A DNA stretch of 42,318 nucleotides, taken from contig JASEGU010000009.1 of assembly GCA_030017835.1 (NCBI GenBank), positions 5,100 to 47,417 of the forward strand. The letters are read 5' to 3'. The first letter of the stretch is position 1. The number at the start of each line of letters is the position of its first letter. Position numbers and translations under genes: made by a program. This DNA comes from Actinomycetota bacterium. GTDB taxonomy: Bacteria; Actinomycetota; Aquicultoria; UBA3085; Oleimmundimicrobiaceae. Positions 1 to 42,318 of this stretch are shown here, in pieces. The notes beneath the pieces were generated by a model. It was not told where the DNA came from. It made no database searches and was given only the letters and a program-made list of their open reading frames with translations.

Positions 1-135
1 GTGACCGGCATAATTTCGCTTGAGCATATCCTCGAGCACTTCACCGAAGCCTTCGGTAGCAAGTTCAGCGAAAAGATGCTGAGCGGCAACCTTGAGGCGA
101 TCAAGCGTGCCCATGAAGAGGTGGTGGGAGAATGA
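1..135 (+). CDS. porC: Pyruvate:ferredoxin oxidoreductase gamma subunit, C-terminal end (partial)
   Basis: An open frame runs from the first base of the window to a TGA at 133-135, giving 44 residues with no start inside the window. The peptide (helix-rich, with ITSLEH-like and AIKRAHEEV-like segments) resembles the C-terminal tail of the gamma subunit of 2-oxoacid:ferredoxin oxidoreductases. The stop overlaps the porD start in an ATGA, as in four-gene porCDAB operons. The identification rests mainly on this context, because the catalytic part lies upstream of the window. Confidence 0.8.
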   Translation: MTGIISLEHILEHFTEAFGSKFSEKMLSGNLEAIKRAHEEVVGE

Positions 136-407
136 GGGACTGGAGAGCTGAAAAGTTGATGCCGGGCGCCATCATCCCCAAGGGCGGCACGGCCAAAGAT
201 TACAAGACCGGAGGCTGGCGAAGCTCCAGCCCCAATTGGGCCGAGGCCAAATGCAAGCACTGCCTCCTCTGCTGGGTGGCCTGCCCGGAGGGGGCCATCC
301 TTGTAAAAGACGGCAAGGTTCGAGGGATCGATATGGATTATTGCAAGGGCTGCGGCATCTGCGGCCAGGAATGTCCCTTCGATGTAATAGAAATGATGGA
401 AGGTTAG
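132..407 (+). CDS. porD: Pyruvate:ferredoxin oxidoreductase delta subunit (2x[4Fe-4S] ferredoxin)
   Basis: This 91-residue ferredoxin-like subunit carries electrons from the TPP site of PFOR to soluble ferredoxin. Two complete CxxCxxCxxxCP motifs are visible: Cys41/44/47/51 and Cys71/74/77/81. The length and the position between porC and porA match the delta subunit of four-subunit PFOR from archaea, Thermotoga and some anaerobic bacteria. It overlaps porC by 4 nt and is followed at once by porA, implying translational coupling. A related 2-oxoacid oxidoreductase cannot be fully excluded, but the porA and porB sequences favour pyruvate. Confidence 0.93.
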   Translation: MRDWRAEKLMPGAIIPKGGTAKDYKTGGWRSSSPNWAEAKCKHCLLCWVACPEGAILVKDGKVRGIDMDYCKGCGICGQECPFDVIEMMEG

Positions 408-416
408 GTGAAGTGC

Positions 417-1619
417 ATGAGTGAAAAAAGAATCGCGGCAACCACCGGAGCGGACGCCGTTTCGGAGGTGATGAGACAGATAAACCCCGATGTCGTGGTC
501 GCCTACCCCATCACCCCCCAGACGGCCATCGTCGAGAACTTCTCCAAGTTTGTGGCCGACGGTCTGGTCGACGCCGAGTTCGTTACCGTCGAGAGCGAGC
601 ACTCCTCGATGAGCGCCTGCATCGGAGCGGCGGCGGCCGGAGCCAGAGTCATGACGGCCACCTCATCTCAGGGCCTGGCCCTGATGCACGAGATGCTCTA
701 CATAGCGTCCGGTATGCGTCTTCCAATCGTCATGCCCAACGTCAATCGGACCTTAAGCGCGCCGATAAACATCCATTGCGATCACTCAGATAGCATGGGC
801 GAGCGTGATTCGGGCTGGATACAGCTCTACTCGGAGAACGCTCAGGAGGCCTACGATAACACCATCCAGGCCATCAGGATAGCCGAAAATGATGATGTTA
901 AGCTGCCCGTCATGGTCAATCAGGACGGCTTTATTATCAGTCACGGCATTGAGCGGGCCGAGTTCTTGGCTGACGATGCGGTCAAGAAGTTCGTTGGAAC
1001 AAGGAACGCCTTTTTGCCGCTCCTCGATGTCGACAATCCGGTAACCTACGGTCCATTCGACGGGCTGGGCGGTTTCTATATGGAGCACAAGAAGAACCAG
1101 GAGGATGCCATCAGGAGGGCTAAGGACGTCATCCTTGAGGTGGCCAAGGATTATGCCAAGATATCCGGCCGCAATTACGGTCTCTTCGAGACGTATAAAC
1201 TGGAGGATGCCGAGGTGGCGATCGTGACCATGAACTCGTCGGCCGGAACGACCAGAAATGTTGTTGACAAGATGAGGGCGGAGGGACAGAAGGTGGGTCT
1301 ACTCAAGCCCCGCGTCTTTAGGCCCTTTCCGGCCGAAGAGTTGGCCGAGGCCTTAAAGCACCTCAAGGCGGTCGCCGTCTTAGATAGGGCGCTCTCTTTT
1401 GGTTTCGTCGGCCCCCTCTTCTCCGAGATTAAAACCTGCCTTTTCGATATCGACAACGCTCCCAAGGTCATCAACTTCATCTACGGCCTGGGCGGCCGCG
1501 AGTTCACTCCCGGCGAGGCCAAGGCGGCCATTGAGGCGGCCATCAAGGTCGCCAAGGGCGGAAGTCTTGGAGAGAAGTTCGGATACCTTGGGCTAAAAGA
1601 GACGGAGGCGGTCAAATGA
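417..1619 (+). CDS. porA: Pyruvate:ferredoxin oxidoreductase alpha subunit
   Basis: This is the alpha subunit of PFOR, which interconverts pyruvate + CoA with acetyl-CoA + CO2 using ferredoxin. It shows the family's N-terminal signature (GADAVSEVMRQ, then VVVAYPITPQT at about residues 26-36) and the conserved ESEHSSMSACIGAAAAGAR segment. The 400-residue length is normal. I prefer the ATG at 417 because AGGTGA (406-411) lies 5 nt upstream; an in-frame GTG at 408 would add three residues. The stop overlaps porB by 4 nt. In an acetogen this enzyme also works in the pyruvate-synthesis direction, feeding acetyl-CoA from the pathway encoded downstream into biosynthesis (inference). Confidence 0.95.
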   Translation: MSEKRIAATTGADAVSEVMRQINPDVVVAYPITPQTAIVENFSKFVADGLVDAEFVTVESEHSSMSACIGAAAAGARVMTATSSQGLALMHEMLYIASGMRLPIVMPNVNRTLSAPINIHCDHSDSMGERDSGWIQLYSENAQEAYDNTIQAIRIAENDDVKLPVMVNQDGFIISHGIERAEFLADDAVKKFVGTRNAFLPLLDVDNPVTYGPFDGLGGFYMEHKKNQEDAIRRAKDVILEVAKDYAKISGRNYGLFETYKLEDAEVAIVTMNSSAGTTRNVVDKMRAEGQKVGLLKPRVFRPFPAEELAEALKHLKAVAVLDRALSFGFVGPLFSEIKTCLFDIDNAPKVINFIYGLGGREFTPGEAKAAIEAAIKVAKGGSLGEKFGYLGLKETEAVK

Positions 1620-2536
1620 AACTCAAAGAATTAGCTCAGAAGAAGGAGAGGTTGACCTCTGGACACAGGATGTGCGCCGGTTGCGCCGCTCCGACTGTGG
1701 TAAGACAGGTCCTGATGGCGACCGATGACCCGGTCGTGGTATCCTGCGCCACCGGCTGTTTGGAGGTCTCGACCACCATCTATCCCTCGACGGCTTGGGA
1801 TACGCCTTTCATCCACTCGGCCTTCGAAAATTCCGCGGCTACCATCAGCGGGGTCGAGGCGGCCTATCAGTCGCTCAAGCGTCAGGGCAAGATAGATAAG
1901 GAGATAAAGTTCTTGGCCTTCGGCGGGGACGGAGGAACCTATGATATCGGTTTCCAATCCCTTTCGGGCGCCATGGAGCGTGGACACGATATGGTCTACG
2001 TCTGTTACGATAACGGCGCTTACATGAATACGGGCATTCAGCGCTCGAGCTCAACCCCGCTCGGTGCCTGGACGACCACATCCGAGACGGGCAAAGCGGC
2101 GGCTGGCAAGAAGCAGAACAGGAAGGACATGACGGCCTGCATCGCCGCCCACGACATCCCTTATGTGGCCCAGAGTTCGCCAGCCTTCTGGAAGGACTTG
2201 ACGAGCAAGGCCAAAGCGGCCTTCGATACCCCCGGGCCGGCCTTTTTAAACGTCATCGCCCCCTGCCCCCGCGGTTGGCGGCATGGCTCCGATATCTCGA
2301 TCGAAATGGCAAGGCTTGCGGTGGATACCTGTTTCTGGCCCCTCTATGAGGTGATAGATGGGGAGTACAAGCTGAACTATATCCCCAAAGAGAAGAAGCC
2401 TTTCGTCGAATGGATAAAACCGCAAGGGCGCTTCAAACACCTATTCAAGCCGGAGAATGAGCACATCATCGAGGAGCTCCAGGCCAACGTCGACAAGAAC
2501 TGGGCAAAGCTCTTGAAGCTATCGGGCGAGGCTTAA
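1616..2536 (+). CDS. porB: Pyruvate:ferredoxin oxidoreductase beta subunit (TPP-binding)
   Basis: The 306-residue beta subunit binds thiamine diphosphate and a [4Fe-4S] cluster. The N-terminal CAGCAAP segment (Cys20, Cys23) and later CATGC provide cluster cysteines. The TPP/Mg2+ motif is visible as GGDGGTYDIG (about 101-110), followed about 30 residues later by CYDNGAYMNTG. Length and order are typical of PorB in four-subunit PFOR. It overlaps porA by 4 nt and is the last gene of its operon: a strong hairpin terminator follows 22 nt after the stop. Confidence 0.95.
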   Translation: MKLKELAQKKERLTSGHRMCAGCAAPTVVRQVLMATDDPVVVSCATGCLEVSTTIYPSTAWDTPFIHSAFENSAATISGVEAAYQSLKRQGKIDKEIKFLAFGGDGGTYDIGFQSLSGAMERGHDMVYVCYDNGAYMNTGIQRSSSTPLGAWTTTSETGKAAAGKKQNRKDMTACIAAHDIPYVAQSSPAFWKDLTSKAKAAFDTPGPAFLNVIAPCPRGWRHGSDISIEMARLAVDTCFWPLYEVIDGEYKLNYIPKEKKPFVEWIKPQGRFKHLFKPENEHIIEELQANVDKNWAKLLKLSGEA

Positions 2537-2558
2537 GGGACTCTTTCAAAAAAAATGG

Positions 2559-2597
2559 GAGCGCTTGGCGGCCATTGGCTGCCAAGCGCTCTTTTTT
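2559..2597 (+). terminator. Rho-independent terminator after porB
   Basis: A perfect 11-bp inverted repeat (2559-2569 with 2581-2591, arm GAGCGCTTGGC) encloses an 11-nt loop and is followed by six T residues (2592-2597). An A-run precedes the hairpin at about 2548-2555, so it could also act on minus-strand transcription. It separates the por operon from lysC-asd. Confidence 0.92.
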
Positions 2598-2620
2598 ATC
2601 TCAAATCGGCCCAGTCAATC

Positions 2621-2649
2621 TTGCCCGCCATATGAGGGCCTGTTAAAAT
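2621..2649 (+). promoter_or_regulatory. Sigma70-type promoter for lysC-asd
   Basis: TTGCCC (2621-2626) and TAAAAT (2644-2649) are separated by exactly 17 bp. A TG one base before the -10 box (2641-2642) makes it an extended -10. It sits between the porB terminator and lysC, giving a short predicted leader of about 20 nt. The call is from sequence pattern only. Confidence 0.65.
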
Positions 2650-2673
2650 AGGTTAAATCTTTTTGCAGGTGAA

Positions 2674-3900
2674 ATGGGATTGGCAACAATTGTCCAGAAA
2701 TTCGGCGGCAGCTCTGTGGCCGATATCGAACGAATAAAAAATGTGGCGCGTCGTGTTGTAGGGGCTAAAAAGGCAGGCAACTCCGTTGTTGTCGTCGTCT
2801 CCGCTCTGGGCGACACCACCGACGAGCTGATCCGGATGGCAAAAGGGATAACCGATCACCCACCCGCCCGCGAGCTGGACATGCTCCTTTCGACTGGCGA
2901 GCAGATCTCGGTCGCCCTGCTCAGCATGGCCATAGATGCCTTAGGATCTGAGGCAATATCCTTTACCGGTCAGCAGGTCGGAATCCTGACCGACTCGGTT
3001 CATACCAAGGCCAAGATACTTGACATAAATTCGGACAGGATCGAGCGGGCCCTAAAAGAGGGCAAGATAGTCATCGTCGCCGGGTTTCAGGGGGTCAATA
3101 CGGGCGGCGACATAACCACCTTGGGCAGGGGCGGCTCAGACACGACGGCCGTAGCCTTGGCTGCGACCCTCAAAGCCGATGTCTGCGAGATATATACAGA
3201 CGTCGATGGCATCTACACAGCAGATCCGCGTATCGTCTCCGATGCGCGCAAGCTCGATGAGATATTATTCGAAGAGATGCTTGAGATGGCGGCGACCGGA
3301 GCCAAGGTGATGCAGACGAGATCGGTTGAGTTCGGCAAGAATCACGGGGTGCCTATACGGGTGAGATCGAGTTTCTCCGATGATCCAGGGACCCTTATCA
3401 AGGAGGAAGATGAGAGCATGGAGAGGGCCATAATCAGCGGGGTTACCCACGATACGGGCGAGGCTAAGATAACCATCCTGGCCGTGCCGGACAGGCCGGG
3501 CATCGCGGCCAGGATCTTTAGATCTTTGGCCGAGGCCAATATCAATGTTGACATGATAATCCAGAATATCAGCGAAGAGGGATTTACCGATATATCCTTT
3601 ACCACCCCCAAAGAAGACGTCTCAAGGGCCAAGAAGGTCGTCGATTCTCTACTCAAAGAGCTCTCAGCCAAGGGCTCCAAGTGCGATGAGTCGATCGCCA
3701 AGGTATCTTTGATCGGGGCGGGGATGAGGACCCATCCGGGAGTGGCCGCCGATATGTTCCAAGCCCTGGCCGACGCCGGGATAAACATCGAGATGATCAG
3801 CACCTCATCGATCAAGATATCATGCGTTATCGACGAGAAGGATGTCGAAGAGGCGGTAAAGGCACTACACGCCAAGTTCAAACTCTCAGCCCGCTCTTAG
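2674..3900 (+). CDS. lysC: Aspartate kinase (alpha subunit, with probable internal beta start)
   Basis: This enzyme phosphorylates L-aspartate, the first step to lysine, threonine and methionine. The N-terminal kinase domain shows [22 protein letters not shown] and LLSTGEQIS. Two ACT regulatory domains fill the C-terminal 160 residues ([28 protein letters not shown]). The 408-residue length matches the monofunctional Bacillus/Corynebacterium type. AGGTGA at 2667-2672 is only 1 nt from the ATG at 2674, so translation may instead begin at the TTG at 2680 (spacing 7 nt), giving the family's usual start just before ATIVQKFGG. Internal codon Met249 (ATG 3418) has its own strong ribosome binding site. 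asd follows closely. Confidence 0.96.
3401..3420 (+). promoter_or_regulatory. Internal ribosome binding site and ATG for an aspartate kinase beta subunit
   Basis: AGGAGGA (3401-3407) lies 10 nt before an in-frame ATG (3418-3420) inside lysC. The resulting 160-residue peptide would begin MERAIISGV and consist of the two ACT domains alone. From memory, Corynebacterium glutamicum and Bacillus alpha2beta2 aspartate kinases make their beta subunit from an internal start at this same place, with a similar MEEAVLTGV-like beginning. The site is seen in the sequence; its use is inferred. Confidence 0.65.
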
Positions 3901-3921
3901 GCGGGAGATTAAGGGGATAGA

Positions 3922-4938
3922 TTGAAAGAGTACTCAGTGGCCGTGGCCGGGGCGACCGGCGCCGTCGGCCAAGAGATGATAAGGATACTTGAGGAGAGGA
4001 ATTTTCCGGTAGGCGAGATCAAGCTGCTCGCCTCGGCCAAGTCGGCTGGGAAGAGGGTGACCTTCAAGAGGATGGCCGCCCAGGTCGAGGAGCTCAAAGA
4101 GGACTCCTTTGTCGGCGTTGACATCGCTCTCTTCTCGATGGGGGCCGAGCTCAGCCGAGTCCATGCTCCCATAGCGGCCAAGGCCGGGGCGGTCGTAATC
4201 GACAATAGCAGCGCCTTCCGCATGGATAGGGAGGTTCCCTTGGTCGTTCCCGAGGTAAACCCGGGCGATCTGGACGGTCATAAGGGCATAATTGCAAACC
4301 CAAATTGTTCGACCATCCAGATGCTCGTGGCCTTAAAGCCCCTCTACGATAGGTCGAGGATAAAGAGGATAGTCGTCTCCACCTACCAGGCTGTCTCGGG
4401 TACCGGCAAGGAGGCCATCGAAGAGCTCCTGGACCAATCGAAGCGGGCTATCTTAGGCGAAAAGAACCTTCAGGCGAGGATATATCCCCACCGGATCGCC
4501 TTCAATCTCTTGCCCCAAATAGACGACTTCTTGGAAAGCGGCTACACCAAGGAAGAGATGAAGATAATAAACGAGACCAGAAGGATAATGGGTGATGATG
4601 ACATCAAGATCACCGCGACCTGCGTGCGCGTTCCGGTCCTAATCTCCCACTCGGAATCGGTCAACATCGAGACCGAAGAGAAGATAGACGCCCATGAGGC
4701 CAGATCCATATTGAGGGTGGCCCCCGGAGTCGAGGTGGTCGATGATCCGGGCGAGCTGGCCTACCCCATGCCCGCAATGGCGGCCGGCAAGGATGCGACT
4801 TTCGTCGGACGGATCAGGGAAGACGAGTCGGTAGAGAATGGGCTGAATCTCTGGATAGTCTCGGACAATTTGAGAAAAGGTGCCGCCTTAAATGCGGTTC
4901 AGATAGCCGAGGCCATGATGGAGAGAGGTCTTATCTGA
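3922..4938 (+). CDS. asd: Aspartate-semialdehyde dehydrogenase
   Basis: This enzyme reduces L-aspartyl-4-phosphate to aspartate semialdehyde with NADPH, the step after LysC. The Rossmann motif GATGAVGQEM lies near residues 9-18. The catalytic cysteine is Cys129 in NPNCSTIQ, with QAVSGTGKEA downstream. The substrate/catalytic segment CVRVPVLISHSE contains the conserved Arg and His243. The 338-residue length is typical. It starts with TTG at 3922, preceded by AAGGGGATA; no in-frame ATG fits the conserved N terminus better. It lies 21 nt after lysC and is presumably cotranscribed with it. Confidence 0.96.
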   Translation: MKEYSVAVAGATGAVGQEMIRILEERNFPVGEIKLLASAKSAGKRVTFKRMAAQVEELKEDSFVGVDIALFSMGAELSRVHAPIAAKAGAVVIDNSSAFRMDREVPLVVPEVNPGDLDGHKGIIANPNCSTIQMLVALKPLYDRSRIKRIVVSTYQAVSGTGKEAIEELLDQSKRAILGEKNLQARIYPHRIAFNLLPQIDDFLESGYTKEEMKIINETRRIMGDDDIKITATCVRVPVLISHSESVNIETEEKIDAHEARSILRVAPGVEVVDDPGELAYPMPAMAAGKDATFVGRIREDESVENGLNLWIVSDNLRKGAALNAVQIAEAMMERGLI

Positions 4939-4962
4939 CGCTCAGAGGGCGACTCTTTACTG

Positions 4963-4971
4963 TGTTATACT
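4963..4971 (+). promoter_or_regulatory. Possible extended -10 promoter element
   Basis: TGTTATACT (4963-4971) matches the extended -10 pattern TGnTATAAT in all but one base. It lies between asd and the YbaK-like gene. No convincing -35 box is seen, which is usual for extended -10 promoters. It would give the downstream gene its own transcript beginning near 4978. Confidence 0.45.
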
Positions 4972-4990
4972 TTGGGTAGTCATTTGCCCT

Positions 4991-5038
4991 TTTTGAGCCA
5001 AGGAAGTTTCATGATTTTGAGCCAAGGAAGTTTCATGA
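4991..5038 (+). repeat. Exact 24-bp tandem duplication of a ribosome binding site and start codon
   Basis: Two identical 24-bp units lie head to tail (4991-5014 and 5015-5038). Each contains AAGGAAG, a 4-nt spacer TTTC and ATGA. Because 24 is a multiple of three, both ATGs (5011 and 5035) are in the same frame as the YbaK-like protein. Initiation at the first ATG would add eight residues. Confidence 0.95.
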
Positions 5039-5502
5039 GATCCAGCATAGATGTTCACAATCTGCTTAGGGAGAGGGATATTCCTCACGAAATCATCCCA
5101 ATGACCCACCCCATCAACTCGGCCGAGATGATGGCCGGCGTCTTAAATCTGCCAAAGAAAGGGGTATTCGCCTCTCACCTATACTTCTTCGACGATGAGC
5201 CCGTAATATTGATGCTGCCAGCCGGTTGCACGGCCTGCGAGGAGAAGCTTGCCAAAGTCATTTCCGCCTCTTTGATAAGACCGGCCAACGAGGACGAGGC
5301 ATCGGAAGCGACTGGATATATCAACGGCTCGATCCCTCCGGTTGCTCACCATCTTCAAATCAGGGTGGTCATGGATGAAACCTTGAGCGGAGAGGTAGTC
5401 CTCTATACCGCGGCGGGCGACCGTTTCACCATACTGAAGATAAAGCTGACCGATCTGTTAAAAGTCACCTCGGCTCTGATGGCAGACATCTCCAAAGCCT
5501 AA
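5035..5502 (+). CDS. YbaK/ProX-like aminoacyl-tRNA deacylase domain protein
   Basis: This 155-residue protein has the character of the YbaK/EbsC/ProXp family, which hydrolyses mischarged aminoacyl-tRNA: an N-terminal segment LLRERDIPHEII, a central VFASHLYFFDDEPVILMLPAG and a C-terminal segment near ITRPANEDEASEATGY. The typical family lysine of a KxL motif may correspond to LPKKGVF. Start choice is unusual: ATG 5035 and ATG 5011 each have an identical AAGGAAG, and an even earlier upstream in-frame start would run through the promoter region. I chose 5035 because the family-like sequence begins there. Substrate specificity cannot be told. Confidence 0.7.
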   Translation: MRSSIDVHNLLRERDIPHEIIPMTHPINSAEMMAGVLNLPKKGVFASHLYFFDDEPVILMLPAGCTACEEKLAKVISASLIRPANEDEASEATGYINGSIPPVAHHLQIRVVMDETLSGEVVLYTAAGDRFTILKIKLTDLLKVTSALMADISKA

Positions 5503-5528
5503 AATCGCTTAAAAAAATAGGAGATTTT

Positions 5529-7355
5529 TTGGGCGAAGACTTAATAGAGCTAATAGAGACCGACCCAAAGAATTGCGTGGCATGTCTGAGTTGTCTTAGG
5601 GCCTGCCCAGTCAATTGCATAGCGGTCAGGGGCAATCTTTTAGAAATAAACCATTTAAGCTGCATATACTGCGGAAGATGTTTGTCCGCCTGTCCAAGGG
5701 GAGCCTTGAAAGCCAAGGGGAGCATCAAGCGCCTAAGGAGGCTCCTCAAAGAGAAGGACAAGGTAGCGGCGATTTTGGCCCCAGAATATCTGGCCGCCTT
5801 CTACCCGTACGGCTCTACGGAGGTAGCGGCCGGTCTCATAAAACTCGGGTTTGAGGTCGTCGAGGGGACACTTCTAGGCGAGGAGGTCGTGGCGGCCGAA
5901 TATGAGAGGCTTCTTGCCGAGGCCGATGGAATGGCTCTGATCCGCTCGACCTGCCCCGTCGTCGTAAGCTTGATCGAAAAACACCACCCTGACCTGATAG
6001 CTCACTTAGCTCCGGTCGTCTCACCAATGATAGCCGCAGGTCGCCTGGTCAAGGCGATCAAAAAGAACCATGCCACCGTCTACATAACCCCCTGCATAGC
6101 GCATAAGGCCGAGCGGCGCGATCCCTCCTTAAAGAACTCCATCGATCTGGTCATAACCTTCGACGAACTCAAGGTGATCTTCCAAGAAGAAGAGATAGAT
6201 CTGTCCGAGCTCTCGGTCGCCAAAATCGATCCCATAGAGAGGATATTTAGAGTCAAATCGATGCCGGGGGGACTCCCCAAAGACGTCTTGAAGAGGGAGA
6301 ATTTCACTTCGACCGCCTTTCGGGTGGCGGACGACATATACGAGACTAAGCGTTATGTTAAGGCAGCCGAGGTGACCTTCAAAGGACTTGGCTTTCTGGA
6401 CGCAAGGGCCTGCTCGGGCTGCTTGAATTCGCCCGTCTTCAAGGTCGATCGGGACGATCTCTTGAGGCTGACTCAGCTTAAATCCCTGATCAAAAGGGCT
6501 TATTTAAAGGAACGCAAGAAGATAGCCTGGCCCGATCCCACAGAAGTCATCTCCAAACTTCCCTGGATAATGAGGAAGAGGGTATTTACAGAGAGAGAGG
6601 CTTTGGCGCCGTACCTGGTGGGGGAGGATCACGATGAGGTCCTTATCCGGGCGGGCCTTCTAGATGAGGAATTTGGCGCGATAGACTGCTCCTGCTGTGG
6701 TTACGACTCTTGCAGAGAGCTCTTTGCCGCCGTAGATATCGGTCTCGCCTCCCTCGACAATTGCTATATGCACCGGACGAAAAGGACCCCTGGCTGGCGT
6801 GAGGACTCTTTCGATTCTGGACGGCGCGACTATCTGACCGGTCTCTTGGAGAGAGAATCCCTACTGGAGCAACTGGAATTCGAGCTGAAAAGGTCCAACC
6901 GCTACGGCTTTGATCTCTCTCTGATAGCCATAGATCTCGACCACTTCACTTTGATCAACGAGGCCTACGGCCGCATCTACTCCGACGAGATCTTAAAGGA
7001 GGTGGCCAAGGGGCTCGGAGGCGACCTGCGCTCCAGCGACATAGCGGCAAGGGAAGGCGAGGATAATTTCATTCTCGTTCTGCCGGGAACCAATAAGACC
7101 AGGGCCTTTGCTTTGGCTGAGAAGCTTCGCAAGAAGATTGAGGGCTCACGGTTCGTCTATGGTAATTTTAGGATCCCGGTCACCGTAAGCATGGGGGTTG
7201 CCTCGAACGCGCCCGGCCAAGGGAGTTCTGCGAAGATCTTGGATTTGGCCAGGGCGGCACTGATCAGGGCCAAAGAGGAAGGCAGAAACGTCGTCTATCT
7301 CGCGCCGAGTGCTCCGGAAGGCCAAGTCAGATCGAACTCAAAAAACCCCGAGTGA
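5529..7355 (+). CDS. Ferredoxin / [FeFe]-hydrogenase-like / Fe-S / GGDEF fusion protein, probable redox sensor
   Basis: This 608-residue multidomain protein has no predicted membrane segment. Residues 16-56 hold two [4Fe-4S] motifs (CVACLSCLRACP, CIYCGRCLSACP). Residues of about 75-330 resemble the [FeFe]-hydrogenase large domain: STCPVV near 141, TPCIAHKAE near 188 and RACSGC near 295 sit where the hydrogenase L1, L2 and L3 motifs would be, but are reduced, and the last is CxxC rather than CxxxC. Near 387, CSCCGYDSC plus a later Cys form a 4Fe-4S (Fes-type) domain. The C terminus (about 434-590) is a GGDEF domain with a conserved IDLDHFTLINEAYG segment, but its signature reads GEDNF. I infer a redox- or gas-responsive signalling protein rather than a catalyst. 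It starts at TTG 5529 after TAGGAGA and lies just upstream of a LytS/LytTR pair. Confidence 0.75.
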   Translation: MGEDLIELIETDPKNCVACLSCLRACPVNCIAVRGNLLEINHLSCIYCGRCLSACPRGALKAKGSIKRLRRLLKEKDKVAAILAPEYLAAFYPYGSTEVAAGLIKLGFEVVEGTLLGEEVVAAEYERLLAEADGMALIRSTCPVVVSLIEKHHPDLIAHLAPVVSPMIAAGRLVKAIKKNHATVYITPCIAHKAERRDPSLKNSIDLVITFDELKVIFQEEEIDLSELSVAKIDPIERIFRVKSMPGGLPKDVLKRENFTSTAFRVADDIYETKRYVKAAEVTFKGLGFLDARACSGCLNSPVFKVDRDDLLRLTQLKSLIKRAYLKERKKIAWPDPTEVISKLPWIMRKRVFTEREALAPYLVGEDHDEVLIRAGLLDEEFGAIDCSCCGYDSCRELFAAVDIGLASLDNCYMHRTKRTPGWREDSFDSGRRDYLTGLLERESLLEQLEFELKRSNRYGFDLSLIAIDLDHFTLINEAYGRIYSDEILKEVAKGLGGDLRSSDIAAREGEDNFILVLPGTNKTRAFALAEKLRKKIEGSRFVYGNFRIPVTVSMGVASNAPGQGSSAKILDLARAALIRAKEEGRNVVYLAPSAPEGQVRSNSKNPE

Positions 7356-7467
7356 AGCCGGTTAAGGCCTGAGCCAGGGTCGATCTCTCACACAGAGTCC
7401 TATAGGCCGAGCCCCATCCTCATCAAAAGACGCCTCTCGATGCTCATCAAGGGTAGCTTGAGTCTCT

Positions 7468-7497
7468 CCCAAGTCTTGGCACTTGGGCTCCTCTTTT
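7468..7497 (+). terminator. Weak possible terminator before the LytS-type kinase
   Basis: CCCAAGT (7468-7474) and ACTTGGG (7481-7487) form a perfect 7-bp stem with a 6-nt loop. It is followed by a pyrimidine-rich tract ending in four T residues. The T-tract is interrupted, so function is uncertain. The rest of the gap between 7356 and 7553 shows no gene I can support. Confidence 0.35.
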
Positions 7498-7525
7498 CCA
7501 AGGCCAGCTAGATATATTGTATAAT
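7495..7525 (+). promoter_or_regulatory. Promoter for the LytS/LytTR pair
   Basis: A perfect TATAAT (7520-7525) has weak -35 candidates, TTTCCA (7495-7500) or TTCCAA (7496-7501), 18-19 bp upstream. The ATG at 7524 overlaps this -10 box and so cannot be the translation start of the kinase if the promoter is used. This supports the GTG at 7554. Confidence 0.55.
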
Positions 7526-7553
7526 GTTCTTATTTATTCATTTGAGGGTAGCC

Positions 7554-8894
7554 GTGGTCGTAAAACACAAAGGTCGCCTGGAGGGCGAGTTTACTTTAAA
7601 GAATATCATCTGGATAAGCATGCTGACCGGCGTGACGGTAGCCACCATCACCTGGGTCTTGTCCGGTTTCGGTTTGACGCGCACCTTTATCGGTCCGCTC
7701 ATACTCGGCCTGTTCATTGCCCTCTCGATGCCGACGGTTTTAAAGTTTCTGGTCGCCATGATCGAGCCAGATCATTTGAAAGCGGCCTATTCCCATCAGA
7801 CTTTCGAAATAGCCAATGCTACCCTGCCGCATCTTAGGACGGGTCTAAATGAGCGGTCGGCTGAAGAGGTGGCCAAAATACTCAAAGGAGGCTCGGACGC
7901 AGTGGCCGTGGCCTTGACCAATCTTAGCACGGTTCTCGCCTTCTCGGGGGCTGGAGAGGATCACCATATGGCCGGCCAACCCATAATGACCAGAGCGACT
8001 AAGGAGGCCTTAAAACATAACGAACTGAGAATCCTCTCGAGCAAGGATGAGATAGGTTGCCCCAAGGAGGGGTGCGTCTTAAGTTCGGCCATCGTCGTCC
8101 CCTTAGAGTTGAAGGATAGGGCCATCGGTAGTCTCAAGTTCTATTACGCCGATGCCAAGGAGCTTACCGAAAGCCGGATCACGCTTGCGGCCGGACTTGC
8201 CAAACTCTTGAGCACCCAGCTCGAGTTATCCGAGCTGGATAGGCAGGAGCAACTGGCTTGCAAAGCCGAGCTAAAAGCGCTTCAGGCTCAGATAAATCCC
8301 CACTTCCTCTTCAATACCCTAAACACCATTGCAAGTCTCTGTAGGACCGATCCCAAGAAGGCAAGGATACTCATAATCCAATTTGCCGACTTCTTCCGCC
8401 AGTCCTTAGAAAGGGAGTCGGATCTCATAACCCTGGCCGATGAGCTCGATTACGTGCGCTCATATCTCATCTTGGAGAAGGCCAGATTCGGGCAGAACCT
8501 TCAGGTGATCGAGGAGATAGATGAGGCAGCGCTCGGGGTCAGGATACCGGCGCTGACCATTCAGCCCCTGGTTGAAAATTCGATCAAACACGGCGGGAGC
8601 ATGGAGGGGCATATCAAGATAAAGATAGAGGCCAAAGTCAAGGGGGGCGAGGTGGCTGTGATAGTTCGAGATAACGGCCAGGGCATCGAGAAGGGCGACC
8701 TCAAAGAGATACTTACGCCCGGCTTCGGCAAAGGCATGGGAATAGGCTTGAGCAATGTAAGCGAAAGGGTTAAGGGCTTTTATGGCGAAGATTATCCATT
8801 GGACGTCTGGAGCGTGAAGGATAAAGGGACCAGGATAACCATCCGCATCCCCTTGAGCGGGAGGCAAGTTGAAGCTAAGAGTGCTTATAGTTGA
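7554..8894 (+). CDS. LytS/YpdA-type sensor histidine kinase
   Basis: This 446-residue membrane sensor kinase pairs with the LytTR regulator that follows. Two hydrophobic segments are visible at about residues 16-38 and 45-70, then a GAF-like region (about 110-215). The His-kinase domain has QAQINPHFLFNTLNTI, with the phospho-accepting His near residue 250, and an HATPase domain with LVENSIKHG (about 340) and DNGQGI. The GTG at 7554 has GAGGG 5 nt upstream; the in-frame ATG at 7524 lies inside the -10 box. The gene ends 26 nt inside the next one. The signal is not evident, though related systems (BtsS, YpdA) respond to pyruvate-type metabolites. Confidence 0.88.
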   Translation: MVVKHKGRLEGEFTLKNIIWISMLTGVTVATITWVLSGFGLTRTFIGPLILGLFIALSMPTVLKFLVAMIEPDHLKAAYSHQTFEIANATLPHLRTGLNERSAEEVAKILKGGSDAVAVALTNLSTVLAFSGAGEDHHMAGQPIMTRATKEALKHNELRILSSKDEIGCPKEGCVLSSAIVVPLELKDRAIGSLKFYYADAKELTESRITLAAGLAKLLSTQLELSELDRQEQLACKAELKALQAQINPHFLFNTLNTIASLCRTDPKKARILIIQFADFFRQSLERESDLITLADELDYVRSYLILEKARFGQNLQVIEEIDEAALGVRIPALTIQPLVENSIKHGGSMEGHIKIKIEAKVKGGEVAVIVRDNGQGIEKGDLKEILTPGFGKGMGIGLSNVSERVKGFYGEDYPLDVWSVKDKGTRITIRIPLSGRQVEAKSAYS

Positions 8895-9606
8895 TGATGA
8901 GGCTCCGGCCAGGTCGGAGTTGAGGTATATGCTGCAGCAGCTTGGCAACGTCGAAGTTGTCGGCGAGGCGACCAATGCGAGTGAGGCCATCGAATTGATC
9001 AAGGCTCTCGCCTACGATGTTGTCTTTCTCGACATCCAGATGCAGGGGTTGAGCGGTCTTCAGGTGGCCGAGATAGTGAAAGAGCTTCCCGTATCGCCGA
9101 TCGTCGTCTTCGTGACGGCCTATGGCGAGCATGCGGTCAAGGCCTTTGAGCTTGACGCCGTGGACTACCTGGTCAAGCCGTTTGAAGAGGATCGTCTGAA
9201 GAAGACGATCGAGAGAATAAAGAAGAAAGGCCAAGGATCCAAGGAGAAGAGGGAGGGCCAGCCTGCCCCCAAGTCGGCCGTTGATCTGCTTCCGGTCCAA
9301 GAGAAGGGCAAGACCATACTCATCTCCATCAGTGATGTCTCATACATCCACGCCCAGAATGAGAGGATTTTTGTCCACGCCCAAGGCGGCGTCTACCATA
9401 CCGGGTTGAACCTAAAGGAACTCGAAGATCGACTTAAAGGCCACGACTTCATGAGGACTCACCGGAGCTATCTGGTCAACATAAGGAAGGCCAAGGAACT
9501 CATCCCGATGTTTCACGGCAGCTTCATCATCCGCTTGAGCGGTGGCATAGAGGTCCCGGTCAGCAGGAGAAAGGCCAAAGAGCTCAAATCATTGCTCGGA
9601 TTATGA
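8869..9606 (+). CDS. LytTR-family response regulator
   Basis: The 245-residue regulator has an N-terminal receiver domain: the acidic pair in LIVDDE, phospho-accepting Asp55 in VVFLDIQM, and the Lys in DYLVKPF. After a charged linker (about 122-140) comes a C-terminal LytTR DNA-binding domain (about 145-245), with ISDVSYIHAQNERIFVHA and FMRTHRSYLVN. It starts at TTG 8869, preceded by GGGAGG, inside the end of the kinase gene, so the pair is translationally coupled. It is followed by the promoter of the Wood-Ljungdahl block, making that block a candidate target (inference from position). Confidence 0.93.
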   Translation: MKLRVLIVDDEAPARSELRYMLQQLGNVEVVGEATNASEAIELIKALAYDVVFLDIQMQGLSGLQVAEIVKELPVSPIVVFVTAYGEHAVKAFELDAVDYLVKPFEEDRLKKTIERIKKKGQGSKEKREGQPAPKSAVDLLPVQEKGKTILISISDVSYIHAQNERIFVHAQGGVYHTGLNLKELEDRLKGHDFMRTHRSYLVNIRKAKELIPMFHGSFIIRLSGGIEVPVSRRKAKELKSLLGL

Positions 9607-9679
9607 AGAATTACGGCGGCCGCTAAAGTGCGGTTTTAGGCCACTTAGCAAGCTAATCCTATCGTTTAAGGCGCATTCA

Positions 9680-9708
9680 TTGTCATTTATACCCGCAGGT
9701 CCTAGAAT
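9680..9708 (+). promoter_or_regulatory. Sigma70-type promoter for the Wood-Ljungdahl block
   Basis: TTGTCA (9680-9685) and TAGAAT (9703-9708) are separated by exactly 17 bp. The predicted transcript would begin near 9715, leaving a leader of about 44 nt before fhs, whose ribosome binding site is AAGGGGGGA (9743-9751). No convincing promoter or terminator is seen in the short gaps downstream to 41738. Confidence 0.65.
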
Positions 9709-9758
9709 TTATCTGTCATCGGTTTTTCTTTTTCAATCATTTAAGGGGGGATATTTCA

Positions 9759-11453
9759 GTGAAGAGCGATTTGGAGATCGCCCAAGAGGCTAAACTTAAG
9801 CTCATCGGCGAGATCGCAAAGGATTTTGGATTACTGGAAGATGAGATCGAGCATTACGGCAAGTACAAGGCCAAAGTCGCGCTTTCGGCTTCCGAGCGTT
9901 TGAAAGATAGGCCAAACGGCAAGTACATCGACGTTACGGCCATCACCCCCACCCCTCTTGGCGAGGGTAAGACGGTTACGACCATCGGTCTCTCGCTTGG
10001 TTTAAACGCCATCGGTAAGAAGGTTGCTACCTGCATCCGACAGCCCTCATTGGGGCCGGTCTTTGGCATCAAGGGCGGAGCGGCTGGCGGCGGATATTCG
10101 CAGGTCCTGCCGATGGAGGACTTCAACCTCCACTTTACCGGAGATGTCCATGCGGTAAGTCTGGCCACCAATCTCTTGGCGGCCGTCATCGATAATCACT
10201 TGCTCAAAGGGAACAAGCTTAGGATAGATCAGAGCAGCATCAGTTGGAATAGGGTCTTAGACGTGAGCGACCGAGCCCTTAGAAATATCGTCATCGGCCT
10301 GGGTGGCAAGATAAACGGCATCCCCAGAGAGGCCGGTTTTGATATCGCCGTCGCCTCCGAGGTCATGGCCATTCTGGCCATGACGAGCGATCTTAAGGAT
10401 TTGCGGCAGCGCCTTGGCCGGATAGTCGTCGCTTTCAATGAGGATGGCAAGCCGGTTACGGCCGAGGATCTGGAGTGCGGCGGAGCCATGACCGCCCTCA
10501 TGAAGGACGCCATAAAACCCAACCTCATCCAGACGACCGAAAATACTCCGGTCATGGTCCACGCCGGGCCCTTCGCCAATATCGCTCAGGGCAACAGCTC
10601 GATCATCGCTGACCGCATCGCCCTCAAGTTGGCCGATTACGTGGTGACCGAGAGCGGTTTTGGAGCCGACCTTGGGGCCGAGAAATTCATGAACATCAAG
10701 TGCAGGGCGAGCGGGCTTAAGCCGGATTGCGCCGTGGTGGTGGCCACGGTCAGAGCCCTCAAGATGCACAGCGGGCGCTTTACGGTGGTGGCCGGAAAGC
10801 CGCTCGATCCGGCCTTGCTTAAGGAGAACTTGGACTCGCTTTCGCTTGGCCTCTCCAATTTGGAGGCCCACATCACAAGCCTTAAGAATTTCGGCATTCC
10901 GATCGTGGTGGCCATCAACAAGTTCTTGACCGACACCGATAACGAAATAAATCTAATAAGGGAGCGGGCCATAGAGGCCGGAGCCGAGGATGCCGTCAAG
11001 AGCGAGGTCTGGGCCAAAGGCGGAAGCGGCGGCAAGGAGCTGGCCGAGGCGGTAGTCAAGGCGGCCGATAAGCCTTCTCAGTTCAAACTGCTCTATCCAG
11101 ATGACGCTTCGATCAAAGAGAAGATCGAGACGATTGCGACCAAGATCTATGGGGCCGACGGGGTCGATTACTCGCCGGTCGCCCTAAAGAAGACGGACCT
11201 CTTCACCGAGTTGGGTTGGGATAAGTATCCGATCTGCATGGCCAAGACCCACCTCTCCATCTCGCACGATCCGGCCTTGAAGGGGAGGCCCAAGGGCTTT
11301 AGGGTTCCCATCAGGGATATCCGTCCCTCGATCGGGGCCGGCTTTCTCTATCCGCTCCTTGGCGACATGAGGACGATGCCGGGCCTGCCTTCCGTTCCAG
11401 CCTCAACCAAGATTGACATTGATGAAAACGGGCGGATAGTCGGATTATTCTAG
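9759..11453 (+). CDS. fhs: Formate-tetrahydrofolate ligase
   Basis: This enzyme joins formate to tetrahydrofolate with ATP, giving 10-formyl-THF in the methyl branch of the Wood-Ljungdahl pathway. The P-loop-like PTPLGEGKTVTTIGLSLGL lies near residues 66-84, followed by CIRQPSLGPVFGIKGGAAGG. MEDFNLHFTGD and the C-terminal PSIGAGFLYPLLGDMRTMPG are also typical. The length, 564 residues, is close to the usual 555-560. GTG at 9759 is the start, with a strong AAGGGGGGA 7 nt upstream. It is the first gene after the predicted promoter of the main operon. Confidence 0.98.
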   Translation: MKSDLEIAQEAKLKLIGEIAKDFGLLEDEIEHYGKYKAKVALSASERLKDRPNGKYIDVTAITPTPLGEGKTVTTIGLSLGLNAIGKKVATCIRQPSLGPVFGIKGGAAGGGYSQVLPMEDFNLHFTGDVHAVSLATNLLAAVIDNHLLKGNKLRIDQSSISWNRVLDVSDRALRNIVIGLGGKINGIPREAGFDIAVASEVMAILAMTSDLKDLRQRLGRIVVAFNEDGKPVTAEDLECGGAMTALMKDAIKPNLIQTTENTPVMVHAGPFANIAQGNSSIIADRIALKLADYVVTESGFGADLGAEKFMNIKCRASGLKPDCAVVVATVRALKMHSGRFTVVAGKPLDPALLKENLDSLSLGLSNLEAHITSLKNFGIPIVVAINKFLTDTDNEINLIRERAIEAGAEDAVKSEVWAKGGSGGKELAEAVVKAADKPSQFKLLYPDDASIKEKIETIATKIYGADGVDYSPVALKKTDLFTELGWDKYPICMAKTHLSISHDPALKGRPKGFRVPIRDIRPSIGAGFLYPLLGDMRTMPGLPSVPASTKIDIDENGRIVGLF

Positions 11454-11471
11454 GGCGATCTGAGATAAGAA

Positions 11472-13385
11472 GTGAAGCATAAGATAAGTTTTTTACCCGA
11501 TAATCTTGAGGCTGTGGCCATGGACGGCGAGGATATTCTAGCCGTCCTGACCTCAACCGGACTTAAGATAAATGCCTCGTGTGGCGGGGCCGGCACCTGC
11601 GCTAGGTGTAAATTGATCCTTGAAAAAGGCAAAATAGAAGGTGGAGGCCGTGAAAGGCTCGACCAAGATGAGGTGGAGGCCGGCTATTTCTTGGCTTGCA
11701 AGGCGTCTGCTGTAAGCGACCTTGTCGTCAGGATTCCGGACGCCTCGCGCCAAAACGACCTCTTTGAGTCGGACGAGGGGGCGACATCGCTTGCGGCTTT
11801 GGAGGACAGCCTTAAATTTTGGCTTATCGACATGCCGGTCAAAAAGGTCCAGCTAAAGCTTCCAAAGCCCAACCTTACCGACAGCGTCGATGATCTTCGC
11901 CGCTTAAAGAGGGTGTTTGCCATCAAGATTGCCTCGGATAAGGAGATTCTGGCCGACCTGGATCTTGTCAGGTCCCTTGCCAAGGCCATAAGGGACGCCG
12001 ATTTTCTGGTTACGGTGAGCTATATTGAGACCGCTTCCAGTATCGAAATCATTCGAGTCGAAGCGGGCGATACCACCAAAGATCACTTTGCCGTGGCCGT
12101 CGATGTAGGGACGACCACCATCGGGGCGAGCTTGATAGATCTCGTGCAGGAGAGAGAGGTGGCCTCGCTCTCCAGTTATAATGGCCAGGCCAATTTCGGT
12201 GATGACGTCATCTCAAGGATCATCTTTGCCGCCAAACCGAATGGACTTACCAAACTTAAAGATGCGGTGGTTGTCACCATAAGCGGTCTGATAACCGGAC
12301 TTCTTGAAAAGAGCGGTCGAACGGCAGGCGACATCTCGGCCATCTTTTTGGCCGGAAATACCATCATGACCCACCTCCTTCTCGGCATAGATCCCAAATA
12401 TATCAGGGAGGAGCCATATATCCCGACCGCGGTCGATTTTCCCTGGATGAAGGCGGCCGATTTGAATCTGGATATCCTTGGCCACGCTCGCGCTTTCGTC
12501 TTTCCTTCGGTTGCAAGTTATGTGGGCGGCGACGTAGTTGCCGGGGTGGTGGCCAACCGAATCTCCAGCGGCGACAAGCTGACGCTCTATATAGACGTGG
12601 GGACCAATGGCGAGATAGTCCTCGGCAACTCGGATTGGCTGATGGCTTGCTCATGTTCGGCCGGGCCAGCCTTTGAGGGCGGCGGCGTAAAAGATGGCAT
12701 GAAAGCGGCCGAAGGGGCCATCGAAAAGGTCGAGATAGACGAGGAGAGCCTCGAGGCCAGGGTATCGGTCATCGGTGGAGTAAAGCCCTCCGGTATCTGC
12801 GGATCCGGTCTGATAGATCTCTTGGCGGAGCTCTTTTTAAAGAGGGTGGTCGACCAGAGGGGCAAGATAGACCCAGCCCTTAAAGGTCCAAGGATAAGAG
12901 AGAACGGGGGCGGCCTGGAATACATCGTCGCCTTCGGGAGCGAGACAGCGAGCGGACGCGACATCGTCATCGGCGAGGCCGATATCGATAACCTGCTTCG
13001 AGCCAAGGCGGCCGTCTTTGCCGGGGTTACGATGCTTCTCGAAAGCATGAGTTTGAACCCCGAGTCCATCGACGAGATATTGATCGCCGGCTCTTTCGGG
13101 CGCTACTTAAATGTCGAAAAGATTCAGATCATCGGGATGCTCTTTGAGACCGAGGCGGGTAAAGTCAGATACGTCGGAAACGGCTCGTTGAGTGGGGCGA
13201 CGCTAGCTGCCCTCTCCAAGCAAGTGATAAGCGAAGCAGAGAAGGTGGCCGAACGGATGACCTATTTGGAACTGAGCGCCGACCCAAAATTTATGGACGC
13301 CTATATATCGGCTCTCTTTCTCCCCCACACCGATGTCGAGCTCTTCCCATCGGTGATGGAGAGATTTAAGGCGGCCGGGACATAA
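11472..13385 (+). CDS. acsV: ATP-dependent reductive activator of the corrinoid iron-sulfur protein (RACo)
   Basis: This protein uses ATP to reduce inactive Co(II) in the corrinoid protein AcsCD back to Co(I). The N-terminal ferredoxin-like domain carries a [2Fe-2S] motif: Cys37, Cys43, Cys46 and Cys76. The large C-terminal ASKHA-type ATPase domain begins near 205 with VAVDVGTTTIGASLIDL; VGTNGEIVLG and IAGSFGRYLN are further family segments. The 637-residue length matches the AcsV/Orf7 family. It starts with GTG at 11472, with only a weak AGATAAGAA upstream. It lies between fhs and cooC, as the function would suggest. Confidence 0.93.
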   Translation: MKHKISFLPDNLEAVAMDGEDILAVLTSTGLKINASCGGAGTCARCKLILEKGKIEGGGRERLDQDEVEAGYFLACKASAVSDLVVRIPDASRQNDLFESDEGATSLAALEDSLKFWLIDMPVKKVQLKLPKPNLTDSVDDLRRLKRVFAIKIASDKEILADLDLVRSLAKAIRDADFLVTVSYIETASSIEIIRVEAGDTTKDHFAVAVDVGTTTIGASLIDLVQEREVASLSSYNGQANFGDDVISRIIFAAKPNGLTKLKDAVVVTISGLITGLLEKSGRTAGDISAIFLAGNTIMTHLLLGIDPKYIREEPYIPTAVDFPWMKAADLNLDILGHARAFVFPSVASYVGGDVVAGVVANRISSGDKLTLYIDVGTNGEIVLGNSDWLMACSCSAGPAFEGGGVKDGMKAAEGAIEKVEIDEESLEARVSVIGGVKPSGICGSGLIDLLAELFLKRVVDQRGKIDPALKGPRIRENGGGLEYIVAFGSETASGRDIVIGEADIDNLLRAKAAVFAGVTMLLESMSLNPESIDEILIAGSFGRYLNVEKIQIIGMLFETEAGKVRYVGNGSLSGATLAALSKQVISEAEKVAERMTYLELSADPKFMDAYISALFLPHTDVELFPSVMERFKAAGT

Positions 13386-13386
13386 T

Positions 13387-14145
13387 ATGGCAAAGACGAT
13401 AGCTGTGGCCGGCAAGGGTGGAGTGGGCAAGACCACTATCAGCGGCTTGATAATTAAATATCTGTTAGAAAAGGGTCTCGGGCCGGTTCTGGCCGTAGAT
13501 GCCGATGCCAACTCCAACTTAGGCGAAGTCTTGGGGGTCGAGGCCAAAACCTCGATCGGCGGCCTTCGTGAAGATGTGGCTAAAAACGTCGAGCTCATTC
13601 CGGTTGGAATGCCCAAGGATGCTTTCCTGGAACTCAAGATCGCCGAGGTCTTGGTCGAGGCGACCGGGTTCGATCTTCTGGTTATGGGCCGCCCGGAGGG
13701 GCCGGGCTGCTACTGCTATGTCAACAATATTTTACGAAAGTACATGGAGATCCTGGCCAAGAGTTACAGATTTGTGGTCATGGATAATGAGGCCGGAATG
13801 GAGCACCTGAGCAGGCGGACCACCTATGAGGTGGATAAACTCCTTCTCATCTCCGACGCCGCTCCCCGGGGCATTCGGGCGGCGGCCAACATAAAGGAGC
13901 TGGCGGCCGATCTCAATCTTAAGGTCAATGAGATCCATCTGATAGTCAACAGGGCCGCCGCCCCAGAGCTCGATCCCCTGCTCCTAGAGGAGATAGAAGG
14001 GGGCGACTTGGAACTTTTGGGCGTGATCCCGACCGACATGAAGCTTGCTGAGCTGGACCTCAAGAAGAGACCGATATTTGAGCTTGGCAATGATTCGCCG
14101 GCTTACGCGGCCTTAACGGATCTTTTGAACGGTTTCAATCTATGA
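13387..14145 (+). CDS. cooC: CooC/AcsF-type nickel-insertion ATPase (copy 1)
   Basis: This is a MinD-like ATPase that matures the nickel sites of CODH or ACS. A deviant Walker A motif GKGGVGKTT lies near residues 9-17. The family's CxC metal-binding motif is Cys108-Tyr-Cys110 in GRPEGPGCYCYVNN, a form typical of the AcsF/CooC proteins of acetogens. VVMDNEAGMEHLSR follows, as usual. The 252-residue length is normal. It begins 1 nt after the acsV stop. A second, distinct CooC is encoded at 34659-35456. The assignment of copy 1 to ACS rather than CODH is only a suggestion. Confidence 0.93.
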   Translation: MAKTIAVAGKGGVGKTTISGLIIKYLLEKGLGPVLAVDADANSNLGEVLGVEAKTSIGGLREDVAKNVELIPVGMPKDAFLELKIAEVLVEATGFDLLVMGRPEGPGCYCYVNNILRKYMEILAKSYRFVVMDNEAGMEHLSRRTTYEVDKLLLISDAAPRGIRAAANIKELAADLNLKVNEIHLIVNRAAAPELDPLLLEEIEGGDLELLGVIPTDMKLAELDLKKRPIFELGNDSPAYAALTDLLNGFNL

Positions 14146-14168
14146 TGAATTTGAAAGGGGTTTGACGG

Positions 14169-15026
14169 ATGGCGGCAAAGATAATCGATGGGAAGGCGAT
14201 AGCGGCTGAGATCAGGGCCGAGATGAAGGAGGAAGCGGCAAGGCTCAAAGGGGAGGGCGTAGTCCCCGGCCTTGCGGTGGTCATAGTCGGTGAAGATCCG
14301 GCCTCCAAAGTCTACGTTGGCCAGAAGGAGAAGGGTTGCGAGGAGATAGGCATATATTCCGAAAAGCACGCCCTGCCGGCGGACGCCAGCGAAAAAGAGC
14401 TCTTGGCTTTGGTCGACAAGTTGAATCGAGACGATAAGATAAACGGGATACTGGTCCAACTCCCCTTGCCGGGGAGCATCGATGAGAAGAGGGTCCTCTA
14501 TGCCATCGATGTGGCCAAGGATGTCGACGGTTTCCATCCCGAAAACATCGGCAAGCTCGTCATCGGCGAGGAGACCTTTCTGCCCTGCACGCCCCACGGG
14601 ATAATGGTCCTGATCGAAAGGTCAGGCATTGACATCAAGGGCAAGCGGGCGGTCGTCATCGGTAGAAGTAACATAGTTGGAAAACCGATCTCACTCATGC
14701 TTTTGGCCAAGGACGCCACCGTCACCATTTGCCACTCCAAGACGAGCGATCTGGCTGTCCATACCAGAGAGGCCGACATTCTCGTCGTTGCCATCGGCAG
14801 GCCCGAAGCGGTCGGCGGCGATATGATAAAAGAAGGGGCCGTCGTCATCGATGTCGGAGTCAACCGTTTGGACAGCGGCAAATTGGTCGGCGACGTCGAG
14901 TTCGATAGCGCCGCCAAGGTGGCTGGGAATATCACTCCGGTGCCGGGCGGGGTCGGGCCGATGACCATCACCATGCTGCTCAAGAATACGATAGAGGCGG
15001 CCAAAATGGCCGCCAAAAATAGATAA
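14169..15026 (+). CDS. folD: Bifunctional methylene-THF dehydrogenase / methenyl-THF cyclohydrolase
   Basis: FolD converts 10-formyl-THF to methenyl- and then methylene-THF, the two steps after Fhs. The catalytic Tyr and Lys are in [16 protein letters not shown] (about residues 49-64). [24 protein letters not shown] and the nucleotide-binding [14 protein letters not shown] follow in order, ending with [15 protein letters not shown]. The 285-residue length is standard. AAAGGGG precedes the ATG at 14169. Whether it uses NADP or NAD cannot be decided by eye. It fits exactly between Fhs and MetF in the pathway and lies in the same operon. Confidence 0.98.
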
Positions 15027-15064
15027 CGGGTTAAAACCGAATTTGAAGGGAGATTTTTGAAAAG

Positions 15065-16003
15065 ATGCCATTTCAAGCACCGGTAGATACGTATCAAGGC
15101 AAGGTTAAAGAGGTTGAACTCGGCAAAGAGGGAAACAAGCGAAAGGTTGGCGGGGAGGCGACGCTTCCCTTCCATCTCTTCGAAGGCGAGATGGGCAATC
15201 GCCCTCTCATCGCCATGGAGGTCTGGGACATAGCTCCTTCAAGCTGGCCGAAAGAGGTAGCTGCCCCGTTTGCGGACGTCTCCTCAGATCCGGCCCAATG
15301 GGCCAAGAAGTGCGAGACCGAGTTTGGGGCGGATATGATCTTTCTTCGCCTGATGTCGACCGACCCCAACGGGGACGACGGTGACGCTGCAAAAGCGGCC
15401 GAGGCGGCGGCGGCCGTCTGCGAGGTGGTTAACGTGCCGGTCTGCGTCTACGGCAGCGGCAATGTCGAAAAGGATGGAGAGGTCCTAAAGAAGGTGGCCG
15501 AGGCGACCGAGGGTAGCGCCCTCATCATCGGTCCCTCTCAGGAGGATAACTACCGGCCCATAACGGCCGCGGCTATAGGTTACAAGCACAGCGTCTCCGG
15601 TCTTTCGCCGATCGATGTCAACATGGCCAAACAGCTCAACATCCTGATGACCCAGCTCGGCCTCTCAAATGATCATCTGGTGATGGACCCGAGCGGAGCG
15701 GCTCTGGGCTACGGTCTTGAGTACGCCTACTCGATAATGGAGCGTCTAAGGCTGGCTGCCCTTCAACAGAATGATGAGATGACCCAGATGCCGATGCTCT
15801 GCGATCTGGGTCGCGAGGTCTGGAAGGCGAAGGAGGCCAAGTCCGAGGATGAACCCGCTTGGGGCGATGCCAAAAGGCGAGGGATACTCTGGGAGGCTAT
15901 GACGGCTGCCAGCATGCTGATAGCCGGAGGCGACATCCTGGTCATGAGGCATCCCGAGGCCGTCAAGATGGTCAAGGAGTTTATCAAGGAACTTTTGGAT
16001 TAG
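15065..16003 (+). CDS. acsD: Corrinoid iron-sulfur protein small subunit (CODH/ACS delta)
   Basis: This subunit, with AcsC, forms the cobalamin protein that carries the methyl group from methyl-THF to acetyl-CoA synthase. The 312-residue TIM-barrel protein shows the family segments RPLIAMEVWD, VCVYGSGNVEKDGEVL, LIIGPSQEDNYRPI and HLVMDPSGAALGYGLEY. The length is typical. The ATG at 15065 lies rather far (about 11 nt) from GGGAGA. Here acsD is separated from acsC by the nuo-like genes and CODH/ACS, unlike the common adjacent acsC-acsD arrangement. Confidence 0.96.
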   Translation: MPFQAPVDTYQGKVKEVELGKEGNKRKVGGEATLPFHLFEGEMGNRPLIAMEVWDIAPSSWPKEVAAPFADVSSDPAQWAKKCETEFGADMIFLRLMSTDPNGDDGDAAKAAEAAAAVCEVVNVPVCVYGSGNVEKDGEVLKKVAEATEGSALIIGPSQEDNYRPITAAAIGYKHSVSGLSPIDVNMAKQLNILMTQLGLSNDHLVMDPSGAALGYGLEYAYSIMERLRLAALQQNDEMTQMPMLCDLGREVWKAKEAKSEDEPAWGDAKRRGILWEAMTAASMLIAGGDILVMRHPEAVKMVKEFIKELLD

Positions 16004-16017
16004 TCTGGAGGATATTG

Positions 16018-16527
16018 ATGGGCGAGTGCGGTTGCAAGCAAACTCAAGACCAAAGTGAAGTATTTGATATCGATTCCGTAAGGATTCTGCTCGAGGGCTA
16101 TCGGGGCAAAGAGGAAGAGCTCGTCCATGCCCTGCAGGATGTCCAGCATACCCTGGGCTATCTTCCCAAAGAGGCGATGGAGATGATTGCCGATGTCTTC
16201 AACCTATCATTCTCCCACGTCTATGGGGTTGCTTCCTTCTACGCCCACTTCTATTTTGTTCCCAGGGGCAAGAATATCATCAAGGTCTGTACCGGTACCG
16301 CCTGTCACGTGCGCGGGGCCAAAACCATACTGGATGGTCTGGCTGGAGAACTCGGCATTGAGCCCGGCCAGACCTCAAGCGACATGGAGTTTACTTTGGA
16401 GACGGTGAGCTGTGTTGGATGCTGCGCGCTCGCTCCGGTTGTCGTGGTGGGCGAAGAGGTCTCCAAGGAGAGGACGCCAAAGAGACTCATCTCATCGATA
16501 AGAGAGGCTGAAGATGGCAAGGAATAG
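16018..16527 (+). CDS. nuoE: NuoE/HydC-like [2Fe-2S] subunit (copy 1)
   Basis: This 169-residue thioredoxin-like [2Fe-2S] protein is a 24-kDa-subunit relative that pairs with NuoF-type NADH-binding subunits. The cluster cysteines are in VCTGTACH (about 90-95) and SCVGCCALAP (about 131-135), i.e. Cx4C and Cx3C. The helical N terminus with VQHTLGYLPKEAM and YGVASFYAHF is typical. GGAGGAT lies 4 nt before the ATG at 16018. It overlaps the following nuoF by 14 nt. A paralogue is at 35466-35981. Confidence 0.93.
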   Translation: MGECGCKQTQDQSEVFDIDSVRILLEGYRGKEEELVHALQDVQHTLGYLPKEAMEMIADVFNLSFSHVYGVASFYAHFYFVPRGKNIIKVCTGTACHVRGAKTILDGLAGELGIEPGQTSSDMEFTLETVSCVGCCALAPVVVVGEEVSKERTPKRLISSIREAEDGKE

Positions 16528-18418
16528 GCTTAAAAATCCAAATGATCTCGGGCTCCTTAGGGAAGATATATTGAACAAAAAAGCCTTGGACGGCCACTCC
16601 GTCAAGGTATGTTGCGGCACGGGCTGCAGGGCCTCGGGGGCCGAGAAAGTGGTCAGCTCCCTGATGAGCGAGGCGGCCAGGGCCGGCTTGGATCTTGAGG
16701 TCAGACCGACCGGCTGTCAGGGTCTCTGCGAGAAGGGGCCGATAGTCATCGCCGAAGCCGATCAGACCTTCTACAACAAGGTCGACGCCTTCGATGCGCC
16801 CAAGATAGTAGACCTCACCCTAAAGAGGGGCGAAAAGATAGATCGTCTTCTGGTCCAAGATCCTATCACCGGCCAGAGGGCAAATACGGAAGAGGAGATT
16901 TCCTTCTATGCCAAGCAGGAGCGGGTAGTCCTAAAGAACTGCGGCCACATCAATCCCGAGAGCATAGAGGAGTATATAGTGGCTGGCGGCTATCAGGCCT
17001 TGGCCAAGGCGCTAAGCCAAATGACGCCAGATGAGGTCCTGAGCGAAGTCAAGGCGGCCAGGCTCAGGGGTCGCGGCGGAGCCGGCTTCGATGCCGGGGT
17101 CAAGTGGGAGGGCGCAAAGAGGGTTAAAAGTCAAATCAAGTACATAATCTGCAACGGCGACGAGGGAGATCCGGGCGCCTTCATGGATAGGAGCCTTCTG
17201 GAGGGAGATCCCCACGCCGTCATCGAGGGCATGATAATTGGAGCCTACGCCGTCGGAGACTGTCATAACGGTTATATCTACGCCCGCGGCGAGTATCCGC
17301 TAGCGGTCAAGAATTTAAATATCGCTATCGGCCAGGCTAGAGAGCTGGGCTTGCTTGGCAAGGATATCTTGGGGAGCGGTCTCGATTTCGATATCGAGGT
17401 CAAGAAGGGGGCCGGCGCCTTCATCTGCGGCGAATCGACGGCTCTGATGTTCTCCATCGAGGGCAAGCGGGGCATGCCAAGGCCGACCCCACCCCGTTCG
17501 GTGGAAAAAGGCCTCTATGGTAAGCCGACCGTCCTAAATAACGTCGAGACCTTAGCCAACATTGGGCCCATCATTTTGAAGGGAGCCGATTGGTTCAAAT
17601 CGATCGGCACGGAGGGCTCGCCGGGGACCAAAATATTTGCCTTGACCGGACGAGTCAAGAATACGGGGCTCATCGAGGTTCCAATGGGGATCACCATCCG
17701 CGAGATAATATACGATATCGGCGGCGGCATCATCGATGACAAGGAGTTCAAGGCGGCTCAGATGGGTGGGCCAAGCGGCGGCTGCATCCCCAAAGAGCAT
17801 CTGGATCTACACATCGACTTCGACTCCTTGGGGCGAGTCGGAGCAATGATGGGCTCAGGTGGCCTGGTTATCATGGACGAGTCCGATTGCATGATAGAGA
17901 TCGCCCGCTACTTCCTCTCCTTCACCCAGGTGGAATCGTGCGGTAAATGTCCGCCTTGCCGCATTGGGACCTTCGAGATGCTCGAGATATTGACATCCAT
18001 AGTCGAGGGCAAAGGAAGAGAGGGCGACATCGAGCGCTTAGAAGAGATCGGAGTGCGCATTCAACAGACGGCCCTATGTGGCCTGGGCAAGAGCGCGCCC
18101 AATCCGGTTCTCTCTACCATCAGATATTTTAGGGATGAATATGAGGCTCATATATCCAAGGATTTCTGCCCGGCCGGTGCTTGCGCAAGTCTTGGCCACT
18201 ACCGGGTGATTGAAGAGGAGTGTTTGATGTGCAACCTCTGCGTGGAGGCCTGCGCCTTCGATGCCATCATCGAAAAGAGGGGCAGTCTTTATATAGATGA
18301 GGTCTATTGCGAAAAATGTGGCGCCTGCATCGGGGTCTGTCCGACCTCGTGCATAGTCAGAGAGTTCGTCGAAAGGCCGGCTCTTAGCGGAAGCGGCAAA
18401 GGAGGTGGGGCGAAATGA
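16514..18418 (+). CDS. nuoF: NuoF/HydB-like NADH-binding flavoprotein (copy 1)
   Basis: This 634-residue subunit oxidises or reduces NAD(P)H through FMN. An N-terminal thioredoxin-like [2Fe-2S] domain (CCGTGC near 33, TGCQGLC near 66) precedes the FMN/NAD domain (LRGRGGAGFDAG, ICNGDEGDPGAFMDR, GAGAFICGESTAL). A SLBB domain and the [4Fe-4S] motif ESCGKCPPCRIGT (about 475) follow, then two ferredoxin motifs (CNLCVEACAFDA, CEKCGACIGVCP, about 570-615). This architecture is that of HydB/HndC of bifurcating hydrogenases and NADH-linked formate dehydrogenases. It overlaps nuoE by 14 nt and the next gene by 4 nt. Its partner is inferred to be the NuoG-like protein, since no hydrogenase is present. 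Confidence 0.95.
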   Translation: MARNRLKNPNDLGLLREDILNKKALDGHSVKVCCGTGCRASGAEKVVSSLMSEAARAGLDLEVRPTGCQGLCEKGPIVIAEADQTFYNKVDAFDAPKIVDLTLKRGEKIDRLLVQDPITGQRANTEEEISFYAKQERVVLKNCGHINPESIEEYIVAGGYQALAKALSQMTPDEVLSEVKAARLRGRGGAGFDAGVKWEGAKRVKSQIKYIICNGDEGDPGAFMDRSLLEGDPHAVIEGMIIGAYAVGDCHNGYIYARGEYPLAVKNLNIAIGQARELGLLGKDILGSGLDFDIEVKKGAGAFICGESTALMFSIEGKRGMPRPTPPRSVEKGLYGKPTVLNNVETLANIGPIILKGADWFKSIGTEGSPGTKIFALTGRVKNTGLIEVPMGITIREIIYDIGGGIIDDKEFKAAQMGGPSGGCIPKEHLDLHIDFDSLGRVGAMMGSGGLVIMDESDCMIEIARYFLSFTQVESCGKCPPCRIGTFEMLEILTSIVEGKGREGDIERLEEIGVRIQQTALCGLGKSAPNPVLSTIRYFRDEYEAHISKDFCPAGACASLGHYRVIEEECLMCNLCVEACAFDAIIEKRGSLYIDEVYCEKCGACIGVCPTSCIVREFVERPALSGSGKGGGAK

Positions 18419-18933
18419 AAGAGGGCTGCAGCGTCACCTTGGCCATCGATTTCTTCAAGGCCTTTTTGGCCGAGAAGATGTGCGCAAAATGTCTCCCTTG
18501 TATGATGGGGATGGCGCAGATACTCGGTATTTTGGAGGATATCTCAAGGGGCTCGGGTAAAGAAGAGGACCTCGAAGTCCTCGCTCACCTAGCCTCCCAA
18601 ATAGTCGACACCGCAAGGTGTAAGCTGGGCAGAGATGCGGCCGAGTTTCTGGCCGCCTCTCTGGAGAACCACAGAGAGGACTATCTTGAACATATCACAA
18701 ACAAGACCTGCTCGAGCAGCTTTTGTGATGAGATAACCTGCTTGAAGATAGAGCCGTCTGCCTGTACCATCTGTGGGGCCTGCAAGGAAGTCTGCCCCGA
18801 GGATGCCATAGTCGGCGAAGGCCTGGTCGCCTATCTGGCCGATAACAGGCCGATGAAAATAAGGACCAAGCGCTGCACAAGGTGCGGCCGCTGCCAAGAG
18901 GTCTGCATAACCGGGGCCATAGAAATTGTCTGA
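18415..18933 (+). CDS. Stand-alone NuoF-tail-like iron-sulfur protein (SLBB-type 4Fe-4S plus 2x ferredoxin)
   Basis: This 172-residue protein resembles only the C-terminal third of NuoF/HydB. Cys23, Cys26, Cys29 and Cys69 reproduce the CX2CX2CX39C spacing of the NuoF N3-type cluster. Two ferredoxin motifs follow: Cys117/120/123/127 and Cys154/157/160/164. The FMN and NADH domains are absent. It is coupled by ATGA to nuoF and by a short overlap region to the nuoG-like gene, so it is a regular member of the cluster, not debris. I infer an extra electron-transfer subunit of the same complex; I know of no firm name for it. Confidence 0.8.
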   Translation: MKEGCSVTLAIDFFKAFLAEKMCAKCLPCMMGMAQILGILEDISRGSGKEEDLEVLAHLASQIVDTARCKLGRDAAEFLAASLENHREDYLEHITNKTCSSSFCDEITCLKIEPSACTICGACKEVCPEDAIVGEGLVAYLADNRPMKIRTKRCTRCGRCQEVCITGAIEIV

Positions 18934-18952
18934 TGAGGGAGGAGAATTCAAG

Positions 18953-21487
18953 TTGAAAAAAGAGATCGCCTTGACCATAAATGATAATAAGGTATCAGCT
19001 CCGGAGGGAACCCTGATAATCGAGGCGGCCGAGTCGGCCGGCATCGATATCCCCCACCTCTGCTACTGCGAAAGCTTGGCCTCGACCGGGGCCTGCCGGG
19101 TCTGCATGGTTGAAGTCGAGGGAGCGAGGGGCCTGGTGGCTTCCTGTACCCAGAAGATCAAGGAGGGCATGAAGGTTACAACCGACAGCGAGAAGGTGAG
19201 AGCGGCGCGCCGTTTCGTGGTCGACCTCATCCTGTCCAATCATCCGGGTGACTGCTTGAGCTGCGATAAGAACGGAGTCTGCGAGCTTCAGAAGTACGCT
19301 TACGAGCTTGAGATAGACAAGACCAGTTTTTCAATGAAGGATCAGGGTTATGAATTGGATAGGGAGAACCCCTTCATCGAGCGCAACTACAACCTCTGCA
19401 TCCTCTGCGGCCGCTGCGTCCGCATCTGCAAAAAACAGAGCGAAGATGTGATCGATTTTGTGAAAAGGGGCATGCTGACCAAAGTATCGACTCCGATGGA
19501 TATTCCGCTCACCCAGGCTGGCTGCGATTTTTGCGGAAGTTGTCTAGCCGTCTGTCCGACCGCGGCCTTGATGGAGAAGGAGAGAAGGTTCAAGGGGCGT
19601 GAGTGGGAGATGGCCAGCGCCAAGACGACCTGTTCTTACTGCGGCGCCGGTTGCAGGCTGACCATCGACAGCGTCGGCGGCGAACTGGTCAGGGCAAGGG
19701 CGGAGGAGGCTACGGACTTCATCTGCTCGCGCGGCCGCTTCGGGTTCGATTTTGCCGGCAGCGATAAGCTGATAACAAAGCCCCTCATCAAGAAAGATGG
19801 CGCCTTTACCGAGGCGACCTACGATGAGGCCGTAAAATTCATCGCATCCCGCTTAAAAGAGATAAAAAAGGCCCACTCAGAGAAGAGCATAGGCGGCTTC
19901 ATCGGAGGGGCCGAGACCAACGAGACCATATATCTATTTCAGAAGTTCTTGCGCGCGGGCCTTGGCACAAACAACGTCGATAGCTCGGCCCGTCTTCTTG
20001 GCATGCCGGCCCTGATAGAGATGGAGGGCATGCTGGCAAGCGACGCCTTTGCCACCTTCGACGATTTGGAGGAGGCCGATTTCGTAATCGCTCTGGGCAG
20101 CGGTATGGCCGCCCATCCAAAACTGCTCGCCGCCCTTCGCCGCGTGGCCGCCAAGGGAGGCAAGGTCGCTTTGCTTGGAGCAAGGCCGCTTGACAAGAGG
20201 TTTTCCAATCTTACCATCACGGCTGGCTCGGAAGAATTCGCCCTTTCCGCCATCATAAAGGCGCTCTTGAGCGATGAAGCACTGGCCAAAGAGGCCGAGA
20301 AGATGGCCGGTTTTAAAGAACTCAAAAAATCGCTTAGCGGCTTAGATGAAAAGACCATCGAGAAGGAGACCTCGCTAAAAGCGGAGCAGTTTTCCGCCAT
20401 CGCTTCGAACTATCTGACCGCCAAGGCGCCCAAGATAGCTTTTTGTCCAGAGAAGCTTGGGCTTCACGCCATGGAACTGATGGCCGACATTCTCATCTTG
20501 ACCAGCAATTTTAAGTCATCGGTTCTGGCAAGCCTGGCTCTGGCCAACCTTAGGGGCGCGGCCGAGCTCGGGGCTCTGGCCGGTTTCTATCCCGGCCTCT
20601 TAAGAGACGGCGACGACCTGGCCAGAGTCAAAGAATCTTATGGCGGAAAACTGCCCAAGGCGGCCGAATCATCGATCGGCGAGATGCTCGGTCAGATGGG
20701 CTCGACCCTTCTGGCCATGTATATAATCGGTGAGGATCCCCCTGCTCATCTCGGAGATAAGACCGAGGCAAAGAAGGCCCTCTCTTCGCTCGATCTTCTG
20801 GTCGTTCAGGACTCCTTTATGACCGAGCTGACCGAGCTGGCCGATGTCGTCTTGCCCAAGCGAACCCCGCTTGAGGAGGAGGGGACCTATATATCTTACG
20901 GGGCAAGCATTGTCGAGGTTCATCCGGCAAAGGAGAGCGATCTTAAGGCGACGGCTCAAGTGATAGCCGATTTGAGCGGGGCAATGGGTCATCCGATGAA
21001 ATACTCATCCATCAAGGATATCACCAAGGAGCTTAAGACCTTCATCCCGTCTCCGGATAAGGGTAAAGGACAGGTCCCAAGTCTTACGGCCGCAAATCCC
21101 ACTCTTCAAGGTGAAGGACTGGACAAAGCTTATCCTTACGCCCTTATGGTGGAGACGGGCAAGTTCGGTTTCTACGACAAGAGCCGGACAGATAACTCAA
21201 AACTATCTAAGATCGACCCGGCCGCCGCTTTAAGCATATCTATTTCGAAGGCGGACGGGGTGGCGCTAAATCTCTGCGATGGGGATGAGGCCAAGATAGA
21301 ATCGAGGCGGGCCCAGGCTCAGGCCACGGTCAGAATCGACGAAAGCTTGCCGGCTGGTGCGGTCAGTATGGCCGAGGCGAATGAAGCATGGGCCTTGCTT
21401 GCCAGCGGTAATATCGATGCCAAACTTAAGGTCCCAGAGTATAATCTATTCGCCGTAAAGATTTCAAAAGGAGGCGATGTGAGTTGA
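18953..21487 (+). CDS. nuoG: NuoG/FdhA-like iron-sulfur molybdopterin-fold protein with degenerate active site
   Basis: This 844-residue protein has the NuoG/FDH plan: [2Fe-2S] ferredoxin (LCYCESLASTGACRVC, about 36-51), His-Cys cluster (HPGDCLSCDKNGVC, about 98-111), two ferredoxin motifs (CILCGRCVRICK near 149; CDFCGSCLAVCP near 192) and a molybdopterin-type [4Fe-4S] (CSYCGAGC near 227). Where FDH has ARLUH, it reads ARLLG: Leu349 and Gly350 replace the catalytic Sec/Cys and His, so formate oxidation is not expected. I place the start at TTG 18953, after GAGGGAGGAG; TTG 18926 lies upstream of this site. It overlaps cooS by 4 nt. I infer an electron-wiring scaffold with NuoE/NuoF. Confidence 0.88.
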   Translation: MKKEIALTINDNKVSAPEGTLIIEAAESAGIDIPHLCYCESLASTGACRVCMVEVEGARGLVASCTQKIKEGMKVTTDSEKVRAARRFVVDLILSNHPGDCLSCDKNGVCELQKYAYELEIDKTSFSMKDQGYELDRENPFIERNYNLCILCGRCVRICKKQSEDVIDFVKRGMLTKVSTPMDIPLTQAGCDFCGSCLAVCPTAALMEKERRFKGREWEMASAKTTCSYCGAGCRLTIDSVGGELVRARAEEATDFICSRGRFGFDFAGSDKLITKPLIKKDGAFTEATYDEAVKFIASRLKEIKKAHSEKSIGGFIGGAETNETIYLFQKFLRAGLGTNNVDSSARLLGMPALIEMEGMLASDAFATFDDLEEADFVIALGSGMAAHPKLLAALRRVAAKGGKVALLGARPLDKRFSNLTITAGSEEFALSAIIKALLSDEALAKEAEKMAGFKELKKSLSGLDEKTIEKETSLKAEQFSAIASNYLTAKAPKIAFCPEKLGLHAMELMADILILTSNFKSSVLASLALANLRGAAELGALAGFYPGLLRDGDDLARVKESYGGKLPKAAESSIGEMLGQMGSTLLAMYIIGEDPPAHLGDKTEAKKALSSLDLLVVQDSFMTELTELADVVLPKRTPLEEEGTYISYGASIVEVHPAKESDLKATAQVIADLSGAMGHPMKYSSIKDITKELKTFIPSPDKGKGQVPSLTAANPTLQGEGLDKAYPYALMVETGKFGFYDKSRTDNSKLSKIDPAAALSISISKADGVALNLCDGDEAKIESRRAQAQATVRIDESLPAGAVSMAEANEAWALLASGNIDAKLKVPEYNLFAVKISKGGDVS

Positions 21488-23451
21488 GTAAGAAGAGAGA
21501 CGATACCAAGAAGACCAAGAAGACGTATCCCGCGGCGCACCCCAAGACGAGTTGCACCGCGAGTGCCAAGATGATAGATAAGGCCATTGGCGACGGGGTA
21601 TCCACCTCTTTTGAGCGGGCGGGTGAGCTCAAGGTCTGCTCCTTCGGCTCGGGCGGTACCTGTTGTAGGGTCTGTGCCATGGGGCCGTGCCGGGTGACCG
21701 AGAGTAGGACGGGCGTCTGTGGAGCGACCGATACCACCGTTGCGGCCAGGAACTTTGCCCGGATGATAGCGGCCGGCACGGCCGCTCACTCCGATCATGC
21801 TAGAGAGGTCATCTTCACCTTCATCGCGGCTGCCAAAGGGGAGGCCCCTGGCTACGAGATAAAGGATGAGGAGAAACTTAAGAGTCTTGCCCGCGACTTC
21901 GACGTCAAGACCGAAGGCCGAGATAAAAGCGAGATAGCCATCGAGCTCGGCGAGAAGGCCCTTTTGGAGATGAACAGGCAACAGGGTGAGCTGACCCTGC
22001 TCAAAAGAGCCCCCGACAAGAGGCGCGAGGTCTGGAAGAAGGAGGGCCTCTCCCCCCGCGGGGTCGACCGCGAGATTGTGGAGACGATGCACAGGACCAG
22101 CATCGGGGTCGATCAGGATTACGTGAACATTATGGCTCAGGCCTCGAGAACTTCGCTCGCCGATGGCTGGGGAGGCTCAATGCTGGCAACCGAGCTTCAG
22201 GATATCATGTTCGGAACCCCGGTTCCCTTAAGATCCACCGTGAACCTGGGCGTCCTCAAGAAGGATGAGGTCAACATCATCGTCCACGGCCACGAGCCCC
22301 TCATCTCCGAGATGATAGCTGTCGCTGCTCTCGATGAGGGGCTGATAGCCGAGGCCAAAAAGGTTGGGGCCAAGGGGATAAACTTATCTGGCATCTGCTG
22401 CACGGCCAATGAGATATTGATGAGGCGGGCCATCCCGATCGCCGGAGACTTCCTCCAGCAGGAGCTGGCCATCTGCACCGGGGCGGTCGAAACGATGATG
22501 GTCGACGTCCAATGCGTCATGCAGTCGCTCACTCAAGTCGCCTCCTGCTATCATACCGAGGTCATAACCACCTCACCCAGGGCCAAGATAACCGGGGCGA
22601 CCCACATCGAGTTCGATCATCACCGGGGCCTTGAGACGGCCAAGGAGATCGTGAGGCGGGCCATCGCCAACTTCCCCAAACGGGGCAAGGTGGATATACC
22701 AAATGAAGAAATCGAGCTCGTGGCCGGCTTCTCTCACGAGACGATAAATTATATGCTGGGCGGCAAGTTCAGATCATCATACCGTCCCCTAAACGACAAC
22801 ATCATCAATGGTCGCATCAGGGGCGTGGTAGGCGTGGTTGGCTGCAACAACGCCCGGGTTAAGCACAACTTTAGTCACACCACCTTGGTCAAGGAGCTTA
22901 TTGCAAACGATATACTGGTCTTGGTGACTGGTTGTGGGGCCATAAGCTGCGCCAAAGAGGGGCTCCTTCTGCCGGAGGCGGCCAAAATGGCCGGAAGCGG
23001 CCTGGCCGAGGTCTGCGAGGCGGTCGGCATGCCGCCCGTCCTACATATGGGTTCCTGCGTCGATAACAGTCGCATCCTGATTGCCGCCTCCGAGATGGTC
23101 AAGGAGGGCGGCCTCGGCGAGGATATCTCCGAGATCCCGGCGGCCGGCTGCGCGCCCGAATGGATGAGCGAAAAGGCCGTGGCCATCGGACAGTACTTTG
23201 TGGCCAGCGGGGCGATAGTCGGTTTCGGCGTCTCATTCCCCACGGCAAACAGCGAGGTCTTGAGCGACTACCTCTTCGATAAGATAGAGGAGACGACCGG
23301 TGGCAAGTGGCTCTTTGAGCCCGATCCGGTAGAGATGGCCAAAAAGATCATCCAAGCCATCGACGAGCGGCGAAAGGCCCTCGGCATCGACAAAGAGAAA
23401 GAGAGAGTCCTCTACGACATGGAGATGAGGAGGGACCTAAAAATTGTCTAA
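21484..23451 (+). CDS. acsA: Carbon monoxide dehydrogenase catalytic subunit (CODH of CODH/ACS)
   Basis: This Ni-Fe enzyme interconverts CO and CO2 and supplies CO to AcsB. Cysteines for the D- and B-clusters are at the N terminus: Cys52, Cys60, Cys61, Cys64, Cys69 and Cys79 (CCRVCAMGPCRV, GVCGA). C-cluster segments include VHGHEPL (His268) and GICCTANEIL (near 303-312), with VGCNNARVKHN, VTGCGAISC and HMGSCVDNSR further on. The 655-residue length fits AcsA/CooS. It starts with TTG 21484, overlapping the preceding stop, with GGAGG upstream; acsB begins inside its end. The immediate link to the nuo-like genes suggests NAD(P)H-ferredoxin-CO electron traffic (inference). Confidence 0.97.
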   Translation: MSKKRDDTKKTKKTYPAAHPKTSCTASAKMIDKAIGDGVSTSFERAGELKVCSFGSGGTCCRVCAMGPCRVTESRTGVCGATDTTVAARNFARMIAAGTAAHSDHAREVIFTFIAAAKGEAPGYEIKDEEKLKSLARDFDVKTEGRDKSEIAIELGEKALLEMNRQQGELTLLKRAPDKRREVWKKEGLSPRGVDREIVETMHRTSIGVDQDYVNIMAQASRTSLADGWGGSMLATELQDIMFGTPVPLRSTVNLGVLKKDEVNIIVHGHEPLISEMIAVAALDEGLIAEAKKVGAKGINLSGICCTANEILMRRAIPIAGDFLQQELAICTGAVETMMVDVQCVMQSLTQVASCYHTEVITTSPRAKITGATHIEFDHHRGLETAKEIVRRAIANFPKRGKVDIPNEEIELVAGFSHETINYMLGGKFRSSYRPLNDNIINGRIRGVVGVVGCNNARVKHNFSHTTLVKELIANDILVLVTGCGAISCAKEGLLLPEAAKMAGSGLAEVCEAVGMPPVLHMGSCVDNSRILIAASEMVKEGGLGEDISEIPAAGCAPEWMSEKAVAIGQYFVASGAIVGFGVSFPTANSEVLSDYLFDKIEETTGGKWLFEPDPVEMAKKIIQAIDERRKALGIDKEKERVLYDMEMRRDLKIV

Positions 23452-25645
23452 GATAATCGCTTCGGCCGCCATCCGGGGGGCGCACAAGATATTTACGCGG
23501 GCCGAAAAAGAGCTGGCTGCCGCTCTGAACGAATACGGGCTCGACCAGAAGATAGAGCTGCCCAATACCGGCTATTTTCTTCCCGTCATTTTCGGAATGA
23601 CCGGCATCGCCATATCTAAGCTCTCCGATTTTGCCGAGATAATGGATTATATCAAGCGGCTTCTTCCGCCGGTGCCATCCGAAAACGTCCACCTTCCCTA
23701 TCTGGGGGGGGCACTGGACGCCGGCATGGCTACCCTCTTTGCCGACGAGGTGATAGAGGGCATAAAGTACATCAAGGATCCCCCTTATACCATGGGGACC
23801 GAGCCGACCGATGATAACCTATGGCTTGGGGCGGCCGATGACGTAATCATGCGCGAGCGGGGCGTCGAGTTTGTCGACGGCTCGGCTCCCGGTTTTGCTG
23901 CCTGCGTCGGGGCCGCCCCGACAAATGAGATTGCGGTAAAGATCGCCCGCGAGCTTCAGGAGAAGAATATCTACGTTTTCATGTCGGCGGAGGCTGACGG
24001 CAAATCGATGGCTGAGCAACTGGCAGCCGAAGGAGTTCAGATGGGTTGGGAGACCCGCCTGGTTCCCTTCGGCAAGGACATCACCTCAACCATCTTCTCG
24101 CTCGGCTTTGCCACCCGGGCCGCCCTCTCCTTTGGCGGCGTCCAGCCGGGCGACTATCGAAGGGCCCTCTTATATAACAAGAATCGCATCTTCGCCTTCG
24201 TCTTGGCCCTTGGTGAAGTCGACGACGAGAAATATGCTCAAGCGGCCGGAGCCATCAACTTCGGCTTTCCGACGATTGCCGATACCGATATCCCCGAGAT
24301 CTTGCCGACCGGGGTCTGCACCTACGAGCACGTCGTCTCCAGTATCCCCCACGACAAGATGGTCGAAAAAGCGATTGAGGTGAGGGGCCTTAAAGTTCAG
24401 GTGACCAAGATCGATATCCCGGTCGCTTACGGAGCTGCCTTCGAGGGCGAGCGGATAAGGCGCGAGGATACCTACGCCGAATTCGGCGGCCAGAAGACGG
24501 CCGCCTTCGAGTTCTTGAGGACCAAGGAGCTGGAAGAGGTCGAGAACGGCCGAGTCGATGTGGTCGGCAAGGATATAGGCGACATCGAGGCGGGCGAAGT
24601 TTTACCCATCGGCATCGTCGTCGACGTGGCCGGCCGCAAGATGCAGGAAGACTTCGAGTCGGTCTTGGAACGCCAAGTCCACCACATGATAAACGGAGCT
24701 GAGGGCATCTTCCATATGGGCCAGAGGGATATCATCTGGATCAGGATCAGTCGCAAGGCCAAAGAGGCCGGCTTCACCTTCGCACACCTTGGAAAGATCT
24801 TGACGGCCAAGCTTGCCGCCGACTATCCGGCCATCGTCGATAAGGTCCAAGTGACAATCTACACGGATGAGGCCAAGGTCAAGGAGATGCTTTTAGAAGC
24901 TCGGAAGTCCTATGCCGTGCGCGACGAACGAGTCAAAGGCATGACCGACGAAAAAGTCGATGTCTTTTATTCTTGCTCGCTCTGTCAAAGTTTTGCTCCA
25001 AATCATATCTGCATCATCACTCCCGAAAGGCTTGGTCTCTGCGGCGCCTACAACTGGCTCGACGGCAAGGCCGCCTATGAGATCAATCCGACCGGCCCCA
25101 ACCAGCCGATCAAGAAGGGCGACACCATCGACGCGGTCAAGGGCCAATGGAAGGATGTCAACGAATTCATCTTCAGCATGTCTAATCAGTCGATCGAGTC
25201 GTTTAATGCCTACTCAATGATGGAAAACCCCATGACTTCCTGCGGCTGCTTTGAGTGCGTGGTGGCCATCCTGCCGATGGCAAACGGCGTCATGATCGTC
25301 AACCGTGAATTTGCCGGCATGACTCCCTCGGGTATGAAGTTCTCCACCTTGGCCGGAACGGTCGGGGGCGGGGTGCAGCTGCCCGGCTTCATCGGCATCG
25401 GCCGCCAATACATCAGTAGCCGCAAGTTCATCTCGGCCGACGGCGGCTTCATGCGGATCGCCTGGATGCCCAAAGAGCTCAAAGAGAGCTTGCGCTCCGA
25501 GCTTCAACGACGGGCTGACGAAGAGGGCGTGCCGGACTTCTTGGATAAGATCGCCGACGAGACGGTCGGCACCACCGAAGAAGAGGTCGTTGAATTCATG
25601 ACCCGGGTCGGCCACCCGGCCCTAACCATGTACCCGATGTTTTAA
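23444..25645 (+). CDS. acsB: Acetyl-CoA synthase (CODH/ACS alpha subunit)
   Basis: AcsB combines CO, a methyl group from AcsCD and CoA into acetyl-CoA at its Ni-Ni-[4Fe-4S] A-cluster. The ligands are visible: Cys511, Cys514, Cys523 and Cys533, then the Cys600-Gly-Cys602 motif that binds the distal nickel. Their spacing equals that which I recall for Moorella AcsB (506/509/518/528, 595/597). The 733-residue length means the N-terminal CODH-binding domain is present, i.e. the bacterial form and not archaeal CdhC. It starts at TTG 23444, overlapping acsA by 8 nt. Confidence 0.98.
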   Translation: MSKIIASAAIRGAHKIFTRAEKELAAALNEYGLDQKIELPNTGYFLPVIFGMTGIAISKLSDFAEIMDYIKRLLPPVPSENVHLPYLGGALDAGMATLFADEVIEGIKYIKDPPYTMGTEPTDDNLWLGAADDVIMRERGVEFVDGSAPGFAACVGAAPTNEIAVKIARELQEKNIYVFMSAEADGKSMAEQLAAEGVQMGWETRLVPFGKDITSTIFSLGFATRAALSFGGVQPGDYRRALLYNKNRIFAFVLALGEVDDEKYAQAAGAINFGFPTIADTDIPEILPTGVCTYEHVVSSIPHDKMVEKAIEVRGLKVQVTKIDIPVAYGAAFEGERIRREDTYAEFGGQKTAAFEFLRTKELEEVENGRVDVVGKDIGDIEAGEVLPIGIVVDVAGRKMQEDFESVLERQVHHMINGAEGIFHMGQRDIIWIRISRKAKEAGFTFAHLGKILTAKLAADYPAIVDKVQVTIYTDEAKVKEMLLEARKSYAVRDERVKGMTDEKVDVFYSCSLCQSFAPNHICIITPERLGLCGAYNWLDGKAAYEINPTGPNQPIKKGDTIDAVKGQWKDVNEFIFSMSNQSIESFNAYSMMENPMTSCGCFECVVAILPMANGVMIVNREFAGMTPSGMKFSTLAGTVGGGVQLPGFIGIGRQYISSRKFISADGGFMRIAWMPKELKESLRSELQRRADEEGVPDFLDKIADETVGTTEEEVVEFMTRVGHPALTMYPMF

Positions 25646-25738
25646 GCAGCGGAGAGGCGCCTTTAGCTGTCAGTAGGCAGAAGATAAGGAGGCAGATACC
25701 GATAAATTGCAGCAAAATCTAGCAAAAGGAGATAGTTT

Positions 25739-27085
25739 ATGGCTTTAACCGGACTCGATATCTACAAAAAATTGCCCCAAAAGAACTGCGGAGAATGTTC
25801 CATTCCGACATGCCTTGCCTTTGCTATGAAGCTTGCGGCCAGCCAGGCTCAACTCGAAGCCTGTCCTTATGTCTCGGAGGAGACCCGCGCCGAGCTCTCG
25901 GAGGCTTCGGCTCCCCCCATCCGTCTGGTCACCATCGGGGTGGGCGAGAAAGCCCTCAAGGTCGGCGAGGAGGCCGTCCTCTTCAGACACGAAAAGACCT
26001 TCTATCACCAGCCCGGTTTTGCCGTCCTGATCGATGATTCGATGAGCGAGGCCGATGTCGATGCCAAGCTTAGCAGGATTCAAAGCTCTCAGTTTGAGCG
26101 GGTCGGCCAGCTTCTTTCCGCCGACTTGGTGGCCGTAAGGTCGAGCTTAAGCGATGGGGCCAAGTTTACGGCATTGGTCAATAAGGCATCGGAGGCGGGA
26201 TTCCCCTTGGTCATCTTGGCAAATGATCCGGCCGTCGTCAAAGAGGCCCTTGGCAACGTGGCCTCGACTAAACCTCTGATTGGGGTGGCCGATGAAAACA
26301 ATTACGAGGTGATGGCGGCTTTAGCCAAGGAGAGCGGCTGCCCCTTGATCGTCAAAGGGCAAGGTTTGGAAGCCCTTTCCGATCTGGTGGAGAAGGTTTC
26401 CGCCCTCGGCGTCAAGGATATCGTTTTGGACCCCTCTTCCAAGAATATCAAAGAGAGCTTAAAGGATGCCACCTTTATAAGGCGAGCGGCCTTAAAGAAG
26501 AAGTTCAAACCGCTTGGCTATCCCATCATCTCCTTTCCTTGCGATAACTATTCCGACCCAAACATGGAGGCGCTGGCCGCTTCGGTCGCCGTCATGAAGT
26601 ATGCGGGCGTAATAGTCCTCTCCGATCTCGATCCCGAGCGCATCCTTCCCCTCTTCGTGCTGCGCCAGAATATCTACACCGATCCTCAGAAACCGATGCA
26701 GGTCGATGAGGGCATATACAAGGCTGGCGAGCCGGGCGAGGATTCACCGGTCATCATCACCACCAATTTTTCTCTCACCTACTTCACCGTTTTTGGTGAG
26801 GTGGAGGCGAGCAAGGTTGCCACCTGGGTTTGCATCATGGATGTGGAGGGCCTCTCGGTCCTGACCGCCTGGGCGGCTGGAAAGTTCATCGCCGAAAACA
26901 TCGGGCCCTTCATCAAGAGGAGCGGCATCGAGGAGAAGGTTAAACACAGGAAGATAACCATCCCGGGCTATGTCTCCCAAATAAGCGGCGAACTTGCCGA
27001 GGAGCTGCCCGATTGGACCATTGAGGTCGGTCCAAGAGAGGCCGGGGACGTAGCCAAATACCTGAAGGCCTGGAAGGCCTCTTAA
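25739..27085 (+). CDS. acsC: Corrinoid iron-sulfur protein large subunit (CODH/ACS gamma)
   Basis: This is the large, cobalamin-binding subunit of the methyl carrier. The N-terminal [4Fe-4S] motif has Cys17, Cys20, Cys25 and Cys42, the CX2CX4CX16C pattern of the family; this cluster passes electrons to cobalt. A TIM-barrel domain follows, then a C-terminal corrinoid-binding domain (NFSLTYFTVFGEVE, AGKFIAENIGPFIK, TIPGYVSQISGELAEEL). The 448-residue length is typical. AAAGGAGATAG precedes the ATG at 25739. The 93-nt gap after acsB, one of the largest within the block, shows no convincing terminator. Confidence 0.97.
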   Translation: MALTGLDIYKKLPQKNCGECSIPTCLAFAMKLAASQAQLEACPYVSEETRAELSEASAPPIRLVTIGVGEKALKVGEEAVLFRHEKTFYHQPGFAVLIDDSMSEADVDAKLSRIQSSQFERVGQLLSADLVAVRSSLSDGAKFTALVNKASEAGFPLVILANDPAVVKEALGNVASTKPLIGVADENNYEVMAALAKESGCPLIVKGQGLEALSDLVEKVSALGVKDIVLDPSSKNIKESLKDATFIRRAALKKKFKPLGYPIISFPCDNYSDPNMEALAASVAVMKYAGVIVLSDLDPERILPLFVLRQNIYTDPQKPMQVDEGIYKAGEPGEDSPVIITTNFSLTYFTVFGEVEASKVATWVCIMDVEGLSVLTAWAAGKFIAENIGPFIKRSGIEEKVKHRKITIPGYVSQISGELAEELPDWTIEVGPREAGDVAKYLKAWKAS

Positions 27086-27114
27086 GGTAGATTCAATAGT
27101 TCGAAGAGGATGAC

Positions 27115-30100
27115 ATGGTTTTTACATCGGATCGAATCAAGCCGAATAATGTCGCTTTGGTGATCGGGGGAGGCGTGGCCGGAGTCCAAGCCGCCCTCGA
27201 TATGGCCGATTGCGGGGTCAAGGTCCATCTTATCGAGATGAGCCCGGCCATCGGAGGCAAGATGGCTCAACTCGATAAGACCTTCCCTACCAACGATTGC
27301 GCCATGTGCATCCTCGCCCCCAAGCTGGCCCAAGCGGCCCGTCACAGAAACATCGAGCTCCATACCAACTCCCGCCTGATCGATTTGAGCGGCGACCCCG
27401 GCGACTTCAAGGCCAAGGTCAAGGCGAGCCCCCGTTATGTGGATATAAGCAAATGCACTGGCTGCGGGGATTGCGCAAGCGTCTGTCCGGCCGTTGTGGC
27501 CGACTCCTTTGACGAAGGGCTCGGCCAACGTAAGGCGATATACATCCCATATCCCCAAGCTGTGCCGAGAGCCTATGCCATAGACATGAACCATTGCAAG
27601 CGCTGCGGCGCTTGCGCAAAGAAGTGTGGGCCCAAAGCCATAAATTTGGATGATGTGGAAGAGACGCTCGATCTTAAGGCCGACGCCGTTATCATCTCTT
27701 CGGGCTTTAGACTCTTTGACCCCAGCGTCAAAGAGGAATTTGGCTTCGGCCGTTACAAAAATGTTTTGACTCGCATGCAGTTTGAGCGGATGCTGAGCGC
27801 CTCCGGCCCGACGGGCGGCGAGATCGTGCGCCCTTCCGATTCTGCCCATCCCGAAAAGGTCGCCTTCTTGCAGTGCGTCGGCTCAAGAGATAAGGAACAT
27901 AACTACTGCTCCTCCTTCTGCTGTATGTTTGCGACCAAGGAAGCGATCCTGGTCAAGGAGCATCAACCAGAGGCGAAGGCTAAGATATTCTTGAGCGATA
28001 TGCGTGCCTTCGGCAAGGGTTTTGAGGCCTACTATCAGAGGGCCAAGGATAATTATGGGGTCGAGTATGTAAGGTGCAGAGTATCCGGTTTAAAGGAGGA
28101 CCCCATCACCAAGGGTCTCATCATCAAATATGTCACAGGCGATGGCGAGGTTATAGAGGAGGAGTTCGACATGGTCACCCTCTCGGTCGGCGGCGAACCC
28201 TCAAAGAGCATAACCGAGCTTAGCCTAAGGTGGGGCATTGAGCTAGATGAGCACGGTTTTTGCAAGACGGAAAAGTTTGCTCCCTTGAGGACGAGCCGGG
28301 ATGGGGTCTACGTCTGCGGCTCCTTCATCGAGCCGATGGATATCCCAGACAGCGTTATTCAGGCGAGCGGGGCGGCGGCCGAGGCTATGAGCAGAATGAC
28401 CTTGGAGGAGAAGGTTGAATCGGGAGATTATCCGGTCGAGCGGGACATCTCAAGCGAGCCTGCCAAAATCGGGGTCTTCGTCTGCCATTGCGGCTCCAAC
28501 ATAGCCGGAGTAGTCGATGTCAAGAGCGTCGCCGCGCGGGCCAAAGAACTGCCCTTCGTCGTTCACTCTGAAAATCTCCTCTATGCCTGCTCCGAGGATT
28601 CCTTGAAGGTCATAAAGGATAGGATAGAAGGGCTCTCCCTAAACCGGGTCGTTGTGGCCTCCTGCACGCCAAGGACGCACGAAGGACTCTTTCAGGAGAC
28701 GCTTCGCGAATCCAAGCTCAACCCCTTCCTCTTTGAGATGGCCAACATCAGGGACCAATGTTCCTGGGTCCATTCCAAGGAGGCCGAAAAGGCGACCGAA
28801 AAGGCCTTTGAATTGGTCAGGATGGCCGTGGCCAGAGCTGCAAAACTTAAGCCACTTGCCAAGGTCTCCTCTCCCATAAAGAGAAGGGCCCTTGTGGTCG
28901 GGGGGGGAGCGGCCGGCATGACGGCCGCGCTCGGTCTGGCCGAGCAGGGGATAGCGGTCGATCTCGTCGAAAAAGAGGCCGAGCTCGGTGGAAACTTGCG
29001 CTTCATCCGCTATACCTTAGAAGGGGCCGACCCCAAGGCTTATCTGGGTGAATTGATCGAGCGGACGAAGGGGAATGATCTTATAAAGGTCCATTTGAAT
29101 TCCAAGCCGATCAAAAGCTCAGGCTTTGTTGGAAACTTTGTAACCGAAATAATGACCCCCACGGGGCAAGAGAGCATCGAGCACGGCGCCGCCATCATGG
29201 CCATCGGAGCCAGAGCTTATGATGGAGATGAATATCTAAGAGGGTCGAGCGAAAAAGTGGTAAACCAGTTCGAGCTGGAGGCGATCATCGCCGATTCGCC
29301 CGAGCTTCTAAAGGGCGAGCCAAGCGTCGTGATGATTCAGTGTGTTGGCCCCAAAGAGAGGAGCTACTGCAGCCGCCTCTGTTGTTCTACGGCCGTAAAG
29401 AATGCCTTGAAAATAAAAGAGATAAATCCGAGAGCCAACGTCTTTGTCTTATATAAGGATATGCGAACCTTTGGAACGCGCGAGGCCTATTATACCGAGG
29501 CGAGGAGAAAAGGGGTCGTCTTTATCCGCTATAGCGATGATAATCCGCCCAAGGTCCAGCTCGAAGGGGACGGAATAGTCGTTATGACTTTCGATCCCAT
29601 CTTAAAGAGGGAGATCAACATCGCAGCCGACCTCATCGCACTCAGCACGGCGACGGTTCCGCATGCGGATATGGCTCTCATATCATCGATATTTAAGCTC
29701 CCCTTAAGCGAGGACGGTTTCTTCCTGGAGGCCCACATCAAGCTTCGTCCGGTCGACTTTGCCTCGGAGGGCTTCTACCTCTGCGGACTGGCACATTACC
29801 CCAAGTTTATCGAGGAGAGCCTGGCCCAGGCCCAGGCGGCGGTGGCCAGATCGCTTGGGATACTTAAGAAAGACGAGCTGAAACTCGGAGGCATGGTGGC
29901 CAGGGTAGATAAGGATAGATGTATGGCCTGTTTGACTTGCGTTAGGGGCTGCCCCTACTTGGCCCCGGCCGTCGGAGCCGACGGCAAGGTCGAAATAGCG
30001 GCGGCAAGATGTCAGGGCTGCGGGACCTGCGTCGCCGAATGTCCGGGTCGAGCCATCACGCTCGGCCACTATGGGGACGATCAGATAATGGCCGCCCTAA

Positions 30101-30129
30101 ATGCCCTCTTTGAAAGGGAGGTAGTTTGA
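27115..30129 (+). CDS. hdrA: HdrA-like flavin/iron-sulfur electron-bifurcating subunit, long form
   Basis: This 1004-residue protein contains two HdrA-like halves. Residues 15-430 have a FAD fold (GGGVAGVQAALDMA), an NDCAMCILAPKLAQAARH segment and two ferredoxin motifs (CTGCGDCASVCP near 114; CKRCGACAKKCG near 162). The second half starts near 450 with FVCHCGSNIAG, SCTPRTHEGLFQETLRE and a further FAD motif (VVGGGAAGMTAALGLAEQG, near 592), ending with two ferredoxin motifs (about 938-985). HdrA carries the bifurcating flavin in heterodisulfide reductase-type complexes. Next to mvhD, metV, metF and hdrCB it matches the Moorella-type MetVF-HdrABC-MvhD set. The mvhD start overlaps its stop. Confidence 0.93.
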   Translation: MVFTSDRIKPNNVALVIGGGVAGVQAALDMADCGVKVHLIEMSPAIGGKMAQLDKTFPTNDCAMCILAPKLAQAARHRNIELHTNSRLIDLSGDPGDFKAKVKASPRYVDISKCTGCGDCASVCPAVVADSFDEGLGQRKAIYIPYPQAVPRAYAIDMNHCKRCGACAKKCGPKAINLDDVEETLDLKADAVIISSGFRLFDPSVKEEFGFGRYKNVLTRMQFERMLSASGPTGGEIVRPSDSAHPEKVAFLQCVGSRDKEHNYCSSFCCMFATKEAILVKEHQPEAKAKIFLSDMRAFGKGFEAYYQRAKDNYGVEYVRCRVSGLKEDPITKGLIIKYVTGDGEVIEEEFDMVTLSVGGEPSKSITELSLRWGIELDEHGFCKTEKFAPLRTSRDGVYVCGSFIEPMDIPDSVIQASGAAAEAMSRMTLEEKVESGDYPVERDISSEPAKIGVFVCHCGSNIAGVVDVKSVAARAKELPFVVHSENLLYACSEDSLKVIKDRIEGLSLNRVVVASCTPRTHEGLFQETLRESKLNPFLFEMANIRDQCSWVHSKEAEKATEKAFELVRMAVARAAKLKPLAKVSSPIKRRALVVGGGAAGMTAALGLAEQGIAVDLVEKEAELGGNLRFIRYTLEGADPKAYLGELIERTKGNDLIKVHLNSKPIKSSGFVGNFVTEIMTPTGQESIEHGAAIMAIGARAYDGDEYLRGSSEKVVNQFELEAIIADSPELLKGEPSVVMIQCVGPKERSYCSRLCCSTAVKNALKIKEINPRANVFVLYKDMRTFGTREAYYTEARRKGVVFIRYSDDNPPKVQLEGDGIVVMTFDPILKREINIAADLIALSTATVPHADMALISSIFKLPLSEDGFFLEAHIKLRPVDFASEGFYLCGLAHYPKFIEESLAQAQAAVARSLGILKKDELKLGGMVARVDKDRCMACLTCVRGCPYLAPAVGADGKVEIAAARCQGCGTCVAECPGRAITLGHYGDDQIMAALNALFEREVV

Positions 30130-30572
30130 ACGCTGGCCAAGGTTTTGAGCCTAAGATAATCGCCTTCTGTTGCTCGCACTGAGCATACGTCGCTGCGGAC
30201 CTGGTAGGTTCGATGAGAAGTCAGTATCCAACCAACGTGAAGGTGCTCCGCGTCCCCTGTACGGGCCGGGTAGATATAATCCACCTCCTTTCGGCCTTCG
30301 AGGGGGGGGCGGATGGCGTTATTGTGGCCGGCTGCTTGGAGGGCGAGTGCCACTATAAGGATGGTAATCTGAAGGCAAAAGAGAGGGTGGCTAAGGCCAA
30401 GGGGCTGCTCAAGGAGATAGGCTTGGAGCCGGAGCGCCTCGAGATGTACAACCTTTCGGCCACCATGGCGGCCCGGTTCATCGAGATAGCCGAGGAGATG
30501 ACCGAAAGGGTTAAGTCCTTGGGACCAAACCCGCTTAAGGGGATTGCTTCTACTCATGTTAAGGGGGCGTAA
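30126..30572 (+). CDS. mvhD: MvhD-like electron-transfer subunit, selenoprotein (in-frame UGA)
   Basis: This 148-residue [2Fe-2S] subunit links HdrA to an electron donor. One continuous frame runs from TTG 30126 (overlapping the hdrA stop) to the TAA at 30570-30572, except for a TGA at 30180-30182, residue 19. The sequence FCCSHUAYVAADL aligns with the MvhD motif containing CNWCSYGGAD, so UGA stands where the second Cys of CxxC is normal. Residues after it (VLRVPCTGRVD, GADGVIVAGCLEGECHY, NLKAKERV) are fully MvhD-like. Starting at ATG 30213 would remove the cluster motif. A hairpin candidate follows the UGA. Selenocysteine VhuD is known in methanococci. The gene is therefore intact, not a pseudogene. 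Confidence 0.9.
30180..30212 (+). promoter_or_regulatory. UGA selenocysteine codon and candidate SECIS hairpin of mvhD
   Basis: After the UGA (30180-30182), a spacer of about 14 nt leads to a small hairpin. GGACC (30197-30201) pairs with GGTTC (30207-30211), one pair being G-U; C30196-G30212 extends the stem. The 5-nt loop TGGTA contains the GGU often found in bacterial SECIS apical loops. The fold was done by eye and is weaker than that of fdhA. Confidence 0.55.
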
Positions 30573-30575
30573 GTT

Positions 30576-31235
30576 TTGATAGTTGCTGAAGCGAAGAGCT
30601 TGGAAAGAATAAAAGATATGCTAAAGGGGCAAAAGAAGGTCCTCGTGGCCGGCTGCAATACCTGCATGGCGGTATGTTTTGCCGGCGGCGAGAAGGAGGC
30701 GGCCGTTTTGGCCACCTCGCTTCGCATGGCCTTCAAGTTTGAAGGGGTCGATATCGAAGTGAGCGAAAAGACGGTTGAGCGCCAGTGTGAAAATGAGTTC
30801 ATCGAGGCCTTAAGGGATGAGGCGGCTGATTTTGACGCCATCCTTTCGCTTGCCTGCGGCGCCGGAGTCAACGCTCTTGCCGACATTTTTGCCGATATTG
30901 TCGTCTATCCGGGGGTCGATACCAAATTCATCGGAGTGACCGAATCGGCCGGGGTCTGGGCTTCTCGCTGCAGCGCTTGTGGCGAGTGCATCCTCGATCA
31001 GACGGCGGGGATCTGTCCGATAAATCGCTGCGCAAAGAGCCTTCTTCATGGTCCTTGCGGCGGGTCCCAGGGCGGTTTTTGTGAGGTGTCGAAAGATATC
31101 CCCTGCGTCTGGCAGCTCATCGTCGATCGCATGAAGAGACTGAATCTTATGGAGAAACTTGGGGGGGTAAGGCCGCCCAAGGATTGGTCGGCCGGCACCA
31201 ACCCAAGCAGAGTCACTAAAGAGGAGAAGGGCTAA
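30576..31235 (+). CDS. metV: MetV, zinc/iron-sulfur partner of methylene-THF reductase
   Basis: This 219-residue protein belongs to the family of methylene-THF reductase C-terminal-type partners found in acetogens. It has LVAGCNTCMAVCFAGGEKEA near residues 25-45 and a Cys-rich C-terminal region (CSACGECILDQTAGICPINRC, then GPCGG), which in MetV holds metal/iron-sulfur centres. It starts at TTG 30576 with AAGGGGG 8 nt upstream. Its stop overlaps the metF start. In Moorella, MetV forms the core of the reductase complex together with MetF and receives electrons from Hdr/Mvh subunits. The same role is inferred here. Confidence 0.92.
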   Translation: MIVAEAKSLERIKDMLKGQKKVLVAGCNTCMAVCFAGGEKEAAVLATSLRMAFKFEGVDIEVSEKTVERQCENEFIEALRDEAADFDAILSLACGAGVNALADIFADIVVYPGVDTKFIGVTESAGVWASRCSACGECILDQTAGICPINRCAKSLLHGPCGGSQGGFCEVSKDIPCVWQLIVDRMKRLNLMEKLGGVRPPKDWSAGTNPSRVTKEEKG

Positions 31236-32158
31236 TGAAGGCAGCCAGCAATTTAGAGAGGATCTTAAGCGAAGGCAAGTTTGCGGTCACGGCCGAACTT
31301 GGCCCCCCCAAGGGAGCAGACGCCGGGAAGGTCAGAGAGAAGGCGCGTCTTCTAAAGGGCTCCTGCGACGCCGCAAATATCACCGATTGCCAGACGGCAA
31401 TCGTCCGCATGAGCTCGATTGCGAGCGGCAAAATAATTATGGACGAGGGCCTTGAGCCGATAGTCCAGATGACGACGAGAGACCGCAACCGGATCGGTCT
31501 CCAGAGCGATCTACTGGGAGCGGCCGCCCTCGGGGTTAAGGACGTCCTCTGCTTGACCGGCGATCACCCCAAATTCGGCAACCATCCCCAAGCCAAACCG
31601 GTTTTTGATCTCGATTCGGCCCAGCTCTCCGTCATGCTGAAAAAGATGCGCGATGAGAAGGTCTTTTTGAACGGCGAGGAGCTGCATGGCGGCCCCGAAT
31701 TTTACATCGGGGCCGTGGCCAACCCCTTTGCCGATCCCTTCGAGTACCGGGCGATGAGGATGGCCAAGAAGATCGAGGCTGGAGCCGATTTCATCCAGAC
31801 TCAGATCATCTACAACATCGATAAGTTTACAGAATGGATGAGCCAGGTCCGTGAGCTTGGCCTCGACAAGAAGATACATATCCTGGCCGGGGTTGCCCCG
31901 GTCAAGTCCGCCGGCATGGCCAAATATATGAAGAAGAACGTTCCCGGCATGGACGTGCCCGATTGGGTCATCGAGCGGATGGAGGCGGCCGGCAAGGAGG
32001 GCGCCAAAGAGGAGGGCATCAAGATCTGCGTCGAGATAATCAACAAGGTCAAAGAGATAGAGGGCGTCCATGGCGTCCACATTATGGCCATCGAATGGGA
32101 AGAGGCGGTTCCGGTCATCGCTGAGGCGGCGCATCTTCTGCCCAGGCCAAAAATATAG
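31235..32158 (+). CDS. metF: 5,10-methylenetetrahydrofolate reductase
   Basis: MetF reduces methylene-THF to methyl-THF, the last folate-bound step before transfer to the corrinoid protein. The 307-residue FAD TIM barrel shows KFAVTAELGPPKGAD at the N terminus, NITDCQTAIVRMS, the segment VQMTTRDRNRIGLQSDLLGA and VLCLTGDHP, and FIQTQIIYN. It begins in a TAATG overlap with metV and has GAGGAG upstream. Genes for HdrA, MvhD, MetV and HdrCB around it suggest that it is part of a large complex, perhaps flavin-bifurcating, rather than a free NADH-dependent enzyme. Confidence 0.96.
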   Translation: MKAASNLERILSEGKFAVTAELGPPKGADAGKVREKARLLKGSCDAANITDCQTAIVRMSSIASGKIIMDEGLEPIVQMTTRDRNRIGLQSDLLGAAALGVKDVLCLTGDHPKFGNHPQAKPVFDLDSAQLSVMLKKMRDEKVFLNGEELHGGPEFYIGAVANPFADPFEYRAMRMAKKIEAGADFIQTQIIYNIDKFTEWMSQVRELGLDKKIHILAGVAPVKSAGMAKYMKKNVPGMDVPDWVIERMEAAGKEGAKEEGIKICVEIINKVKEIEGVHGVHIMAIEWEEAVPVIAEAAHLLPRPKI

Positions 32159-32169
32159 GAGCCAAGTTT

Positions 32170-33582
32170 TTGCAAAGATTTGAGCTTAAAAGAGAGATAA
32201 TTGAAGATATCGAATCCGAGGCGAACTTTTCCATCTCGGTCTGTGCAAGTTGCAATCGCTGCACCTCGGGCTGTCCAGTGGTGGATGAGATGGACTTCAC
32301 TCCGGCCCAGATAATCCGCCTTATTCAACTCGGCGACATTCAGCCTGCCCTCTTGAGCCGGACGATCTGGCTCTGCGCCTCCTGTTCGACCTGCACTTCT
32401 CGCTGTCCGGCCGGGGTTGATGTGGCGAGAGTCATGGATATCTTGAGGGAGCGGGCGCTAAGGAGCGGCGTTAGACCGGCCTTAAAAGAGGTTGCTCTCT
32501 TCAACGAGGTTTCCGTTAAGAGCATCGAGCGCCGTGGCCGCCTCTATGAATTCGGCTCGATGGTCGCCTACAAGCTCAAAAGCGGCGATATCTTCTCCGA
32601 TATCTGGATGGGAATTAAAATGTTTTTGAAGGGCAGGATGAGTCTATTTCCTAGCTCCGCCAATTTTCCGAGCGACCTTTTAAAAGTCGAGAAGGATCCA
32701 CTTGCTAAAGAGAAGATCGCCTATTTCAGTGGTTGTTCGATGCATTCCATCGGCAAGGAACTAAACTCGACGAGCCTAGCCGTTTTAGAAGAATTGGGCA
32801 TCGAAGCTAGCGAGCCGGAAGGCTGGGTCTGCTGTGGGACAACCCCGGCCCACTCCACCTCCCATCTTTTGGCGACGGTATTGCCGGCCAAGAACCTCGC
32901 TCTCATCGAGCGAAAAGGTTATGATTATCTGACCGTCCCCTGTGCCGCCTGCTTCTTTCGCATGAAGGCGGCAGGTCGCGATATGAAAGATGACCCCGGT
33001 CTTAAAGGAAGGGTCGATCAGAAAATCGGCTACTCTTATGGCGGGGGCGTCGAGGTCGATCACCTCCTCACCACCTTGAGCAAGAGGGTTGAAAAAGAGG
33101 AGATAATTTCCAAGGTCAAGAAGCCGTTGGCTGGCCTCAAGGTCGCCTGCTACTATGGCTGTTTCTTGAGCCGGCCGGCCGAGGTTACGGGCTCGGAGCA
33201 TCCCGAATATCCGACCGATATGGATCAGATGATGAGGTTGCTCGGAGCTGAAACGATCGATTGGTCGCATAAGACCGAGTGCTGCGGAGCGGCCCTTTCG
33301 ATGACCAAGAGGGATATGGTCCTAAAGCTATCGGAGAGAATCCTCTCGGAAGCCAAGGCGCTTGGAGCCGATGCCGTCATCACTTCCTGCCCGCTCTGCC
33401 ACGTCAATCTGGACGCAAGGCAGAGCCAGATCAAAAAAAAATTCGGCAAGAAGCTCGATCTGCCCATCCTCTATTTCACCCAGCTTATGGCCCTCTCATT
33501 CGGTTTGGACGAAGGCTCGCTGGGCTTCAAGGCCCACTTCGTCGATCCCGCTCTCCCTTTAAAAAAGAGGGGGCTCTTATGA
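32170..33582 (+). CDS. hdrCB: HdrC-HdrB fusion protein
   Basis: This 470-residue protein joins two heterodisulfide-reductase subunits. The N-terminal HdrC part has two [4Fe-4S] motifs (CASCNRCTSGCP, 25-36; CASCSTCTSRCP, 69-80). The C-terminal HdrB part has two CCG-type domains (CSMHS with WVCCGTT near 220; CYYGC with ECCGAALSMT near 370), which in HdrB bind noncubane [4Fe-4S] clusters. Start: TTG 32170, after AGGAG. In methanogens HdrB reduces CoM-S-S-CoB; here, next to metF, the electron acceptor is more likely methylene-THF through MetFV (inference). A separate hdrB and hdrC is the more common arrangement. Confidence 0.9.
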   Translation: MQRFELKREIIEDIESEANFSISVCASCNRCTSGCPVVDEMDFTPAQIIRLIQLGDIQPALLSRTIWLCASCSTCTSRCPAGVDVARVMDILRERALRSGVRPALKEVALFNEVSVKSIERRGRLYEFGSMVAYKLKSGDIFSDIWMGIKMFLKGRMSLFPSSANFPSDLLKVEKDPLAKEKIAYFSGCSMHSIGKELNSTSLAVLEELGIEASEPEGWVCCGTTPAHSTSHLLATVLPAKNLALIERKGYDYLTVPCAACFFRMKAAGRDMKDDPGLKGRVDQKIGYSYGGGVEVDHLLTTLSKRVEKEEIISKVKKPLAGLKVACYYGCFLSRPAEVTGSEHPEYPTDMDQMMRLLGAETIDWSHKTECCGAALSMTKRDMVLKLSERILSEAKALGADAVITSCPLCHVNLDARQSQIKKKFGKKLDLPILYFTQLMALSFGLDEGSLGFKAHFVDPALPLKKRGLL

Positions 33583-34658
33583 TGGCAGGGCTAGATTTTA
33601 AACCGAAATGTCTGGCCACCACTATCGGTAGCATGCCCCACGTCGATCCAAAGCGTGCCACAGAGGTCATTTTCACTCATACTCCCGATATTCCAACTTG
33701 GCCGCAGCTTCCCCACCTCTCCTTCAAAGAGAGCATGGCCATTCAGGTTAGCGAGGGGATGCCCGGGGTCAGACTGGATGAGGCAAAGGGGACGATCCAC
33801 CTGGATTCGGGCGATTTGGCCTCAAGGGAGCTTGAGCTATTCTATGAACGCTTCATAGAGGACGATATCGATCACTTTGCCATCAGCCCCGAGTATGCTC
33901 AAGGCTTTGAGCCGTTTCTTCAGATGGTCAAGGAGAAGGGGCCAAGCGATATCAGTCTATTAAAAGGCCAACTTATCGGGCCGATAAGCTTCGGGCTGAC
34001 CATAACCGATCAGAGTAAGGCGGCTGTCCTGTATGATGACGCTTTGCGCGACGCCGTCATCAAGACCCTAATCATGAAGGCCAAGTGGCAGAGGAAGAGG
34101 TTCGAGGGGGCGGCCCCCGATGTGGAGAGCGTCATCTTCTTCGACGAGCCCTATCTCCAGTCCTACGGCTCGGCCTATGTAAAACTAAATTTTGATGAGG
34201 TCATCTCGTATTTGAACGAATGCTTTGAGGGTTCGGGAGGACCGTGCGGAGTTCACTGCTGCGGCCGGACCGACTGGGGCCTCCTCATGGAGACAAGCGT
34301 CGATATCATAAGCTTCGATGCCTTCGATCATACCGAGAGCCTGGCTCTCTACCCCAAAAAGATAGACACCTTTCTGGACCGGGGCGGGGTGCTGGCCTTT
34401 GGCATCGTTCCCTCCACCTACCCGACCCCAGAATCGATAGAGGATTTGACCATCCTGACCCTCTTGGAGCGTTTTGAAGGGGCCGTATCACTCCTGGCTA
34501 AAAAGGGGATCGACGAAGGTAAGCTCTTGGAGTCGGCCTTGATCACTCCAAATTGCGGAACCGGCTCGATGAGCGTCCCCTTGGCCGAAAAGAGCATCGA
34601 GTTTGCCGGTCGCCTCTCTCAAGCGGTCAGGGCCAAATATTTTGGGGATGAAGCTTAA
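33579..34658 (+). CDS. Core-MetE-like, folate-domain-lacking methionine synthase/methyltransferase
   Basis: This 359-residue protein resembles only the C-terminal catalytic half of cobalamin-independent methionine synthase (MetE/UROD superfamily). FFDEPYLQ recalls the IDEP motif of MetE. Numbered from the second ATG (33582), His225-x-Cys227 (VHCCGRTDW) and Cys325 (TPNCGTGS) fit the MetE zinc ligands H-x-C and the late Cys; an Asp at about 246 stands where MetE has Glu. The N-terminal folate-binding half is missing. Core-MetE enzymes, described from Dehalococcoides, take methyl from a corrinoid instead, which fits this locus. It overlaps the hdrCB stop by ATGA; ATG 33582 is an alternative start. 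A UROD-like corrinoid methyltransferase is the main alternative. Confidence 0.72.
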   Translation: MMAGLDFKPKCLATTIGSMPHVDPKRATEVIFTHTPDIPTWPQLPHLSFKESMAIQVSEGMPGVRLDEAKGTIHLDSGDLASRELELFYERFIEDDIDHFAISPEYAQGFEPFLQMVKEKGPSDISLLKGQLIGPISFGLTITDQSKAAVLYDDALRDAVIKTLIMKAKWQRKRFEGAAPDVESVIFFDEPYLQSYGSAYVKLNFDEVISYLNECFEGSGGPCGVHCCGRTDWGLLMETSVDIISFDAFDHTESLALYPKKIDTFLDRGGVLAFGIVPSTYPTPESIEDLTILTLLERFEGAVSLLAKKGIDEGKLLESALITPNCGTGSMSVPLAEKSIEFAGRLSQAVRAKYFGDEA

Positions 34659-35456
34659 ATGAAGATAGCCGTAACTGGCAAGGGAGGAGTTGGAAAGTCG
34701 ACTATAGCGGGGGCTTTAGCCAGGCTCTACAAGGATCTCGGGTTCAAAGTCCTGGCCGTCGATGCCGACCCGGACGCCAACTTGGTCTCGGCCATCGGCG
34801 GGGCGGACCAAGACGACAAGATCACTCCCATCTCGAAGATGAAGAATTTGGCCGAGGAGCGAACGGGCGTCAAGCCGGGAACGATCGGCGGAATATTCAA
34901 GTTAAACCCCAAGGTGGATGATCTTCCAGAGACCCTGGCAAAAGACGTGATGGGGGTAAAGGTTTTGGTTCTTGGCGGGGTTGAGGCGGCCGGTTCGGGC
35001 TGCATCTGCCCGGAGAGCGCGCTTTTGAAAAGCCTGGTCAGAAACCTGGTCCTCAAGAGGGAAGAGGTCATCATCATGGACATGGAGGCCGGCATCGAGC
35101 ACCTTGGCCGGGGAACGGCTGCTGGCGTCGATGCCATGCTGATCGTGGTCGATTCCGGAAAGCGCAGTCACAAGACGGCAAAGCGGATAGCCGAACTCGC
35201 TAAGGATATCGGCATCGAAAGGCTCTTCATTCTGGCGAACAAGGTGGAAAAATCAGAAAACTTGGATTGGATCGGCGAGCTCGAAAAGGATATATTAGGC
35301 GGCCAACTCATCGGCATCATCAGCGCAAGCGAAAAGGTGGCCGCCGCAGACATTCAAGGCAGATCACCTTATGATATGGACGCCGACTTTGTTCAAGAGG
35401 TTTCGGCCCTCAAAGAAGAGCTCCAAAAGAGGGTTGAAGGAAAGGGGATTAAATGA
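34659..35456 (+). CDS. cooC: CooC-type nickel-insertion ATPase (copy 2)
   Basis: This 265-residue MinD-like ATPase begins MKIAVTGKGGVGKST with a deviant Walker A motif. The metal-binding CxC is Cys115-Ile-Cys117 in GSGCICPESALL, the form found in classical CooC proteins for CODH, and unlike the GPGCYCYVNN of copy 1. VIIMDMEAGIEHLGRG follows. It starts directly after the core-MetE-like stop (no gap) and is followed by the second nuoE. Two different CooC proteins suggest separate clients such as the CODH C-cluster and the ACS A-cluster, although which serves which is not shown by sequence. Confidence 0.93.
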   Translation: MKIAVTGKGGVGKSTIAGALARLYKDLGFKVLAVDADPDANLVSAIGGADQDDKITPISKMKNLAEERTGVKPGTIGGIFKLNPKVDDLPETLAKDVMGVKVLVLGGVEAAGSGCICPESALLKSLVRNLVLKREEVIIMDMEAGIEHLGRGTAAGVDAMLIVVDSGKRSHKTAKRIAELAKDIGIERLFILANKVEKSENLDWIGELEKDILGGQLIGIISASEKVAAADIQGRSPYDMDADFVQEVSALKEELQKRVEGKGIK

Positions 35457-35465
35457 GGGAGGCCA

Positions 35466-35981
35466 ATGGCTTGCAATTGTGATTGCTCCGGCCCGTCCTC
35501 CAAAGAGAGGGAGAGTCCGGAGCTTGCCGAGATAATCGATAACTTTAAGGGAGAGAAGGGGGCTGCTATCCCCATCCTTCAAGAGGTCCAGAAGAGATGC
35601 GGATATCTTTCCGAGGAGGCCTTGGATTTTGTGGCCCAAAGGGCCAAAATAGAGCTTAGCCAACTCTATGGGGTGGCCACCTTCTACGCTCAGTTCTCTT
35701 TGGTACCGGTGGGAAGGAACGTCATCAGCGTCTGCCAAGGGACGGCCTGCCACGTGGCCGGGGCGAGGAAGATAACTGAAGCTTTGGTCGATGAGCTCGG
35801 AATAGCTGAGGGTGAGACGACCAAGGATTTATCCTTTACGCTGCGCGGCGTCTCATGTCTTGGGGCCTGCAGCTTGGCTCCGGTGATGAAGATTAACGAG
35901 GAGGCCTTTGGCCGCCTGACCGTCAAAGGGGCTCGAGATATAATCAGGCGCATTAAAATGAAGGATAAAAACAACATTTGA
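35466..35981 (+). CDS. nuoE: NuoE/HydC-like [2Fe-2S] subunit (copy 2)
   Basis: This is a paralogue of the protein at 16018-16527, with 171 residues. Cluster cysteines lie in VCQGTACH (about 90-95) and SCLGACSLAP (about 131-135). VQKRCGYLSEEALDFVAQRA and YGVATFYAQFSLVP are typical of the family. GGGAGG precedes the ATG at 35466. acsE is inserted between it and its presumed partner nuoF at 36786, an uncommon order. It probably belongs to the formate dehydrogenase complex ending with fdhA (inference). Confidence 0.92.
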   Translation: MACNCDCSGPSSKERESPELAEIIDNFKGEKGAAIPILQEVQKRCGYLSEEALDFVAQRAKIELSQLYGVATFYAQFSLVPVGRNVISVCQGTACHVAGARKITEALVDELGIAEGETTKDLSFTLRGVSCLGACSLAPVMKINEEAFGRLTVKGARDIIRRIKMKDKNNI

Positions 35982-35996
35982 GAAAGGGAGATTTAC

Positions 35997-36776
35997 ATGC
36001 TTGTAATTGGAGAGAAGATCAACGTCATGTCGAAGGCGCTCGGCCCGGCTATGAGGGAACGCGATAAGGGACCCATCCAGGAGATGGCGTTGGCCCAGGT
36101 CGAGGTGGGAGCCAACATCTTGGATATCAATATCGGTCCGGCCAGAAAGGACGGTCCCGATGTAATGGAGTGGATAGTCGGCGTCGTCCAGGAGGTGGTC
36201 GATGTGCCCCTCTGTTTGGATACGACCAACGCTTTGGCCATGGAAGCGGGCCTGAAAGTCTGCAAGAAGCAGCCGATCATAAATTCGGCCTCCGGCGAGC
36301 CGGAGCGTCTTGAAACGATGATGACCCTGGCCGCCAAATACGGAGCCTCAGTCATAGGCCTCACAATGACCGAAGTCGGCATCCCCCGCGACGCCAACGA
36401 GAGGATGGCCATTGCCGTCGATATTATGACCAAGATGGCCGAAAAGGGCGTTCCGACCGAGAACCTCTACCTTGACCCCTTGATCCTGCCGGTATCGGTC
36501 GCTCAAGAGCAGGCCACCGAAGGGATAGAGTCGATAAAGCTCTTCAAGCAGCTGAATGATCCACCCCTAAAGACGGTGGTGGGCCTGAGCAATATCTCCA
36601 ACGGGGCGCTTCCCGAGGCCAAGCCGATCTTAGACCGGACCTACCTCGCTATGCTGGCCACTGTCGGCTTGGATGCGGCCATAGCCGATCCGCTCGATAA
36701 AGAACTGATGGAAGCGGTCAAGACTATCAGGATCTTGCGCAACGAGGTCCTCTACTGCCACTCCTTCTTAGATTAG
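35997..36776 (+). CDS. acsE: Methyl-THF:corrinoid iron-sulfur protein methyltransferase
   Basis: AcsE transfers the methyl group from methyl-THF to Co(I) of AcsCD, linking the methyl and carbonyl branches. The 259-residue pterin-binding TIM barrel begins MLVIGEKINVMSK, with LDINIGPARKDG, CLDTTNALAMEAGL, INSASGEPERL and VGLSNISNGALPE, all family signatures; the Asn in GLSN is the conserved catalytic residue. The length agrees with Moorella MeTr (262). GAAAGGGAG precedes the ATG. It lies far (about 9 kb) from acsC and about 20 kb from acsD, between nuoE and nuoF copies. Confidence 0.96.
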   Translation: MLVIGEKINVMSKALGPAMRERDKGPIQEMALAQVEVGANILDINIGPARKDGPDVMEWIVGVVQEVVDVPLCLDTTNALAMEAGLKVCKKQPIINSASGEPERLETMMTLAAKYGASVIGLTMTEVGIPRDANERMAIAVDIMTKMAEKGVPTENLYLDPLILPVSVAQEQATEGIESIKLFKQLNDPPLKTVVGLSNISNGALPEAKPILDRTYLAMLATVGLDAAIADPLDKELMEAVKTIRILRNEVLYCHSFLD

Positions 36777-36785
36777 GAGAGAGGC

Positions 36786-38594
36786 TTGAACGAGCTGGAA
36801 AGGGACGAAAAGAAGAGAAGGGTTTTAGTCTGCGCCGGAAGCGGCTGCGTCCTTAGCGGGAGCTCCCTGGTCAAGGTGGCCTTGGAGGATGCCGTGGGCA
36901 GACTCGGCCTAAGCGATGTTGAGGTCACTCTGACCGGTTGCCACGGTTTCTGTCAGCAAGGCCCGATAGTTGTCGTCAAGCCGGAGGGGATATTCTACCC
37001 CATGGTTACAAGTGATTCGGCCGTCCGGATAGCTGAGGAACATCTGGCCGGGGGCCAGGTGGTGGACGATCTTCTCTACGTCGATCCCACGAGCGGAGGG
37101 AAGGTTTCCCTCTATGATGAGATAAATTTCTATAAGAAGCAGACCAGAATCGTTCTCAAGAACTGCGGCCACATAGATCCCGAATCGATAGATGATTACG
37201 TGGAGAGCGGCGGTTACGTGGCCTTGAAGAAGGCCATAAGCGGCATGAGCCCAGATGACGTCATATCAGAGGTCAAGGCAGCCTGCCTTAGGGGCCGGGG
37301 TGGAGCCGGTTTTGAGACCGGGCTCAAATGGGAGCTGGCCAGAAAAGCGCCGGGCGAGATCAAGTACATAATCTGCAATGCCGATGAGGGCGACCCGGGC
37401 GCCTTCATGGATAGAAGCGTTTTGGAAGGCGATCCCCACGCCGTCTTGGAGGGAATGGCGATTGCCGCCTACGGCGTCGGTTCCGCCCAGGGCTACGTCT
37501 ACGTGCGGGCCGAGTATCCGCTGGCCATAAAGAGACTAAAGGTTGCCATCGAAGGGGCCAAGGAGCGCAGTCTGCTCGGCGAAAACATACTGGGGACCGA
37601 TTTTAGTTTTGATATCAAGATCAAGGAAGGGGCCGGCGCCTTCGTCTGCGGCGAATCGACCGCCCTCTCCTTTTCGATTGAGGGCAAAAGGGGAATGCCC
37701 AGGATCACCCCGCCTCGCTCGGTCGAAAAGGGCCTCTTTGGCCAGCCGACCGTCTTAAATAACGTCGAGACGCTGGCCAACGTGCCGGCCATAATCGAAA
37801 AAGGGGCGGCTTGGTTCAGATCTATCGGGACAGAGGGCTCGCCCGGCACCAAGATATTTGCGCTGACCGGCAAGGTCAAGAATACCGGTCTCATCGAGGT
37901 CCCGATGGGCACGAGTCTCTCCACAATCATCAACGACATCGGCGGGGGGGCACCGAATGGCGGCGAGCTCAAAGCGGTTCAGATCGGAGGACCTAGCGGC
38001 GGCTGCATTCCAAAGGAGCACTTGGACCGGCCGGTCGATTTCGATTCCTTAACCGACATCGGGGCCATGATCGGCTCCGGCGGTCTGGTCGCTCTGGATG
38101 AGACATCATGCATGGTCGATCTGGCCAGATATTTTCTGGCCTTTACCCAAGAGGAGTCGTGCGGCAAGTGCATCCCCTGCCGGATCGGCACCAAGAGGAT
38201 GCTTGAGATATTAACGCGCATGGTCAAGGGGAAGAGCTGTGAAGAAGAGCTCACTCTGCTCGAAGAATTGGCCCAAGACATAAAGGTCTCGGCCCTCTGC
38301 GGGCTGGGCCAAACCGCCCCAAATCCGGTCATAACGATGTTAAGATATTTCAAAGAAGAGTTCGTTCAGCACGTAAAAGAGAGAAAATGCGCCGCCGGCT
38401 CCTGCAGCGATCTCATATCTTATGTCATAGATGAAAAGATCTGCACAGGCTGCGGCGTCTGCGTCAAGCGCTGTCCGGCCCACGCCGTTCGCGGCGAGCG
38501 GAAGAAGCCACACACCATCGATCAGGATAAGTGCGTAAAGTGCGGCATCTGCAAGCAGCACTGCGTCTTTGAAGCCATATACATCTCCAAATAA
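36786..38594 (+). CDS. nuoF: NuoF/HydB-like NADH-binding flavoprotein (copy 2)
   Basis: This 602-residue paralogue of the protein at 16514 has the same domain order: thioredoxin-like [2Fe-2S] (CAGSGC near 16; TGCHGFC near 49), FMN/NAD domain (LRGRGGAGFETG, CNADEGDPGAFMDR, GAGAFVCGESTAL), ESCGKCIPCRIGT near 457 and two C-terminal ferredoxin motifs (CTGCGVCVKRCP, CVKCGICKQHCV, about 548-595). It starts at TTG 36786 with GGAGAGAGG upstream. With nuoE copy 2 and fdhA it would form an NAD(P)H-linked, possibly bifurcating formate dehydrogenase. Its N terminus is shorter than that of copy 1. Confidence 0.95.
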   Translation: MNELERDEKKRRVLVCAGSGCVLSGSSLVKVALEDAVGRLGLSDVEVTLTGCHGFCQQGPIVVVKPEGIFYPMVTSDSAVRIAEEHLAGGQVVDDLLYVDPTSGGKVSLYDEINFYKKQTRIVLKNCGHIDPESIDDYVESGGYVALKKAISGMSPDDVISEVKAACLRGRGGAGFETGLKWELARKAPGEIKYIICNADEGDPGAFMDRSVLEGDPHAVLEGMAIAAYGVGSAQGYVYVRAEYPLAIKRLKVAIEGAKERSLLGENILGTDFSFDIKIKEGAGAFVCGESTALSFSIEGKRGMPRITPPRSVEKGLFGQPTVLNNVETLANVPAIIEKGAAWFRSIGTEGSPGTKIFALTGKVKNTGLIEVPMGTSLSTIINDIGGGAPNGGELKAVQIGGPSGGCIPKEHLDRPVDFDSLTDIGAMIGSGGLVALDETSCMVDLARYFLAFTQEESCGKCIPCRIGTKRMLEILTRMVKGKSCEEELTLLEELAQDIKVSALCGLGQTAPNPVITMLRYFKEEFVQHVKERKCAAGSCSDLISYVIDEKICTGCGVCVKRCPAHAVRGERKKPHTIDQDKCVKCGICKQHCVFEAIYISK

Positions 38595-38611
38595 TTGAAG
38601 GGAGCCCAAAA

Positions 38612-39043
38612 GTGAACGTCAAAGATATCATGACCAAGAATCCCATTTCCATATCCGAGGAGGCGAGTCTCAAAAAGGCGGCCGTCATGCTGAAAGAGGA
38701 GAAGGTCGGCTCCCTCTTGGTCGTGGACTCCAACGGCGATCTTGCCGGTATCATAACCGATCGCATCCTAGTCGTTGACGCCATCGCCAACGGCTTTGAT
38801 TTCAACAAGACTCAAGTCAAGGAGATCATGTACGAGAGCATGGTCTCGGTCACCCCGGACATGGAGGCGACCAAGGCGGCCCGCCTATTGGAGGAGCTTG
38901 AGATAAGATATCTGCCCGTCATGGAGGGCAAGAAAACCGTCGGCATCCTCTCCATCTCGGATCTGGCAAATTTCGTCAAGGACTTCATCGACTGCATCCT
39001 GATAGAACTCGGCGCCCGTGTCGTCAAGAGGAGGATCGGCTAA
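38612..39043 (+). CDS. CBS-domain pair protein
   Basis: This 143-residue protein consists of two CBS motifs and little else: MTKNPISISEEASLKKAA, then GDLAGIITDRILV (first), and MYESMVSVTPDMEATKAA, then KKTVGILSISDLANFV (second). CBS pairs bind adenosine nucleotides or related ligands and regulate partner proteins. The GTG at 38612 has AAGGGAG upstream. It is placed between nuoF copy 2 and fdhA and ends 7 nt before the fdhA ATG, so it is probably cotranslated with formate dehydrogenase. A role as an energy-charge sensor for that complex is a guess from position. Confidence 0.88.
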   Translation: MNVKDIMTKNPISISEEASLKKAAVMLKEEKVGSLLVVDSNGDLAGIITDRILVVDAIANGFDFNKTQVKEIMYESMVSVTPDMEATKAARLLEELEIRYLPVMEGKKTVGILSISDLANFVKDFIDCILIELGARVVKRRIG

Positions 39044-39050
39044 GCCCATC

Positions 39051-41738
39051 ATGACGAAGATCAATCTCACGATAAACGGCAAAAATATAGCGGCCGTGGG
39101 CGGCATGACCATCCTGGAGGCGGCCAAGGGAGCGGATATCGGCATCCCCACCCTCTGCCACGATCCGCGCCTCAAGCCCTATGGGGCTTGCCGCCTCTGC
39201 CTGGTAGAGGTCAAGGGGTCCAAGAAGCCGCTTCTCTCCTGCGCTACCAAAGTGACTGAGGGGATGGAGGTAGAGACGGAGACGCCTGCTCTGCTTCGCA
39301 TCAGAAAGACCCTGGTTGAACTGCTCCTTTCCGACCACAAAATAAACTGCGTCACCTGTGAGAGCTCGGGCCGTTGCAAATTGCAGGACTTGGCCTACGA
39401 GTTTGGGATAGAGGATAATCGCTTCATTGGGGAGAGGAACACTTTTAAAATCGAGGATTTTAACCCCTTGATCGAGCGAGACCCAAGCAAGTGCATCCTC
39501 TGCGGCCGCTGCGTTAGAATCTGCGAAGAGGTTCAACAAGACAGCGTCTATACCTTTGCGGGTCGCAGCTTCAGCACGGTGGTGACGACCCCTTATGATC
39601 GCTCCCTAATTCAGACCAAGTGCGAGCTCTGCGGACAATGCATCTCGGCCTGTCCGACGGCGGCCCTCATCGATAAGACAGCCAAGAATCAGGGCCGGAT
39701 TTGGGAGACGAGCGCCACCAAGACGACCTGCCCCTATTGCGGCTGCGGCTGCGAGCTCGAGCTTCACGTGAAAGACGGGCGCATCGTCCGCGTCTCAGCC
39801 GATGTCCAGAGCGGGGTCAATCGGGGCAACGCCTGCGTCAAGGGGCGCTTTGCCATGGGCTTTGTCAATCACAAGGATAGGCTTAAGAACCCGCTCATCA
39901 GAAAGGACGGCAAGCTTACCGAGGCCACTTTCGATGAGGCGATAGGGCTTATCGCCTCCAAATTGGCCAAAATCAAAGAGGAGAGCGGGCCCGATTCGAT
40001 CGGCGTCTTTGCCTCGGCCAGGTGCACCAATGAGGAGAATTATCTTCTGCAGAAGTTTATCCGGGCGGCGGTTGGCACCAACAACATCGATCACTGCGCC
40101 CGCTTGTGACACGCTCCAACGGTGGCCGGTCTGGCCGCAGCGTTTGGAAGCGGGGCGATGACAAATTCGCTCTCCGATATAGCCCAGTCCGATGTCATCC
40201 TGGTCATGGGCTCAAATACCACCGAGAGCCATCCCATCGTTGCCTTGGAGATCAAGCGGGCAGTCAGTGATTTTGGGGCAAAACTCATCGTCATCGATCC
40301 AAGGCGGATAAGGCTGGCCGATTACGCCGACATCTACCTCTCCCAAAAACCCGGAAGCGACGTGGCCCTCCTTAACGGAATCATGCATGTCATAATCGAA
40401 GAGGGTCTGGCGGATCAGGCCTTCACCTTGGCCAGGTGTGAAGACTTCGAAGCCTTCAAAAGGGCGGTCCGCAAATATACCCCCGAACTTGCTGAGGAGA
40501 TTTCCGGCGTCAAGGCCGATGATATCAGAAGGGTTGCCCGCCTCTTTGGAGCGGCCAAAAACGGGGCCATCTTCTATTGCATGGGCTTAACCCAGCATGT
40601 GACCGGGACGGATAACGTCCTTTCGGTGGCCAATCTGGCCATGCTGACCGGAAACATCGGCCGGCCTGGAACCGGGGTCAATCCTTTGCGCGGTCAGAAC
40701 AACGTCCAGGGCGCCTGCGATATGGGGGCTCTTCCCAACGTCTTTGCAGGCTACCAGAAGGTTAGCGATGAGGCGGCCGCCCAAAAATTCGAATCCGCCT
40801 GGGGGGGGAGCCTCTCCCGCAAAGAGGGCTTGACCGTAACCGAGATGATTTGGGCGGCCGCCTCCGGAGGCATCAAGGCCCTCTATATTATGGGCGAAAA
40901 CCCCATGCTCTCCGATGCCGATACCTCCCACGTCGAAGAGGCCCTAAAGAATCTCGACCTTCTGGTGGTTCAAGATATCTTCTTAACCGAAACCGCCGCT
41001 CTGGCCGACGTGGTTCTGCCGGGGGCAAGCTTTGCCGAAAAGGATGGCACCTTCACCAATACCGAGCGCCGCGTCCAGAGGGTCAGAAGAGCTATCCCAG
41101 TGCTTGGTGGGGCAAAAGAAGACTTAAAGATAATCGCCGATCTCTCGGCGGCCATGGGTTATCCGATGGAGTATGCGAGCGCAAGCGAGATAATGGATGA
41201 GATAGCAAAGCTTACCCCAAGTTACGGCGGCATAAGTTATCAGCGGATTGAAACGGAGGGCCTGCAGTGGCCCTGTCCAAGCCCGGCTCACCCTGGAACC
41301 CCTATCCTTCACACAGAGAAATTTGCTCGGGGCCTGGGCAAATTCCATCCCGTTGAATATAAAGATCCAAACGAGGTCGTCGATGAGGAGTATCCCCTCA
41401 TCCTCACCACGGGCCGCCTCCTTCATCAGTATCATACCGGCACCATGACCAGAAAATCGGAAGCCATCGAGGAGGTCTGCGGGGCGGCCCTTCTTGAAAT
41501 AAACCCCAAGGACGCCGAGAGGCTGGGGGTTGAGAGCGGCGATATGGTCAAGGTAACCTCCAGGCGGGGCAGCGTTGAGATAAAGGCTTGCGTAACCGAG
41601 AAGATTCAAAAAGGCGCCCTCTTTGCCCCCTTCCACTTCAAAGAGTCTCCCATAAACCGGCTGACCAACCCGGCTCTCGACCCGGTTGCCAAGATTCCCG
41701 AATTCAAAGTGGCCGCCGTCAAGGTGGAGAAGGTTTAA
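39051..41738 (+). CDS. fdhA: Formate dehydrogenase catalytic subunit, selenocysteine (Mo/W, NuoG-like N terminus)
   Basis: FdhA reduces CO2 to formate (or the reverse) at a Mo- or W-bis-pterin site. One frame runs from ATG 39051 to TAA 41738, 895 residues, interrupted only by TGA at 40107-40109 (residue 353). HCARL-U-HAPTVAGL is the classic FDH active site, so the UGA encodes selenocysteine, and a strong SECIS hairpin follows. Upstream are [2Fe-2S] (near 36-52), a His-Cys cluster (CVTCESSGRC near 97), two ferredoxin motifs (near 148 and 191) and CPYCGCGC (near 227). NPLRGQNNVQGACDMG and the C-terminal pterin domain are typical. An alternative GTG at 39018 overlaps the CBS gene. Partners are inferred to be NuoE/NuoF copy 2. 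Confidence 0.96.
40107..40151 (+). promoter_or_regulatory. UGA selenocysteine codon and SECIS hairpin of fdhA
   Basis: The UGA (40107-40109) is followed by a two-part stem-loop. A lower stem, GCTCCAAC (40112-40119 region) with GTTTGGAAGC (40142-40151), has single-base bulges. An upper stem GGCC/GGCC (40124-40127 with 40133-40136) closes the loop GGTCT. The 11-nt distance from UGA to the upper region and the GGUCU apical loop closely resemble the E. coli fdhF SECIS as I recall it. Confidence 0.82.
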
Positions 41739-41793
41739 AGGCCGCCGCCGCGCCCCGCTCATCAGGAAAGATTAACCTCCGTTAACCTTGCCC

Positions 41794-41816
41794 GGCGCTC
41801 GGTTTTCAGCGCTTTA
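41794..41816 (+). terminator. Possible weak terminator after fdhA
   Basis: GCGCT (41795-41799) and AGCGC (41808-41812) form a 5-bp stem, extended by one G-U pair, with an 8-nt loop and a short T-run (41813-41815). It lies 57 nt after the fdhA stop and before the transposase remnant. The stem is short, so efficiency is doubtful. The surrounding 41739-41890 shows no gene I can support, only TTAACC repeated at 41772 and 41782. Confidence 0.4.
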
Positions 41817-41884
41817 TGTCATATCGACACAATAGCCGCCCTTGCAGGATCTTACGTGTTGCATCATCTAAAAATGTACTCCAA

Positions 41885-41901
41885 GAGGCATTCATTGCCT
41901 C
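41885..41901. repeat. Short inverted repeat at the 3' end of the transposase remnant
   Basis: GAGGCA (41885-41890) and TGCCTC (41896-41901) form a perfect 6-bp stem with a 5-nt loop, overlapping the stop codon of the minus-strand transposase frame (41892-41894). Two copies of AAATGTACT (near 41871 and 41908) flank it. It may be part of an insertion-sequence end. Confidence 0.45.
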
Positions 41902-42290
41902 ACCAGAAATGTACTTGAAAGATCGGGGTTGGCTTCCTCCTTTCTTATCACATTTGTTTTGTTTACGTAAGTCTTAAATAACTTATCTTGAAGCTTGCTA
42001 ATCCGTCTCTTAAGCTCGGCGGGATTCAATGTATTATATGTAGTCGTGAGATTGTCTTTGATTGTCTGATGGACGTCAGGACACTCCAGCAGACGCCGGT
42101 AGGGTGTTTTGGGCTCGTCGTATATCTTTTTGACCTTACTTCCGTTTCGCACCTTCTCGACCAGGCGCATATTCGGCTGAAAGAAGTTGGTGTAGAGTCT
42201 CAAGTACCCGTATATCTCTTTTAGGACTGCCATCTCTTGCTCGGTGTCATGGCGCATATATCCTGGAGTTACCCCGTTTCTGTTGACACC
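41892..42290 (-). pseudogene. C-terminal remnant of an IS481-like (integrase-core) transposase
   Basis: The minus strand is open from about 42290 to a TGA at 41892-41894. Its peptide VNRNGVTPGYMRHDTEQE, then YLRLYTNFFQPNMRL, KVRNGSKVKKIYDEPKTPYR and LNPAELKRRI, matches the C-terminal part of integrase-core transposases of the IS481/ISNCY kind, beginning just at the conserved K/R-N-G segment. A stop in the same frame (TAA, plus-strand 42291-42293) directly precedes this homology, so the catalytic DDE part is missing or in another frame beyond the window. The ATG at 42257 is inside the conserved region and is unlikely to be a real start. The region is more AT-rich than the rest of the window. 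Confidence 0.72.
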
Positions 42291-42318
42291 TTAACTACGC
42301 ACAACGGCTTCTGCCGCT

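Follow-up and report, generated by a model that had tools for sequence, protein, structure and literature searches.

A HydA-like iron-sulfur protein with a degenerate GGDEF domain, from a recurrent family that has probably lost the hydrogen-splitting cofactor

One gene in the stretch of Actinomycetota DNA analysed here (42,318 nucleotides, hereafter the window) encodes a protein that joins a hydrogenase-like iron-sulfur sensor half to a GGDEF output domain. Our preferred reading, to which we assign a probability of about 0.5, is that this protein is a redox sensor built on the H-domain of sensory hydrogenases and having no [2Fe] subcluster, and that its output is not a cyclase, the best guess being a domain that binds c-di-GMP or a partner. 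GGDEF-linked HydA-like proteins are a family and not a one-off fusion, and on the evidence of its pocket residues the hydrogenase scaffold has probably lost the cofactor that splits hydrogen.

The gene, its domains and its recurrent neighbours are listed in Table 1. A Pfam scan of the 608-aa protein matched Fer4 (E 1e-9), Fe_hyd_lg_C at residues 78-301 (E 1.7e-37) and GGDEF at residues 433-587 (E 2.2e-30, 106 bits), with no match to a PAS domain. The FeS domain PF04060 stayed below threshold (17.3 bits against a cut-off of 23), yet the spacing of C387, C390, C395 and C412 is exactly the Cx2Cx4Cx16C motif reported for TamHydS (PMC8163306, PMC6984386). The frame and the Pfam matches thus agree with a preliminary description of this DNA, which had read a ferredoxin, a HydA-like core, a Fes-type cluster and a GGDEF domain in one chain. 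A chance fusion, a frameshift or a misassembly was ruled out by the recurrence of the architecture in most of the class. Structure prediction, suggested in that description as a check of the H-cluster pocket, yielded a confident GGDEF fold, the only reliable part of the AlphaFold2 model; most of the H-domain had a pLDDT of about 30-50, too low for reading pocket geometry.

Table 1. Positions in the window of the GGDEF-linked HydA-like gene, its functional elements and its recurrent neighbours
Feature	Position	Strand	Basis or remark
YbaK-like aminoacyl-tRNA editing protein, recurrent upstream neighbour	4972..5502	+	
AGGAGA, likely ribosome-binding site, 4 nt 5' of the TTG start	5519..5524	+	Sequence read
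Whole gene, 608 aa: 2x[4Fe-4S] ferredoxin, HydA-like H-domain, Cx2Cx4Cx16C FeS, degenerate GGDEF	5529..7355	+	Single uninterrupted frame, TTG start
Ferredoxin domain, residues 10-61; C16/C19/C22/C26 and C45/C48/C51/C55	5556..5711	+	Pfam Fer4 families; Cys conserved in the family
HydA-like H-domain, residues 78-302	5760..6434	+	PF02906, E 1.7e-37; 31/32 family-conserved positions retained
Glu86, position of CpI Ser232	5784..5786	+	E in 36/36 family members; A or S in 34/34 comparators
L1, R139-S-T-C142-P; Arg at CpI T297, Thr at C299; C142 a cubane ligand	5943..5957	+	Alignment
L2, P188-C189-I-A-H192-K-A-E195; C189 a cubane ligand; His at CpI K358	6090..6113	+	Alignment
L3, R293-A-C295-S-G-C298-L-N; two cubane ligands; Arg at CpI M497	6405..6428	+	Alignment
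C-terminal [4Fe-4S] motif, C387-x2-C390-x4-C395-x16-C412	6687..6764	+	Motif as in TamHydS (PMC8163306)
Linker to GGDEF, residues 413-432, contains Pro-Gly	6765..6824	+	Relatives: unbroken stretch, likely helix
GGDEF domain, residues 433-592	6825..7304	+	PF00990, E 2.2e-30; predicted fold, pLDDT mostly 82-97
Intact I-site, R501-S-S-D504	7029..7040	+	RxxD in 36/36 family members
Degenerate A-site, G510-E-D-N-F514	7056..7070	+	GGDEF in 29/29 other aligned class members and L072
LytS-type histidine kinase (PF06580), recurrent downstream neighbour	7524..8894	+	
LytR-type response regulator, pairs with the LytS-type kinase	8869..9606	+	

When 40 genomes were searched at the protein level, most of the class proved to have the same architecture, and the domain-architecture search proposed earlier showed that it also recurs outside the class, in another group of the phylum (f55) and in one Gemmatimonadetes MAG. 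PF02906 occurs in one copy per genome in 33 of the 36 class genomes, among them that of the window, where the gene described here is its sole bearer; it was missing in three (G011, G015 and G016, of which G015 is only 71% complete). Thirty of the 33 class members were aligned, one of these (L037) beginning at a contig end. Outside the aligned set are the member in G023, cut by a contig end, and those in G028 and G030, which match PF02906 weakly yet match both query halves within a 592-aa frame. Five f55 genomes carry relatives at 31-34% identity and the Gemmatimonadetes MAG carries one (L072); a first scan of genome contigs gave no match, and a second gave mostly plain GGDEF proteins with L072 as the exception. 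The GGDEF-linked set used below (n = 36) consists of the 30 class members, the five from f55 and L072. The window protein shows the architecture, the E86/R139 signature and the neighbourhood of the class's GGDEF-linked family, and it groups with its own family in a tree of the sensor half (SH-aLRT 100; short search, the window protein being a long branch).

Both in the class and in f55, lysC-asd and lytS-lytR usually flank the gene, and in the class ybaK is mostly found just upstream. The LytS kinase gene begins 168 bp downstream of the window gene; other genes intervene in many relatives, and the arrangement is described here as a recurrent neighbourhood, not as a demonstrated operon. A partnership between the window protein and the adjacent LytSR pair is conceivable. 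No hydrogenase operon was seen beside the gene in the neighbourhoods examined. Members of families f1, f4 and f13 have the first Wood-Ljungdahl genes a short distance further on, a proximity that at most hints at redox control of this pathway. In two distant genomes a protein with a radical-SAM-like motif (CNLRCKHCQNW / CSMRCLHCQNW) is encoded directly downstream of the HydA-like gene (L199 7854-8906 and L190 9773-10780). The window itself contains a Wood-Ljungdahl cluster at 9759-27085 (+), with fhs, an AcsV-like protein, a MinD/CooC-like ATPase, folD, a CdhD-type subunit, a NuoF-like protein, a molybdopterin oxidoreductase, CODH, acetyl-CoA synthase and the gamma subunit. An in-frame TGA at 40107 splits formate dehydrogenase alpha (39018-41738, +) into two ORFs; read as selenocysteine, it gives the context CARLUHAPT, and the enzyme is probably a selenoprotein. 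Gene content suggests that the host is an anaerobe with the Wood-Ljungdahl pathway.

In the output domain the window protein is the exception within its family. Its GGDEF motif reads GEDNF (G511E and E513N) and is accompanied by K474T, D478E, H482R and G485S; 11 of 48 conserved GGDEF positions are lost, many of them catalytic or substrate positions, against 0-4 in 22 other class representatives. The I-site RxxD, D469, D471, N477, D512, K582 and R586 are kept. The window protein alone is degenerate among the 30 aligned class members. All the others and L072 keep GGDEF, which suggests an Fe-S-controlled cyclase as the general form of the family and the window protein as a derived one; the class relatives with a canonical motif are probably cyclases. 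The five f55 proteins read RGDQF, GGDQF, RGDQF, TGDQF and VGDRF with RxxD intact. At least two changes of A-site state fall on the sensor-half tree, with the same short search and long branch, and the motifs point to independent loss of the cyclase active site in the lineage of the window and in f55 (5/5). RxxD occurs in about 53% of GGDEF domains overall (PMC3974145), and the cyclase-competent relatives here all have it too, so that it may have been kept by inheritance and not by selection.

The surrounding genome would probably not depend on the window protein for c-di-GMP. One search gave seven GGDEF matches, behind which stand, besides the window protein, three full-length canonical proteins, an incomplete GGEEF frame and a degenerate GADKF protein. 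There is also one PilZ protein; the check for other c-di-GMP genes proposed in the preliminary description thus found further such genes. Since three canonical GGDEF proteins are encoded elsewhere, c-di-GMP can probably be made without the window protein. The GADKF protein (L217, G000:C25:10085-10852) is a second degenerate GGDEF protein of the same genome. With the I-site intact and at least three canonical GGDEF proteins available, c-di-GMP binding, earlier offered as one alternative, is a sensible proposal. The output may possibly be an I-site receptor like PopA or SgmT, which are c-di-GMP receptors with a dead A-site and an intact I-site (PMC3509222). By sequence the window protein resembles them in its degenerate A-site and intact RxxD; it differs in having an Fe-S hydrogenase-like sensor in place of receiver or GAF/kinase parts, and its c-di-GMP binding is putative.

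The same domain could instead be decaying, so that GGDEF persists as a ligandless relic beside an Fe-S half that still serves by itself in electron transfer or partner binding. The pattern of divergence lends this some weight. Conserved positions kept by the window protein number 10/11 in the ferredoxin domain and 31/32 in the H-domain but 37/48 in GGDEF; around the FeS motif 7/11 are kept, including all four cysteines. Residues 370-425 share 24-27% identity with same-family relatives that share 64-76% among themselves, and the linker contains a Pro-Gly. Divergence between the window protein and its sisters, relative to that among the sisters, is about 1.7-1.9-fold for the ferredoxin and H-domains and 2.4-2.5-fold for linker plus GGDEF. 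The linker and the FeS surroundings are the most diverged part, and output and sensor could no longer be coupled. Against decay, the GGDEF domain still scores 106 bits to Pfam and is predicted to be well folded, and it keeps RxxD and the six further residues named above. Moreover, the divergence is partly lineage-wide, because neighbour genes of the same genome have also diverged (ratio about 1.3-2.3-fold; acsV 53-55% in the genome of the window vs 78-88% among sisters). An initial view of strong acceleration of the whole gene was toned down in view of similar divergence in acsV and ybaK; the output half alone exceeds this background, by a modest margin. We regard a decaying output as unlikely, though worth keeping in view.

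The H-domain was examined in an alignment of the 36 GGDEF-linked proteins with 29 canonical HydA proteins of the phylum and five histidine-kinase-linked relatives from f38 genomes. The preliminary description had spoken of reduced L1-L3 motifs, which is correct for the positions of C299, M353 and M497, all changed; the four cubane cysteines (C142, C189, C295 and C298) are nevertheless present in the window protein and kept in 36/36 family members, and to judge from these ligands a complete H-cluster would still be compatible with the protein. The family departs from the comparators at other pocket positions. Besides the invariant Glu at S232, Arg occupies the T297 position in 36/36 (T or A in comparators) and K358 is lost in 32/36 (Lys in 34/34 comparators), so that the pocket of the window protein carries S232E, T297R and K358H. 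S232 and K358 count among the [2Fe]-holding residues; positions follow CpI numbering, which is used here also for residues other than those named in the TmHydS paper. Arg293, at the M497 position, was found only in the window protein among the aligned proteins. The TmHydS paper reports that residues hydrogen-bonding [2Fe] are conserved in sensory types, with C299, M353 and M497 varying (PMC10055695). The kinase-linked relatives, four of five of which come from HydF/HydG-positive genomes, likewise have CxGC in L3 and changes at C299, M353 and M497, and CxGC was on this ground rejected as a sign of a dead site.

The maturases point the same way with less force than it seems. HydG was found in 0/40 genomes and HydF over cut-off likewise in 0/40; the check for hydF and hydG suggested for the genome of the window found neither. 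In a phylum search listing genomes with matches and some without, no HydG match was reported for f55; HydF over cut-off was not found in the f55 genome G154, nor HydG over cut-off in the Gemmatimonadetes genome carrying L072. The searches were able to detect both proteins, which were found together in G204, G238, G377 and G402. The kinase-linked proteins sit in three f38 genomes, of which G204 and G402 have both maturases and G366 neither at the thresholds used. However, many phylum genomes with strong or canonical HydA are likewise without HydF and HydG, which makes the absence weaker than it looks and no more than supportive of a missing [2Fe] half. As proof of a missing H-cluster it was rejected: the single-contig genomes G291 and G356, with canonical HydA, also lack both. 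Their proteins (L180 and L173, respectively) carry the canonical TSCCP/MPC/CPGGC motifs. Strong PF02906 matches without HydF/HydG also occur in G346, G230, G277 and other phylum genomes, even in ones of one or two contigs.

These observations bear on the possibility that the protein is a putative sensory [FeFe]-hydrogenase whose full H-cluster senses H2 (or CO) and signals to the GGDEF domain, in the manner suggested for group C HydS. The intact cubane cysteines, the N-terminal clusters and Cx2Cx4Cx16C motif as in TmHydS/TamHydS, and the features shared with kinase-linked relatives from maturase-positive genomes all speak for it. Those relatives, however, keep Ser232 and Lys358 where the GGDEF-linked family has Glu, Arg and no Lys, precisely in a pocket whose [2Fe]-bonding residues are reported as conserved; Arg293 and the lack of a second PF02906 gene in the genome add to the difficulty. 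Given the [2Fe]-pocket changes and that HydF/HydG were not found, H2 sensing by a normal H-cluster is unlikely and a redox sensor with [4Fe-4S] clusters only is the more likely of the two; we consider the full-H-cluster proposal improbable, and the H2 or CO signal first suggested for this protein was not borne out. Weaker still is the proposal that the GEDNF domain is an active diguanylate cyclase: the retained D512, D469/D471, N477 and K582/R586 and the activity of some degenerate motifs such as SGDEF and AGDEF (PMC3974145) are outweighed by the six substitutions and 11 lost positions, so that cyclase activity is very unlikely, as the preliminary description had also supposed.

The mechanism that we infer for the preferred reading, from cluster content and redox sensing through loss of catalysis and c-di-GMP binding to the downstream effect, would run as follows. 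Electrons would enter through the two N-terminal [4Fe-4S] clusters and pass to the cubane in the H-domain. No [2Fe] subcluster would be assembled there, as suggested by the invariant Glu86 and Arg139 where its pocket would be and by HydF/HydG not being found. If the cubane, or the Cx2Cx4Cx16C cluster adjoining the output, then changed in redox state or integrity, the conformation of the C-terminal half would shift with it, which in most relatives would control a diguanylate cyclase. In the lineage of the window and in f55, loss of the cyclase site with RxxD kept would have turned the output into a non-enzymatic domain, at best guess a pseudo-cyclase that binds a partner or c-di-GMP supplied by the other cyclases of the genome. 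The broader proposition, of a widespread family of redox switches with an H-domain devoid of [2Fe], Glu and Arg in the vacated pocket and a cyclase turned c-di-GMP receptor in at least two lineages, is tentative and, taken whole, rather doubtful.

Among known systems the closest are the group C/D putative sensory [FeFe]-hydrogenases TmHydS and TamHydS, with which the window protein shares two N-terminal [4Fe-4S] motifs, the H-domain, the Cx2Cx4Cx16C cluster, the missing C299 and the changed M353 and M497. Unlike them it has a GGDEF output and no PAS domain, Glu at S232, Arg at T297 and no K358; HydF/HydG were not found, and the gene is not beside a hydrogenase operon. As in the HydDB [FeFe] classes C1 (histidine kinase), C2 (chemotaxis) and C3 (phosphatase), the H-domain is linked to a signalling output, but here the chain itself carries GGDEF. 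A GGDEF-linked [FeFe] class is missing from HydDB, whose diguanylate-cyclase-linked class is [NiFe] 2c (PMC5037454). The kinase-linked relatives from f38 (L185-L189, in G402, G204 and G366; about 670 aa) have the same ferredoxin, H-domain and FeS parts, with the CxGC L3 and FeS motif of the window family; they lie close to NuoE/NuoF-type and hydrogenase genes and look like HydDB C1 sensors. Nar1 is an example of a hydrogenase-like protein reported to have no such activity (PMC12621388). Nar1/IOP1, the eukaryotic [FeFe]-hydrogenase-like proteins, are in that respect a parallel among H-domain relatives; they are a proposed cluster-trafficking factor with no GGDEF domain, and no orthology is claimed. 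Nothing relevant on a GGDEF-linked [FeFe] protein was met in the literature searched, and the GGDEF-linked H-domain family is apparently undescribed.

The single copy per genome and the recurrent neighbours suggest a core role of the family in these bacteria. Proteins of this kind risk being counted as [FeFe]-hydrogenases in metagenome surveys. A family that keeps the clusters and the output but apparently not the [2Fe] site could separate redox signalling from H2 binding.

Follow-up and report, generated by a model that had tools for sequence, protein, structure and literature searches.

A stretch of 42,318 nucleotides from an actinobacterial genome (the window) contains a gene whose product we assign to the MesB-type core methionine synthases (core-MetE), an enzyme type already described. 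The mesB-like gene (33579–34658, +; 359 aa), recognised by translation, alignment, tree and AlphaFold model, lies in a Wood-Ljungdahl operon, and it is highly probable that the enzyme takes its methyl group from the corrinoid iron-sulfur protein AcsCD, with methionine synthesis branching off the Wood-Ljungdahl pathway instead of proceeding through MetH or MetE. Family membership, ligand conservation, fold, operon and the absence of other known methionine synthases are established here; zinc binding, catalysis and the role of AcsCD as the physiological donor are what we infer for the window protein.

Translation from 33579 gives an open reading frame starting with MMAGLDFKPK and running for 359 codons to a stop at 34656–34658, which confirmed that the gene is a real open reading frame with correct coordinates. 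Its ATG is located within the final 4 bases of the gene for an HdrC-HdrB-like fused subunit (32170–33582, +), resulting in a 4-base overlap, and is preceded by the purine-rich AAAAAAGAGGGGG. The downstream gene begins at 34659, the base right after the mesB stop codon.

The first-pass annotation had read MetE-type zinc ligands, H-x-C and a distal Cys, from the letters of the gene, and had suspected an Asp at the place of the Glu ligand. Both readings hold in an alignment of 157 rows, which comprised only open reading frames of 300–400 aa and from which L001 and L178 were left out as duplicates. The H-x-C motif is H226-C227-C228 (codons at 34254–34262, +), with the His in all 157 rows and the Cys in 156. 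The fourth zinc ligand, D247 (34317–34319, +), aligns with E665 of E. coli MetE and is Asp in 151 rows, and the distal ligand C326 (34554–34556, +) aligns with E. coli C726 and is Cys in 156. Taken together, the four ligand columns read H-C-D-C in 149 of the 157 rows, as against H-C-E-C in E. coli MetE. Two residues corresponding to homocysteine contacts are also present: S18 (33630–33632, +) aligns with E. coli S433, which contacts the homocysteine carboxylate (Ser in 144 rows), and D189 of the D189-E190-P191 segment (34143–34151, +) aligns with E. coli D599, which contacts the amino group (Asp in 156 rows). The alignment between E. coli MetE and the window protein is loose at 19.8% identity, and E. 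coli C643 falls in a gap column, which we take to be an alignment flaw at such a low identity. These ligands bear on the idea that the protein might be a non-catalytic or regulatory homolog resembling the MesB-like proteins of Chloroflexales, which have been described as lacking the zinc ligands (Price 2021, PMC7857596). Such homologs are thus on record, and some distant actinobacterial relatives lack the Asp (HCPC, HCTC); however, the full ligand set is present in the window protein, and no second known methionine synthase is encoded in its genome, making a non-catalytic role very improbable.

The window protein has no Pfam match even at E ≤ 10 and no NCBIfam match, and neither two Dehalococcoidales relatives nor one Methanomassiliicoccaceae relative has any Pfam match. 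Its identity therefore rests on the comparison of family and structure. Among the members of alignment A2, 7 of 17 match the NCBIfam model PRK00957 "methionine synthase" (best E 2.6e-12). Relatives at E ≤ 0.001 occur in 86 of the 296 genomes of the phylum, which rules out a chance open reading frame; three of these relatives are in the same family, with 63–65% identity. A DNA motif for HCCG[N/K]TDW, itself taken from the alignment, was found in at least 119 named loci, and all 119 encode a relative; among the matches listed, these loci include members from Dehalococcoidia, Methanomassiliicoccales, Omnitrophota, Thermodesulfobacteriota, Planctomycetota and Bacillota. In a tree built by a quick method from 106 of the 157 alignment rows, a fork of 67 rows with 95% SH-aLRT support unites the window protein with proteins from Dehalococcoidia and Methanomassiliicoccales. 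Since 40 of the 102 inner branches are open, the tree does not fix which group is sister to the window clade beyond its family.

Two further groups of relatives were noticed. A second actinobacterial paralog clade (L043, L044, L045, L046, L057 and L058) shows about 29–34% identity to the window protein, and its aligned members have TCC at the distal Cys, with Asn replacing the Asp ligand in two of the six (L044 and L045). Five of the six genomes with this paralog also have the main gene, and for G078 the paralog alone is listed. In a Bacteriovoracaceae locus (L174:3079-7717) and a Myxococcaceae locus (L165:1126-5846), the gene directly after that of a complete five-domain MetH encodes a distant relative of the window protein (106 bits in the former, 109 bits in the latter).

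The AlphaFold2 model of the window protein, built from a 17-row alignment, has a mean pLDDT of 93.0 and a pTM of 0.92. Of the structures compared, MesD (3rpd) scores highest with Z 25.4, alongside the catalytic halves of MetE at Z 23–25, and the model aligns with the C-terminal half of MetE (residues 386–733 in T. maritima), while a few chains were aligned via the homologous N-terminal half. The folate-binding half, absent according to the first-pass annotation, is indeed missing from this protein of 359 aa. A split or tandem MetE was ruled out as well, because neither the genome nor the protein has a PF01717 match, and because of the length and the lack of a folate half. Searching the PDB with the single window sequence gave a best E of 0.97, which is meaningless, but a profile of 24 family rows retrieved MesD (3rpd) with E 1.2e-5 and, more weakly, MetE chains (E 0.018–0.6).

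The same (beta/alpha)8 superfamily fold is found in UROD and in the methyltransferase of M. mazei (4ay7), which match the model with Z 18–21, and clustering with UROD-type decarboxylases or MtaA/MtbA methyltransferases had been named beforehand as a result that would refute a methionine synthase. On the strength of the fold, the window protein could be an MtaA/MtbA-type methyltransferase of the UROD superfamily with a different thiol as substrate, or else a decarboxylase. Despite the single superfamily fold, the higher Z-scores for MesD and MetE favour the MetE-like reading, and Foldseek likewise placed MetE and MesD chains on top and listed the M. mazei protein and UROD with its weaker hits. 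Neither the protein nor its genome has a match to URO-D (PF01208; the control was positive in 8 of 14), and S18 and D189 are in place for homocysteine. We rejected a UROD/MtaA-type enzyme on the absence of the Pfam domain in protein and genome and on the lower Z-scores, and consider the chance that it applies to be very slight.

Among characterised proteins, the MesB-type window protein is best compared with cbdbA481 of D. mccartyi CBDB1 (343 aa), which forms methionine from methylcobalamin and homocysteine, has zinc modelled at His215, Cys217, Asp236 and Cys312, and is encoded in an operon including SAM synthetase and S-adenosylhomocysteinase (Deobald 2020, PMC7005905). We used a Dehalococcoidales protein (L139:1290-2318) as a stand-in for DET0516/cbdbA481. 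Its ligands H215, C217, D236 and C312 have exactly the published cbdbA481 numbers, and genes for S-adenosylhomocysteinase and SAM synthetase follow it on the same strand in one gene run, so it was taken as an ortholog of cbdbA481. Aligned with the window protein, it gives 302.8 bits and 43.7% identity. The window protein and D. mccartyi MesB (cbdbA481, DET0516) are of the same length class (359 vs 343 aa; the Mes families are described as ≤386 aa, PMC7857596), lack the folate half, and share the H-x-C/Asp/Cys set with a step of +21 from His to Asp. Both genomes have AcsCD and neither MetE nor MetH, and AcsCD is the proposed donor in both (PMC7005905, PMC7857596). On the other hand, the genome of the window also has CODH, AcsE and MetVF, which D. 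mccartyi lacks according to these two papers, and the window gene is found in an acs/hdr operon, whereas cbdbA481 is part of a SAM-cycle operon.

The MesB proteins of Methanomassiliicoccales belong to the same tree fork as the window protein and are encoded next to genes for AcsB, AcsC, AcsD, CooC and RACo, but they are archaeal and their gene order is not alike. MesD (3RPD), the top structural match, shares only 17% identity with the window protein in the structural alignment and is described as requiring MesX and oxygen (PMC7857596). The window protein has Asp (D247) where MesD has Glu, as we read that paper, which names Asp only for the characterised MesB. With MetE, a tandem repeat, the window protein shares the fold and the zinc site of the catalytic half, but it has neither the N-terminal folate half nor a PF01717 match.

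The first-pass annotation had placed the gene among corrinoid genes, and the operon around it is a Wood-Ljungdahl cluster containing AcsC, AcsD and AcsE. The order of the products is Fhs, RACo, a CooC-like ATPase, FolD, AcsD, NADH-dehydrogenase-like subunits, AcsA, AcsB and AcsC, followed by HdrA, MvhD, MetV, MetF, HdrCB, MesB, a second CooC-like ATPase, AcsE and formate dehydrogenase. All on the forward strand, the small subunit of the corrinoid iron-sulfur protein (AcsD/CdhD) is encoded at 15065–16003, AcsA (CODH) at 21484–23451 and AcsB (acetyl-CoA synthase) at 23444–25645, and the large subunit AcsC, belonging to the proposed methyl donor, at 25739–27085. MetV (30576–31235) and MetF (31235–32158), for methyl-THF formation, precede mesB, and the CooC/CbiA-type ATPase (34659–35456) immediately 3' of it is followed by AcsE, the methyl-THF:corrinoid protein methyltransferase (35997–36776). 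Aspartokinase and aspartate-semialdehyde dehydrogenase (2674–4938, +), for homocysteine supply, are also encoded in the window. The window had no Rfam match at gathering thresholds and hence no recognised cobalamin or SAM riboswitch.

Parts of this arrangement recur in other genomes. HdrCB is directly upstream of the gene in all three loci of the same family, and the same CooC-like gene is downstream in two, with the contig ending in the third. Elsewhere among actinobacterial loci, the order is MetV-MetF-mesB-AcsE (L022, L025, L031, L056 and L158 are examples). AcsB, AcsC or AcsD is near the gene in Methanomassiliicoccales and their relatives (L081, L085, L094, L123 and L129), and AcsA and CooC are near it in loci of Bryobacterales and Clostridia. 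Several families of the same class (f2, f3, f6 and f8) have no Wood-Ljungdahl gene within about 1.5 kb, and many loci from other phyla have no Wood-Ljungdahl neighbours in their 3.5–8 kb.

Other genes of the window deserve mention in their own right. The formate dehydrogenase gene (39018–41738, +) is interrupted by an in-frame TGA at 40107–40109 in the context CARL*HAPTVAGLA, a motif that we take to resemble a selenocysteine codon; 39018–40109 and 40122–41738 would thus probably encode a single FdhA-type protein. At 5529–7355 (+), an iron-only hydrogenase large-subunit domain (PF02906) is fused to a diguanylate cyclase domain of the GGDEF type (PF00990). Genes for a GAF histidine kinase (7524–8894) and a LytTR response regulator (8869–9606) come next, and the three, which lie upstream of the Wood-Ljungdahl operon, could form a unit that senses H2 or redox state. 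The HdrA-like protein (27115–30129, +) has 1004 aa, apparently with one FAD-binding region near residue 15 and another near residue 590, and together with the fused HdrC-HdrB it seems to form a rearranged heterodisulfide-reductase-like module beside MetVF.

HcyBio, together with aspartokinase and aspartate-semialdehyde dehydrogenase, would provide a route to homocysteine. The assembly containing the window (1.31 Mb in 74 contigs, listed as 100% complete) encodes the homocysteine-forming HcyBio (PF01837, E 4.6e-154) besides AcsC, AcsD and AcsE. A check of the genome for metE and metH, suggested by the first-pass annotation, revealed neither the MetE catalytic domain PF01717 nor the homocysteine S-methyltransferase domain PF02574. 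The latter absence implies that there is no MetH, whose presence, coupled with a lack of homocysteine activity, had been the other refuting result named in the first-pass annotation. The MtaC/MetH-type B12-binding cap domain PF02607 is likewise absent from the genome, and a MetH elsewhere in it was ruled out by the lack of both PF02574 and PF02607. No known type of methionine synthase other than MesB was therefore found in this genome. With PF02607 absent and the sole PF02310 protein of the radical-SAM type, the same holds for AcsCD among known types of corrinoid protein that carry methyl groups.

This inventory also bears on the choice between AcsCD and other donors. The protein might be a core methionine synthase that uses another corrinoid protein or free methylcobalamin, given that the characterised relative is active in vitro with free methylcobalamin (PMC7005905) and that other corrinoid proteins have been suggested for some paralogs (Price 2021, PMC7857596). 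Yet the genome offers no PF02607 protein, its lone PF02310 protein also has a radical SAM domain, and the gene is located within the operon of AcsC, AcsD and AcsE and co-occurs with CdhD, so we regard such a donor as unlikely. With no MetE, MetH, UROD or MtaC-type corrinoid protein, and with AcsC, AcsD, AcsE and HcyBio present, methyl-AcsCD is the likely donor.

Co-occurrence was analysed across 296 genomes of the phylum with cut-offs of E < 1e-33 for the core gene and E < 1e-30 for CdhD. The core gene is present in 58 genomes and strong CdhD in 78, with both in 55 (odds ratio 171; Fisher p 2.6e-37, shared ancestry ignored). The 58 genomes span 21 family codes, as counted by eye, and three of them have no strong CdhD (G078, G178 and G207). 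Within the CdhD-positive set of 78, 1 of the 55 genomes with the core gene has PF02574 vs 13 of the 23 without the gene (p 6e-8, shared ancestry ignored); the domain is present in 193 of the 215 genomes that have neither the core gene nor CdhD. Below the core cut-off are G185 (E 7.8e-31, a partial gene, PF02574-positive) and G059 and G295 (short stretches, E 1.1e-5 and 2e-4), and if all three are moved to the core-positive group, the PF02574 counts become 2 of 58 vs 12 of 20. In two core-positive genomes, G143 and G218, PF01717 is matched only weakly (E 4.7e-4 and 3.1e-4), perhaps by the core gene itself. Ten CdhD genomes have neither a full core gene nor PF02574 nor PF01717 (G030, G033, G059, G081, G104, G221, G222, G252, G262 and G295), which may reflect assembly gaps, auxotrophy or a further type of methionine synthase in the phylum.

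The proposal of AcsCD as the methyl donor, already made in the first-pass annotation, thus gains support from exclusion, co-occurrence and neighbourhood. In the mechanism that we envisage, H226, C228, D247 and C326 would coordinate a zinc ion to which homocysteine binds as the thiolate, and S18 and D189 would grip the amino-acid end of the substrate. The thiolate would attack the methyl-Co(III) corrinoid of AcsCD, yielding methionine and Co(I)-AcsCD, which AcsE could re-methylate with methyl-THF from MetVF. Methionine synthesis would leave the acetate-forming pathway at AcsCD, replacing MetH or MetE. Direct transfer from AcsCD to homocysteine was proposed by Deobald 2020 (PMC7005905), and AcsCD was predicted as the donor for most proteins of the MesB family by Price 2021 (PMC7857596). 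We found no experimental proof of this transfer in the open-licence literature; PMC13059711 (2026) uses the family names, and its consulted portion contains no test of the AcsCD transfer.

The same reading, including the Asp ligand and the AcsCD donor hypothesis, is already in PMC7005905 (2020) and PMC7857596 (2021). The window gene is a new example of a known, earlier predicted arrangement rather than a new kind of enzyme, and it adds a clear actinobacterial case. The libraries of Pfam and NCBIfam would leave the protein unnamed, and the exchange of mesB for metH, extended here to many actinobacterial families, provides a useful annotation rule. The genome is a clean test case, having a full Wood-Ljungdahl pathway, mesB in the operon, no MetE or MetH, and AcsCD as the sole methyl-carrying corrinoid protein found. 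For a broad set of acetogenic-type Actinomycetota (the 58 genomes with the gene, in 21 family codes), we consider it an even call that AcsCD has taken over the donor role in place of MetH. Every methyl group of SAM would then come from the very corrinoid that supplies acetyl-CoA synthase, MesB would be a dedicated partner of AcsCD beside AcsE, AcsB and the reactivase, and the gain of mesB might have made MetH dispensable.
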